Shown here one piece after another: positions 1 to 64,000 of a stretch of 64,000 bases of DNA. Each line of letters starts with the position of its first letter. The first letter of the stretch is position 1. Source of the DNA: Macrotis lagotis (Eukaryota > Chordata > Mammalia > Peramelemorphia > Peramelidae); assembly GCF_037893015.1 (NCBI RefSeq), contig NC_133663.1, positions 219,445,753 through 219,509,752 on the forward strand. The letters are read 5' to 3'. The notes beneath the pieces are model-generated. The model was not told where the DNA came from. It saw nothing but the letters and a program-made list of their open reading frames with translations, and made no database searches. Position numbers and translations under genes: made by a program.

Positions 1-574
1 TTGGCAGTGATGGCATATGACCGATATGCAGCTATATGCAACCCACTCATTTATTCTGTGAAGATGTACTATACAGTGTGTAGGCAGCTGGTGATTGCTT
101 CCTATTCACTTGGCTTTCTTCTTCCATGTGGGTTTATTATTTATATTAACTTTTTATAAATTGAATATAATACATCACTTCTATTGTGAAATTTTGCCAT
201 TCTTTAGGATTTCCTGTACTGACTCATCTATTAACACACTGGTGGTTTTCATTTTTTCTGTCTTTATTCAGACTTTCACTTTTACAATCATCATAATCTC
301 CTATACTTTTGTCCTCTCAGCTATCCTGAGGATTAAATCTGAAAAGGAAGGAGGAAAGCCTTCTCAACATGCAGCGCCCATCTGTTCTCTGTTTCTCTAT
401 TCTATGGAACTCTTTTCTTTATGTATGTGCGCCCTGAGTCTGGCACTACTAAAGATCAGGATATAATGTATTCCTTGTTTTATACTATCATAATTCCTCT
501 GTTAAACCCATTTTATCTATAACCTGAGAAACAAAGAGGTCCTTAGTTCCCTGAGAAAAATAATAAAGAAATAG
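1..574 (+). pseudogene. Olfactory receptor pseudogene, 3' half (OR5-type), cut by the window edge
   Basis: The first codons read [20 protein letters not shown], covering the end of TM3 and the OR signature. The last part encodes KEVLSSLRKIIKK and a stop at 572-574. The DNA aligns along its length with the intact OR at 25583-26506 (its bases from about 25925). Compared with that paralog it has lost about 8 bp near 121-125 (in TM4), 1 bp near 346 (before the KAFSTC region) and has an indel near 510 in the PLLNPF region, so no single frame is open. Both share the unusual alanine in [12 protein letters not shown], so they are close paralogs. The 5' half lies outside the window. It is a host gene remnant; I see no reason to expect a working product. 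Confidence 0.93.
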
Positions 575-1174
575 GTGTTTCTCAAGTGTGCATCCAAACT
601 GTTCACTTTTTCAGTTTTTGTATAAACAAATTACAAGATTAATCCCCTGCATTGTCATTCTTTATTTGTTTAGACATTTACCTCCAACATGCTAAAATTT
701 TCCTCTAACTTCAAAATGCAATTTTTATTCTTCCTTTCTTGAGTTTTCATGCCATCATTATACTTCCTTTCACTGATAAACTTCTTTTAAAAGTGCAAAA
801 ACTATAGATTTAAAGTCTCCATTTCTCCACTTAGCCAAACCTAGTTTTGGTCCTTATCATTCCAAATAAATAGTGCTGCAAATAGTGGACAAAGAACTGA
901 AGAACAGAATTGAAGTCCTACTCATATATGCTGGGTGTGTGACACAATAGTTGCTATTTCTATCAGTGGAGGGAGTTGCCTCATAGGGAATTTCTTATGA
1001 AATCCCAGAGCTGGGATAAAAACCACACCTATCTATCTATGCTAAATCCCTTATTTTCAGACTAGAAATGAAGGACACCTGCTGGGAACTACTGAATGGA
1101 AGCTAATCATTTCCCATTCCTGGCCTCTGGCTCATATTCTTTCCCACCATTGTCTTTACTGTGACCACAATATA

Positions 1175-1417
1175 TGGATTTTTGTTGTCCTGATTCTCTA
1201 TGACCCCCTTTCTTGGGTTTTCTTTTTTTTTTCCTGAGCAAAGACACTGATATAGTTTGCCATTTATTCTACATTTCATTTTATAGATGAAGAAACTGAG
1301 GCAAACAAGGTTAAGTGACTTGCCCAGGGTCACACAACAATGACATTTGAAATCCTGCACATGAATCTTCTTGATTCTAAGCCTAGTGCTCTATTAATTG
1401 TACCACTTAGCTGTCCT
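1175..1417 (-). mobile_element. CORE-SINE with RTE-like tail
   Basis: On the minus strand it runs from a tRNA-like head at the high-coordinate end (remnant of CTAAGTGGTACAATTAATAG) through the CORE segment GAGTCACTTAACCT-like region to a tail related to GGGGTCATAGAGAATC. The same copy is present at 27180-27437 in block B1, so it predates the duplication. Confidence 0.7.
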
Positions 1418-1779
1418 AATATGTAGAGATCTTCTAATACCCTTTCAGTATAGAGTTTTGGACTTAACAGCCATCTTATTGAGCTTCTCTCTATTTCTAC
1501 TACATATTATAGTAGTTATGCCTTAGACCTAAGGATCATCCCAAAGTACTCCCCTTTCATTTTGTTGACAAAAAATTTAGGTCCTTTTTAATCTCTTTTT
1601 CATCTACTCATCATATTTATGTCATTTATCCCTTTAATGAACTGTCCTCTCTTAATTAATCCCTTTGATTCAGTATAATACTGTTCTGGATGCTGTTACA
1701 GAGTACATTGAAACTATTAGGAAAGTAGGGAATCAGAAAAGGGAATAAGCATTTAATACAGGACCTGTTATGTTTAGTT

Positions 1780-1948
1780 GTAATTTTTACAAATATTATC
1801 TCATTTTGATCTTCATACGTATCTTGCTAACTGAGGAAACAGAAGTGACTTGCTCAGGGTCATATAGCTAGTAAGTATCTGAGGCCAGACTTGTACTCAG
1901 GGCTTCCGAACTCCATACTGTGCCATCTAACTGTCTCTGATGGCCCTA
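1780..1948 (-). mobile_element. MIR-type SINE
   Basis: Minus-strand MIR-like sequence: TATTATCTCATTTTGATCTT at one end, then a GACTTGCTCAGGGTCATA core (reverse complement of the MIR core). The orthologous copy in block B1 is at 27840-28010. Confidence 0.65.
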
Positions 1949-2669
1949 AGACATAAATTTCTTCAAGTTATCTTTTCCTTTCTCTCTTCTAGTCTATCTC
2001 AGGGAACTGTTGAAGGAAATGACTACCTGTACTCCTGATTCAATTTCCATTAATTTCCCCTGTCATCTTGCTCCATTAAGGGTCAAAGGAAACATAATTC
2101 TACTACACCCCTTCTTGGAGGGGGGACTGAAGGAAGAATGTTCATTTTTGCATTGCTCTCAGCATTTCCTGCCCACACATTCTTTTTATTGACTCTCTTC
2201 TCTTTCTGGGTCATTCAGACCTCAAGTCGGAGCCATTAATATTTCCTATCAACTGTATTTAGATAACTTCTAAGGATGTAGATATTCTTCATGGACACAA
2301 ACACCTTATACACTCATCTTTTTTACTTATTCTTGTTACTATTATCTCTCTATATAAAATACTATTTAATAGTATTTTATTTTTCCCAATTACATGTAAA
2401 GACAATTTTTAACATTCATTTATTCAAGATTTTGAGTTCCAAATTTTCTCCCTTTCCCCTTCCTAAAATGGTAAGTATTTTTCTATAGGTTATATATATG
2501 CACAGTTGGAAAGAAGAAACAGACTGAAAGGAAAAAAAACCTACCAAAAAAGTAAATGGAAAAAAGCATGCATTTATCTGCCTTTGGAGTCCATCAGTTC
2601 TTTCTGGATATGGCTAGTATTTTCTTTCCTTATCCCTTTATACTCATCTTTTCTTTTTTTTTTTTTTTT

Positions 2670-2813
2670 AGTTTTTGCAAGGCAATGAGGTTAAGTGACT
2701 TGCTGAAGGTCACACAGCTAGGTAATTATTAAGTGTCTGAGTTCAGATTTGAACTCAGGTCCTTCTGACTCCAGGGCCAATGCTCTGTCCACTGTGCCAC
2801 CTAGCTGCCCCCC
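2670..2813 (-). mobile_element. WSINE1-type SINE
   Basis: Minus-strand copy: GCCACCTAGCTGCCCC at the right end is the reverse complement of the SINE start, and GATTTGAACTCAGG contains the reverse of box B. The tail is the T-run at 2649-2669. Block B1 has no SINE at the matching position, so it inserted after the duplication. Confidence 0.85.
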
Positions 2814-4376
2814 CTTTGCAGTCATCCTGAACCATCATAGGTTCTGAGAAGAGCTAAGTCATTCATAGTTGATCACACAATGTTGCTATTTCTGTGTACA
2901 ATGTTTGTATCCAAGTCTTTTGGGGTTTTTCAGAAATCTAACTGTTCATAATTTCTTAATTCACAAAGTATTTCATTAAAGTCATATGCCATATATACCA
3001 CATCTCGTTCAGCCATTCCACAATTGATGAGCATCTCCTCAATTTCTCTAATATTTTGCCATCACAAAAAGAACTCCTTATAAATATTGCATGTTGTATG
3101 TCCTTTACAGACCTAGTAATAGTATTGCTGTATCAAAAGGTATGCACAATTTTATTGCCCTTTAGGGGATAGTTCCAAATTGTCCCTCACAACTCTATCA
3201 GTAGTGCATTAGATTCCCAATTTTCCCACCATCCCCTCCAAAATTTATCATTTCTCTTTTTTGTCATTTTAATCAATCTGATAGGTGTAAGGTGGTACCG
3301 CAGTTGTTTTAATTTGCATTATTCTAATCACAAATGATTCATAGTATTCATATGATTATATATAATTTTGATTTCTTCATCTGAAAACTGCTTGTTCAGA
3401 TCCTTCAGATCAGTTGGTGAATAACTTGAATTATAGATTTGACTCAGTTCCCTACATATATTTGAGAAATGAGGCTTTTATCAGACACTTGCTGTTGTTC
3501 CCAGTTTTCTGCATTGCTTTTTGATCTTGATTGCATTGGTTTTGTTCATGCAAAATTTTTTTAATTTAATATAACCAAAATTTTCTATTACTCCCTTCTC
3601 CACATCTCCACATCTCTGACAGATAAATTGTTCCTTGCTTTTCTAATTTGCCTATGAGGTCACCCTTTACGTCTAAATCATGAAACCATTTTGACTTTAT
3701 CTTTGTGTAAAGTGTGATGTCACGACTATACCTAGCTTGTGCCATAACATTTTCCTGATTTCCCAGGATTTTTGTCAAATAATGACTTCTTATACCAGAG
3801 ACTGGTGTCTATCAAACACTAGGCAACTATGGTCATTTACTACTTCGACTTAGGTACTTAATCCATTCCACTGATACACCACTCTGTTCTTAGAAAATAC
3901 AAGATAGTTTTACTAATTCCTACTTTATTATACAGTTTGAGATCTGGTATTGCTAGACCACCTTCTTTTACATTTTTTCATAAATTCCTTTTATATTCTT
4001 GACCTTTGTTCTTCAAGATAAATTTTATAATTTTTTTCTAGTTCCATCAAATAATTTTTTGGTAGTTTGATCAGTTTGGAACTGAATAAATTAGTTTAGG
4101 ACGAATTGTCATTTTTATTATATTGACTTGAGCAATTGATATTTTTCCAATTGTTTAGATCTGAATTTATTTTATAAAATGCATTTGTAATTGTATTCAT
4201 ATAGTTCCTGGGTTTGTCTTTGCAGGTTAATTCCCAAGTATTTTAGATTGCTTACAGTTATTTTAAATGAAAGAATTCCTCTTTCTTTCTCTGGCTGCTG
4301 GGATATTTTTGTCATAGATCTATGTATGTTGATATATTGAATTGATAGAGCAGTTCCACATGTATCAATATTAATT

Positions 4377-4520
4377 TTTTTTATTGGCAAGGCAAATGGG
4401 GTTAAGTGATTTGCTCAAAGCCACACAACTAAGTAATTATTAAATGTCTCGTCGGTTTGAACTTAGGTACTCCTGACTCTAGGGCTGGTGCTCTATCCAC
4501 TGCACCACCTAGCTACCCCT
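4377..4520 (-). mobile_element. WSINE1-type SINE with 10-bp target duplication
   Basis: Full-length minus-strand SINE. AATATTAATT stands on both sides, at 4367-4376 and 4521-4530. The partner sequence near 29765-29775 in block B1 shows an empty site. Confidence 0.92.
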
Positions 4521-7121
4521 AATATTAATTCTTTTAGGCAATTTTGATTTATTCTCTATATCAGATTAATTTCTACTTCTCTTCAGAATTTTATTCTTAA
4601 GAATAATTCTTCTTGAACTTACTTCCCTTATAAAACATTAAGCTATTCAACCCCATCTATTCATTGCTGAACCCAGTGAAGTCAGCTCTAGAAATATAGG
4701 GTATATTTCAGAATATGACTAGATTTCTTATCATTTCTATATCTATTTTTATGATTGATTATTTCTGCTAGAGCAACTTATTTCTCCTTATTTGCCAAAA
4801 AACAGCCCCGGATTGTTAGCAGTTCCCTGTGCTGTTTATTCCACTTTTTTTTGAATAATAAAATTGTCATTAAAGCAAGAATAGGACAAGTGAGCAACAA
4901 AAATAGACATTTCCTCCAATTTATAACCAGTCTAATACAGTTGTTCAAGCTCTCTGGACTGTTGAGAGGAATTGCATCCATCAAGGTTGTTCATCTCGTA
5001 ATTTGTTGATGTGTACATTGTTCTCTTGACCCTACTCCCTTTGCTCAGCATCAGATCCCATAAGTCATTCCATGCTTTTCTAGAGTCCAACCATTTACAG
5101 TCTCTTATAGAAAAATGATATTCCATAGTATTCATGTACCATAACTTGTTTAGCCTTTCCCCAACTGATGGGCAATTTCCAATTCTTTGCCACTACAAAA
5201 AGAGCTGCTATGAATATTTTGAAACATGTAGGATTTTCCCCATTTTTTACAATTTCTTCTGGATATAGTCCTAGAATTGGAATTGCTGGGTCAAAGGGTA
5301 TGAACAGTTTTATTGCTCTTTGGGCTTAGTTCCATATTGCTCTCCAGAAAGGTTGGATATGTTCACAACTCCACCAGCAACACATCAATGTCCCAATCCT
5401 CCCACAATCTCTCCAACATTGATCATCTTCCCATTTTCTCATCTGAGCTAATCTAATAGATGTGAGAAGATACCTCATTGTTTTAATTTGCATTTCTCTA
5501 ATCAATAGTGATCTGGAGCATTTTTTCATATGAATGTAAATAGCTTTAATTTATTCATTTGAAAACTGTCTGTTCATATCTTTGACCATTTATCAATTGG
5601 TAATGACTTGTGACCTTATAAATTTTATGCAATTTTCTATATATTTTAGAAATGAGACCTTTATTAGAACTCCTGGTTGTGAAGATTGCTTCCCATCTTT
5701 CTGCTTTTCTTCTAATTTTGGCAGCAGCAATTTTATTAGTGCAAAACCTTTTTAATTTAATATACTCAAAATCATTAATTTTTCAGTTTATAATGTGCTC
5801 TAATTCTTTTTTATGTATAACATATTATTTTGCCATAGGGTTCACTCACTTTTGTGTGTATGTGATTTTTTTATTATTTTTTTATTTCTGTACAAGTGAT
5901 ATTTTTTTATACATTACTAAAATATTGTTGTTTAAGAGTAAACATAATACACCCCCCCAAAAAAATAGACCCTCAGAAATATAGTAAAAGAAAGAGAAAA
6001 TAAATGTGTTTCAGTCTTTGTTCTGATACCATCAGCTCTGTCTTGGGTGGATTGCATTCTTTATGATAAGTCCATCACAAAAGTTACTTCCATATTTTTC
6101 CACTGTTGCTGTTGTTGATTGTAATTCCCTCCATCCATACAATTTACCCCTTTTGCATAGATCAGATAGAATATTTTTTGATTTATTAATTTATCCGTGT
6201 ATCACTCTTTATGTCTAAATCCTGTACCTACTTTGACCTTATTTTGGTATAGGGTAGGAGATGTGGATCTATATCCAGGTTTTGCAATACTATTTTCCAG
6301 TTTTCCCCAAACAATTTTTGTCAAATAGTGAATTCTTATCACAGGAGCTGACATCTTTGTGTTTGTCAAATAGTAGGTTCCTGTAGTCATTTACTGCAGT
6401 TTCTTTTGAACCTATCCAGATCTACTGATCCATTACTCTATTTATTAACCAGTACCAGGCAGGTTTGATGACTGCCACTTTATAGTGTAGTTTGAGATCA
6501 GGTAGAGCTAGGCCACCTTCCTTTACCTTTTTCTTTTATCAGTTCCCTTGATATTCTTACCCTTTTGTTGCTCCAGATGAATTTTGTTACTATTTTTTCT
6601 AGCTCAGTAAAGTATTTATTTGGTAGTTTGATTGGTATGGGACTGAATAAGTAATTTAATTTAGGTAGAATTGTCATTTTTATTATATTAGCTTGACCTA
6701 ACCATGAGCATTTGACATTTTTCCAATTTTTTAGATCTGACTTTATTTAGGTAAGGAGAGCTTAAAATTGTGTTCATACAGTTTCTGGGTTTGTCTTGGG
6801 AGGTAGATTCCCAATATTTAATGTTGTCTATAGTTACTTTTAATGGAATTTCTCATTCTATCTCTTATTCTTGGGCTTTATTGTTCATATATAGGAATGC
6901 TGATGATTTTGTGAGTTTGTTTTAGATCCTGCTACTTTGCTGAATTTCTCAATTGTTTCAAAAAGTTTTTAAGATAATTTTCTTGGGTTCTCTAGGTATA
7001 CCATCATATCATCTGCAAAGAGGGGAAGTTTTGCTTACTTATTGGCAATTCTGCTTCCTTCAATTTTTCTTCTCTTATTGCTACTGCTAGCATTTCCAAT
7101 ATTATATTGAATAGTAATGGT

Positions 7122-7265
7122 AGGGGCGGCTAGGTGGAGCAATGTATAGAGCACTGGCCCTGGAGTCAAGAGTACCTGAGTTCAAATCCAACCTCAGACA
7201 CTAAATAATTACCTAGCTGTGTGGCCTTGGGCAAGCCACTTAACGCCATTGCCTTGCAAAAAAAA
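7122..7265 (+). mobile_element. WSINE1-type SINE nested in L1
   Basis: Plus-strand SINE starting AGGGGCGGCTAGGTGG. A 12-bp duplication AATAGTAATGGT flanks it at 7110-7121 and 7266-7277. It sits in the ORF2 part of the minus-strand L1. Confidence 0.93.
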
Positions 7266-7402
7266 AATAGTAATGGTGATAATGGGTATCTTTGTTTCAC
7301 CCCTGAATTTATTCCCATTAAATATAATATTTGTTGATGGTTTTAGATAAATACTATTTATTATTTTAAGGAAAACTCCATTTATTCCTATACTTTCTAG
7401 TG

Positions 7403-7554
7403 GGTTTTTTTAGTTTTTTGCAAGGCAAATGGGGTTAAGTGGCTTGCCCAAGGCCACACAGCTATGTAATTATTAAGTGTTTGAGATAGGATTTGAACCC
7501 AGGTACTCCTACTCCAGGGCTGATGCTTTATCCACTGCACCACCTAGCCACCCC
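7403..7554 (-). mobile_element. WSINE1-type SINE nested in L1
   Basis: Minus-strand SINE with CTTTCTAGTG at both ends (7393-7402 and 7555-7564), inserted in the same L1 about 140 bp from the previous SINE and in the opposite orientation. Confidence 0.92.
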
Positions 7555-10500
7555 CTTTCTAGTGTTTTTAATAGGAATGGATGTTGTATTTTATCAAAGG
7601 CTTTTTCAGTATCTATTGAGATAATCATATGGTTTCTATTGGTTTTACTATTGATATGTTTAATTATGTTGAGTGTTTTCCTAAAAATGTTGAACGATCC
7701 TTGCCTTCCAGATACAAATCCAATCAGATCATGATGTATTATTCTGGTAATAAATTGCTGTAGTCTCATTGCTAAAATTTTATTTAAGATTTTTGCATAA
7801 ATATTCATTATGGATATTGGTCTATAATTTTCTTTGTCTGTTTTGGTTCTTCATGGTTTAGGTATAAGCACCATGCTTGTGTCATAAAAGGAATTTGGCA
7901 GAACTCCTTCCTCTCCTTTTTTAAAAATTGTTTATATAGAATAGGAATTAATTGTTCCTTAAATGTTTGGTAGAATTCACTTGTAAATCCATCTGGACCT
8001 GGAGACTTTTTCTTAGGGAGTTTATTGATGGTTTCTTCAATTTCTTTTTTTCTGAAATGGGGTTAAGTAATTTATTTTGTCTTCTGTTAATCTGGGCAAT
8101 TTGTATTTTTGTAAATATTCATCCATTCCACTCAAGTTGTCCAATTTATTGGCATATAATTCAGCAAGGTAGCTCTGAATTATCTCTTTAATTTTCTCCT
8201 TATTGGTGGTTAGTTTAGTTTACCTTTTTCATTTTTGATATTGGTAATTTGGTTATGTTGTTTCTTTTTTAAAATCAGATCAACCAGAGGTTTGTCTATT
8301 TTATTGGTTTTTTTCATAAAACCAACTCTTAAATTTATTTATGAGATCAATGATTTCTTGCTTTCCATTTTATTAAACTCTCCCTTGATTTTCAGAGTTT
8401 CTAATTTGATATTTAATTGGGGTTGTTTAATTTGTTCTTTTTTCTAACTTTTTTAGTTACATACCCAAATCATTGATCTCCTCTTTCTCTATTTTATTCA
8501 TATAGGCATTTAGATATATAAAGTTCCCCCTCAAAACTACCTTTGCTGCATCCCATAAATTTTGGTATAATGTCTCATTATTATAATTTTCTTGAATAAA
8601 AATATTGATTAATTCTATTATTTGCTTTTTATCCACCCATTATTTAAGATAAAGTTATTACTATTTTCCAATTAGTTCTTGGTTTATTTTTCCCTGACCC
8701 TTTATTACATGTAATTTTTATTGCATCATGGTCTGAGTGTGTATTGATTATTTCTGTTTTCCTGCATTTCATTTTAAGGCTTTTGTGCTCTAGTACATGG
8801 TCAGTTTGGGTGAGGTTCCATGTACTGCTAAGAAAAAGGTATATTCTTTTCTTTCCCCATTAAGTTTTCTCCAGAGGTCTATCATATCTAAATTTGCTAA
8901 GATTTCATTCACCTTCTTAACTTCTTTCTTGTTTATTTTGCTGTAAGATTTATCTAGTTCTGAGAGAGGAAGATTGAGGTTCATTCATTATTAAAGTTTT
9001 GTTGTTTATTTCTCCTTATAATTCACTCAGCTTTTCCTCTAGGAATCTGGATGCTATACTGCTAGGCGTATATATGTTTAGTAATGACAAAGCTTCATTT
9101 CCAGTGATGCCTTTTAAGAAGATGTAGTTTCCTTCCCTATCCCTTTTAATGAGATTGATTTTTGCTTTTACTTTGAGATTAGGATCACTATCCCAGATTT
9201 TTTTACCTCAACTGAGGCAAAATGTATTTTGCTCCAACCTTTTACCTTTACCCTGTGTGTAGCTCTCTTCTTCAAATGTGTTTCTTGTAAACAACATATT
9301 GTAGGATTCTGGTTTTTAATCCATTCTGCTATCCATTTCTGTTTTATGGGACAATTCATCTCATTTACATTTACTGCTAAGATTACTAATTCTGTATTTC
9401 CCTCTGAGTGGGATAGTCTAGCTTAAGAGTTAATATTCCTAGTGAAGTCCTCTCAGGGCTAAAAATCATTAAAACAAAGATAGACTATTACTCTTAGACT
9501 ATTCTTAGAAGAAAGAGGGAGAGAGGCCTTGTATTCCAAGCCAGGCACCCTCCTGATTCTGTTGGTGGGGAAATAGTGGAATATTTCCATAGAGATCTTG
9601 CAGTTTTAGTTAGTTACCTATTTGATCATAAAACTATTTTAACTGGGAAAACAGCAGACTGTTCCCATGAGAAAAAACCTTGCATTCCGGATGAAGCTCA
9701 CAAGACTCCTCTTGTTTGATGATAAATAGACTGTTACTTCAGTAAGATAGTTATAATCCTGAAGGTTATTCTCACCACCTGGATGGTGAGGTAATATTTT
9801 CTGAGAACCTTTTATTCATTTCTTTGTTGCTGGGGTAGAGTTTTCACAAGTGGAATGTAACTCTGAAGACTAACCAATGAGTTGACAGATATGATAGGGA
9901 GGAGGAGGGGATTGCATTAGGCCATATAATCTTGCATGAAAGTCAGTTTGGGGCAGCTCCTTGATCTTTACTACCTTTGTGAGACTTGGAGTGTACCCTT
10001 TTCTCAAGAAAAGCCAAAATAAACTTTCTTTTTTTTTCTCAGAGGAGTGTCTATATTTTTTTAAGTGGATTTTTATTCCACACACTTCCATGCTATCTTT
10101 CTCCATTTATATTTATCTTTCTTTTTCTCTTATTCCTCCTCACCAAAATTTTACTGTTTCCCCTTTTGACTTTTCTTTTAGGAATTTAACTTTCAGTGTA
10201 TTTCTCTTTTATCAGTCCCTTCTTCCCTTATCTTTCTCATTCTCTGTCCCCCCCTCCTGAAGATTAAGTTAGATTTTTAAACCCAAGTGGGAATGTATCT
10301 TATTCCTTCACTGGGCTAAATCTATTGAATAGAATTTATTCAGTATTCACATTTTCCTTACTTTCCCTCTAACTTTGTGCCTCTTCCCTATTAATCAGGT
10401 AACATCAGATGCATTTCGATTATTTGATTGGTTGGTAAGCTTTTATTGTTATCAAGCTATCATCACAGATTGTTTACTTGATTGCTTCATTAGAAGCATT

Positions 10501-11670
10501 GACTCAAACTGCATCAAATTGTAATTATAATCGTTTTTTACCTTACCTTTTTTCAAATATCTTTCAAGTACACACAATCCTCTTCCTGAGCCAAAACTAT
10601 ATCATTTCTTGAACTATTTGTGCCCCTCCTCCAGGTCTATTTTCTCCCCCCCCCCCACTTAACACCCTGTTAAGTGAGCCAAGGCCAATTGTCTCTCCCC
10701 CTTTACCCCCCTCCCACTTTAACCCCTTGTTAAGTGAAGCACCAGACGATGATTTAATTAACTTTTAGAATCTTGAAGATGTCTAAGTACTGGGAGGCTC
10801 TGGAGGTTTCACTGAGAAATTTACAAATGATTGTTAAGTAACAGAGACATTGTCTATGATGCCCTCATTAGACAAGGTGCTTAGCACCTTGTGATTAAAG
10901 GTAGTCATAGTATAATGAGTCACTTAGTTGAAGTTAACACTCCTGCTTTTTTTTTCAAGGCTTAGCTCTTCACAATATATTATTCCAGTTCTTCTGATCC
11001 CTCAATGTTGAGGCTGATAGGTCCTGTGTTAGTCTGATTGTGTTCCCTTTGTATTTGAATTGTTTTCTTTTTGCTATTTGTAATATTCTCTCTTTAATTT
11101 GAGAGTTCTGGAATTTGGCTATTAGCCTTTGGAGTTTTTATTCTGGGGTCTCTTTTTGGAGGGGTTCTGTGGATTCTTTCAATTGTTATATTGTTATCTT
11201 ATTCTAATAAATTGGGGCAGTTTTCCTTATAATTACCTGGATGATGTTTTCCAGGTTCTTCTGTTGGTCCAGATTTTCTAATAGTCCATTGATTCATAGA
11301 TTATCTCTCTTGGATCTATTTTCCAGGTTATTTGTTTTCTCTAGAAGGTACATTACATTTTCTTCAATTTTTTTCAGCCTTTTTATTTTGTTTGATGGAA
11401 TCTTGTAGTCTTGTGGATTCATTAGTTTCTAACTGTTCAATTCCGATTTTTAGGATTTTATTTTCTTTAGTTATCTTCTGTGTTTCCTTTTCCAGTTGAT
11501 TATTTTTCCTTTTAATGGAGTTGATTTCTTTTGTCAACAAGTCAAAATTTTCCTGCATGACCTTCATTTCTTTTTTCCCATTTTTCTTCTTCCTCTCTTC
11601 TTTAGTTTTTAAATTCTTTTTTAAGCTCTTCAATAAGCTTTTGTATCTGAGTCCAATTTATAGGCTGTTT

Positions 11671-11820
11671 TTTTTTAGGTTTTTGCAAAGCAAATGGGGT
11701 TAAGTGGCTTGTCCAAGGCCACACAGCTAGGTATTTATTAAGTGTCTGAGACCAGATTTGAGCCCAGGTACTTCGGACTCCAGGGCCTGTGCTTTATCCA
11801 CTACGCCCCCTAGCCGCCCC
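11671..11820 (-). mobile_element. WSINE1-type SINE nested in L1 ORF1
   Basis: Minus-strand SINE flanked by TATAGGCTGTTT (11659-11670) and TATAGACTGTTT (11821-11832), a 12-bp target duplication with one difference. It splits the L1 ORF1 N-terminus from its coiled coil. Confidence 0.9.
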
Positions 11821-12485
11821 TATAGACTGTTTTGATACTTCTCCTGTGAGTAATTTTTCTCTGCTTTCTTCTTCAGACATGACAATGCTATCATCTTTAT
11901 CTGTGAAGTATTTTTCTATAGTGAGCCCTCTTTTAGCTTTTTTGTTCACTTTTGTTGTGGTAGTTCTGCTCCTGGAGTATAGTTCCAAACTTTTATTTTT
12001 GCTGGGACTGGGGTCTAATCCCTGGCTTCTTGTTGACCAAAATGTTGCCTATATAGTCCAGGTCTTGTTTTTGTAGAGTTTGTTTCCTCCTTTATGTTCA
12101 GGTTCTGATTTAACAGAGAATTGTTCCTGAACCAGAGCACCCTGGTGCTCTCAGGGTTCAGACTTTGTTTGGGCTCCCTGCTGGCTTGCTATCTAGCTGC
12201 TGCAGGGACCTCTGTTATTATTGAGCTGTCAGGACCTGGAATGCACTGTGGCTAAAAGCTCCTGCTGGCCTTCCCCACTCTCCCGCCTTCTGTACTTTAC
12301 TTCCCCTTTTCCCCCAAAGATACAGACCTTCACTGAAGATCCTTCATGATGTCTACAGTTGAAAACTTCTTTGAATCTTCTCTTTTTCTTGGTGAGATAT
12401 GTAACATGAATGTCAGAGTAGAGACTTCATTTATCTTTGGTAGGGATCAGGTTAGCTTGGCACCAGCAACTTGGCTCTGTCCCAG

Positions 12486-12688
12486 ACATCCCCAGAACTG
12501 CTAACAATGACCCTGAGCTCACCCAGCAGCTCTAGACCATGTCCCGTACTACCAGTAATGAGGTCATAGTAGCCAAGTGCTACATTATAAAATGGTTATG
12601 GTGCCACTTGGTTCGATTATCCACCTGTGAAGAATCACACTTTTGGGCCAGGAATGCAGATGTAAAAGAAAAAAGAAAAAGAGGGAGG

Positions 12689-12737
<49 letters not shown>

Positions 12738-13195
12738 GCAGGAAGCCATGATGAGGCTTGAGTTAACCAGGCCACATGGTGAAGCCCTTAGAGCTCCATG
12801 TGGGTTAAGGAAGGGCCTGAGAAAGCCACATTCTTCTGGATGGGAGGAAAAAGAAACAAGAAGGCTCCAAGGGGTGGTGCTTCCTGTTAAATAGCCCTCC
12901 ATTGTAGGCTGGACAGAGACTGGTGCTTGGGAGTGGTCTTTTATACCTTGGAGCAGTTAACTTCCAATAGTAATCTAAGTGATGTCTCAAGGTACTTGAT
13001 GTCCAATTTTAACATGCCATTTCCTGCTCCCCAGTGTCCAGGCCAAGGTTAGGTTAATGGGGAAATGGGGGATAAGATACAAACATCAGGGTTAAGAGGA
13101 GACAGGATATAATCAACAGTGTCCAAAGGAGGCAGAATCTCAAGAGCAAGAACCTCTACCCATCTGACAGATTTTGTTTCTGCTAATTCACTATT
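12486..13195. other. Unclassified spacer with (GA)n tract
   Basis: The first 90 bases are weakly related to 30270-30365 in copy B (shared TACTACCAGTAAT). This marks the far side of the L1 insertion. 12684-12734 is a (GA)n microsatellite. 12735-13190 is GC-richer than its surroundings, has no counterpart in copy B and no coding frame I trust. It could be an old repeat, possibly an LTR fossil, but I could not place it in a family. Confidence 0.45.
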
Positions 13196-13354
13196 CTTTA
13201 CATTAGCTACCATATTATAAGTTCCCTGAGGGCAAGTACCACCTAGTATTTTTCTTAGTATTCAAAAAAAATTATTAGATATTTATTAAATACTATAAAG
13301 TTAAATATCATAAATCTCTTAGCAAAGTTACAACTGTACCTGACTGAAGATGTA

Positions 13355-13636
13355 ACAATTTTAATTGTTACAACTGGACATGTCTGATGGGAATTACTGA
13401 TCAAGTCTCTTTAGGGCAAATTTACTTCTACCTAAGGAGAAATCTTGGAAACTATTGAGGTATTTTTCACATAAATGAAGTCCCAAAAGTCTTCATATAG
13501 TTTTGCATATGATTATTGTTGGATTTGAAGTAAATAGAAATAAATATCTGCTTTTGGAACATAGAGTCATCAAAGAATATCTACACAAAAAAGAGTAATT
13601 GCACTTTACCTACTGAATAATCTTAGAGAACTTGGT
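13355..13636 (+). promoter_or_regulatory. Putative OR promoter and 5' non-coding exon, copy A
   Basis: It opens with CAATTTTAATTGTTACAACT, which carries a homeodomain-type TAATTG core. A TATA-like AGAAATAAATAT follows at 13537-13547, then about 60-90 bp later a strong splice donor CTTG/GTAAGT (GT at 13635-13636). The same order of elements recurs at 31045-31333 and 51548-51805, and weakly at 19448. OR genes usually have a short 5' non-coding exon spliced to the coding exon, and homeodomain sites are common in their promoters. The exon start, near 13570, is inferred. The nearest downstream OR is 12 kb away at 25583, so this module may be orphaned. Confidence 0.55.
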
Positions 13637-14689
13637 AAGTATGTTGGATTATAATTTTTTCCATTCTCCTCTTCTGTACTTTCTTCTCTCTTAACTTTTT
13701 CTCTTCTCTCCTCTCTTTATCATTCTCTTTGTCTCTACTCCCCCCTTTTAAAGAAAATTAAACAAATAGAAAACACTTTTTCTCACATAACTTTAGGCTT
13801 TGAATATATGAAGTCAAAATATGCTAAAGATAAATCAAAAGGTTGGCCAACTGAGTGACTGAGGCATTTCGGTGGCATAATTCTAAAATATGGGGAGACT
13901 AATTTTTTACTTTTCCATCAAATATTTGCATAGTAAGTTTTAATATCTAGAGGAAAATAGTAAATGGGTAAATTAAATATATCATAAGTAGAATGATTTC
14001 ATAAATTCCAATAATTTCTTTATAATTGTTAATTTTTCTTAGAATATTAAGAGAGAAATTCTAAAAGCTATAGCCAGCAATGACTTCTTTCCTTTTAAGA
14101 GGAGAAATAATTTTGGTCAAGACTCTTGAAACCTAAGAGAGAAACATGAAAGTATCTAATGTCATAGGATCTTGGAATATGGATAGGGAGACATTACTCT
14201 GTCAAACTAAGCCCATCTTTCTTATGTGGTTTCTTTAAAACAATTTCCTAAAAATATCCATATTGGAGACCTTCAGAAAAGGACTTTAAATAAGATTTTA
14301 TTTATATATTTTATTTATTTTTTATTTATTTTATATATTTTATTTATAGCCCATTCAAAAACTAATGGATTAAAGCAAATAGTCAAGTGATTGAAGGTTG
14401 AATATATTAGGTAAGTTATTTGAATATATTAGGTAATATTAATTAATATATTAATTAATTAATTAATATATTAGGTAAGTTATTTGAAAGCTAAACTCCA
14501 TTTTGGAAGCAGAACTGTTTTCTTTCATTATTTAGAGAGCCCATATACAGATTTGGTGAATCTTTCTTTCTGTGGCAGAATGCATTTTGGCACTTAAATT
14601 CATCTTGCTTAGGCAAGATCACTCACAAGTGAAACTTGTAGGCATTTTAGAGGAGCATTTCTATATCTCAAAGAACAAAGATAAAACAG

Positions 14690-14865
14690 ACGGTAGATCA
14701 CATTTAATCTTCCCTATAGTTCTACCGAGTATGTGCTATTTTTATCCCCACTTTATAGACAAGGGGAAATAAGATTCAGATGGTTCAGGAATTTGCTCAT
14801 GATCACAGAGATAGTGAAAAGAGGAGGCAGCAGATCATTCCTGTCACTACTATAGCTGCCTTCAT
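14690..14865 (-). mobile_element. MIR-type SINE
   Basis: Contains the reversed MIR pattern TTTTATCCCCACTTTATAGA followed by a GCTCATGATCACAGA core. A paralogous copy lies near 32715-32885. Confidence 0.6.
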
Positions 14866-15041
14866 TCTCTATTGCCCACCTGAACATTGGTAATTTGTGT
14901 GAACTAATAAATACATGTTCCTAAGCTCTATATACCTAAAACCTACTGAGTGTTTTTCACTATAATATTTCATTTATTTTCTATCTTTCTCTTCCCTTCC
15001 CTGGCTCCCTCTCCCTAGCTCCATCTCTGTTTTCCGGTCTC

Positions 15042-15043
15042 AG

Positions 15044-15078
<35 letters not shown>

Positions 15079-15096
15079 TTCTCTCTCTCTCTCTGT
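15042..15096. repeat. (TGTC)n / (TC)n microsatellite
   Basis: About nine TGTC units followed by a short TC run. The matching place in block B2 does not show this expansion. Confidence 0.95.
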
Positions 15097-15429
15097 TTTT
15101 CTTTTCCTCCTTCCTTCATCTCTAAGTCTCTCAAAATTCCCCAATTTTCCCTATCATGTAGATTTTTGGATTTCCCGATTATTTTATCCCATCCTAAATA
15201 ACTTGTACTTCATTTAAAGGTATATTTCCTTTCATTTTATTTCCAAGCAATACAGAGAGTAAATACTTATGGTTATATAACCTTCCTTAGAACAAAAATT
15301 ATTGCTTATATTTATTTCAGGTCAAATAACATTTGTGCATTGTGCCTTTATAATCCATAAATATATTCCTCAGAAGCAACACTGGATTCTGAACACTTTC
15401 CAGGTTTTCTCTATGCTTCTCTAACCTGG

Positions 15430-15640
15430 AAGAGTCCTGGTTCTATAGTCAGGATGAATTGAGTTCAAGTTTAGTCTCAGATACTTCTTTCTAACTGGGC
15501 ATGTCACTTAACCTGTCTATAATGAGGATAATATTACCTGTTTCACAGTCTTCTTCTGAGCATCAAGCTTGAAACTATTGTAAAGCACTTAGTATAGGGT
15601 CTGTCAAATAGTGAATGTTTAAAAATGCTTGTTCCCCCTT
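15430..15640 (+). mobile_element. MIR-type SINE
   Basis: Plus-strand MIR pattern: GAGTTCAAGTTTAGTCTCAG, then GTCACTTAACCTGTCT and a tail like AAAGCACTTAGTATAGGGTC. A paralogous copy is at about 32975-33160. Confidence 0.7.
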
Positions 15641-15839
15641 CTTTGTTTTATATAATTGGGTTCAGTTTGGGATTTTACAAATGAGAAAACTGGAAAGGGA
15701 TAAAGGAAGAGTATTGTTTAAGGGGAGTGAATTTATAGCTAATGCAGATATGTTTCTTTAATGCTATTTAGTCTGAAATAAATACATATGATGATTATGT
15801 GTGGCATGATGGGCTAGTTGACAATGCAAATTCTTCCTC

Positions 15840-16015
15840 CTGCTAAGTAGCACTACAGTGACTGGGACAGAACATGTAGAGTTGAGTTCTAGTTTGCTCT
15901 TAAATAGTTGTGTGACTCCAGATAAGTCACTATACCTCATTAAGCCTCAGTTTCCCCATCTAGGAAATAGGGATAATAATACTAGCCCTTCTTCAGAAGA
16001 TTGTGAAAAAGTTCT
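15840..16015 (+). mobile_element. MIR-type SINE
   Basis: Plus-strand MIR with GTGTGACTCCAGATAAGTCA and CCTCAGTTTCCCCATCTAGG core motifs. A paralogous copy is at about 33385-33560. Confidence 0.8.
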
Positions 16016-16030
16016 TTGTAAACTTTAAAA

Positions 16031-16085
16031 ACAGAGTGTCCCAAATGTTAGTGTCATTTAAAGAAAATATTTTGGACACCCTGTA
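16031..16085. mobile_element. Mariner-like MITE remnant
   Basis: Terminal inverted repeats ACAGAGTGTCCCAAA on the left and the complement of TACAGGGTGTCCAAAA on the right, only 55 bp apart. The same short element with similar decay is at about 33584-33640, so it predates the duplication. Confidence 0.65.
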
Positions 16086-16129
16086 TTTTACTAAAATGAG
16101 GATAATTCTTGTTTTTATCAGAAATAGCT

Positions 16130-17035
16130 CAATTGTTCTTTGCTCATATAAAAATATTTGTGTGGTAGCCTCAGTAGCTTCCTAGGTTCTTTGGACTGAT
16201 AATTAAGCATTAGTTTCTACAAGATAGTGAATTCCTCAAAGGGAGACTTAGTAAATGGTCTTTTCCACAGGTCAGGAGCTATTAAGATAGCATCAAAGTC
16301 AGCTTTAGCAAAGTGACCCAGAGTGGCAGTAAAGCCCCTGGCAGAAGGAAAAGTCACTAATTTCTTCTACCATGATCAGTTCTTAGGCACTGGAGGCAAG
16401 ACAATGCTGGTTCCCCATGAGACAGCGATCAGGTCCATCAAATTAATTCCTTAACAAACCAACAGACTTTGGGGCTGGCTAATCTTATTTCCCCTAATAT
16501 CCTTGCCTCACAGGAACATTGTATAGTTTATTGGGATTTTTGGGTTGATAGGCCATGGATAATTGAAGATAACAACAAAAGCAGTTTGCAAACAACAGCC
16601 CTGTTAATAAACCCTAGGAAGTAGGTGTTATTATTCCCCTCATTTTAAAGATAAGGAAGCTGAGGCAAAGTTTAAGTGACTTGCTCAGACTCACAGTTTA
16701 ATTTCTGAGGCTGAATTTAACTCATCTTTCTGATATTCTATCCATTCTATCACCTAGCTCTTTTCTGTAGCACTTGATACCCAGGCCAGTGGGCCCATTG
16801 TTGTCTTTAGTGACCACAAAAAGCTTGAATTTGTTATGGTGGTCACATCTAGTCTGTTTCTAAATAGGCATTATTTAAAGAACCTCATCTTCTCTGAGTC
16901 ACTCCAGTGCCACTCAGCAGGATGAAGAATTTTCATTCAGCCCTAGGAAAAAGCCAATGATCCCAGGCTTCATGACAAAAGAAAAAAAGAAAACTCTCTT
17001 CCAAGGACTTGATCCTCATGACCTTGTCTAGGCAG
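16130..17035 (-). pseudogene. RPS2P: RPS2 (ribosomal protein uS5) processed pseudogene
   Basis: Read on the minus strand, pieces follow the RPS2 protein in order without introns. KVMRIKSLE matches KDMKIKSLE (about 16990-17030). Next comes GPTGLGIKCY for GHVGLGVKCS (near 16780-16810), then [17 protein letters not shown] for GCTATLGNFAKATFDAI (16292-16345), and TKSPFEEFT for TKSPYQEFT (about 16235-16260). The 3' UTR-like end near 16130-16165 resembles TTTTTATACAAG. It is 5'-truncated, has stops and frameshifts, and is split by an MIR-like insertion (about 16590-16762) and a gap near 16440-16590. The living RPS2 is a small-subunit ribosomal protein; this copy looks dead. Identification rests on remembered RPS2 sequence. 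Confidence 0.85.
16590..16762 (-). mobile_element. MIR-type SINE inside the RPS2 retrocopy
   Basis: Minus-strand MIR pattern: TTATTCCCCTCATTTTAAAG, GAAGCTGAGGC and AGTGACTTGCTCAGACTCAC. It interrupts the RPS2 pseudogene. Since MIR is ancient, either the retrocopy is very old or this is another late-active CORE-SINE. Confidence 0.65.
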
Positions 17036-17528
17036 CTATGTAGTAGTAGTTCCCAATTCTGGAACAAACCAATGCAGAATTCCACATATGTGCCAGTTCT
17101 CCTTTATTCCAGAAGCAGATGTACACCATCTTCCATGTGGGTGATACCATTTTAGATCAATATAAGCATATGCAAACCCCACATCATACATGTATAAACC
17201 TATCTTTGATAAAATCAGTAGTTTTTTCAATTTTTTTATAATAGTCATCCCAGTTCACAGTGACATAATTGTCTGAAAAATATTAGAGAATACATAATCT
17301 TTCTTTTTACTTTTTGATTTCCAAAGCATTTGAGCTAGAAGAGCAAAAAGTAATGCAAAGGTTTTCTCTAAAAAAAGTATTTCTCATAATTTGTTATGAT
17401 TATACAAGATTCCTTGAAAAAGTCACAGAAATTCATTAAACAGTTGTATGTTTGTAACTAGCAATGAGACAATATATAGGAAGCTGTCATTGAGGAAATA
17501 GCACATTAAGAATGGGAGTGAGATGCTC

Positions 17529-17748
17529 AGGGGTTCTTAATCTGGGGTCACAGGTCAAAGGATACATTTCAGGGGGGGGGGTTATGTGAATGTGGATGGG
17601 GAAAAAACTTACATCTTTATTTCAGGATATTTAGTTTTTTGTAACCTTGTGCATTTTAGTTTATGCCTTTACATGCATTATTCTGAGAAGGGGTTCTTAG
17701 GTATCAATACACTTCCAAAGGAGCCCATGGTCCAGAAAAGATTAAGAG
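17529..17748 (+). mobile_element. hAT-type non-autonomous DNA transposon
   Basis: The left end CAGGGGTTCTTAATCTGGGG is a typical hAT-Charlie-like terminal repeat. The right end keeps AAAAGATTAAGAGCA, a decayed inverse of it. Inside are a G-run and a GTGGATGGGGAAAAAACTTA stretch known from such elements. 17040-17528 next to it is spacer in which I recognise nothing. Confidence 0.7.
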
Positions 17749-20424
17749 CATTTGGTATAGATAATGAGATAGTCCAAGTAATTTTTGCTAGTGGATGACA
17801 TTGCATTTTTCCCTTTCAAATACTGCTGGTTCTTCTCAAAACCCATAGTAACTGAAAGAGAAGTCTAATAATCCATTCAGGAAAAACCAAGTGAAAGGTA
17901 ACTAGATGTGCTGGATGTGGGTGGAGGAAAGAGGGAGGGAGTTAATCCACAAATAAGTATATTGGAAAGTTATGGTAGATGTACAGTGAGTTGCTGGGCT
18001 CAGAAGGCCCAAGTCCAGACAATTTCAGAAATTGAGAAGTGCTAATAGTGATACTGTTAACCTTTATAGCCAAAGCCCATATTTCTAACATATCTCTGAC
18101 CATAGATGACTTAAAAGGTCTATTAAAAGAATCGTGGTTGATTGAAGTAGAAGTAGACCATGACATATTTTTGATGATGCCTTCTCCCTAAGAATCAACA
18201 TAAAAGACATTATTAAGGACTTGTATATATAGAAAAGGAGGGCAAGTCCTCAGTAAAGCTGAGGGATATTGCTATGATATATTTAAAGATACAGAGGAGC
18301 ATCTCCAACATGTCACTTAGATATTTTTCTTAGAATGTGGAGCAAGTAAATACAATAAAGGCAAATTGCAAAATATATATTCTGAGCAAGATCAATTTAT
18401 TATCAGTGATGTGTACAAATGTTAACAAAGTAGGTCAGATTAGCCCCCTCATTAAATGACCCAATGACCAATTGAGGAGGGACCCTCTTTATTGACATGT
18501 GAAAGGATGGGGTATGGATAGTTGGGGGACATTCTAATAGGCTAAACTGGGGAAAATTGATTGGCATTCAGGTGTGGCTAATCATGCCCCTCTAACAAAT
18601 AAGGGATGTTACTTGTTTTATGGGACTCATCTGCCTCTTGTTGATCTTTGTTAGGAGATAATAACCATCAGGTTATTGTCTTGTTGGGGGAGATCAAACC
18701 ACCCCTAATTGCCAAGAACAGATAAGGACAGATGACTTGTCTTTAGAGGAGATGGTACCAAGTTAAGCTGATTGAGGCTCAGAAACAACAAGCACATGTC
18801 AGAGGGAATAGTTACCTGAGTGACAATAACATTACCTTTCAACCACACCTTTAAACTAGCTTGAAGGGAAAACTGAAACTGAGCAAATACTAACTCAATT
18901 ATAATAATCAATACAATATAAAATCAATTACATTGTAAAATCCATACAGTAGAAATCAGTTAATATTAATTTTTATATTTTCACAAATTTATGAGGGGAA
19001 GGGGACAAGAATTACATAAAATGAAGAGATATTACTGAGTTACAAACTTGCACTGGTGGAGGGAATACCTATATTGATAAAAATCACAAATCTAATTAAG
19101 AATTCTGGTAAAAGGATACAGACTGAAGCCGGAAAAGAAGGAATGTGAGACAGATCAATTGGAAGGATGTTACAATAATATAGGTGAAAATGGTATGAAT
19201 AGAGATGCTTACAGTCGAAATAGAAATGGAGTAAACATTGTAAAAGGAAAAAAGTATTGGTCTTAGTGGCTGAATTTGGGGAAGAAGGGGGCACTTAAAT
19301 AATAATGCCCATTTTTAATACTGGGGAACTAGGTGAACAACAGCTGCTATTTTCAAAGGATATACTCATGAAAGGAAACTAATGATACCCAAAAGTCTTT
19401 ATGAAAATTTTGCATTGTATTTGGAGTGCACCCAAATTACACATAGCCCAATTTTAATTGTTACAACTGGGTATGCTTTGGCTTATTTGATGATTAACCA
19501 CAATGCCTACTAGAAAATTTTGTCTTTATTCATTAGGGAATGTGTTAGTGGTGCAGAGGGACTTTAAATATTGCTTCCACAAATAGATTTAGAAACCTAA
19601 AGAAATAAATACCATTTCCCTCAGATTTGTTATTAACACTGAGGATTCATATAAAAACAATCACTGCCTCTTGGCATCTTAATTCCTGTGTGTTCACCAT
19701 TTCCAAAGGAAAGATAACCTTTATTTTAAGACTCCAAAATACCTTTAAAGGACATTGGAAAGCATACAACAATTAAACAAAAAATCCCCCTGTTTACATA
19801 GAAGATGTATTGATCTGCAAAGCCACAATTTCCAATTATATCTATGTAACAACAAAACATCTGGATTAAAACAGGGAAGCCTGAATGACCCCTAAAGGAT
19901 CCAAATGATTGTTGGGAATTCTCGTTTTCAGCCAGAAGTTTTCATATCATGAAGCAGAGACTGGGGGGAGAGTGGATTGGAGATATTTTGATATTTTGAT
20001 TAACTAGAAGGAATAAAAAGGAAGTGGGAAAATTTAAATAATATGGAAACAATGATCTCATCATTTCAAAGTTAATTTCACAATTTGCACATTTTTCCTT
20101 GGCAAATATCTAGAAGGACAAGTAAACTTTGAGAGTTGTCATCAATCTTTGCCATGAATCCTGAAACTCATGAAAATATTATATTTCTCTAATTTCTTAA
20201 AATAATGAGAATATAGGGCCTCTCAATGACATCTGCTTAGTTTTCCTGCAACCAGACTAAACAACTCTAATGAATTCTATATCAAGCTCTCTTACATGGA
20301 AATCTCTAGGGAAGGAAATCTTCAGCCTTCCCAAACCATACTTTCCAAAGTTTGATCACTCCTAGGTTAAGGTGTCATAGCAGAAGGCAAATGGAGAATA
20401 TTGATTATTTAGTAATTTTTTAAA
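17749..20424. other. Intergenic spacer with an unclassified repeat-like stretch
   Basis: No gene seen. 18320-18900 has a composition and style unlike the AT-rich flank (runs such as CCCCTCTAACAAATAAGGG) and may be an old repeat, perhaps an LTR fossil; I could not assign it. 19448-19735 resembles the OR promoter module and is listed on its own. The minus-strand frame at 17942-18166 is short and has no recognisable domain. Confidence 0.4.
19448..19735 (+). promoter_or_regulatory. Diverged OR promoter-module copy D
   Basis: It starts CCCAATTTTAATTGTTACAA, nearly identical to the start of copy A. It then shares AATGCCTACTAGAA with copy C (AATGCCTAGTAGAA) and a TATA-like AAAGAAATAAATACC. It ends with CCATTTCCAAAGGAAAGA, where copy C has TTTTCCAAAGGTAAGC, so the splice donor seems lost. 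It lies 6 kb upstream of the intact OR at 25583. It could be that gene's ancestral promoter or a decayed duplicate. Confidence 0.35.
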
Positions 20425-21430
20425 AAAATCATATAAATATTTCATTTGTTTTCCATTTACATACAATGGTAGTTTCTACCAATTATTTTTTTTGCAAGAT
20501 TTTGAATTTTACAATTTTTTCTCCCTCCCTCCTTTCCCCCAATAGAAGGTACTCTGATACAGTCTTTTCATTTGTTTCCATGATATACATAGATCCAAAT
20601 TGAATGTGTTGAAAGAAAAAAACAGATCCAAAAGAAAGAAAACATTAGAGATAGCAAAATTATATAATACATATGACAATTTTTAAAAATTAAAAATAAT
20701 AATCTTTGGTCTTCATTTAAACTCTACAATTCCTACTCTGGATATAGATGGTATTGTCTATCATGGATTCCCTAAAATTATCCCTATCATTGCACTAATG
20801 GAGCAAGCAACTCCATCAAGGTTGATCATCACCCCATGTTATTGTTAGTAAGTACAATGTTCTTCTGGTTCTGCTCATCTCATTCAGCATCCATTCATAC
20901 AAGTCTTTCCAGGCTTTTCTGAAATCCTGCCCCTCATGATTTCTTATAGAACACTAGTATTTCATCACATATATATATATACCACAATTTATTCAGTCAT
21001 TCCCCAATTGAAGGGCATCCCCTCAGTTTCCAGTTTTTTACCACTACAAAAAAAAAGAGCTGCTATGAATATTTTTGTACATGTGGGTTTTTATCCCTTT
21101 TCCTGATCTCTTCAGGATAAAGACTCAGTAGTGGTATTGCTGAATCAAAAGGTTTGCACGTTTTTATTGCCTTTGTGCATAGTTTCAAATTGCCCTCCAG
21201 AAAAGTTGGATCAGTTCATGGCTCCACCAACAATGCATTAGTGTCCCAGATTTCCCACATCCCCTCCAACACTGATCATTATCCTTTCTGATCATATTGG
21301 CCAATCTGAGAGGTCAATCTGAGATGCCAGAGATGCTTTAATTTGTATTTCTCTAATCAATAATGATTTAGAACAGTTTTTCATATGACTTTAGTTTTTA
21401 TTTCCTCATCTGAGAATTGCCTTTGCAGAT
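20425..21430 (-). mobile_element. L1 fragment, 3' end
   Basis: Minus-strand L1: 3' UTR-like GATTTTGAATTTTACAATTT at the left, then the ORF2 C-terminal region with CACAATTTATTCAGTCATTCC and CCACTACAAAAAAAAAGAGC. 5'-truncated and degraded. 21430-21785 next to it is spacer in which I see nothing. Confidence 0.8.
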
Positions 21431-21784
21431 TATTTAGTAATTTGAAATATAATAGATATCTATAGCACCTCCTCCATTATCATTGATACACTTTGAAGAT
21501 TTGAAGGTATATTCTGAATGCTTACAAAGCCATTTTAATAGAAAATCTTTAGTAAATCACCTTCTGTTTTTGAACTACAAACAATTACCCTGTCTAGTAA
21601 GTCTTTTATTTTTCAGAACTAAAACAGCTTAGTTAGGATAAGCTGGAGAACACACAGAGAAAGGTAACCATCATGGCAATGAACTTTGAATCCATGCCAC
21701 ACATATTAGCATGTGAGTATGAGTATGCTTAACCCAGAGAATAAAAGACTTAGGATGAGTATCCAAATATCTTGTAAGTTTTCA

Positions 21785-22030
21785 TTTAATTGTTCAGTCA
21801 TTTTTAGTCATGTCCAACTCTTCATGACCTCATTTGGGGTCTTCTTGGCAAAGATACTAAAATGGTTTTTAATTTTCTTCTTCAGCTCATTTTATGGATG
21901 TGGAAAATGAAACAAACATAGTTAAATGACTAACTTAGGATCACACAGCTTGTAAATGTCTGAGGTCAGATTTGAACTCAGGAAGATGAGAGTCTTCCTG
22001 ATCCAGATCCAGCACTCTATCCATTCTGTT
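21785..22030 (-). mobile_element. CORE-SINE with RTE-like tail
   Basis: Minus-strand copy. The left end, TTCAGTCATTTTTAGTCATG, CCAACTCTTCATGACC and CATTTGGGGTCTTCTTGGCA, is the reverse of the tail that ends in GAGTCGGACATGACTGAA in this family. The right end is the tRNA-like head. Confidence 0.8.
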
Positions 22031-22732
22031 CGACCCAGAAATCAGAACTTGCAATGAGTTAAAGTGGAAGAGACGTTTGTTTAGATCTGATGTCAAGAGG
22101 CAAATTCTTAATAATAAGTGTTGTTTGAAAGTGCAATGAACTGTTTTGGGAGCTTGAGGTATTTCTTTTGACCAGAGGTCTTCAAAGGAAAGCTGGAAAA
22201 CTACTTGTAAGGTATATTACAGAGAAGATAACTTTGGGATATGATTTTGACTAGGTCATTCTTGAAATACTTTCCAGCTCTAAATTTCTGTGATTCTGTT
22301 AGCCCTCAAAGGAAAACGCATTCAATTTAATTCATTAAACAATTTCTGAATGTACAATCTATAATTGGCTCATGGAACCAGGCTAACTAACTGGGATAGA
22401 AAGACAAATATCAAAATGCTTCCTATTCCCAAGAATTCTTCTAATAGCTAATCATTCTTCTAATAGGGTATATTTTACATTTTTAAAAAAGTATTACTAT
22501 CCTTTGACATGTCTGTGTTATGCAAGTTTTCTACAACTATGCTTATTGGACTTGTTCCCAAGTAGTCACATTAAGCACTGAAATAAATACCATTGTGAGG
22601 CTCTGGACAGAGTAGAATGTGATGTATTTAAGACTTTCATCAGGAATCAAGTGTAGACTTTTAACATTTGTTTAAATTTTCCCTTGACTAATCTGGTCTA
22701 AGCAAAGCAGCTATGCCAATTTTCATGCCTCA

Positions 22733-22890
22733 CTTTTTTTTTTAAGTTTTTGCTAGGCAATGGGGTTAAGTGGCTTGACCAAGGCCACACAGCTAGGTAA
22801 TTATTATTAAGTGTCTGAGGCCAGATTTGAACTCAGATACTCCTGACTCCAGGGCCAGTGCTTTATCCATTGTGCAACCTAGCTGCCCCC
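22733..22890 (-). mobile_element. WSINE1-type SINE
   Basis: Minus-strand SINE with a T-run at 22734-22743, CAATGGGGTTAAGTGGCTTG, reversed box B GATTTGAACTC, and the start sequence as CAACCTAGCTGCCCCC. Confidence 0.88.
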
Positions 22891-23364
22891 CATTTAAAGA
22901 TTAAAATTTAAAAAATATAAATGAAAGCATATTGTAAAAGTCCAGGCTCATGAATTTGTACATTATTTAGTAAGCACTAAAGAGTTATTGAAGGATTTTG
23001 AAAAAAAAAAAAGATCAGATAAACTAACCTATTAGAGCATTTATCTTTGTGAAATTAATAATAATTGACATATATGTTTCATATTTGCAAAGTGTTAAAG
23101 ACACAGGTATAGACATAGTCATATACAAATCATACACAGACATAGAAAACTATATAGACATAGAAATAAATTATACATAGACAACATGAATAGGGCATAA
23201 AGATAAAAAAAATAATATGAAATGTAGAAAGATACATTCTAGCTTTTCAAGTGATACCTTGCATAAATACTAGCATTTTTAGAGATGGCTAATGGTCATA
23301 TTTTAATCAGAATTGAACTCTTTTCAATTTAATCAGAATTGAGCTTTTTATGCCTTTTTTTAAA

Positions 23365-24050
23365 AAATATTTATTTTGAATTTTACAATTTTCCCCCTAA
23401 TCTCACTTCCCTCCTCCCACCCCCCACAGAAGGTAGTCTGTTAGTCTTTACATTGTTTCCATGGTATACATTGATCTAAATTGAATGTGATGAAAGAGAG
23501 ATCATATCCTTGAGGAAAAAAATTAGGAAAAGTATGAGATATCAAAACTACATAATAAGATGATTTTTTTTATTAAAGATAATAGTCTTTGACCTTTGTT
23601 CAAATTCCACAATTCTTTCTCTGGATACAGATAGTATTCTCCATTGTAGTTATCCCAAAATTGTGTCTGATTGTTACACTGATGGAATTAGCAAATCCAT
23701 TAAGAGTGATCATCACCCCCATGTTGCCGTTAGGGTATATAATGTTCTGGTTCTGCTCATCTCGCTTAGCATCAGTTCATGAAAATCCCTCCAGGCTTCC
23801 TTGAATTCCCATCCCTCCTGTTTCTAATAGTACAATAATGTTCCATCACATACATATACCACAATTTATTAAGCCATTCCTCAATTGATGAACATTCACT
23901 TGATTTCCAATTCTTTGCCACCACAAACAGGGTTGCTATGAATATTTTTGTACAGGTGATTATTTTACCCTTTTTCATAATCTCTTCAGGGTATAAACCC
24001 AGTAGTGGTATTGCTGGATCAAAGGGTATGTACATTTTTGTTGCCCTTTG
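23365..24050 (-). mobile_element. L1 fragment, 3' end
   Basis: Minus-strand L1 3' UTR (TTTTACAATTTTCCCCCTAA, a purine/pyrimidine-biased run) followed by the ORF2 C-terminus. The minus-strand frame 23772-24089 contains MYIPFDPAIPLLGLYPEEIM, KIFIATLFVVAKNWK and WLNKLWYMYVMEHYCTIRN, classic L1 ORF2 ending motifs. Heavily 5'-truncated. Confidence 0.9.
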
Positions 24051-24051
24051 G

Positions 24052-24187
24052 GCAAAGCAAATGGGGTTAAGTGGTTTGCCCAAGGTCACACAGCTAGGTA
24101 ATTATTAAGTGTCTAAGACCGGATTTGAACTCAGGTACTCCTGACTCCAGGGCTGGTACTCTATCCACTGCTCCACCTAGCTGCCCC
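24052..24187 (-). mobile_element. WSINE1-type SINE
   Basis: Minus-strand SINE joined directly to the end of the L1 fragment (GGGCAAAGCAAATGGGGTTA). Its start reads as CTCCACCTAGCTGCCCCC. It lacks the usual long T-run at the junction. Confidence 0.85.
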
Positions 24188-24389
24188 CAAAGTGAACTCT
24201 TTTAAAAATGTTTTCATGAAAAGTATTCCTGGGTTTTCCTACAACTTGCATATATTCTTTTAAGTCAAATATCAATGAAGTATGCTTTCTCCAAGTTTAT
24301 ATAACTAATTTTCCCCTACATAATGGGGGACAGAGGCTGCTCTATGAATACTCAACTAGATCAGTCAGTTAGTAAATAAATATTTGTTA

Positions 24390-24715
24390 TCTGAGTGCAG
24401 CTAGATGGTAGATGGTGCAGATAGAATATTGATCCTGAAGTCAACAGGACCTGAGTTTGAATTTGACCTGAGACACTTGGTACTTATTAGCTGTGTGACT
24501 TTGGGCAAGTCACTTAACCCTGATTGCCTTGCATTCAGGGTCATCTCTAGTTGTCCTGCTTCATATCTGGCCACTGGACCCAGCTGGCTCTGGAGGAGAA
24601 AGTGAGGCTGGTGACTTAGCACAACATCCCCCTCACTCAAATCTAATTCACATGCTTGTCATAGCATTTCCTCCCTTATGTCATGATCTTCTGAAACAAA
24701 GGAAAAACATTTATT
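24390..24715 (+). mobile_element. Long CORE-SINE of the MAR1 type
   Basis: Plus-strand tRNA-like head (GCAGCTAGATGGTAGATGGTG), box B variant GAGTTTGAATTTG, CORE with GGGCAAGTCACTTAACCCTG, then a long 3' part. The 3' part includes CTGGCTCTGGAGGAGAAAGTGAGGCTGGTGAC and ends in ATGTCATGATCTTCTGAAAC, the RTE-related tail known from this marsupial family. Confidence 0.8.
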
Positions 24716-25066
24716 GAAAGAAGCACAAAGGTAATCCCTACCCTTGAGAAGCCTAAAATTTAATGAGGAAAAAAAGCAAACAAATAGGTACAAACAAATT
24801 ATGAACGGTGTAAATAGGAGGTAATTGAAAAAAAAGAAAAGCACTACAGGGAAGAGAGGTTGGAAGACTAACCAGAGAGAATGCTGTAACTTGGAGTCTG
24901 AATCTTCCTTCAGACACTAGCCAAGGATAAAATGAAAGGATATTTGTGAAATGTTTTGCAACTCTTAGAATACTATATAAATGTTAGCTATTATTATTCT
25001 TAAATAATTTACTTCACTTTAATTTCTCAGTTCTTATAAGCAGGTTCTAAAAGGGTTGATATTCTT

Positions 25067-25217
25067 TTTTATTTTTTTGGTTTTAGCAAGGCAATGGAGT
25101 TAAGTGAATTGCCCAAGGTCAAATAGTCAGTAAGAATCAAGTGTCTGAGGTCAAATTTGAACTCAGGTCCTCCTGACTCCAGGGGTGGTGCTCTATCCAC
25201 TGTACCACCTAGGTGCC
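25067..25217 (-). mobile_element. WSINE1-type SINE
   Basis: Minus-strand SINE between GGGTTGATATTCTT (ending 25066) and GGGCTGATATTCTT (from about 25219), a target duplication with one difference. Confidence 0.88.
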
Positions 25218-25245
25218 TCAGGGCTGATATTCTTAAAAATATATT

Positions 25246-25411
25246 TGGTTTTTTGTTTGTTTGTTTTTTACTTTTTGCAAGGCAATGGGGTTAAGTGGCT
25301 TGCCCAAGGCCACATGGCTAGGTAATTATTAAGTGTCTGGGGTCAAATTTGAACTCAGGTACTCCTGACTCCAAGGCCAGTGCTCTATTCACTGCGCCAC
25401 CTAGCCGCCCC
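25246..25411 (-). mobile_element. WSINE1-type SINE just upstream of OR-1
   Basis: Minus-strand SINE with AAAAATATATTTG on both sides (about 25233-25245 and 25414-25426). It lies about 170 bp upstream of the OR-1 start and, with the previous SINE, separates the gene from any close promoter. Confidence 0.9.
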
Positions 25412-25544
25412 CTAAAAATATATTTGTTAAAGAAGATGAGTTGACACTTAAACCATTCTAATTAAAGTATATGCATTATTGAGTAGAATTTTATTTCATG
25501 CATGAGTATTCCTTTTCACCACTTTTGATGAATGCATCTTTTAT

Positions 25545-25569
25545 TTAATATCTCTTATTTTAATAGCAG
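25545..25569 (+). promoter_or_regulatory. 3' splice site before the OR-1 coding exon
   Basis: Pyrimidine-rich ATCTCTTATTTTAATAGCAG ends at the AG at 25568-25569, 13 bases before the ATG at 25583. OR coding exons normally follow a 5' UTR intron, so this supports the ATG at 25583 as the start rather than the in-frame ATG at 25532, which lies inside the presumed intron. Confidence 0.7.
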
Positions 25570-25582
25570 GTACAGTGCAGAC

Positions 25583-26506
25583 ATGGCAGAGGAGAACAAG
25601 ACATTGGTGACAGAGTTTGTTCTAACTGGACTTACAGATCTCCCTGAACTTCGGATACCTCTCTTCTTGGTGTTCTTAGTGATCTACCTCACAACCATAG
25701 TTGGGAATATTGTACTGATTGTACTTGTTTGGATGGACTCTCACCTTCACATACCCATGTACATATTGCTCAGTAGTTTAGCTTTTTCAGATGCATTGAC
25801 TTCCTCTTTAGTGACTCCTAAGATGGTGGTGAATTTCTTAACTAAAGAGAAAATTATATCCCTTTTGGAATGCATGGCCCAATTTTATTTTTTTGGTGCC
25901 AGTACAACTACAGAATGTTTCCTGTTGGCAGTGATGGCATATGACCGATATGCAGCTATATGCAACCCACTCATTTATCTAGTGAGGATGTCCAATAGAT
26001 TGTGTGGGCAGCTAGTGATTACTTCAAATGTAGTTGGCTTTCTTCATGCAATGATTCATGTGGGTTTGTTATTCAGATTAACCTTCTGCAAGTCATCAAG
26101 AATACATTATTTCTATTGTGAAATTTTACAATTATTTAAAATTTCCTGTTCTGATTCATCTGTTAACACACTGGTGGTTTTCATTTTTTCTGCCTTTATT
26201 CAGACTTTCACTTTTACAGTTATCATATTCTCTTATACCCATGTCTTCTCAGCTATCCTGAGGATTAAATCTGAAAAGGGAAGGAGCAAAGCCTTCTCAA
26301 CATGCAGTGCCCATCTGCTCTCTGTCTCCTTATTCTATGGAACTCTTTTTTTAATGTATGTTCACCCTGGGTCTGGCACTACTAAAGATCAGGATATAAT
26401 GTATTCCTTGTTTTACACTATCATAATCCCCCTGTTAAACCCATTTGTCTATAGCCTGAGAAACAAAGAGGTCATTAGTTCCCTGAGAAAAGTAATAAAG
26501 AAATAG
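25583..26506 (+). CDS. Olfactory receptor OR-1 (class II, OR5-type), intact
   Basis: A seven-transmembrane odorant receptor of 307 residues in one exon, the usual OR length, expected to couple to the olfactory G protein in the cilia of sensory neurons. An N-glycosylation site NKT is at residues 5-7. TM1 spans about 25-50 with the conserved GN at 41-42. LHIPMY is at 55-60 and the disulfide Cys at 97. The signature [12 protein letters not shown] (118-129) has Ala where most ORs have Val. Extracellular loop 2 cysteines are at 169, 179 and 189. KAFSTCSAH lies at 236-244 and PLLNPFVYSLRN at 283-294. The opening MAEENKTLVTEFVLTGLTD and the overall pattern resemble the OR5AC/OR5H/OR5K group; I give no symbol because orthology cannot be settled here. 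The longer frame from 25532 adds 17 residues (MHLLFNISYFNSRYSAD) that look like translated intron. It is the parent-like paralog of the pseudogene at 1-574. No stop or frameshift was seen. Confidence 0.96.
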   Translation: MAEENKTLVTEFVLTGLTDLPELRIPLFLVFLVIYLTTIVGNIVLIVLVWMDSHLHIPMYILLSSLAFSDALTSSLVTPKMVVNFLTKEKIISLLECMAQFYFFGASTTTECFLLAVMAYDRYAAICNPLIYLVRMSNRLCGQLVITSNVVGFLHAMIHVGLLFRLTFCKSSRIHYFYCEILQLFKISCSDSSVNTLVVFIFSAFIQTFTFTVIIFSYTHVFSAILRIKSEKGRSKAFSTCSAHLLSVSLFYGTLFLMYVHPGSGTTKDQDIMYSLFYTIIIPLLNPFVYSLRNKEVISSLRKVIKK

Positions 26507-26814
26507 ATGTTTCTTAAGTGTGCTCCCAAATTCTTCATTTTTCAATTTTTGTATAAACAAATTACAAGATCAATCCCCTGCATGGTCATTTTTAATTTTT
26601 TCAGGTATTTTCACATTTACCTACCAACATGCTGAAATTTCCTCTAACTTAAAAGATGCAACTTTTGTTCTTTTTCCTTTCTTGGGTTTTTATTCCATCT
26701 TTGTTCTTCCTTTCACTGATAAACTTCTCAAAAAAATTGCAAAAAACTATAGATCCAAAGTGTCCAGTTCTTCACTTAGCTAAGCCTAGTTTTGTTCCTT
26801 ATCAATCCATTTGT

Positions 26815-26870
26815 GTATATGTGTGTATATCTATATATCTATATCTATATATCTATATATCTATATACAC
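26815..26870. repeat. (TATATC)n-type microsatellite
   Basis: Repeated TATATCTATATATCTA units. Copy A has no such expansion at the matching place near 860-880. Confidence 0.9.
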
Positions 26871-27179
26871 AAAATGCAGCATAAATAGCTGGCGAAGTGA
26901 TGAAGACCAGAATTGAAGCCCCACTCTTATTTATGCTGACTGTGTGATGATACAACAGTTGCTAATCTTATCAGTGGAGGAAGTTTCCTCATAGGGAATT
27001 CCTTATACCCATGAAATCCCAGATCTGGAAAAAAGCCACATCTGACTTTCTAAGCTAAACCATTTTATTTTCATCCCAGAAATGAAGGACATCTGCTGGA
27101 AACTACAAAATGAAAACTAGTCATTTCTCATTCCTGGCATTTGGCTCACATTCTTTCTTGCCCTCACTTAAGACCAGAA

Positions 27180-27437
27180 TATATAGGTTTTTGTTGCTCA
27201 GATTTTTCATGGCCCCATTTGGGCTTTTTTTTTCCTGGGCAAAGATACTGGTATGGTTTGTTGTTTCATTCTCCAGCTCATTTTAAAGATGAAGAAACTG
27301 AGGCAAACAAGGTTAAGTGACTTGCTTAGGGTCACATAGCAGTAAGGGTCTAAGTCTGGATTTGAACACATGAACATGAATCTTCTTGATTCTAAGCCTA
27401 AGTGATCTATCTGCTGCACTACTTAGCTATCCTAATA
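27180..27437 (-). mobile_element. CORE-SINE with RTE-like tail (paralog of the one at 1175)
   Basis: Minus strand. Left: TTGCTCAGATTTTTCATGGC and CCCATTTGGGC; centre: GATGAAGAAACTGAGGCAAA and AGTGACTTGCTTAGGGTCAC; right: the tRNA-like head CTGCTGCACTACTTAGCTAT. Confidence 0.78.
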
Positions 27438-27839
27438 TATAAACATAAACCTTCTAATTCCCTCCCAGTATAGAGTTTTGAACTTAACTACCATATTGTT
27501 GAGTTTCTCTTTATTTCTACTACACATTATGGTATAACTAACTTAGACCCAAGGATCACCTCAAGGTGATCAAGATTTCAAGATTCAAGTCATTTCCTTT
27601 GCTGACAAAAATTTTATGTTCTTTTATCTCTCTTTGTCTCTGTCTCTATCCCACTCTCATCTACTCATCATATTTATGTTATTTGTCTCTTTTATGATCT
27701 GTATTCTCCTAATTAATCTCTTTGATTCAGTATAATACTGTTCTGGTCTATATTACTGAGGAATATTGAGACCATTAAGAAGGTGGGAAATTAGATAAGG
27801 GAAAAGTAATATAGGGCCTAGGATGTTCAGGTACACTTT

Positions 27840-28010
27840 TTACAAATATTATCTCATTTTGATCTTCACAACAACTCTGTTAAGGGTTAAGATAAGTGAG
27901 GCAAACAGAAGTAAAGTGACTTGCCCAGGGTCACATAGCTAGTAAATATCTGGCGCCAGATTTGTACTCAGGGCTTTCTGATTCCATATTGTGCTATTTA
28001 GCTGCCTCTG
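27840..28010 (-). mobile_element. MIR-type SINE (paralog of the one at 1780)
   Basis: TATTATCTCATTTTGATCTT followed by AGTGACTTGCCCAGGGTCAC and a head-like GTGCTATTTAGCTGCC. Confidence 0.75.
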
Positions 28011-28404
28011 ATGGCTATATGACATAAATTTCCTCAAATCATCTTTTCCTTTCTTTATTCTCTCTCAGGGAACTGTTGAAGGAAATGACTTTACCTGTAC
28101 TCCTGATTCAATTTCCATTCATTTCTTGCAACCTTGTTACATTAAGGGTCAAAGGAGGAAGCATAATTTTATTATACACCCTCTTGAAGACTGGAAGAAA
28201 GAATGCTTATTTTTTATATACTCTCCTTAATTCTGAATCATTCAGATTTCATATTATATCCATTAATGTCTCTGGTAAGCTGTATTTAGACAACCTGTTG
28301 GGTTATAAATATCCTACGTGGTCATACACACTTTACATACTCATCTTATTTTACTTATATTTGCTTCTATTATCTATCCATGTTTTCATAGTATTTTATT
28401 TTTT

Positions 28405-29900
28405 CAGTTACATAGGAAGATAATTTTTAGCATTCATTTATACAGGATTTTGAGTTCTAAATTTTTCTCCCTACCCTCTTCCTAAAATTATAAGCAATTT
28501 GAAATAGGTTTTATATATGCAAAGTTGTAAAAGAAGAAACAGACCAAAAGAAAAACAACTAAAAAAAATGAAAAACGTATGCTTGGATCTAGATAGCATT
28601 TGCTATCAAGAGTCCTTTGTACATGCCTTGAATCATTATGTTACTAAGAATAGCTAATATCACACAATGTTGCTGTTACTATTTTCAGTGTTTTCCTGAT
28701 TCAGTCATTTCACTTTGCATCAGTTCATTTAAGTCTTTTCATTTTTTTTGAAATCTGCCTGCTTATCATTTATCATATAAGTCTTTTCATTTTTTTTGAA
28801 ATCTGCCTGCTTATCATTTCTTATTGGATATAATATATACTATTAAATTCATATAGAATAACTTGTCCAGTCATTCCCTATGGACATCCCCTCATTTTCC
28901 AATATTTTACAATCACCAAAAGAACTATCAATTTGATTCAGTTTTCTATATATTGGAGAAATGAAATCTTTATCAGAGACACTTGCTGTAAAGATTATTC
29001 ACAGCTTCTGTTTCCCTTCTAATCTTGGTTGCATTGGTTTTGTTTGTGCAAACTCATTTTAATTTAAAGTATCTATTTTACATTTTGTAATGTTTTCTGT
29101 TTCTTGTATCACTTCCCCACAGTTCTGACATGTAAACTATTCCTTGCTTTTCTAATTTGCCTATGAGTTCACCTTTAATGTCTAAGTCATGAAGCCATTT
29201 TGACTTTGTCTTGGTATACAGTGTGAGAAGTTGGGCCAACATATTTTCCAGTTTTCCCTGCAGTTTTTGGCAAATAATGAGATTGGTTTCTATGGCTTTA
29301 TCAAACACTTGGTCATTTACTACTGTCACTTAGGCACCTAATTCATTCCACTAATACATCACTCTGTTTCTTAGACAGTACCAGATAGTTTTGATGATTA
29401 TTGCTTTATTATAATTTTGAGATCTGGTATTGCTAGGCTATCTTCCTTTGCATTTTTTTCATTAATTCCTTTGCTATTCTTGACCTTTGTTATTCTAGAT
29501 GAATTTTATTAATTTTTTCTAGCTCCATCTAATATTTTAGTAGTTTGATTAGTATGGCACTGAATAAATAATTTTAGGCAGTTTTATCATTTATATTATA
29601 TTGGCATATCATACCTATGAGCAATTGATATTTTCCAATTGTTTAGATCTCAATTTATTTTAAATTGTTTTTAATTATTTAAAATTGTTTACTATTTTAA
29701 ATGGAATTTCTCTTTATATCTCTGGCTCATTTAAAAAACTGAGTTGATAAAGGAGTTCCTTGTGTACCAATATTAGCTCTATTTATAATTCTCTATATTA
29801 GATTAATTTCTGCTTTTTTTCAGAACTTTATTCTTGAAAGTTATCCTTCTTGGATTTACTTCTTCTAAACAACATTAGGTTACTCAATCCCATCTATTCT
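28405..29900 (-). mobile_element. Old L1 fragment (paralog of 2375-4640)
   Basis: Minus-strand L1 3' part. The frame 29078-29329 keeps LYTKTKSKWLHDLDIKGELI of the ORF2 C-terminus. It lacks about 300-400 bp present in copy A and lacks both SINEs that interrupt copy A. Confidence 0.8.
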
Positions 29901-30159
29901 TTGTCTGAATCCAGGGAAATCTTCTCTATATAAATTTAGAGTATATTTCAGACTATGTCTAGATTTCCTATCATTTCTATCACTAATTTTATGATTGAGT
30001 ATTTCTACTAAAGCAACTCATTTCTCCTTATTGGTCAAAAACAGCTTCAGATTGTTAGCAGTTCCCTGTGTTGTTTGTTCTACTTTTTTGAATAATACAA
30101 TGATCATTAAAGCAAGTATAGGATAAGTGACCTACAAAAATTAGACATTTTCTCCAATT

Positions 30160-30890
30160 CCCACAACCTCTGAAACTTTCCAAAACGTAACTTATGAGCT
30201 AAAAGATAAAGCAACTTCGACTATCTCTACTGTCTAAGAAACCAAGAATGCAAAAGATTAATTCCCCTTCATTCAAACTCAAACTTATTGACCCCGAGGA
30301 CATTTACCACTTCTACCCCATGACTCATACTACCAGTAATAAGGCCACACTAGAAGACCTAAGGGTATTAATGCAAGCTTACATCAAAACCCACCCTGCA
30401 ACCCAGTGATCCTCCATATTTCCTTTTAACTTATTTTTACCATATCATTTGCTTTGAACTGTCTCTTCTTAGTAGGCTGAGGCAAATCAATACATCAACA
30501 AACCTTTATTATTCACTAAGATGGTGCCCCGATATAAAGACAAAAGTGAAAAAGTACTTAATATCAAAGGAGCTTTCTTGACACATTTTTGTTTTTCTCT
30601 TGCCTGTATGATGACCCACAGTCTCACAGCCAGCACCTCATTATGATCAGTGGTCATGGATCTGTAAGATGCACTGCTAGAGTTAGAGAAGTGTCACCTG
30701 AGAGAGAAAAAAAACTTCTCTGTATAAAAGTAGCCATATCTAAAAGAAGTAAAAAGACAGTTCTCTTGACTATGTTCCAGTAAGCACATAACAAGCACTT
30801 TTGTGCTACTATCACATAGAGAAATGAATTCAACTCTCTCTATCTCCTTCCCTCCCTTCCCAAAACTCTTGGTGTCTCTGCTATTATACT
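30160..30890. other. Spacer between blocks B1 and B2
   Basis: This is where copy A holds the large L1. A short open stretch near 30285-30410 reads LIDPEDIYHFYPMTHTTSNK on the plus strand and ends at a stop. A diverged, broken counterpart exists at 12510-12570 (DPE, then TTSN). It may be a fossil of a retrocopied gene, but I could not name it. The rest shows no feature. Confidence 0.4.
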
Positions 30891-31044
30891 GTCAACAGCT
30901 ACCTTATTATAAGTTTCCTGAGGGCAAGCACCACCTAGTAGTAGTCTTAGTATACAAAATAATTTATTATATATTTATTAAATGTTGTAAAGTTAAGTAC
31001 CATAAACCTCCTAGAAAATTTACAACTGTAACTGACTGATGATG

Positions 31045-31333
31045 TGTACAATTTCAATTGTTACGACTGGGCATGTCTGGTGGGATTTACTGATCAAATC
31101 TCATTAGGGCAAATTTATTTCTACCTAATGAGAGATCTTGGGAACTATTAAAGTATTTCTCATATATGCAGAAAGTCCCAAAAGTCTTAATACAGTTTTG
31201 TAAATGATGATTATTGGTTTTCAAGCAAATTGAAATAAATATTTGCTTTTTGAAGCATAGAGTCATCAAAGACCATCTTCACAAAGAAGAGTAACTGCAC
31301 TTTAACTCCTGAATCATATTTGAGGAGCTTGGT
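31045..31333 (+). promoter_or_regulatory. Putative OR-2 promoter and 5' non-coding exon, copy B
   Basis: It opens with ACAATTTCAATTGTTACGAC (homeodomain-like CAATTG core), continues GGGATTTACTGATCA and has a TATA-like TGAAATAAATATTTG at 31231-31245. A donor CTTG/GTGAGT follows (GT at 31332-31333). With the acceptor at 34057-34058 it defines a 5' UTR intron of about 2.7 kb, a normal size for an OR gene. Exon start, near 31265, is inferred from the TATA-like box. Confidence 0.6.
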
Positions 31334-31352
31334 GAGTATGCAGGGACTATAA

Positions 31353-31353
<1 letters not shown>

Positions 31354-31403
<50 letters not shown>

Positions 31404-31530
31404 CCCTCTCTCCTCTCTCCTCTCCCCCCCTCTCTCTTTCCCCTCTCCTTTCTCCCCCTCTCCTTCCTCTCCCCTCTTCTCCTCTCCTCTCCTCTCTTTG
31501 CCCTCTCCTCTCTCTTTCTGTCTCCCTCCC
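31354..31530. repeat. Long (CT)n pyrimidine tract
   Basis: About 50 bp of pure CT followed by about 120 bp of CT/CCCT-rich sequence, immediately inside the predicted OR-2 5' UTR intron. Copy A has a much shorter tract at 13665-13745. Confidence 0.97.
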
Positions 31531-31983
31531 CTTCACGTTTTTAGAGAAAATTAAGCAAATAGAAAACACTTTTTTTCTCATATTAACTTTGGACTTTGTC
31601 TATATGAAGTCGAAGTTCCTAAAAAAAAAAAATCAAAAGATTGGCCAACTCAGCAACTGACTTGTTTTCACTGCACAACTCTAAATTATGGAGAGATTAT
31701 CTTTACTTTTCCATCATGTATTATAGATTAAGTTTTAACACATAGAGAAAAAATAGTAAATGAGTAAATTAAATGCACCATAAGAAGAATGGTGTCCAAT
31801 AATTTCTTCATAATTGTTCATTTTTCTTAGAATATTAAGAGGTAAATTTTAAAAGCTATGGCCATCAATGACTTCTTTCCTAAGAAAGAAATATGAAATT
31901 CTCTATTGTCATAGAATCATGGAATATGGAAGGACTTGTTTGTCAAAAATACTCTTTTATATACTCTTTTCTGTGTAACTTCT

Positions 31984-32119
31984 ATTTTTTTTTTTTTGCA
32001 AGGCAATGGCTTGCCCAAGGCCACACAACTAGGTACTTATTATGTGTCTGAGGCCAGATTTGAACTCAGGTACTTGACTCCAGGACCGGTGCTCTATCCA
32101 CTGCACCACCTAGCTACCA
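31984..32119 (-). mobile_element. WSINE1-type SINE
   Basis: Minus-strand SINE between CTGTGTAACTTCT copies at 31971-31983 and 32120-32132. It is internally shortened around the GGTTAAGT part. Copy A has an empty site near 14222-14240. Confidence 0.9.
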
Positions 32120-32267
32120 CTGTGTAACTTCTTTAAAACAATTCCCTAGATACATATTGGAGACCTTCAGAATAGAACTTTCTAACAACAATTTATCTAT
32201 AGTCCCTTCAAAAAACTTAGTGATCAAATCTACAACAGAAATAAGTTATTTAGTGAATGAAAGTTCA

Positions 32268-32306
32268 ATGTGTGTGTGTGTGTGTGTGTGTTATGTATGT
32301 ATGTAT
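32268..32306. repeat. (TG)n / (TATG)n microsatellite
   Basis: TG run of about 12 units followed by TATG units. Copy A has AT-rich sequence here instead. Confidence 0.93.
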
Positions 32307-32321
32307 TAGGTAAATTATTTG

Positions 32322-32474
32322 TTTTGTTTTTGTTTTTGATTTTTGCAAGGCAGTGGTGTTATGTGACTTGCCCAAAGTCACACAACTAGGTAATTAAGTG
32401 TCTGAGGTTAGATTTGAACTGTCTTCCTGATTCCAGAACCAGTGCTCTATCCACTGTACCACCTAGCTTCCCCA
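32322..32474 (-). mobile_element. WSINE1-type SINE with 15-bp target duplication
   Basis: Minus-strand SINE flanked by TAGGTAAATTATTTG at 32307-32321 and 32475-32489. Copy A shows the unduplicated site TAGGTAAGTTATTTG near 14473. Confidence 0.94.
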
Positions 32475-33699
32475 TAGGTAAATTATTTGAAAGCTAAACT
32501 CCATTCTGGAGCAGAACTATTTTCTTTGGCTATTTACGGAACCCACATCCAGATGTGGGGAATCTTTCTTTCTTTCTCTGACAGGATGCATTTTGGAACT
32601 TAAATTCATCTTGCTTAGGCAAACACCAAGAGACAATACCACTCACAAGTGAAACTTGAAGGCATTTTAGAGGACATACCTGATCTCTCAAAGAACAAAG
32701 AAAAACTAGCAGTTTATCTCATTTGATCTTCCCCATGGTCCTATAAAGTAAGTGCTATTTTTGTGCTCATTTTATAGACAAAGAAAATAGACTCAGAAGG
32801 TTTAGAACTTGCTCATGATCACAGAAACAGTTAAATGAGGAAGCAGAATTTAAATTCACATCACTCCTTCCACTATTACAGCTGCCTCATTTTCTATGGC
32901 CCAAATGGGCATTAGTGGTTTATGTGAACTAATGAATACATTTCTAGACTCTACACACCCATACCTACAAAAATTCCCCAAGTTCAGTCTCAGATACTTC
33001 TTTCTAACTGGGTACATCACTTAACCTGTCTCTCTATCTATAATGAAGATAATAATAGTACCTATCTCACAGGGCTTCTTTTGAGCATCAAGCTTGAAAA
33101 TATTATAAAGCACTTAATATATTGCCTGTAACATAGTAAATATTTTAAAAATGCTTGTCCCTTCTCCTTTGTATTGTATAATTGGGTCTACTTTGGGATT
33201 TTACATATGAGAAAACTGGAAAGGGATAAGGGAACAGTATTGTCTAAAGGGAGTGAATTTATAGCTTAGGCAGATGTTTCTTTTAATACTATTATATAAT
33301 ACTATTATATAATACTATTATATAAGAAATATATTCATATGATGAAAAAGGGATACTATGATTTGACAATAGTTGATCTGCTGAGTGGCACTGTAGTGAC
33401 TGAGACAGAGCATGTGATTTGAATTCTAGTTCTGCTCTTCAATAGCTCCAGATATACTCCCATTGGACCTCAGTTTCCTCATCTATAAAATGGGGATAAT
33501 AATACTTGCCCTACTTCAGAAGATTGTGAAAAAGTGCTTTCTGAACTTTAAAGTGCTATATAAATAAACTACAGAATGTCCCAAAAGATATAGTATAGTT
33601 TAAATGAAATATTGGAGACACCCTATATTATACTAAAATGGAGATAATAATTTTTGTTTTTAACAGGCATAGCTCATTTTATCTTTGTTTTTATGTATG

Positions 33700-33782
33700 T
33701 ATGTATATATATATATATGTATATATATATATGTGTGTATATATATATATATTATATATGTATATATAATATATATATATAT
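33700..33782. repeat. (TA)n / (TG)n microsatellite
   Basis: Alternating TATG, TATA and GTGT units running into the next SINE. Confidence 0.93.
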
Positions 33783-33794
33783 TTGGGTTTTGGT

Positions 33795-33930
33795 GGGGTT
33801 TTTTTGGCAATGCAATAGGGTTAAGTATGCCTAAGATCACACAGGTAGGTAATTTTTTTTTTCAGTGTCTGAAGGTAGATTTGAACTCTGGTTCTTCTGA
33901 CTCCAGGGCTGGAGCCATCTAGCTTCCCCT
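33795..33930 (-). mobile_element. WSINE-type SINE, decayed
   Basis: Minus-strand SINE: GCAATGCAATAGGGTTAAGT, then GATTTGAACTCTGG, then CATCTAGCTTCCCC at the head. It is more diverged than most SINEs here and lacks part of the head. It lies about 150 bp upstream of OR-2. Confidence 0.75.
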
Positions 33931-34037
33931 TCAAATATTTTTTTTAAAAAATCAGATCTTTAAATATGTTATTCAAGAAGCAACCACAGAAAAATTATTT
34001 TTTCCATTCCATTTCACGTCCTTTTCTGACTATCTAC

Positions 34038-34058
34038 CTTTACTTTCTTTTAATCTAG
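34038..34058 (+). promoter_or_regulatory. 3' splice site before the OR-2 coding exon
   Basis: Pyrimidine-rich TACTTTCTTTTAATCTAG with AG at 34057-34058, 23 bases before the ATG at 34082. A weaker AG is at 34075-34076. It pairs well with the donor at 31332. Confidence 0.72.
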
Positions 34059-34081
34059 CTATTACATCCTGTGTAGACAAG

Positions 34082-35017
34082 ATGGAAGAAAATGAGACAC
34101 AAGTAAAAGAACTTGTTCTTATGGGATTTACAAATCATCCAGAGCTTCAGCTTCTCCTCTTCATGGTGTTCTTGGGGATCTACCTCATAACTATGGTTGG
34201 AAATATTGGACTGATTATGCTTATCTGGATGAACTCTCACCTTCACACTCCTATGTACATTTTCCTTGGTGATTTAGCCTTAGCTGATGCTTGTACTTCA
34301 ACGACAGTGAGCCCTAAGATGTTGGTGAGCTTTATAACTCAAAATAAAATGATATCTTTTTCTGAATGCCTGGCACAATTATATTTTTTTTCATTCAGTG
34401 CAACCACAGAATGTTGTCTTCTGGCTGCAATGGCATATGACAGATATGTAGCCATCTGTAATCCCTTGCTTTATCCAGTGGTGATGACTAATAGATTATG
34501 CAGCCAATTATCAATCTTTTCATATGTAGTTGGTTTTCTTCATTCCATGTTTCATGTGGGTTTGTTATTTAGATTAAGTTTCTGCCACTCCAACAAAATC
34601 CATCACTTTTTCTGTGATATTATGCCTTTATATAAAATTTCCTGTACTGACCCTTCTATTAATGTTTTGATGGTTTTTATCTTCTCTGGGTCAATTCAGG
34701 TCTTTACCATTTTGACTATCCTAATCTCTTATACTTGTATCCTCTTTGCCATTTTGAAAAAGAAATCTCAAAAGGGAAAAAGCAAAGCCTTCTCCACTTG
34801 TGGGGCTCACCTGTTTTCTGTTTCCTTATATTTTGGCTCTCTCCTCTTCATGTATGTGCGTCCTAGGTCATTGCAAGCAGATGATCAAGATATGATGGAT
34901 TCTTTGTTCTATACTATTGTAATTCCTCTGCTAAATCCTTTTATCTACAGTCTGAGAAACAAGGAAGTTATAGAAGCCCTGCAAACTGTATTAAAACGAA
35001 TATTATTTCCTAAGTGA
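34082..35017 (+). CDS. Olfactory receptor OR-2 (class II, OR5-type), intact
   Basis: A 311-residue, single-exon seven-transmembrane odorant receptor. The start [19 protein letters not shown] follows the splice site. The first in-frame ATG in this exon is the one used. An N-glycosylation site NET is at 4-6 and GN at 40-41. LHTPMY is at 54-59 and Cys 96 lies at the TM3 border. [12 protein letters not shown] is at 117-128 with the usual Val. Loop-2 cysteines are at 168, 178 and 188. KAFSTCGAH is at 235-243 and [12 protein letters not shown] at 282-293. The C-terminus is short and basic. It resembles the OR5H/OR5K/OR5AC group and is clearly diverged from OR-1, so the two are older paralogs and not products of the local block duplication. 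Copy A has no counterpart at the expected place after 16.1 kb. No defect was seen. Confidence 0.97.
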
Positions 35018-35285
35018 AAATTATCAAACTGATCCTTATCTCATTTTATTAAACAAATCACTAAATGATTAAGTAATACTTTGAATTTGTATTTGTTAAT
35101 GTGAAGATGAGTTTCTTTTGATCAGAGTAATTTCTGTTATAATAATTTATATTATTAGCACCTAAGATTTTAATGACTATACTGAACTACTCAAAAATGA
35201 AGCAATTAATTATAATCTTAATATAATTTTCTAGATTAATTAAAAAAGAAAATAGTGTAACCTATCTGTTCATTAAAAAAATTAG

Positions 35286-35440
35286 TGGGGGTGGCTAGGT
35301 GGCACAGTGGATAGAGCACCAGCCCTGGAGTCAGGAGTACCTGAGTTCAAATCTGGCCTTAGACACTTAATAATTACCTAGCTGTGTGGCCTTGGGCAAG
35401 CCACTTAACCCCATTTGCCTTGCAAAAACCTAAAAATAAA
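35286..35440 (+). mobile_element. WSINE1-type SINE, near consensus
   Basis: Plus-strand full-length SINE: GTGGCTAGGTGGCACAGTGG, box B GAGTTCAAATC, CTGTGTGGCCTTGGGCAAGC, and a short tail ending AAAATAAAATTAG that repeats AAAAATTAG before it. It lies about 270 bp past the OR-2 stop. 35018-35285 before it is AT-rich 3' flank with nothing seen. Confidence 0.94.
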
Positions 35441-36649
35441 ATTAGCTGTCTTGAAGAGTACTTCACAAATAATTTATGTTAACAATATGTTAGTGATACT
35501 TATTTTGACAAGACTGGAACAATAACAACTTAATTGACTCATATCAGCTATAATTCTGATTGGCTCAACATAGTGGGGATTGAGTTACCAGAGACATATC
35601 ATTTGCTGGAGAGTCATGAACTCCCCTTTATGAAGGTATAATTTAAAGAAAAAAATAATGACAAGAACTTATTTTTTGTTGCCCTTTAATGTTTGCAAAC
35701 TTACATTTACATAAAATTTGTATTGTTTTACCTTGTATTTACATATCTCAAAGCAAATGAACTGAGGCAATCTGCATTGTCTAGTGCCCAGGTACATGAG
35801 AAATAATATTTTTTTTAACTAGAAAATTAGAATTGGAAAAAATATTCAGTCCATTGTTTGGAGGATATTTACTTGATTATAGAAGCATCCCAGTTTTACA
35901 CAAGTCCCTGGGTCTTATATACTGCTATGGAAATCTTCATGAAAAGTTCTGGAAAACTCTAGATATTCCACAAATTGTAGAGTTTTACATTAAAAGCTAG
36001 AATTTAGAAATGTTGATTGTTAGAAAGAAAAGGAAAATAATTGAAGTTTATTTTGTGATATTAAATTATAATAATCAGTATCATATAACTACAAGGATTT
36101 CTAGGATGAGGTAAAGATACTGAAAATCACAAAAATTCAAACAATAGTCTTTTGAGGAGAAACTAAATTCTATTTTATAATGCAGATAAAATGTCAATGT
36201 TTTCTATTATTTTAAAATTATTTTACATAAATAAATTAATTTTTAAAAATAATATAAATAAATAATTTAAAATTATTTTAAATAAAAGAAAAATTCTTGT
36301 ATTTGTATTTAGGCTATTTTGGTTTTGATTACCAGGTACTATCTTATTTTCACTAATTCATTAATTTATTTATAACTTAAAAATTTTTTGAACTAAGACA
36401 CCAAAAAAAGCATTTTTATGTGCACAACAGAAAAGGAACATATGTAAAATCTAGAATAGTCACAGTTTAAAAAAAAACATAATAATTCTCACAGTCTCAC
36501 AGATTACTTTAAAAACTGTCCTGCTTATCCATTCTTCTTGTATTCTTTTGTCAATTAAAAAAAGTTTTGATAGGATTTTTTGGCATAGTATTACTAATCT
36601 TCCTCTTTTCCATCATAAAAAAATAAAAAAAATCTAATTTCAAATAATC
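35441..36649. other. AT-rich intergenic spacer
   Basis: No gene. 36220-36290 repeats AAATTATTTTAAATAA-like units. An MIR-like scrap may lie near 35690-35780. Nothing else recognisable. Confidence 0.5.
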
Positions 36650-37010
36650 AGTCATGTGAATAAACCATTTCCAAAATGTATCTCTTGCTGCACTTCATCT
36701 TCCAAAAAGGTGAGATAACATGGTTCATCATAGATCCTCTGGAGACATGACTGGTCACTGTTTTGATCATAGTCTTTAAGTCTTTCAAAGTTGTTTTCAT
36801 TTAAAACATCATTTTTCTTTTATGAATTGTATTGCTTGTTTGGATCACTTCATTCTGTATCAATTCATATTATATATGGTTCTTTGAAATAAGCTACTTT
36901 TTGTCCTTTTTAATAGTTAAATAATATTTTATTTCATTTATATATATGCTATAATTTTGTTGTTCATTCCTCCATTGGTGAACACCTTAAATCTTTTTTA
37001 AAATTTCCTT
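36650..37010 (-). mobile_element. Old L1 fragment
   Basis: Minus-strand resemblance to the L1 ORF2/3' region: GTCTTTCAAAGTTGTTT, GATCACTTCATTCTGTATCA, TTGTTCATTCCTCCATTGGT. Strongly diverged. Confidence 0.6.
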
Positions 37011-37339
37011 TTACTTATCATCTCAGAGTTAAAAAGTTAGTTTTTCTTGAGATTCTCCCTTTCCCTGTACTAGTCTTCCTATTACAATTCCTCATTTTTC
37101 TCTTCAGTTTGATGCATTTACACCAAACTGTTTTGTGTGTAGATGTGCTCAACCATTCTGTTTCAGAAAAAAGTGAAGTTCATATGATACTGCTTTCTTC
37201 CTCTATGCTTGTATATTTTTCATGAATGTCACTTTTGAGAAATAAGTTATTCAAATGAATTCTTTTTATTTTTTCTTATTTCCCACCCTCTTTAACCTTC
37301 AGAATATAAAATCAGCCCATCTTGAGGTAAACTGTTTTT

Positions 37340-37535
37340 CTTAGCTATCTGTATTACTATCTGTGTAACCTTGAACAAGGAAACCCTTTTTCTCAGTTTC
37401 TTCAACTGTAAAATGAGCTAAGAAGGAAATGGTAAAATCACTCCTCCAATATTTTTGCCAAAAATAGAAATAGAAAAGAAAACCCAAACCCCCTTTGGAA
37501 TCAAAAAGAGTCAGACATGACTGAACAACAATGAT
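37340..37535 (+). mobile_element. CORE-SINE with RTE-like tail, 5'-truncated
   Basis: Plus strand: TGTGTAACCTTGAACAAGG, CTCAGTTTCTTCAACTGTAA, then a tail ending GAGTCAGACATGACTGAACA and AACAA. 37011-37339 before it is spacer. Confidence 0.8.
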
Positions 37536-38165
37536 CCTGAATAAATCTGCTTTTCTAAAACAATTTCAATGCCTTTTGAAGACATAAAGATTTTGCAAGG
37601 ACTCATTTCTTTCCCTCTATTATAATGAAAGAACTACATCATCATAACATTGTCCTTTCCAATTGCTCAAATACATTTATTTACCTTTCTATGCTTAATT
37701 TATTTCTTGTATTTACATTTCAAAGTTCCTAATCAGATCTGATCTCTTAATCAGGAATGATTTTAAAATGCTTTGTTTGGTACCTGTTCTCTCAAAGTTG
37801 CCTCTGATAACTCACTTTTTCCTCCATGCATTTGAGTCTTCCATATACCCCCAGAAAGTGGGATAACTGCAATTCTCTGATAGCCACCTGAAAAACCAGT
37901 ATCTTTTTTCCTAATCTCCTGTAATCTCTTGATTTCCTTAAACTAATTTCACCTCTCCCTCTTTCTCTCCCATGAATTATTTTGGGGTGAGATTTGGGCC
38001 TCTCATTCTCTTAGTTGAACTGAGATAGCTCACTCTTAATGGGAGAACACTTATTTACTTAGTTCATTTGTGGTGTCTATTCTGATTTATTACTCTTGTC
38101 TGTCCTTTTATCTCTGAGAGGACTATGATTAAATCCATAGGAATTGGATTTAAGTGTATATATCT

Positions 38166-38331
38166 TGAGGTGGTTAAGTGGCGCAGTGAATAAAGCAAAG
38201 GCCTTGGAGTCAGGAGTACCTGGGTTCAAATCTGGCCTCAGACACTTAATAATTACCTAGCTGTGTGGCCTTGGGCAAGCCACTTAACCCCATTGCCTTG
38301 AAAAACCTAAAAAAATAAATAAATAAAAATA
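38166..38331 (+). mobile_element. WSINE1-type SINE with 14-bp target duplication
   Basis: Plus-strand SINE ending in a (AAAT)n tail. TAAGTGTATATCTT stands before it (about 38152-38165) and after it (about 38332-38345). 37536-38150 before it is single-copy spacer. Confidence 0.93.
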
Positions 38332-38432
38332 ATAAGTGTATATCTTCTACGATTTCTGTTTGATATGGATAAATTTGTTGTGTTTTTCATTGTTCAATTG
38401 GCATTTGGTGAGAAAGGAGTCAAGTCTATCTA

Positions 38433-38492
38433 TTTACCTATCAACCAACCAACCAACCACCTATCAATCAACCAACCAACCACCTATCTAGA
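38433..38492. repeat. (AACC)n microsatellite
   Basis: Two runs of AACCAACC separated by CACCTATCAATC. Confidence 0.93.
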
Positions 38493-40079
38493 GAGAGTGC
38501 TTATGGTATGTCATTCTTTTTAAGGGAGAATGATTAAGAATTCAACTCAAAACCAGAAATTATTTCCTTTTGATTAACAGTGTTCAGGAGGGATGAGGTA
38601 GATACATATGTCTAGCCCAGTATTCTTTCCCTGAGCTTCCTATTCCACTCCTGGCAGAAATCAAAGTTTTCCTTGAACAAAGATGAGTGAAGAAGACTGA
38701 AATTCAGGCTTTCCTTGAAACCACATGTAGGCAGACCCATGTAGACATATAACCTACATGGAGAAAATACAATATACAACCCATTACATATTGTCATTCT
38801 CCTTTCCTTAAGATAAATCCAAGACAGAAATTAAATGGTAAAAACAGAGTATAAGTTTAAGAATATGCTACTGTGGATGCCTAAAGTTATAACTAAATTA
38901 AGAGGAGTGTAAATGACTGTTGAAAACCTTAAAATTTACCTTTACATACAGTGAAATTCCTTTTTATCAGAGATCTAATATTTCTACTGAATTAATGCAA
39001 GTTCTACAAAATTTCAGCATCATTGAACTAGGAGAGGTTTTATTTGTAGGGGGAAAAGTTTAAGCAAAAAAGAGTCAATGTCCCTTAAATCACATGGTCC
39101 AGATGGTAGCATAGAGCATCTATATGTAAATATGTACCTATCAGTTTGGTTTAGCAGTCTTTGTGGGCAGCCACTGACAAGGCTCCATAAATTTCTGTTT
39201 TATCCCCCATAATTATACTGAGAAATAGTTCTCAGTAATTATATCCACATCCAGACCACAGGCCCTTTCTTTTACCTTCCATATAAACAGTTCTGAAGTG
39301 TTTAATCAATGATATATTTACATTGGCCAAGGGTCTGGTCTTTTCAGATTCCTAAATGCTGATATTTCTTCAAAGGGCTTAGTACAGGTCCAGTACATTT
39401 CCTCTCTAGTTTGCTCCATTGACATTGGTCACTTAGCCCTTCCTGACCCTGTAATTGATTTCCCAAGCACTAACATGGAATTAGTTCTAAAGGTTTGAAT
39501 TAGGAGATCTTTAAATTCAATAAATATTTATTAAGAACTCACTGTGTTAGACACTATGTTAAGAACTGGGAACAAAAAATAAGGAAAAAAGATAGTCCCT
39601 GCCTTCAAGGAGTTTATAATCCTGTGTGTGTGGGGGGTGGGGTGGGGGGGAAACAATACACTGAAGGAAACTAGAAAACATGGTTAGGGAAGGACACTAG
39701 GGAGTTCCCCATGTAGGGATATCAAGAAGTTCCATGGAGTTGAAACTACACAAAGCTGCAAATAGAAGGTGGAGTAAGCTGCAAAGTGCTGGTATTGTCC
39801 TTTATAAAAGAAAGCTTTGGGTCAAGTTTGGTATTCTACCTCTCAGTCCTCCAATCAGAGGGAAAAAGAGACTGAAGGAGGTGGGAAGGTGCATGCTAAG
39901 AATGGAGTATAGCTTTTGCAAAGGTACAGTTACAGGAGATCAATTATGCCATATATATTCCAAAACAAACCAACATCTCTTCTATGATAGAAAATGAAGT
40001 TGAGGACATGAAGTCTCCTCATGTAGTATTAAAATAATCAATGAAATCTAATCCTAAGGTATTTTTACTCAAATGTTTG
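38493..40079. other. Intergenic spacer with an L2-like scrap
   Basis: 39520-39640 resembles an L2 3' end (AATATTTATTAAGAACTCAC, AGTCCCTGCCTTCAAGGAGT). The plus-strand frame at 39734-39997 (87 codons) has no recognisable domain, signal or homolog that I know, and I do not call it a gene. Confidence 0.5.
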
Positions 40080-40540
40080 ATCAATATTCTTTTATTTCAA
40101 ATCATTAAAGGATTCTATAGGTGATATAATAATCCATTCAGAGAACCCCAATTAAACTTTAACAGAAAAATATCAGAAAATAGGCAAGCTATAAAATCAA
40201 TTCACTTTAATCTTCATCATATTTGTATATTATTGACAAAAATCATGTGGAAGAGATAGAGAAATTCTATTTAAAATAAATGTATATTATAAAAAGTACT
40301 TGGACTTTTTACCAAGATCTAAACAGAGAACTCTATGAATATAAAACACAGGAATAAAGACCAAACTAGATGAAAAAATACTAACTGGCCAAGCCAAAAT
40401 AATAACGACAATATTTCTTATCTGGATTCATTTGTTCAATGCTGTACAACTACAAAAAATTGCTTATGATACTAGAAAATAATGAAATTCATATAAAGGG
40501 ACGAAAGTTCAATAATTTCAAGGGGAGAAATGGGAGACTT
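40080..40540 (+). mobile_element. Old L1 ORF2 fragment
   Basis: Plus-strand L1 ORF2 pattern: AACAGAGAACTCTATGAATA, GGCCAAGCCAAAATAATAAC, CAATAATTTCAAGGGGAGAA. It ends just where a new L1 5' end begins, so the two may be separate insertions. Confidence 0.65.
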
Positions 40541-40934
40541 TCAGGGCTGGGTCAAAATGGCAATGTGAAGCTAGCATGCTCCTGGAACTTTAAATGAAGT
40601 CTCTACACAGACTTTAAAACTACATATTCCAGAAAAAAAAAGAGTGAAACAAGTTATCAAGTCAACATATTATGGAGGATATTCAGTAAAGGTCTGATTC
40701 TACATGGGTAAAGGAGAAATACATAGAATGAGGGTATGGGTATAGAATGACCACAAAGTGTTGAGCCTTTAACTAATACCTTAGTTAGTGAAGGATGAAT
40801 ACACTTGGAAGGATTATAATTAGAGGATATGGGTTTAAATGAATCAAGAAGGGATGTTGATTATTACAAGGGTTGTATTTCTATTGGAACAGAGGGAAGG
40901 AGACTAATTAGAGGATCTATAAATAATTAAATCA

Positions 40935-41295
40935 GGGCAGCTAAGTGGATCAATGGATAGAGCACTGGTCCTAAAGTCAAGAGGACATGAGTTCAAATCC
41001 AGACACTTGATTCTGTGTAACTTTGGGCATGTTACTTAAACCTGATATTTTATTTTTTCCTCAAGGATATGATTTTTCTATGAACAAGTTCAATTTTTAT
41101 CAATGTATAGCATGGAAACAATGTGAAGATTATCAGACTGCTTTCTGTGGGAGGGGGTAGGAGGAGGGAAGGGAGGATGGGAGAAAAATTATAAAATTCG
41201 ACACCTTGCAAAAAATGATAGGCAGAAACTACTGTTATGTATAATTGGAAAACAAAATATTTATAAAGAAAGAATAAAGGACAAATAACAACAAT
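40935..41295 (+). mobile_element. Chimeric retroinsertion: SINE head joined to L1 3' end
   Basis: Begins as a WSINE/CORE-SINE (GGGCAGCTAAGTGGATCAAT, box B GAGTTCAAATCC) and changes at about 41045 to an L1 3' UTR (GGATATGATTTTTCTATGAA, CATGGAAACAATGTGAAGAT, CTGCTTTCTGTGGGAGGGGG), ending in an A-rich tail. A single 12-bp target duplication ATAATTAAATCA encloses the whole unit at 40923-40934 and 41296-41307. Confidence 0.85.
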
Positions 41296-42046
41296 ATAAT
41301 TAAATCATGAGGTGATCTTACTTTCCCCAATACTTTAGTAAACAAGGGTTATGGAATAATAGGGAGAGAGGGAGAGAGTATACTTAGAAGGGTTGGACAT
41401 AAATTGATCACCAAGTGATCTTGCCTTAGTCCATACTCTGCTTAACAAGGGTTGTATTGCTCTAGTTGTAGAGGGACAGAGAGAAAGAGTGTACTTAGAG
41501 GGACTGGATATAAATAGATCATAAAGTGATTTTGCTTTACTTGACGTTTTAGCTACAATTAAAGGGTGTATTTAGAGAGGAATTGTATAAATGGTTCATG
41601 AAATGATTTTGACTTACATGACACTTTAGTTCATGAGAATTGTGTAATCATAGAGGGTACTTGATTATAATTTGATGTTATTTATGACTGTTAACTATTT
41701 CTAATATGACAGTAGAGGGGAGTGTATTTAGTAACTATGAGGCAATGTTGCTTTTTTAATCAAAGTCATCTCATGAGAAATATACTTCTATCAGGACAGA
41801 TAAAAGGAGCATATTTTGACAAAGGGGTTGTAGATACAAGACAGGATTAAAACAATAAAAACATGAAAAGAAAAACTACTAGAAGAAGGCTAGACATTAG
41901 AGAATTAATAACACCACATGAAGAGGAACAAAGATCTGTTATAGTAGTGGGAAAGAAGGGAGAGTATGAACACTAAGCAAATCCTAATTTCAACAGATTT
42001 AGTCCAGAGAGGAAATAAACCCAATTGGATTTAAAAATCTATTTTA

Positions 42047-42200
42047 TGGGGTGTCTAGGTGGCGCAGTGGATAAAGCACCGGCCCTGGAGTCAGGAGTAA
42101 CTGGGTTCAAATCCAGTCTCAGACACTTAATAATTACCTATCTGCCTGGCCTTGGGCAAGCCACTTAACCCCATTTGCCTTGCAAAAACACCTAAGAAAA
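42047..42200 (+). mobile_element. WSINE1-type SINE
   Basis: Plus-strand SINE: GGGTGTCTAGGTGGCGCAGT, GGGTTCAAATCC, CCTTGGGCAAGCCACTTAAC, tail of A residues. An AAAAATCT repeat at both ends is likely the target duplication. Confidence 0.93.
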
Positions 42201-42987
42201 AAAAATCTGTCTTACCCTACAGGGAAATGGGGCTGGGGGAAAGGGAAAGAAAGGGGAAGAAGGGACTGATAAAAGGGAAGTGAAAGTAAAAGCAAAGTTA
42301 AAGTTAAAAAGAAAAGTTTAAGGGGAAAGGGAGCAAAACATTGTGAAGAAAGGATAAGGGAAAAGGAAAGAGAAAAATATAAATGGGGAAAGATATCATG
42401 GATTAGTAATCTTAATCATAAATGTGAATGAGATGAATTCTCCAACAAAATGGAAGCACATAACAGAATCCTACAATATGTTGTTTACAAGAAACATATA
42501 TGAAAGAGAGAGACACACAGGGTAAAGGTAAAAAGGCTGGAGTAAAATGTATTACACTTCAGCAGAAATAAAAAAAAATCAGGGACAGTATTCCTGATCT
42601 CAGACAAAGCAAAAAATAAAAATCAATCTCATTAAAAGGAATAAGGAAGGAAACTACATCTTCTTAAAAGACACCATAGGCAATGAAGTAATATTATTAT
42701 TAAACTTATATACACATAATGCTATAGCATCCAAATTCTTAGAAGAGAAACTGAATGAATTACAAGGAGATATAGACAGCAAAATTTTATTAATGTGGAA
42801 TCTCAACCTCATCTCAGAATTAAACAAATCTAACCAAAAATAAAGAAGGAAGTTAAGAAGATGAATATAATCTTAGAAAATATAGATATGATAGACCTCT
42901 AGAGAAAACTGAACACGGATAGAAAAGAATATACCCTTTTCCTCTGAAGAACATGTCATCTATACCAAAATTGACCATGTACTAGGC

Positions 42988-43159
42988 TAGGACTGTCCAA
43001 AATGCAGCCCATGGTGCATTTAATGCCACCCCTTATGGGTTTACTAAATGCTTTAGTAAATGAAACTGAGTTACTGCTGAGCTCTCACTAAAATAACAAT
43101 ATAAAATATATTGTCTATTATTTCAATGAAACCTTTAAAAATGAGGTTGAACAGTCCTG
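42988..43159. mobile_element. hAT-type MITE inside the L1
   Basis: Ends TAGGACTGTCCAAAATGCAG and the complement of CAGGACTGTTCAACCTCAT. 8-bp flanks TACTAGGC (42980-42987) and TACCAGGG (43160-43167) each differ by one base from the L1 sequence expected there, TACTAGGG. An 8-bp duplication and such ends are diagnostic of hAT elements. Confidence 0.82.
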
Positions 43160-45109
43160 TACCAGGGCATAAAAACCTTAGAATCAAATGTAGAAAGGCA
43201 AATTATTAAAAAAAAAAACATCCTTTTCAGATCATGATGCAGTAAAAAAATGTAATAAAGAAACATGGAAAGTTAAACCAAAAATTAATTGGAAGCTAAA
43301 TAAAGCTTAAAAAGATGATCAAACAACAGATAATAGAAACAATCAACAATTTCATGCAAGACAATGAAAATAATGAGACATCATATCAAATTTATGGGAT
43401 GTAGTCAAAGCAGTTTATAGGGAAAATTTTATATCTCTAAATACTTAAATGATAGTATTAGAAATGTTAGTTTTAGCAATAAGAGAAGAAAAAGAAATTG
43501 AAGGAATAAGAATTGACAATGAAGAGGTAGAACTTTCACTCTTTCCAGATGATATCAAAGAACCCTAAAGAACTAATTGAAACAACAGCTTCAGCAAACT
43601 AATAGGATATAAAATAAAGCAACATAAATCATCAACATTTCTATATATGAACAATCAAGTCCAAGGATTCCATTTAAAGCAATTGTTAGACAATCTAAAA
43701 TACCTGGGAATTTACTTTTCAAGACAAAGACAAACTATTTGAACACAATTACAAAATACTTATCACACAAATAAAGTCAGATCTAAACAATAAAAAACAA
43801 TAAGAGCTTACTATTCGACAAAACTGCTGGAAAAACTGGAAAATAGTATGGAAAAAACTAGGCATAGATCAGCCATGATTCTGGAGGACTGTTTATGAAA
43901 AATATATATTACCAACCTATCGAGAGAGAGGTCAATGACTCAAGGTGAAATATAATACATACATTTTTGAGGATGCAACTAATAAAAGAATTAATTTTCC
44001 TTGAATATTTAAACAAAAGGGAATTAGGGCAAGGAGACTAATAGGTGGTTCCCGAATGATGTTCTCCCGGGCACCAAGTAACCTCACAAGGATATTTTAA
44101 ATTTTTCTTGGAAACATGCCACTATTTAACAATTATCAGCATCATATATTTCAACATTAGATTATTCTATATTCCTTTTATTCATTAAGAAAAATTTTAT
44201 TTATTTTGAGTTTTACAATTTTCCCCCTATTCTTGCTTTTCTCCCGCCAGCACCCACAGAAGTAGTCTGCTAGTCTTTACCTTGTTTCCATGGTATACAT
44301 TGATCCAAATTGAATGTGATGAGAGAGAAATCATATCCTTAGGGAAGAAAAAGTATAAGAAATAGCAAATTTACATAATGATATAACAGATTTTTTTTTT
44401 TTTTAAGAAATTGAAGTCTTTAGTCTTTGTTCAAACTCCACAATTCTTTCTCTGGATACAGGTGGTATTCTCCATCACAGATAGCCCAGAATTGTGCCTG
44501 ATTGTTGCACTGATGGAATGAGCAAGTCCATCAGGGTTGATCATCACCTCCATGTTGCTGTTAGGTTGTACAGTGTTTTTCTGGTTCTTCTCATCTTGCA
44601 CAGCATCAATTCATGCAAATCCTTCCGTGCTTCCCTGAATTCCCATCCCTCCTGGTTTCTAATAGAACAATAGTATTCATGATATATATATATATCACAG
44701 TTTGTTAAGCTATTCCCCAATTGAAGGACATTCACTTAATTTCCTATTCTTTGCCATCACAAACAGGGCTGCTATGAATATTTTTGTACAAGTGATATTT
44801 TTACCCTTTTTCATAATCTCTTCAGGGTATATACCTAGTAGTGGTATTGCTAGATTTTATTCACCTTCTTAACTTCCTTCTTTATTTTTTGGTTAGATTT
44901 GTCTAATTCTGAGACGAGGTTGAGATCCCATATTAATAAATTCTATCAACACATTCAATTTCGATCAATATATATCATGGAAACAACGTAAAGATTATCA
45001 GACTGCCTATCAGACAACATAAATCATCACCATTTCTATATATGAACAATAAAGCCCAAGGAAAAAAGAAAGAGAAATTCCATTTAAAGCATTTAAATTC
45101 CATTTAAAG

Positions 45110-46128
45110 GGTATGCACATTTTTGTTGACCTTTGGGCATAATTCCAAATTGTTCTCCAGAAGTTCACAGCGCCACCAATAATGTATTAGTGTCCCAGAT
45201 TTCCCACATTCCTTCCAACATGGATCAATGTCATTTCTGGCCATATTGGCCAGTCTGAGAGGTGTGAGGTGGTACCTCAGAGATGCTTTAATTTGCATTT
45301 CTCTAATAATTACTGATTTAGAGCAGTTTTTCATATGACTATGGATTGCTTTGATCTCCTCATCTGTAAATTGCCTTTGCATATCCTTTGACCATTTGTC
45401 AATTGGGGAATGGATTATTTTTTGAGAATTTGACTCAATTCTCTGTATATATTTTAGAAATGAGTCCTTTGTCAGAAATGCTAATTGTAAAAATTGTTTC
45501 CCAATTTACTGATTTTCTTTTGATCTTGGTTACAGTGGTTTTGTCTGTGCAGAAGCTTTTTAATTTAATGTAATCAAAATTAACAAGTTTGCTTTTAATG
45601 ATGTTTTCCATCTCTTCCTTGGTCATAAACTGCTTCCCTTTCCATAGATATGACAGGTGTACAACTCCTTGATCATCTAGTTTGCTTATGATATTGCTTT
45701 ATATGTCTAAATCCTATATCCATTTTAATCTTATCTTGGTATAGGGTGTGAGGTGTTGGTTTAATCCAGGTTTCTTTCATACTAACTTCCAATATTCCCA
45801 ACAGTTTTTATTGAAGAGAGAGTTTTTATCCCAAAAGATATGCAAAGGCAATTTACAGATGAGGAGATCAAAGCAATCCATAGCCATATGAAAAATTGCT
45901 CTAAATAATTAATTATTAGATAAATGCAAATTAAAGCTTCTCTGAGGTACCACCTCACACCTCTCAGACTGGCCAATATGACCAGAAAGGATAATGATCT
46001 TTGTTGGAAGGGCTGTGGGAAATCTGGGACACTATTACACTGTTGGTGGAGCTGTGAACTCAACCAACCTTTCTAGAGAGAAATTTGGAACTATGCCCAA
46101 AGGGCAACAAAAATGAGTATACCCTTTG
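45110..46128. repeat. Large imperfect inverted repeat inside the L1
   Basis: 45110-45392 (minus-strand L1 sense) is the reverse complement of 45830-46128. For example CAATCCATAGCCATATGAAA on the plus strand near 45878 is mirrored near 45330-45350. Arms are about 285 bp with a spacer of about 440 bp. After 46150 the minus-strand sense resumes and repeats the segment already seen at 45394-45510. Confidence 0.85.
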
Positions 46129-46487
46129 TTCCAGCAATACCACTACTGGGTCATTTGTCAATTGGGGAATGCCTTTTTACTTTAAAAATATGACTCAGTT
46201 CTCTGTATATTTTAGAAATGAGTCCTTTGTCAGAGTCATTAGTTGTAAACATTGTTTCCAAATTTACTACATTGCTTTTGATCTATCCCCATTCAATTTC
46301 CTCCATAAGTCTATCATATATAAATTTTCTAACAATCTATTTACCTCCTTAACTTCTTTCTTGTAAATTTTATGGTTAGATTTATTTAAATCTGAGAGTG
46401 AGAAGTTGAGGTCTCCCACTAGTAGAGTTTTGCTGTGTATGTCTTCCTGTAGCTCTTTCAACTTCTCCTCTAAGAATTTGGATGCTA

Positions 46488-46634
46488 AGGGGTGGCTAGG
46501 TGGCACAGTGGATAAAGCACTGGCCCTGGAGTCAGGAGTACCTGGGTTCAAATCTGGTCTCAGACACTTAATAATTACCTATCTGTGTGGCCTTGGGCAA
46601 GCCACTCCATTTGCTTTGCAAAAACCTAAAAAAA
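46488..46634 (+). mobile_element. WSINE1-type SINE nested in L1
   Basis: Plus-strand SINE with a perfect 16-bp duplication AAGAATTTGGATGCTA at 46472-46487 and 46635-46650. Confidence 0.95.
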
Positions 46635-48690
46635 AGAATTTGGATGCTATACCATTGGGTGCACACATATTTGTATTGAAATTACCTGATTGCCTAGGGG
46701 ACCTTTTAGGAAGGTATAGTTTCTTTCCTTATCTCTTTTAACACTATCTATTTTGTAGCTGCTTTGTCTGAGATAAGGATTGCAACCCCTGCTTTTTCCA
46801 CTTCAGCTGAAGCAAAATATATGTTGCTTCAACCTTTTACTTTTACTCTATATGTATCTCTTTGCTTCAAATGAGTTTCTTGTAAGCAGCATATTATAGG
46901 ATTCTGGTTTTTAATTCACTTTGCTATTCACTTACATTTTAAGTGAGAGTTCATCCCATTCACATTCAAAGTTATAATTACTAACCCTTTATTGCCCTCC
47001 ATGCTTTCTTCCCTCTGTTTGTATTTTCTGCCTTTTTCCCTTTATCCATATTGCCCAATATTTTGTTTCTGAATACTGCCACCTTCAGTGTGTTTACCCT
47101 CCTATATCAACCCCCTCCCCTTTCTTTCCCTTTTCCTTTTTCCCCTTCCTCCTTCCCTTTCTTTGGTTAGTTCTCCTTTTTCTCCCCCTTTCTGCCCCCC
47201 CTTCCCCTTTATATACTTGAAAGGTAAGACAAATTTCTTAACTTAACTTAACTGAGTGTATGTAAGTTAACTTTAAGTCACGTCTAATGAGAAGATTCAG
47301 GTGGTTCTAACAGACTCCTTTCTTCTTCTCTATTGCAATAGGTCTTTTCTACCTCTTAATGTAATGAGATTTACCCCATTCAATCTCCTCCATCTTCCTG
47401 TCTCCCTTTTTAAGGAGGTATTGTTTTTAAATCATTCTATCTGAATCAAGAAAAGTCATGAATGTCTATTACTTCTGACTAAGTATATTCATTCTAATAG
47501 AGTTACATACAGTTCTGGAGAATTATTAGTCTTTCTCTCAGGTAGGGATATATAGCCAGTTTCATCTTATTGGATAGCAGTCTCATGGATAAGTCAGGAG
47601 TGTCCATTACTTCTGGCTAAGTATATTCTCTCTAATAGAGTTACAATTCTCAAGATTTATGAGATATAGCCAGTTTCATCTTATTGGATAGCAGGTTTTT
47701 TCCCCCCCCCCCACCTTTTTAATCTTTTCATGTTTCTCTTGAGACTCCTGTTTGATGTCCAGATTTTCTATTTAGTTCTGGTCTTTTCATCTGGAAATGT
47801 TGGACGTCTCCAATTTCATTATATGTCCATCTTTTCACCTGGAAGAGAAGGCTCAGCTTTGCCAGATAGTGGATTCTTGGCTATATTCCGAGCTCCCTTG
47901 CTCTTTGGAATATCACATTCCAGACCCTTTGATCCCTTAATGTTGATGCTGCCAGGTCTTGAGTAATCCTTACTGTGGCTCCTTGGTATTTAAATTGTTT
48001 CTTTCTGGCTGCTTGCAGGATTTTCTCTTTTATATGATAGTTCTGGAATTTGACTACAGTATTCCTTGGTGTTTTCATTTTTGGATCACTTTCTGGAGGG
48101 AATCGATGTATTCTTTCAACAACTATTTTGCCCTCTGGTTCCATGATATCAGGGCAGTTTTCATCACCATATACTTTAATATTAAACCCTGGCTTTTTTT
48201 CTCTCCAATGTTTTCAGGAAGTCCCATAATTCTCATGTTGTTCTTTCTCAATCGGTTCTTGAGGTCAGTGGTTTTGCTGAGGAGGTATTTTATATTTTCT
48301 TCTATTTTTTCTATCTTTTGGTTTTGTTTAACAGAATCTTGTTGTCTCATGAAGTCATTAGTTTCCACAGATTCCATTCATTTTTTTTTAGAGAAGAATT
48401 TTCTTCATTTACCTTTTGCAACTCCCTTTCCAATTGGTCAATTCTATTTTTGAAGGAGTTTTCCATTTGCCCAAGTGTAGTTTGAGGGAAGTGTTTTCTT
48501 TTTGTATTTGTCCAGTTGTATTTTCCAAGGATTTGTTTCCTTGTTGCAAGATGCTAATTTTCTCTGGCAATGTGTTAATTTTCTCTTCAGTTTCTTTTCC
48601 CAGTTCTTTCAACTGATTTTTAAAGTTCTTCCTGATATTTTCAAGGAAGTCTTTCTGGGCTTCATATTCTCCTCAGAAGTGCTAGATCTC

Positions 48691-49611
48691 AAAGCAATCC
48701 ATAGCCATATGAAAAATTGCTCTAAATCATTAATTATTAGAGAAATGCAAATTAAAGCTTCTCTGAGGTACCACCTCACACCTCTCAGACTGGCCAATAT
48801 GACCAGAAAGGATAATGATTAATGTTGGAAGGGTTGTGGGAAATGTGGGACACTATTATACTGTTGGTGGAGCTGTGAACTCATCCAGCCTTTCTGGAGA
48901 GAAATTTGGAACTATGCCCAAAAGGCAACAAAAATGAGCATACCCTTTGACTCAGCAATACCACTACTGCATCTATACCCTGAAGAGATGATGAAAAAGG
49001 GTAAAAAAAAAAATCACTTGTACAAAAATATTCATAGCAGCTCTGTTTGTGGTGGCAAAGAATTGGAAATCAAGTAAATGTCCTTCAATTGGGGAATGGC
49101 TTAGCAAACTGTGGTATATGTATGTCATGGAACACTATTGTTCTATTAGAAGCCAGGAGGGACAAAATTTCAGGGAAGCCTGGAGGGATTTGCATGAGCT
49201 GATGCTGAGTGAGATGAGAAGAACCAGAAAAACACTGTATACCCTAACAGCAACATGGGGGTGATGTTCAACCTTGAAGGACTTGCTCATTCCATCAGTG
49301 CAACAATCGGGAACAATTTTGGGCTGTCTGCAAAGGAGAATACCATCTGTATCCAGATAAGGAGCTGTAGAGTCTGAACAAATTTAGAAAAAAAACCCCA
49401 GATATCTTATGGTCTGATCTTGTTATCTCTTATACTTTTTGTCTCTTCCTTAAGGTTATGATTTCTTTCTCATCACACTCAATTTGGACCAATGTACAAC
49501 ATGGAAACAAAGTAAAGACTGATGGATTGCTTTCTGTGGGGGGTGGGGAGGGAACTAATATTGGGGGAAATTGTAAAACTCAAATAATATCTTTAATAAA
49601 AAAAGAAAAAA
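48691..49611 (+). mobile_element. 5'-truncated L1 nested in the older L1
   Basis: Plus-strand L1 3' end. It carries the ORF2 C-terminus with ALFVVAKNWKSSKCPSIGEW and WYMYVMEHYCSIRSQEG (near 49030-49160), then the 3' UTR (CATGGAAACAAAGTAAAGAC, CTTTCTGTGGGGGGTGGGGA) and an A-rich tail. A 16-bp duplication AGAAGTGCTAGATCTC flanks it at 48675-48690 and 49612-49627. It inserted opposite in orientation to its host L1, inside the ORF1/5' UTR boundary region. Confidence 0.93.
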
Positions 49612-50427
49612 AGAAGTGCTAGATCTCTCTGTGTTAGAATCTGGTCTTTCTAAGTGTTTCTCCAGGGGTCCCTCTTTTCTATGGTTTTTCTTCATTTTCC
49701 TAGGATCTTGTGTTGGGGAGGGGCTGGCTTTCAGAGGTTTGCTTTTGAAGACCCTAGAGGTTTTGTTCATTTGGCTTAGTAATTCCAAGGGCCGGCCAAT
49801 AGGGGGTGCTGGTTGATTTCTCTGGAGCAATTGAAACCCTTTCCATATCCTGGAGGGAATGGGGGTGGTGGTGGTGAGGAAGGAGTGAGAAGGGGCAGCA
49901 GGTTTTCAGCTGACCTTGAACAATGGGCTGGAAGCCAGTCTCTCTTTCAACTGAGATATCTTATGGTCTGATCTTGTTATCTCTTATACTTTTTGTCTCT
50001 TCCTTAAGGGTATGATTTCTTTCTCACAACACTCAATTTGGATCAATGTACAACATGGAAACAAAGTAAAGACTGATGGATTGCTTTCTGTGGGGGGTGG
50101 GGAGGGAACTAATATTGGGGGAAATTGTAAAACTCAAATAATATCTTTAATAAAAAAAGAAAAAAAGAAGTGCTAGATCTCTCTGTGTTAGAATCTGTTC
50201 TTTCTAAGTGTTTCTCCATGGGTCCCCCTTTTCTCTGGTTTTTCTTCACTTGGTTTAGTAATTCCAAGGGCCAGCCAATAGAGGGTGCTGGTTGCTTTCT
50301 CTGGAGTGATTGAAACCCTTTCCCTTTCCAGGAGGGAGTTGGAGGGGTGAGGGGTGAGGAAGGAGTGAGGAGGGGCAGTAGGTTTTCAGTTGAGCTTGAA
50401 CAATGGGCTGGAAGCCAGTCTCTCTGA
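49400..50427. repeat. Two-unit local tandem duplication (unit about 554 bp)
   Basis: Unit 1 runs from AGATATCTTATGGTCTGATC at 49400 to about 49953. Unit 2 starts with the same bases at 49954 and ends at about 50427 after TGGGCTGGAAGCCAGTCTCT. Both hold the 3' end of the nested L1, its tail, its right target-site copy and part of the host L1 5' UTR. Unit 2 lacks about 80 bp near the TCTTCATTTTCCTAGGATCT part. Apart from that they are very similar. Confidence 0.93.
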
Positions 50428-50890
50428 GTTTGCTATGTAGTCCACACCTGAGCCTGAGGGAGTGGGGGGATGGCTGCCATTTGTTCCTGGAAGAATGCTC
50501 TACTAAAAATATGGAGCTTAGTTCAGCACTGAGCTGGAGGATTTCCAGGCATGTAGACCTCCCCTCCCTCTGGCCAAAGACTCCATGGCTAAAGTTGGTT
50601 CTCAGCTACCACTGATCCTCTGATTCCCACCCCACACACACACACACACACACAATGAAGTTGCTGTCCCTGCACTGGCCTTCTGGTCACTGCTCCCAAT
50701 TCATCCAAAGTCCCTTGAGACAGACCTTATTGGTAGGTGTTCTTGTCCTAGCTTCTTTTTCTGGGCTTTGTCGATCGAGTTTCTGTTAAGAGGTTTCTTT
50801 CATGTTATTTTTGAGGGAATGCCAGGAGCACTTAACACAGTGCCTGTCTTCTTTCCTCCATCTTGGCTAGAAGTCCTCTATATTCCTTTT

Positions 50891-51544
50891 GATGATATTC
50901 TATGTGTCTGAGATAATGTTTTTGTTTACTTGTCCTTTCCACTAAACCACTAACTTCTCAAACTTTCTTGATTGTGATGTCATAGCCATGCAAATCTGGG
51001 TTTTCAGTGATTGCTGTGATAAAAAGCAAACCCATGAAAATCAACATAGAAAAGGAAATGGAGGTAGTGATATTTCATCTGGTTTCAAGGTTTAAGAAGT
51101 ATTAACAGTACTTGGCAGATAAACTCACTCCATTAGTAATTTTAGTTATTTAAAAATATCATTCTTTCAATTTATATATTATTTCTTTAAATGGCTACTA
51201 AGTGTTAGGACACAAATACTTAAGTTGTTCAGACATTACTTAATAAATGAAATTATTTGATATATCTTTTAACCTAGTGTATTACACAAAATGATGTGGT
51301 GACCCAAGAGAATCTGGAAACCTCTGAGTTGGGGGCCTTTTTGAAAGAAGTAGAAATTCCAAAAGACAGAGTGTAAGAGTCAGTGCAGACCAAGTAAGGG
51401 GATGTTGATTCTACAAAGTAATGCAGATATGAGATAGAATGTTGGTTGAGGAACAGCAAGAAGGCTGGTTTGGTTGAACTGAAAAACAGATGAAGAAGAA
51501 GAAGAATGTAAATTGTATTTTGAAAGGTAGTTTGTGAAGGGCTT
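50891..51544. other. Single-copy spacer before promoter module C
   Basis: AT-rich; no repeat family or coding frame recognised. 51280-51470 carries a short minus-strand frame without known features. Confidence 0.4.
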
Positions 51545-51547
51545 TGA

Positions 51548-51805
51548 ATGTTTTAATTGTCACAACTTGCTGTGTCTGAGGGGATTTGTTGATCAGGGCT
51601 CCAAGTCCTTAATGCCTAGTAGAACAACATTCTAATGGGAATTCAAAGAAACTATTGAGGGATTTCAATGTTTATCTATGTGTCTGCTGATTACTGGATT
51701 TGAAGCAAATAGAAATAAATATTTAATCTTGAGATTTGGTGCCACCAGAAGAGAATCAGTATAGAGATGTGACCACTGTTACTTTATCCCTTCTTTTCCA
51801 AAGGT
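51548..51805 (+). promoter_or_regulatory. Putative OR promoter and 5' non-coding exon, copy C
   Basis: Collinear with modules A and B: ATGTTTTAATTGTCACAACT, GGGGATTTGTTGATCA, AAACTATTGAGGGATTT, GGATTTGAAGCAAATAGAAA, the TATA-like AGAAATAAATATTTAAT, and a donor CAAAG/GTAAGC with GT at 51804-51805. It is not part of a longer recognisable block, so either it diverged earlier or only the functional core is conserved. No OR coding exon follows in the remaining 12 kb of the window. Its gene would have to lie beyond 64000 or be lost. Confidence 0.5.
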
Positions 51806-53316
51806 AAGCTTCCCTTTTCTCTGGATCCCTTAACTGGATCTGAGCAAATGTGTAGTGATTTCCATGATTTCCATTTTTCTTGAAAACATATGAAAACCCC
51901 ATTCCCTGTTCATAGAAATTTTAAGTTATTTCCTCTTGAAGTAAAATATGGAGATAAAAATTAAAATGTTAGACATCCACTAGGACCTTTTAAAGAGGAA
52001 TAACATAGGCTCTTCTCAGAACTGAAGTCTATTCATTCATCTGTCATTTAAATCATCTTCCTCCCTGTGCCCATTTCCCTCTCTCTCTCTTTCGTTTTCT
52101 CCGCTTGTTCATTTTTTTGTGCCTATCTTTTCCTGTCTCCCACATTTCAATATCATTATCCTTACCTCATTTCTCTCTTTCTATCTTCCCTCCCTTCTCT
52201 AGTTATCTTTTATTTCCATAAATGTAAATGAAATATACTTATATATGTGATGAATATATCAATCAATAACTAGTTGCACACTATGTGTCTGTCAGTACCA
52301 TACATTATAATAGGGGTGTTACATGAGCCATATATATGTGTGTATATATATATATGTATATACACACATATATATGCATATATATACTTGGTACATGAAA
52401 AATGAATGCAAGATAGTTTGGGGAGGGAGTAAATTAGTAGCTGTACTAATAGCTGTACTAGTAACTTCTTGTAGAAGTTGGGGCTTGAACTGAATCTTGA
52501 AGGAAACCTGGAATTTCAAAAGATAGTAGATGATGAAGAGGGAAGAAATTCCATTCATGGAGGAGATCTGCTGCAAAAGCACAAAGATAAAAAATGGATT
52601 GTGTAGCCAATAGACCAGAATAGCTATAGTGCTATTGAACAAAATTTTATTTTTCATTATTCATTTAAAATACATGAGAGTACAATATTGTGGATGTCTT
52701 TTCTCTCATCCCCCTTCCTATATAAATAAGTTGTATACTGTTATGCCAAAACCAAAAATTTATTGTTTTACCTTGATCTGGAAAGTTCTCTACTCCTTAA
52801 CCTAAAGAATTGCTAAAAGTTCCCAACTTTTCTTTGGGCAGGATATTTCTACCTTCTCTGTTAGCACTGACAGCTAATTGAAATCTCCAGAGAAGCAGTT
52901 TAAGACTTAGTTCTGTTTTCAATGAATCTGTAAAAAAAAAATTGATCTTGTACCTAACATACATTCATTGTCATGAAATGTCCCATATATTATTGTCATA
53001 AGTCATAAATTCATTCTTTAATTATTAACATCTTCTGGACTCTTTGCATTTTCTACTCTATGCTTTCATATTTGGGTGGCTCAAATTTGACCCATTAATA
53101 ATGTAGCTGGATATGACTTTGAGCAAGGGACTTAACATTATTGAGTGGCAGTGTAGCAAGTTGTGACACAACTCTGTTATTGACTGTATCAGATTGGTTC
53201 CTTCAACCTCACAGAGCTTGGTTTCCTTATTTCTAAAATCAGGCCTTTTTTTTGATGTTAGACAAATCACTTAACTATGCTGTTTCCATTTCCTCATCTA
53301 AAGTGAGTAGGCTGAA
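51806..53316. other. Spacer with MIR/L2 scraps and a TA/TG microsatellite
   Basis: 52325-52390 is a TATATG/TACACA microsatellite. MIR-like pieces lie near 53095-53290 (AGACAAATCACTTAACTATG, TTTCCATTTCCTCATCTAAA). The minus-strand frame at 52319-52657 runs through the microsatellite and is not credible as a gene. Confidence 0.5.
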
Positions 53317-53695
53317 CTATCAGGGGTTCTCAAAGTGTGGTCCAGGAACCTCTGGAGAGTCTTCAAATCTTTTCAGGGGATTGATGTCAAAACTATTTTT
53401 ATAATAATAATAATTTTATATATAATTATCTAATATTATATAATATACAAAACATATAATTTATAAAGTATCTATAGTAAATATATAATTTATATGATCT
53501 AATTAATATATAATTATATAATGATAATTTTATAATATTAAAAAAGATGTTTACATTTCAAATAGTAATTGTCAATAGATATAACCCACATAAACAAAAA
53601 CTCTTAGGGGTATCCTCAATAATTTTTTTAAATGGAATGGGGAAAGTTGAGATCAAAAAGTATATGATCTCAAAAGTTTTAGAACTTCCAGTTGC
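53317..53695 (+). mobile_element. hAT-type DNA transposon fossil
   Basis: The left end CAGGGGTTCTCAAAGTGTGG followed by GGAACCTCTGGAGAGTCTTC, a middle CAAAACTATTTTTATAATAA and a right part CTCAATAATTTTTTTAAATG then GATCAAAAAGT..AAAAGTTTTAGAAC fit a Charlie-like element. The centre (53400-53540) has been replaced or expanded by TA-rich sequence. Confidence 0.65.
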
Positions 53696-56600
53696 ATTCT
53701 TATAATTCTATGCTATTGATTGAATGACCAACCTCAGAAAGTTGTTGTGAAGAAGGCACTTGTAAAGGCCTATTGTTTTTATTCTCAACAACATCAGTAA
53801 CAAAATTCAATGACAAATAAATCCTGTTTGGTGAAGAATATATTAAATTGGGCTTTTGTGTGTGAGTGACTGCATGTTCTCACATAGGATTTAATATTCA
53901 TCTTCTGTTTCATTAATATTTAATTGGATTGCTAATATGCATTATTTGAAGTAGAGAACAATACAATTTATACTACAATTCACTTGAAATAATATGAATA
54001 AAAGGAGTATTTTATATGAATTTAAAACTAAACCATATGTCACAACTTCTGAATTATTCATTCTTCTGAAATTTTTAAAGACTGAGAGTTGATCCTTTTG
54101 ATAAGAGTTAGATCTTGTGACTGGCAAATTATTTTATTAAAAAAAGAATTTAGATCATTAATTTTTACTGAGCATTGAATTAGGAATCAGAAAATCTGTG
54201 TGCTCAACCTTGGGAAAATCCTGAAATAACTCTTATTTCTCAGCTTCCTCATCCTTAAAATGGAGGGATTAAAATACAATAGCTATAATGGTCTTGTTGT
54301 AAAATTGTATTGTAACTTAAATTTTTTGTTATAAATTTCACTGAGCCTTTGAAGGATTAAAATCCTTCATTTTGGTTCCAGTCTTTCTTTACTCATCTCA
54401 CTTTACTGCTCTCACTGATTATTTGTTCTAGTCAAATCATGCTACTAATCTTTTTTCCAACTTATTCTTCTTCCTCTCACTTTCCTCTGTTTTGTGGAGG
54501 CATATCATATGGTCCCACCTTCCATCTCTCTATCTCTTAAAATCCTTCCTTTCTTTCTTAACATAGTTCACCTTATACCTCCTTGAAAGAATCTTCTCTG
54601 ATTCCACTACCTCCTTAAATTTTGAATATCATTACTCAGTTGTATACAATTTGTACAGTTTAAGCTGACTCTCTAAATCCTATTTCAATTAAGTGCATTC
54701 TTTAAAATTTTATTTAGGATATTATTGTTTTAAATTCTATGCAATGAATTTTCATTTAATGTTTTGATGGTTTTTGCTCTCTCTGAATTGATGGGTCAAT
54801 CAACAAGCATTTATTAAAAGCTTTAATAACTGTTGTAAGTACCTCAAACTCAAAAGCCAAAATGGAATAGTCACTATCATTAAAAAGCTTGCATTCTGCT
54901 GGGGAGATGACATGTGAAGGAGCTTAAAGGAAAGCTAGAGATTCTAAGAGGTGAGAAGAGGAGAGAGTGAGTTCCAGGCATGGCTTTTGACCAGTTTAAA
55001 GACATTCGCTTTAAATATTCTAATTATAATTTAAAGAATGATCAAGAGGGAAGAAGCAAATCCTTAAAAATAATATCTGCCAGTCTCATCTGTTCTCTAG
55101 CTCATATTTTGGTTCTCTATTTTTTTCCCCTTCCATAAAAATAAAAAAAGTACTTGGTATTTTGAGTAAACTTTTAAAAATAAATTTTGTTAATAATAGG
55201 CATGAGTCCTCAGACAAGGCACAAGTAGGATAATATAACCTACTTGAACTTTTTTATTTTCTAGTATTTCTGCTTATATTGGTTGTGATTTTGGGGGGAG
55301 AAAGGTTGCAAGACAATGAAGTTGTAGTAATTATTAAGTAAGTACCACTTCATAATATTTGCTTTTGCTACCTTGATGTTGGTTTAGTTATCTTGTTGAC
55401 CTAGTTCTTAAGAAACACTAGATTCTAGAATCTAGAAGATGGAAAGTAAGTAATAAGTGTCTGAGGTCAAATTTGAACTCAGGTCCTCCTGACTCCAGGG
55501 TCAGTGTTCTATCCATTGCATCACTTAGCTGCCCCATTTTTATTAATTAGCTGTGATCTTAAAGCACAGTATGATGGGATTAGATTGATACAGAAATTCT
55601 ACAGGATATGAAGTTATCCTTAATACCATTTTATGGGGGAGAAATGAATTTGGCCTGAGAAATTAATGAGAAAAAATAATTCACATTTTTATTATGCTTT
55701 AGAGTTAACAAATAATTTCTTTCCCATCAATCCAGAGAATAGGTAATTTAGACATTTTCACTAATCCCATTTTTCAGAGGAAGAAACTGAGGCTCATAGA
55801 TATGAAATATTTTGCCCATAATCACATATGATTTCATCATTAATTATTGTATAGGAAAGGAAATTGCTTAATTGAAGAGAATAAGGAGAAGTTAAGTCCT
55901 CTAATTCCAAGTACAGAATTCTTTGAATTACAAAAATTTAAGACAAAGAGAAAAATGCAATAATAGAAGTAGATGGAATGGGAGGAGGAGAAAGAGGAGT
56001 TAACTTAGCAATTTTACACTTTAAAGTCAGAACCCAGCTCATATAATTCAATGCACTTTTTAACATTGGGAAATAAGGAAAAGATTGACTTCTTAATGAT
56101 GAGATTGGCATTTCAACAGAGCAATTGAAGGTTCTACAAAATGTCAGCCAGGGAGGTCTAAAAAAACCAATTGGGGAGAGACAGGAGAATGGCCTTATAT
56201 CTTCTTAACCATGCCCTATGGACAAAGGGAGGGCCATATTTCTGTGTGAGTTGCTCAGAAGGAGACAGCAACATCTGCTGTTAATTAGCAGTGCTGATTT
56301 TCTTTCCCTGTGATTTGTATGGTTTGAGCAAAACAAATACTTCAGATACTTCAGACTGAGTAGTCTATCAGAGTAGTTAGAACTCTTATGTCAGAAATTC
56401 TGACATATTCTTGACAGTTGGTATTGCCTCTTATAATATTTGTTTTTGCTACTTTGACTATTCATTTACTTGTCTTGTTGACTTAGTTCTTAAGGAAACT
56501 CTAGAATTTAGAATCTGGAAGATTAAATGTTAACTATCATTGTCATTACTGAATTTGATGCTTTTATTTTGAGAATACTGTGCTTTATGTTTGCTTTCAT

Positions 56601-57039
56601 GTTGTTTTAGCAAGTTGTCAGTGATACAGAAGAAAGCAATTCTTAACGATGTCAACAAATTCAAGTAATATTTTCCCAAATGTCATTAATTGCCTACTTA
56701 GTGAGAAAGCAAAATTTTCAAATGTTTGTTTTATTCCTTGAGACATTGACAGACATTTTAAGCCATCTGGTATTGAAAATTCACAGCTCTAAAAACAGCA
56801 AAGATCTGAGAAAATTCACTTTAACAAATATTCACTAGGTGCCTTATAAGGTATTCACCATCATTCATGTTCTTGTGAAGGACTAAAATATATAGTTTAA
56901 AAAATAATTCCTGATTAATTGCATATGATTGAATTGACAAGGTTAAATATTGTATATAAACATGGAAAATGAAATAATACTTGGTGGAATAAGAACAATA
57001 TTTAATTGCATCTCTTCAGATTTATTTAATTGTGGGTGC
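53696..57039. other. Spacer with old repeats and a diverged direct repeat
   Basis: Contains an MIR-like piece (54165-54300), an L2-like end (54795-54930, CAACAAGCATTTATTAAAAG), a partial minus-strand WSINE (55447-55540), an MIR (about 55735-55850) and an L2-like scrap near 56820. 55345-55440 and 56430-56522 are diverged direct repeats about 1.08 kb apart (TTGACCTAGTTCTTAAGAAA against TTGACTTAGTTCTTAAGGAA). No gene recognised. Confidence 0.55.
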
Positions 57040-57445
57040 CTTGTTCTACAAAGGATATTGATATACAGAATGGGGTAAACAGAATGGTGACTAGCTTTGA
57101 GTCTGTTTCATATGAAGATCAGTTGAAGGAATTAGGAAATGTTCAAAGTACAGAAGTCTTGGGGTGGAGGGTGAAGTAGGGATGGGGACACAAGAGTTGT
57201 CTTCAATTATTTGAAGGGCTGTTATGTGGAGAACTGATTACATTTGTTGTTCTTTTGGTCTCTGAATTAAGAACAAGGTGCTATGGATAGATGTTGCAAA
57301 TTTGGGCATGCTGTCAGAAAAAAAACTTCCCAGCAATTAGAGCTGTCTAAAATTGGAATGGGCTGTCTAAAGAAGTGGAAATTTCTTTCTCCTTAGAAGT
57401 CTTCAAACCACTCCTGAATGCTACTTATTGGGCGTGGTATAGTAG
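57040..57445 (+). mobile_element. L3/CR1-type LINE fossil
   Basis: Plus-strand 3' part of a CR1-clade element: ATTTGAAGGGCTGTTATGTG, AGAACAAGGTGCTATGGATA, AAACTTCCCAGCAATTAGAG, GGAATGGGCTGTCTAAAGAA. The conceptual product near the end has the LP.NxRAV-type pattern of the CR1 ORF2 C-terminus. Very old and broken. Confidence 0.7.
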
Positions 57446-57569
57446 TGATTCCTTTTTTTTAAATGATTTGGAATAGATGGCAACATAGTTATTACTATTA
57501 TCAACAGGGATTATAGAGGAAGTCTAATTAGATAGAAGATCTAGGAATGATTCTGTCATGCCTTGATGA

Positions 57570-58470
57570 TTTTTTTAAAAAATTATTTTTTTCTAATTAC
57601 ATGTAAATATAATTTTCAGCACTCATTGTCTATGAGATTTTGAGTTCCACATTTTTCTACTTCTTTTCCTTCCCTCCCCCTTTCCCATAATACCGAGTAA
57701 TCTGACATAGGTTATATATGAAGAATCATGCTAAACGTATTTCCATATTAGTCATATTGTAAAAGAAAATCAGGGAAAAAAGGGAAAAATTAAACAAATA
57801 TTTAGAAAGAGAATATAGTATGCTTTGGTATGCATTCAGACTCCATAGCTCTTTCTTAAATTGTGGATAGCATTTTCCTTTTAGAATTGTCTTTCAGAAT
57901 TATCTTTGATCATTGTACTGCTGAGAAGAGCCAAGTCTACCACAGTTGATCATCACACAATGTTACTGTTAATGTGTGCAATGTTCTCCTAATTCTTCTC
58001 ACTTCACTAAACATCAGTTCATGAAAGTCTTTCCTGACTTTTTGAAGTCCCATTCATCATGATTTCCTATAGAACAATAGTGTTCTATAGCACAATTGTT
58101 CAGCAATTCCTCAATTGATAATCGTCCCCTTAATTTCCATTTCTTTGACCACACAGAAAAGAATTACTATTAAAATACTTGTACATGTGGGTCTTACCCT
58201 TTTTTTTTATGATGTTTCAGAATACAGACCTAGTAGTGACTTTGCTGGATCACAGAGTTTGAGCATAGTTCCAAATTACTCTAGAATGGTTGGATCAGGT
58301 CACAATTCCACCAGCTGCATTAGTTACAATTTTCCCATATCTCCTTCAACATTTATCATTTTCCTTTTTTCATATTAGTCAATCTGATAGGTGTGAAGTG
58401 GTACCTCCGAGTTGTTTTAATTTGCATTTCTCTAATCAATGATACTTTAAAGCATTTTTCATACATATGT
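57570..58470 (-). mobile_element. Old L1 fragment, 3' end
   Basis: Minus strand: TCTAATTACATGTAAATATA and GAGATTTTGAGTTCCACATT at the 3' UTR end, CAGTTGATCATCACACAATG, TTCCTCAATTGATAATCGTC, and AATTTGCATTTCTCTAATCA at the far end. Resembles the L1 at 2375-4640 in type and age. Confidence 0.8.
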
Positions 58471-58779
58471 CTTGACTTTAAAAGAAAAAATGGAAAAAGA
58501 GGGAAAGAAGACTATATTGAGGAGCAATGATTAAAAAATGTTATCTAATATAATTGAGGTGCATGAGTACAGGAGCAGCTGACATTTGAACCTTCCTTTC
58601 ATCGAATTCAAAGGGGTGAATACATACGCCTATGCACATGTATAGACAAATAGATTACTGTCAACAGGAAAATTTAAGGGAAAAGGAAGAAGAGAGCAGG
58701 GGAATTGGAGTAAAAATAGATTAAAGTAGGGATAAGTTCAAAGCAAAATAAGTTCTAAATAAGATCATTCAAAAATATA

Positions 58780-59131
58780 TCTCTGAGGACAAAAAATACA
58801 TCTTCTGAAGACAAAAAATGGGAATCTGAGGGGTTGCCATGCAATCAGGAAATGATTGACCAAGTTATGGTATATTAATGTAATATAATGCTGTAAGAAA
58901 TGATGAAGGGAATGATTTGAGAGAAATATAGGAAGACTTGCATGAATGGATGTGCAATGAAGAATAAAACTAGGTGAATAATTTGTAGAATGATAGCAAT
59001 ATAGTAAAGGTAAGCAACTGTGAAAGACTGAGAACTCTCAACCACAATTCTAGAGAAATAATGATGAAAGTTGTTACTCACTTAATGATAGGTACTCAAC
59101 TCTGAGTGTATGCTTGCACTTATATACCCTC

Positions 59132-59164
<33 letters not shown>

Positions 59165-59330
59165 ATATATATTATATATATATAATATAGATATAATCAC
59201 ACATTTTATAGCAAATATGTACACATACATACATGCATATATACATGCATTCTTTGGGGCATGACTAATGCATAAATTTGTTTTTCGAGACTATACATGC
59301 TTATAACAGTGTTTTTGTTTTTTCTTGTTC
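58780..59330 (+). mobile_element. Old L1 fragment, plus strand
   Basis: Plus-strand ORF2-end and 3' UTR pattern: CTGAGGGGTTGCCATGCAAT, AGTTATGGTATATTAATGTA, GCTGTAAGAAATGATGAAGG, AGACTTGCATGAATGGATGT. A (TA)n microsatellite (59132-59200) has grown within it. Confidence 0.7.
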
Positions 59331-59399
59331 TCATTTGGAAGGGGAGGACAAAAAGATAAGATAGATGTTTTCTACTTGAAAAAATTTACTTAAAAAAAT

Positions 59400-59600
59400 C
59401 TGTAGAAAATTTAAAGATAATCTAGTACAACCACTTCATTTTAGAGAGGGGAAAACTGAAATCCAGAAAGATTATGGGACTTTTCTGAAGCCTGACAAAT
59501 AGGATATGACAGCACAGAAATATAAACCCAAGTCTACTAGCTTGAAACTCAGAGATCTCTTTCTGCTGCACCACCCTGAATCCCATATCCAGACACATTT
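59400..59600 (-). mobile_element. MIR/CORE-SINE-like fossil
   Basis: AATCTAGTACAACCACTTCA, GAGAGGGGAAAACTGAAATC and a head-like GCTGCACCACCC suggest an old minus-strand CORE-SINE relative. Confidence 0.45.
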
Positions 59601-59637
59601 ACTTGAATTTCTTTTAATTAGAGCCCCTTGAAACCAA

Positions 59638-59750
59638 TGACTACCACTACCACCACCACTATCGCCACCACTACTACCACCACCACTGCCATCACCAACC
59701 ACTACTACAACTACTACCACTTCTCCTCCTCCTCCTCCTACTGAGTTGCC
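59638..59750. repeat. (ACC/TACC)n and (CTC)n trinucleotide array
   Basis: About 110 bp of mixed ACC, ACT and CTC triplets. Read on the minus strand it gives a Gly/Val-rich frame that is only a by-product of the repeat. Confidence 0.97.
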
Positions 59751-60199
59751 CTTGTATTTAGAGTATGTAAAGGGACCTGAACATGTCAAGAACAAATAGC
59801 CCTCATATCCCCAGCTGACATAATTTGTTGTTTGGCCTCCCTATGTCCAGACAGATGTCAGTCAGTCTGCCCTAGAATGGGAAGTCATTTATGTAATTGG
59901 AACCTGTAGATAAGCAGATCATCTTTTCTTCATAGTCTAGCAGTTCCCTAGGAAAAAGAAGATTGTTTTTGCCATGTTAATTATTCATGACTTATCCACT
60001 GCCACTTGGATTTAAGTGGAGATTTTCATTTCCTCTCCTCTTTTTATGGCAATTTCATAAATATGCAAGCTTCTGTTTGAATTGTAAACTCTGCTTGATT
60101 AGGGTTCCACATGCACGTTCATTTTTCTTCTAATACATTTAATTGCAATGCAGTGTTTCATGGTCTTGTGGTACTATTTTTGGTTAACACTAGTTGCCA

Positions 60200-60385
60200 T
60201 AGGCATTGTGCTAAATACTTTACAATTATTATTTCAATTAATCCTCACAATAAACCTGGGAAATAAGTGTTATTATTTTTTCCATTTACAGATGAGGAAA
60301 TTAAAGAAAACAGAAGTTAAATGACTTGCCCAGGATCAAAGAACTAATCTGAGACTGGATTTTTAACTCCATTCCTCTTGGAGGA
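60200..60385 (-). mobile_element. MIR-type SINE
   Basis: Minus strand: AATTATTATTTCAATTAATC, CAGATGAGGAAATTAAAGAA, AATGACTTGCCCAGGATCAA. 59760-60199 before it is spacer without a recognised feature. Confidence 0.75.
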
Positions 60386-60387
60386 GC

Positions 60388-60625
60388 TACAGCAGCTAGG
60401 TGGCACAGTGGGGAGTTAGGAAGATTCATCTTCCTGAATTCAAATGTGACCTCAGACATTTACTAGCTGTGTGACCTTGGGTAAGTTGCTTAGCCCTATG
60501 TGTCTCACTTTCCTCATCTGGACAAGAAAATGGCAAATGACTCTAGTATCTTTGCCAAGAAAATCTCAAATGGGATATTGAAGAGTTGGAAATGACAGAA
60601 AGAACTGACCAGCACAACACACACA
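60388..60625 (+). mobile_element. CORE-SINE with RTE-like tail, full length
   Basis: Plus strand: head ACAGCAGCTAGGTGGCACAG, box B-like GAATTCAAATGTG, CORE TGTGTGACCTTGGGTAAGTT, then GACAAGAAAATGGCAAATGA, TATCTTTGCCAAGAAAATCT and GAGTTGGAAATGACAGAA. It ends in a (CA)n run (60614-60640). Confidence 0.88.
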
Positions 60626-60639
60626 CACACACACAGAAA

Positions 60640-60853
60640 CAGTGATCTATAAGGTAATGAGACACAGGACTGTATTGAGAATTTAAAAATATTTTTTGAT
60701 TTCTGCATAATTTGTTTTCGTTGTAATCCTATGTGCTTTATTTTATGTATTTCAAAATATTCATCTGACAAAATCATAAGATTCACCAGACAATTGAAGT
60801 TGTCTATGAAACAAAAAAGACAAATATACTAGATATTACGTGTGATTAGAGAG

Positions 60854-60906
<53 letters not shown>

Positions 60907-61160
60907 CATACACATAAATTTTTTAAAATTTGTTTTTAATTGTTGAGGCAGTAAAATACTTGTTGGTTCATGGAACTGCAATATACAGAGAGGTGAAATA
61001 AATAGCATATAAATATATATAAATATAAATATGTATATATGTATATATTAAAATGTATATGTATATATTTAAAATATATATATGTGTATGTATATATTTA
61101 AAATATTCCCTTATCATTGGTGTACTAATCATTTGAGTCTCTGAATATAATTAGCACCAT
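60640..61160. other. AT-rich spacer with (TA)n
   Basis: 60858-60903 is a pure (TA)n tract. 61005-61100 is a second TATATG-rich tract. No gene seen. Confidence 0.85.
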
Positions 61161-61409
61161 GCTCTAGAACTGAGAGCAATGCATAGCCATGCAACTAGGA
61201 CAGAGTCCTCTGTCATCCGAAGGTTGATGTGCTGAGAACTCCAAGGACACATCATCCCCACTTGGTGTTACCATCTTGTCTCTATGCTGTTTGCAGTGGA
61301 CAATAAATAAATGACTGCAAACCAGAGATTTTTGTTTGATGGAAGGATCTGAAAAGGATGGGGAGAGGAGAAAGGTAGTCTGTGGAGTGTTTGCTTTTTG
61401 GTGGGGGGG

Positions 61410-62170
61410 TTGTTGGGGGTTTTTTTTCAACAAATTTGGAGGAAAGGACTTTGGTTTACCCTGCTTGTTGTTTCCTTTAATAAAGTTCTCTGGGGACCAG
61501 TTTAAAGTTGTCTGTTCCCAAAAGAGAAATGAGCACCCAGTCCACTGGATAGGAGTCTTTTGTTGTGGGTGGTTTCAAGTCAACAATAAATCCTTATCAC
61601 TTCCCCTACATTTGGGTTCAGTTTTTTTCCTTTTAAACACAATGTTACAAAAAATAGAACTTTTTTCTTATTTTAATGTAAAAATATGTCTCTGATGCAG
61701 TTTGTGTGTGTGTGTGGCTTATGGTTGCACCATCCTGGTGGGACTAGTGGGGTTGGCTGCTCTAGCCAAGGTATGTGGGCTGGATTTCCCTTTTTCACTT
61801 GGTTACCATTGTATATTTGAAGGGCTTCTACAATTCAACTTGGCCCTTGGGGTAGCACTTCATAAAATGTACATCTTGCTGATTCTCCTGAGTCTTGGGG
61901 CCCCTCTTTGGTTTCCCCTTGGCGAAGCCCACATACTAGTCTGTGTATTTGGCAGACATCAGTGCTGTTAATTTGCTGGTGCCATCAGGCTGCCTCACAA
62001 GTTTACCTTTCCTAGTCATGCAAAGGTAGAAGTCTGTCTCCTTGCCTTTGATCTGGACTTGGCTGCCAAATGTGTCTGTTTCTACAAGAAGCTGAGATAT
62101 TTTGCATTTGTCCTCCAATATACAGCCAGTCACCATCTTCCCTTCCTTAGCCACACTCCTGGGGCTCCTT
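61410..62170 (-). pseudogene. FGF18P: FGF18 processed pseudogene
   Basis: Minus strand. 61762-62110 translates, with breaks, to the C-terminal half of fibroblast growth factor 18: LLVETDTFGSQVQIKGKETD, FYLCMTRKGKLV, PDGTSK, TALMSAKY, GPKTQENQQDVHFMKCYPKG, KPFKYTMVTK, closing at a stop at 61762-61764. About 12 codons (the ECVFIEKVLENN part) are missing in frame. No introns occur. The following 350 bases resemble the FGF18 3' UTR as I remember it (AAACTGCATCAGAG, TTTTTACATTAAAATAAG, TTGTTGACTTGAAACC), so it is a reverse-transcribed mRNA. The similarity may continue to about 61160. The N-terminal half and signal peptide are absent or unrecognisable above about 62110-62170. In-frame stops are present. 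Living FGF18 is a secreted FGFR ligand; this copy looks non-functional. Confidence 0.87.
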
Positions 62171-62275
62171 GGGTCTCTGACATTTCCCCAACACATAAAA
62201 TTTTTGAGGAAAAAAGTTACAAGAGTTGGTTGAAAAAGAGATGTCATGGCTAACTTTTTTAAAAATATATATTTC

Positions 62276-63562
62276 TGGGGGGCGTAGCCAAGATGGCAAC
62301 AAGAAAGGATCGTGTCTTAGGCACTCTCTCATAAAACTCATAAGCTAAGGACTCTAACTAAATTTTCCAAAGACAGAACCCACAGAGGGACCTAAGGAGG
62401 CACTTCTCCTACTCAAGGTAACCTGGAAAAGAGCAAAATGGCTCTGCCCCCGGGGGTTGGAGGGGCGACCCGCCAGATGGGTGGCCCACCAGAGTGAAAG
62501 AACTTCAGCCTCCCGGAGGCAGCCCCAAGGTGCTGGGAACTGCAGCTCACAGCAGCAGGGGAGTTTCCCGACCCACGCCCCCCGGAGAGCACCGGGCATA
62601 AATTGGAGGAACAGCGGGGCACCTCTGCCAGAGTGAGCATGTGAAGCCCAGCCCTCAGGGCACACAGTGAGCAAGTGTCTTTAGGCAGCCCTGATCCAGG
62701 AACAGAAGCAGGCAGAGCCGGTAAGCAGGAACCCCCAGGGCGTGAACCCATTGAACCTAGGGAGGGGAGTGAAGAGAGACAGCAGAGCTGTGTCCTCTGT
62801 CCCTGGAACAGGACTCTGGGACTCTGACCACATTCAGATCCTGATCGCAGCCTAGGCCCCCCCCCAAATAGAACAGCAGGCCCCCCCACCTCAGCCCTAT
62901 GGCAGAGGGGGCGCTTATGATCATTCACATACCAGGAGGGAAGACAGAACCTCACACACTGAGACCCTTGTGGGAGTGTCCCAAAAGCTCAGGAAGCACC
63001 CTAAAAACAGGCTAAGGCTGGGAAAATGAGCAAGCAGAGAAACAAGAGGAACACCATTGAGAAATATTTTGCATATGAGCCCAAGAAGGATCAAAACACT
63101 CAGTCTGAAGATGAGGAAGCACAAGCTCCTGCATCTAAAGACTCCAAGAAAAAACAGAAATTGGACTCAGGCTATGACAGAGCTCAAAAATGACTTTGAA
63201 AATCAAATGAGGGAGTTAGAAGAAAAACTGGGAAAAGAAGTGAGAGAGATGCAGGAAAAACATGAAAATGAAGTCAGCAGCCTAGTAAAGGAAATCCAAC
63301 AAAATGCTGAAGAAAATAGAATGCTAAAACCCAGCTTAGCTCAAATGGATAAAACAGTTCAAAAAGTTATGGAGGAGAAGAATGCTTTAAAAAGCAAAAT
63401 TGGCCAGATGGGAAAAAAGATAAGAAAACTCTCTGAGGAGAAAAAATCCTTCAGACAAAGAATAGAATTCAGGGATATTGATGAATTTACCAGAAATCAG
63501 GAATCAATACTTCAAAAGCAAAAATATGAAAAATTAGAAGAAAATGTGAAATATCTCATTGA
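62276..63562 (+). mobile_element. L1 with intact 5' end, truncated at its 3' side within ORF1
   Basis: Plus strand, starting GGGGGGCGTAGCCAAGATGG. A GC-rich 5' UTR covers 62276-63025. ORF1 starts at ATG 63026: MSKQRNKRNTIEKYFAYEPK, with the same TIEKYF motif as the L1 at 11.9 kb. It then shifts frame near 63150-63180 and continues as a long coiled coil (FENQMRELEEKLGKEVREMQ and on, 63190-63560). It stops abruptly at CATTGAAAAAA with no ORF1 C-terminal domain, ORF2, 3' UTR or long poly(A). A perfect 15-bp duplication AAAAATATATATTTC flanks it at 62261-62275 and 63563-63577, and the left site reads TTTTTT/AAAAAT, a normal L1 endonuclease target. Confidence 0.92.
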
Positions 63563-63599
63563 AAAAATATATATTTCCTGGGGAAATTATTTTACTCAT

Positions 63600-64000
63600 A
63601 CTCTGTAATTTCTTTTTGTTCTTATTCTTATCCTTTTTGTTCTTCCTCTTCTCCTTCTTTGTCTTCTCCTTCATCTCCATTTTGTTCTTCTTATTCTTGT
63701 TCTTCTTCTCTTCCTTCCCCTGCTCCTCCTTCTTTCTCTTTTTCAATATATATGTATACAGGTACACCTATGTTTGTATATACATTTCCCACTCCCCAGA
63801 GAACTAACTGTTCTGTGTATGTGTCTGTGTGCTTATATATGCATATACTGAACTCAGGATTATGTTGGTAAAAATTTAACAACTAGTTGTCTAGGGATAG
63901 GAAATCTATGTATGACACATCTTTAAGTTTTAACTTCATGATTAACATTGTCCCCATCACTGTCTTAAGTCTAGACAATCACAGGGATCAATCTAGTCCT
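63600..64000. other. Pyrimidine-rich tract and terminal spacer
   Basis: 63607-63745 is a strand-asymmetric TTC/CTT-rich run. The rest is single-copy-like sequence to the window end with nothing recognised. Confidence 0.8.

Follow-up and report, generated by a model that had tools for sequence, protein, structure and literature searches.

Within the window, by which is meant the whole 64 kb stretch of DNA that was analysed, a piece of an L1 element of approximately 1.29 kb lies on the forward strand between two exact copies of a 15 bp target-site duplication (Table 1). The inserted element, which we take to be an L1 of the marsupial type, consists of a 5′ UTR of approximately 750 bp followed by 542 bp of ORF1. 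ORF2, which specifies the endonuclease and reverse transcriptase, is absent between the duplications, and this L1 copy is a truncated and not a working element. Directly upstream of the L1 there is an FGF-like pseudogene fragment (61936–62247, minus strand), probably a retrocopy, for which the best solved relative is FGF18 (E 8.7e-21; Pfam FGF, E 7.6e-13). A pyrimidine-rich tract resembling TTCTTCCTCTTCTCC is found at 63610–63745, just beyond the 3′ duplication.

Table 1. Features of the L1 insertion and of its target site
Feature	Position	Strand	Basis
Predicted first-nick site, TTTTTT/AAAAA; nicked bottom strand would end TTTTT-3′	62255..62265	+	sequence
5′ copy of the target-site duplication, AAAAATATATATTTC	62261..62275	+	sequence
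L1 5′ UTR, from the start GGGGGGCGTAGCCAAGATGG to the start of ORF1	62276..63025	+	TAGCCAAGATGG common to second L1
L1 ORF1 in two frames, limited to the N-terminal region and coiled coil; no C-terminal domains	63026..63567	+	tblastn
GAAAAAA at the 3′ junction; last five As also part of the target duplication	63561..63567	+	sequence
3′ copy of the target-site duplication, AAAAATATATATTTC	63563..63577	+	sequence
Predicted single-duplication (empty) form of the site, TTTTTTAAAAATATATATTTCCTGGGG

The first-pass annotation had reported perfect 15 bp target duplications around the L1, and this was confirmed. The left junction reads CTTTTTT-AAAAATATATATTTC-TGGGGGGCGTAGCCAAGATGG and the right junction CTCATTGA-AAAAATATATATTTC-CTGGGGAAATT. 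The exact 15-mer occurs only twice in the 64 kb window, both times flanking the L1 insert, and when up to one mismatch is permitted there are three matches in the window against 0.08 expected. When the paired 60 bp junction windows were base-shuffled, a common stretch of at least 15 bp was found in none of 4000 trials, and random pairs of 60 bp stretches taken from the window shared one in 3 of 3997 cases, as expected of DNA that is rich in repeats. If one indel is allowed (TTTC-TGGGG aligned with TTTCCTGGGG), the duplication can be extended to 20/21 bp, with TGGGG present after both copies. The duplication may thus be longer than 15 bp, in which case the GGGG at the start of the L1 would be common to the target and the L1.

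The first copy of the duplication is followed directly by what we take to be the L1 5′-end motif. The motif TAGCCAAGATGG is found both at the start of the element and at the 5′ end of a second L1 elsewhere in the window (50877–50720, minus strand), where at 50877 it precedes a further copy of ORF1 (copy A), with other repeats lying between them. Beyond TAGCCAAGATGG, the similarity of the 5′ UTR to that of the second L1 is weak (BLAST E 0.24). Three matches to the 5′-end motif are present in the window where 0.38 are expected, at least three being reached in 1 of 100 shuffles, and the one at 12463, which includes three mismatches, may be due to chance. Judged from the 5′-end motif and a single diverged relative, the element appears to begin at or near the L1 5′ end and would be 5′-complete or nearly so. 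The second L1, also diverged, extends from 50877 to about 46280 on the minus strand. Other repeats interrupt it, and it includes a 5′ UTR, ORF1 and a weak match of the endonuclease type. A piece of approximately 300 bp, located between the 5′ end and the ORF1 of this L1, is present twice at 97 % identity (49400–49697 and 49954–50251).

The ORF1 of the element is frameshifted, and Pfam returned no L1 match for the element's own ORF1 part. Using tblastn within the window, the coiled-coil region matches copy A (48377–48273, minus strand; E 2.7e-06) and, in two pieces, a second copy, copy B (11537–11336, minus strand; E 4.1e-04). Beyond the shared part, copy A contains the L1 RNA-binding domain Transposase_22 at E 4e-06, above the cut-off, and copy B a match to the same domain that is just below it (E 2.3e-04, 21.9 vs 22.4 bits). 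Further on, both have matches to Exo_endo_phos that are below the cut-off (E 1.4e-04 in copy A and 4.8e-03 in copy B). Via these two copies and their Transposase_22 domains, the ORF1 of the element is related to that of L1. Though the annotation made from the sequence alone had most of ORF1 present, the element retains only about half, with approximately 180 codons before the break and approximately 180 more after the same point in copy A. A SINE-like unit of approximately 150 bp (11676–11820, minus strand) lies inside the ORF1 of a third L1 copy. Units related to it are present repeatedly throughout the window, among them those at 35288–35443, 42048–42202 and 46488–46635.

Alignments of the element with copies A and B both end at 63566 (..ENVKYLIEK), while the two copies run past this point (..SKTTDLKNR.. 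and ..EKTNNLENR..) and align with one another across it, sharing 50 % identity over 38 residues with one stop in copy B. Because these two diverged L1 copies extend beyond the break, the place at which the element stops is a real 3′ truncation, and the earlier description of an L1 that has kept its 5′ end and lost its 3′ end holds in the main. Continuation of the L1 past the second duplication was considered and rejected, as the peptide of copy A aligns with the element only up to 63566. At the DNA level, the 80 bases before the break resemble the two relatives (0 and 1 of 2000 shuffles as good) and the 80 bases after it do not (1279 and 1625 of 2000). The test after the break is weak because there the relatives also fail when compared with each other (747 of 2000 shuffles as good), and the protein comparison across the break is the stronger of the two.

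One possibility to be weighed against these alignments is that the element is a member of a repetitive family of short L1s, similar to half-L1s, that lack ORF2 and regularly end in the region of 63566. ORF1-only elements of this kind, HAL1, are known (PMC5322556) and are like the present copy in being derived from L1 and in having no ORF2. However, HAL1 is described as an ORF1 with a poly(A) tail, whereas here ORF1 lacks its second half and there is no tail, and the copy was for this reason not assigned to HAL1. The two other ORF1 copies in the window also pass the break and lead on to weak endonuclease-like matches. Hence, membership of such a family is very improbable.

The element ends in GAAAAAA, with the duplication directly adjoining, as first described. 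There is no A-tail beyond these six As. The last five of the six are common to the target duplication, which leaves only the G-A of the run as surely derived from the L1. At the codons of the break, the sequence is AGCAAAACC in copy A and GAGAAAACA in copy B, each with a run of four As, and the element has its A-run in place at this point. It is plausible that the A-run is coding sequence (GAA AAA A..). As both relatives have four As, the pairing between RNA and primer may extend over only 4–6 nt.

A missing 3′ part displaced to a position nearby would have offered a different account of the break. No L1 domain was detected by Pfam in six-frame translations of 53001–62260 and of 63578–64000, the latter ending with the window at 64000; the only matches were to FGF upstream and, downstream and below the cut-off, to RPN2_C and Serinc. 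Self-comparison of the window detected two repeat pieces 3.3–4.4 kb upstream of the insertion and outside the duplications, at 57895–58463 (minus strand) and 58813–58960 (plus strand), which share 67–81 % and 72 % identity, respectively, with other copies in the window. The same repeat family is found at 20776–21385, 23707–24030, 44487–44855 and 48708–49303, and in our assumption it resembles the 3′ part of L1. A Pfam scan of another copy of the family (44000–46000) gave no L1 match, and as Pfam misses this family the scans of the flanks cannot rule out other pieces that resemble an L1 3′ part. From their opposite orientations, their position outside the duplications and their levels of identity, the two upstream pieces would be separate, older insertions, and a displaced 3′ part was rejected. 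They leave the odds for the origin of the copy unchanged, since the insert is bounded at either end by a duplication. When the parts of ORF1 that follow the break in the relatives were compared with the window, the only matches were copies A and B themselves, which lie at least 14 kb away on the other strand. The missing 3′ part was therefore not found nearby, within the limited reach of Pfam. No relatives in viral contigs were confirmed by the scan.

The target, TTTTTT/AAAAA, agrees with the consensus given for the L1 endonuclease, TT/AAAA (PMC5322556), and is in this respect a normal L1 endonuclease site. Together, the duplication and this TT/AAAA-like nick site point to target-primed reverse transcription, and a 3′ end that appears to lie inside the RNA and carries no added A-tail is that of a tailless insertion. 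The reading that best accounts for the locus, to which we assign a probability of approximately 0.68, is that the L1 was copied in by target-primed reverse transcription that began inside the RNA. The L1 endonuclease would have nicked the bottom strand at TTTTTT/AAAAA, and the TTTTT end so freed would have paired not with the poly(A) tail but with an A-rich stretch of ORF1, GAA AAA A.., which encodes Glu-Lys-(Thr). Reverse transcription would then have continued until the RNA ended at its 5′ terminus, and cleavage of the second strand 15 bp away would have generated the duplication that is seen in the sequence. The expected product is 5′-complete or nearly so, 3′-truncated and tailless, with no ORF2 and a broken half of ORF1. 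Internal priming is preferred because the end is tailless, a T-run is present at the nick and the duplication is exact. In addition, of the 1288 positions in the element only 16 follow AAAAA, and of the 538 in its ORF1 part 15 do so, the observed end being counted in both cases, and a random break would therefore seldom land on one.

The same features favour the proposal of priming at an internal A-run made in the first-pass annotation, which is sustained only in part, as a later deletion would leave the same structure. Such a deletion, running from the A-run in ORF1 to the poly(A) tail of an L1 that had been inserted at full length, would have removed ORF2 and the tail, kept the duplication and yielded the same end product. 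For Alu monomers, internal priming is indeed described as difficult to distinguish from recombination of an internal with the terminal oligo(A) (PMC5322556). However, the deletion must take the whole tail and leave just six As, five of which are already supplied by the target, and it needs a coincidence that internal priming does not. We consider a later deletion unlikely.

Alternatively, the template may have been an L1 RNA that had been cut or prematurely polyadenylated within ORF1 and whose new end was then primed in the ordinary way during insertion. Premature polyadenylation is described as a source of 3′ truncation in the review PMC4859970, and a weak variant of the signal, AAGAAA, is present at 63538, some 20–30 bases before the end. 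Though it is the only one of the searched hexamers in the last 60 bases, AAGAAA also occurs at five other positions in the element, and neither AATAAA nor ATTAAA is present within it. A new poly(A) end is also at odds with the lack of any added tail beyond the six As, and Noll et al. sought truncated RNA intermediates for 5S and U2 copies and report no convincing signals (PMC5322556). A shortened template is thus quite improbable.

If internal priming is the correct reading, this copy provides one more clear natural instance that agrees with initiation of L1 reverse transcription at an A-run inside the RNA. Such copies can carry the 5′ UTR, which from L1 biology should include the promoter region, in the absence of ORF2. 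It is conceivable, though highly doubtful, that the A-run of ORF1 has been used repeatedly for priming within this L1 lineage and has generated many copies that are 5′-complete, bear a promoter, lack ORF2 and share the same endpoint; if true, recurrent priming in ORF1 would define a class of L1 by-products that disperse promoters.

Internal priming of L1 and Alu, attributed to Srikanta et al. 2009 and described in PMC4859970 and PMC5402677, involves an internal A-rich stretch of RNA that pairs with a T-rich nick end and leads to a 3′-truncated insertion, and the same is proposed here. The review counts internal priming among the types of 3′ truncation, and the human case that it lists, at EYA1, was accompanied by a 17 kb deletion and has no duplication (PMC4859970), whereas the present copy has both a duplication and an endonuclease site. 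Likewise, a polymorphic tailless AluS insertion attributed to internal priming is described as having no endonuclease site (PMC5402677), in contrast to the site and duplication found here. A further paper, PMC2837659, concerns twin priming and is less relevant to the present copy. For truncated marsupial LINE-1 with internal priming, the literature retrieved was limited to PMC5322556.

In that paper, Noll et al. (2015) report tailless retropseudogenes with duplications derived from many RNAs, for which internal priming is favoured by default, with 2–18 nt of complementarity at the insertion sites and with endpoints that lie in single-stranded regions of the RNA. Among human L1s with duplications, their relaxed screening recovered 708 that are full-length, 90 that are 3′-truncated and 5593 that are truncated at both ends (PMC5322556). 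The human tailless L1s are a tallied set from another genome, whereas here there is one copy, known from the window alone, but they share with it a 3′ truncation, the lack of a tail and flanking duplications (PMC5322556). No current view is changed by the present copy, which is a further member of a published class, the 3′-truncated tailless L1s with duplications, that is uncommon but already described.
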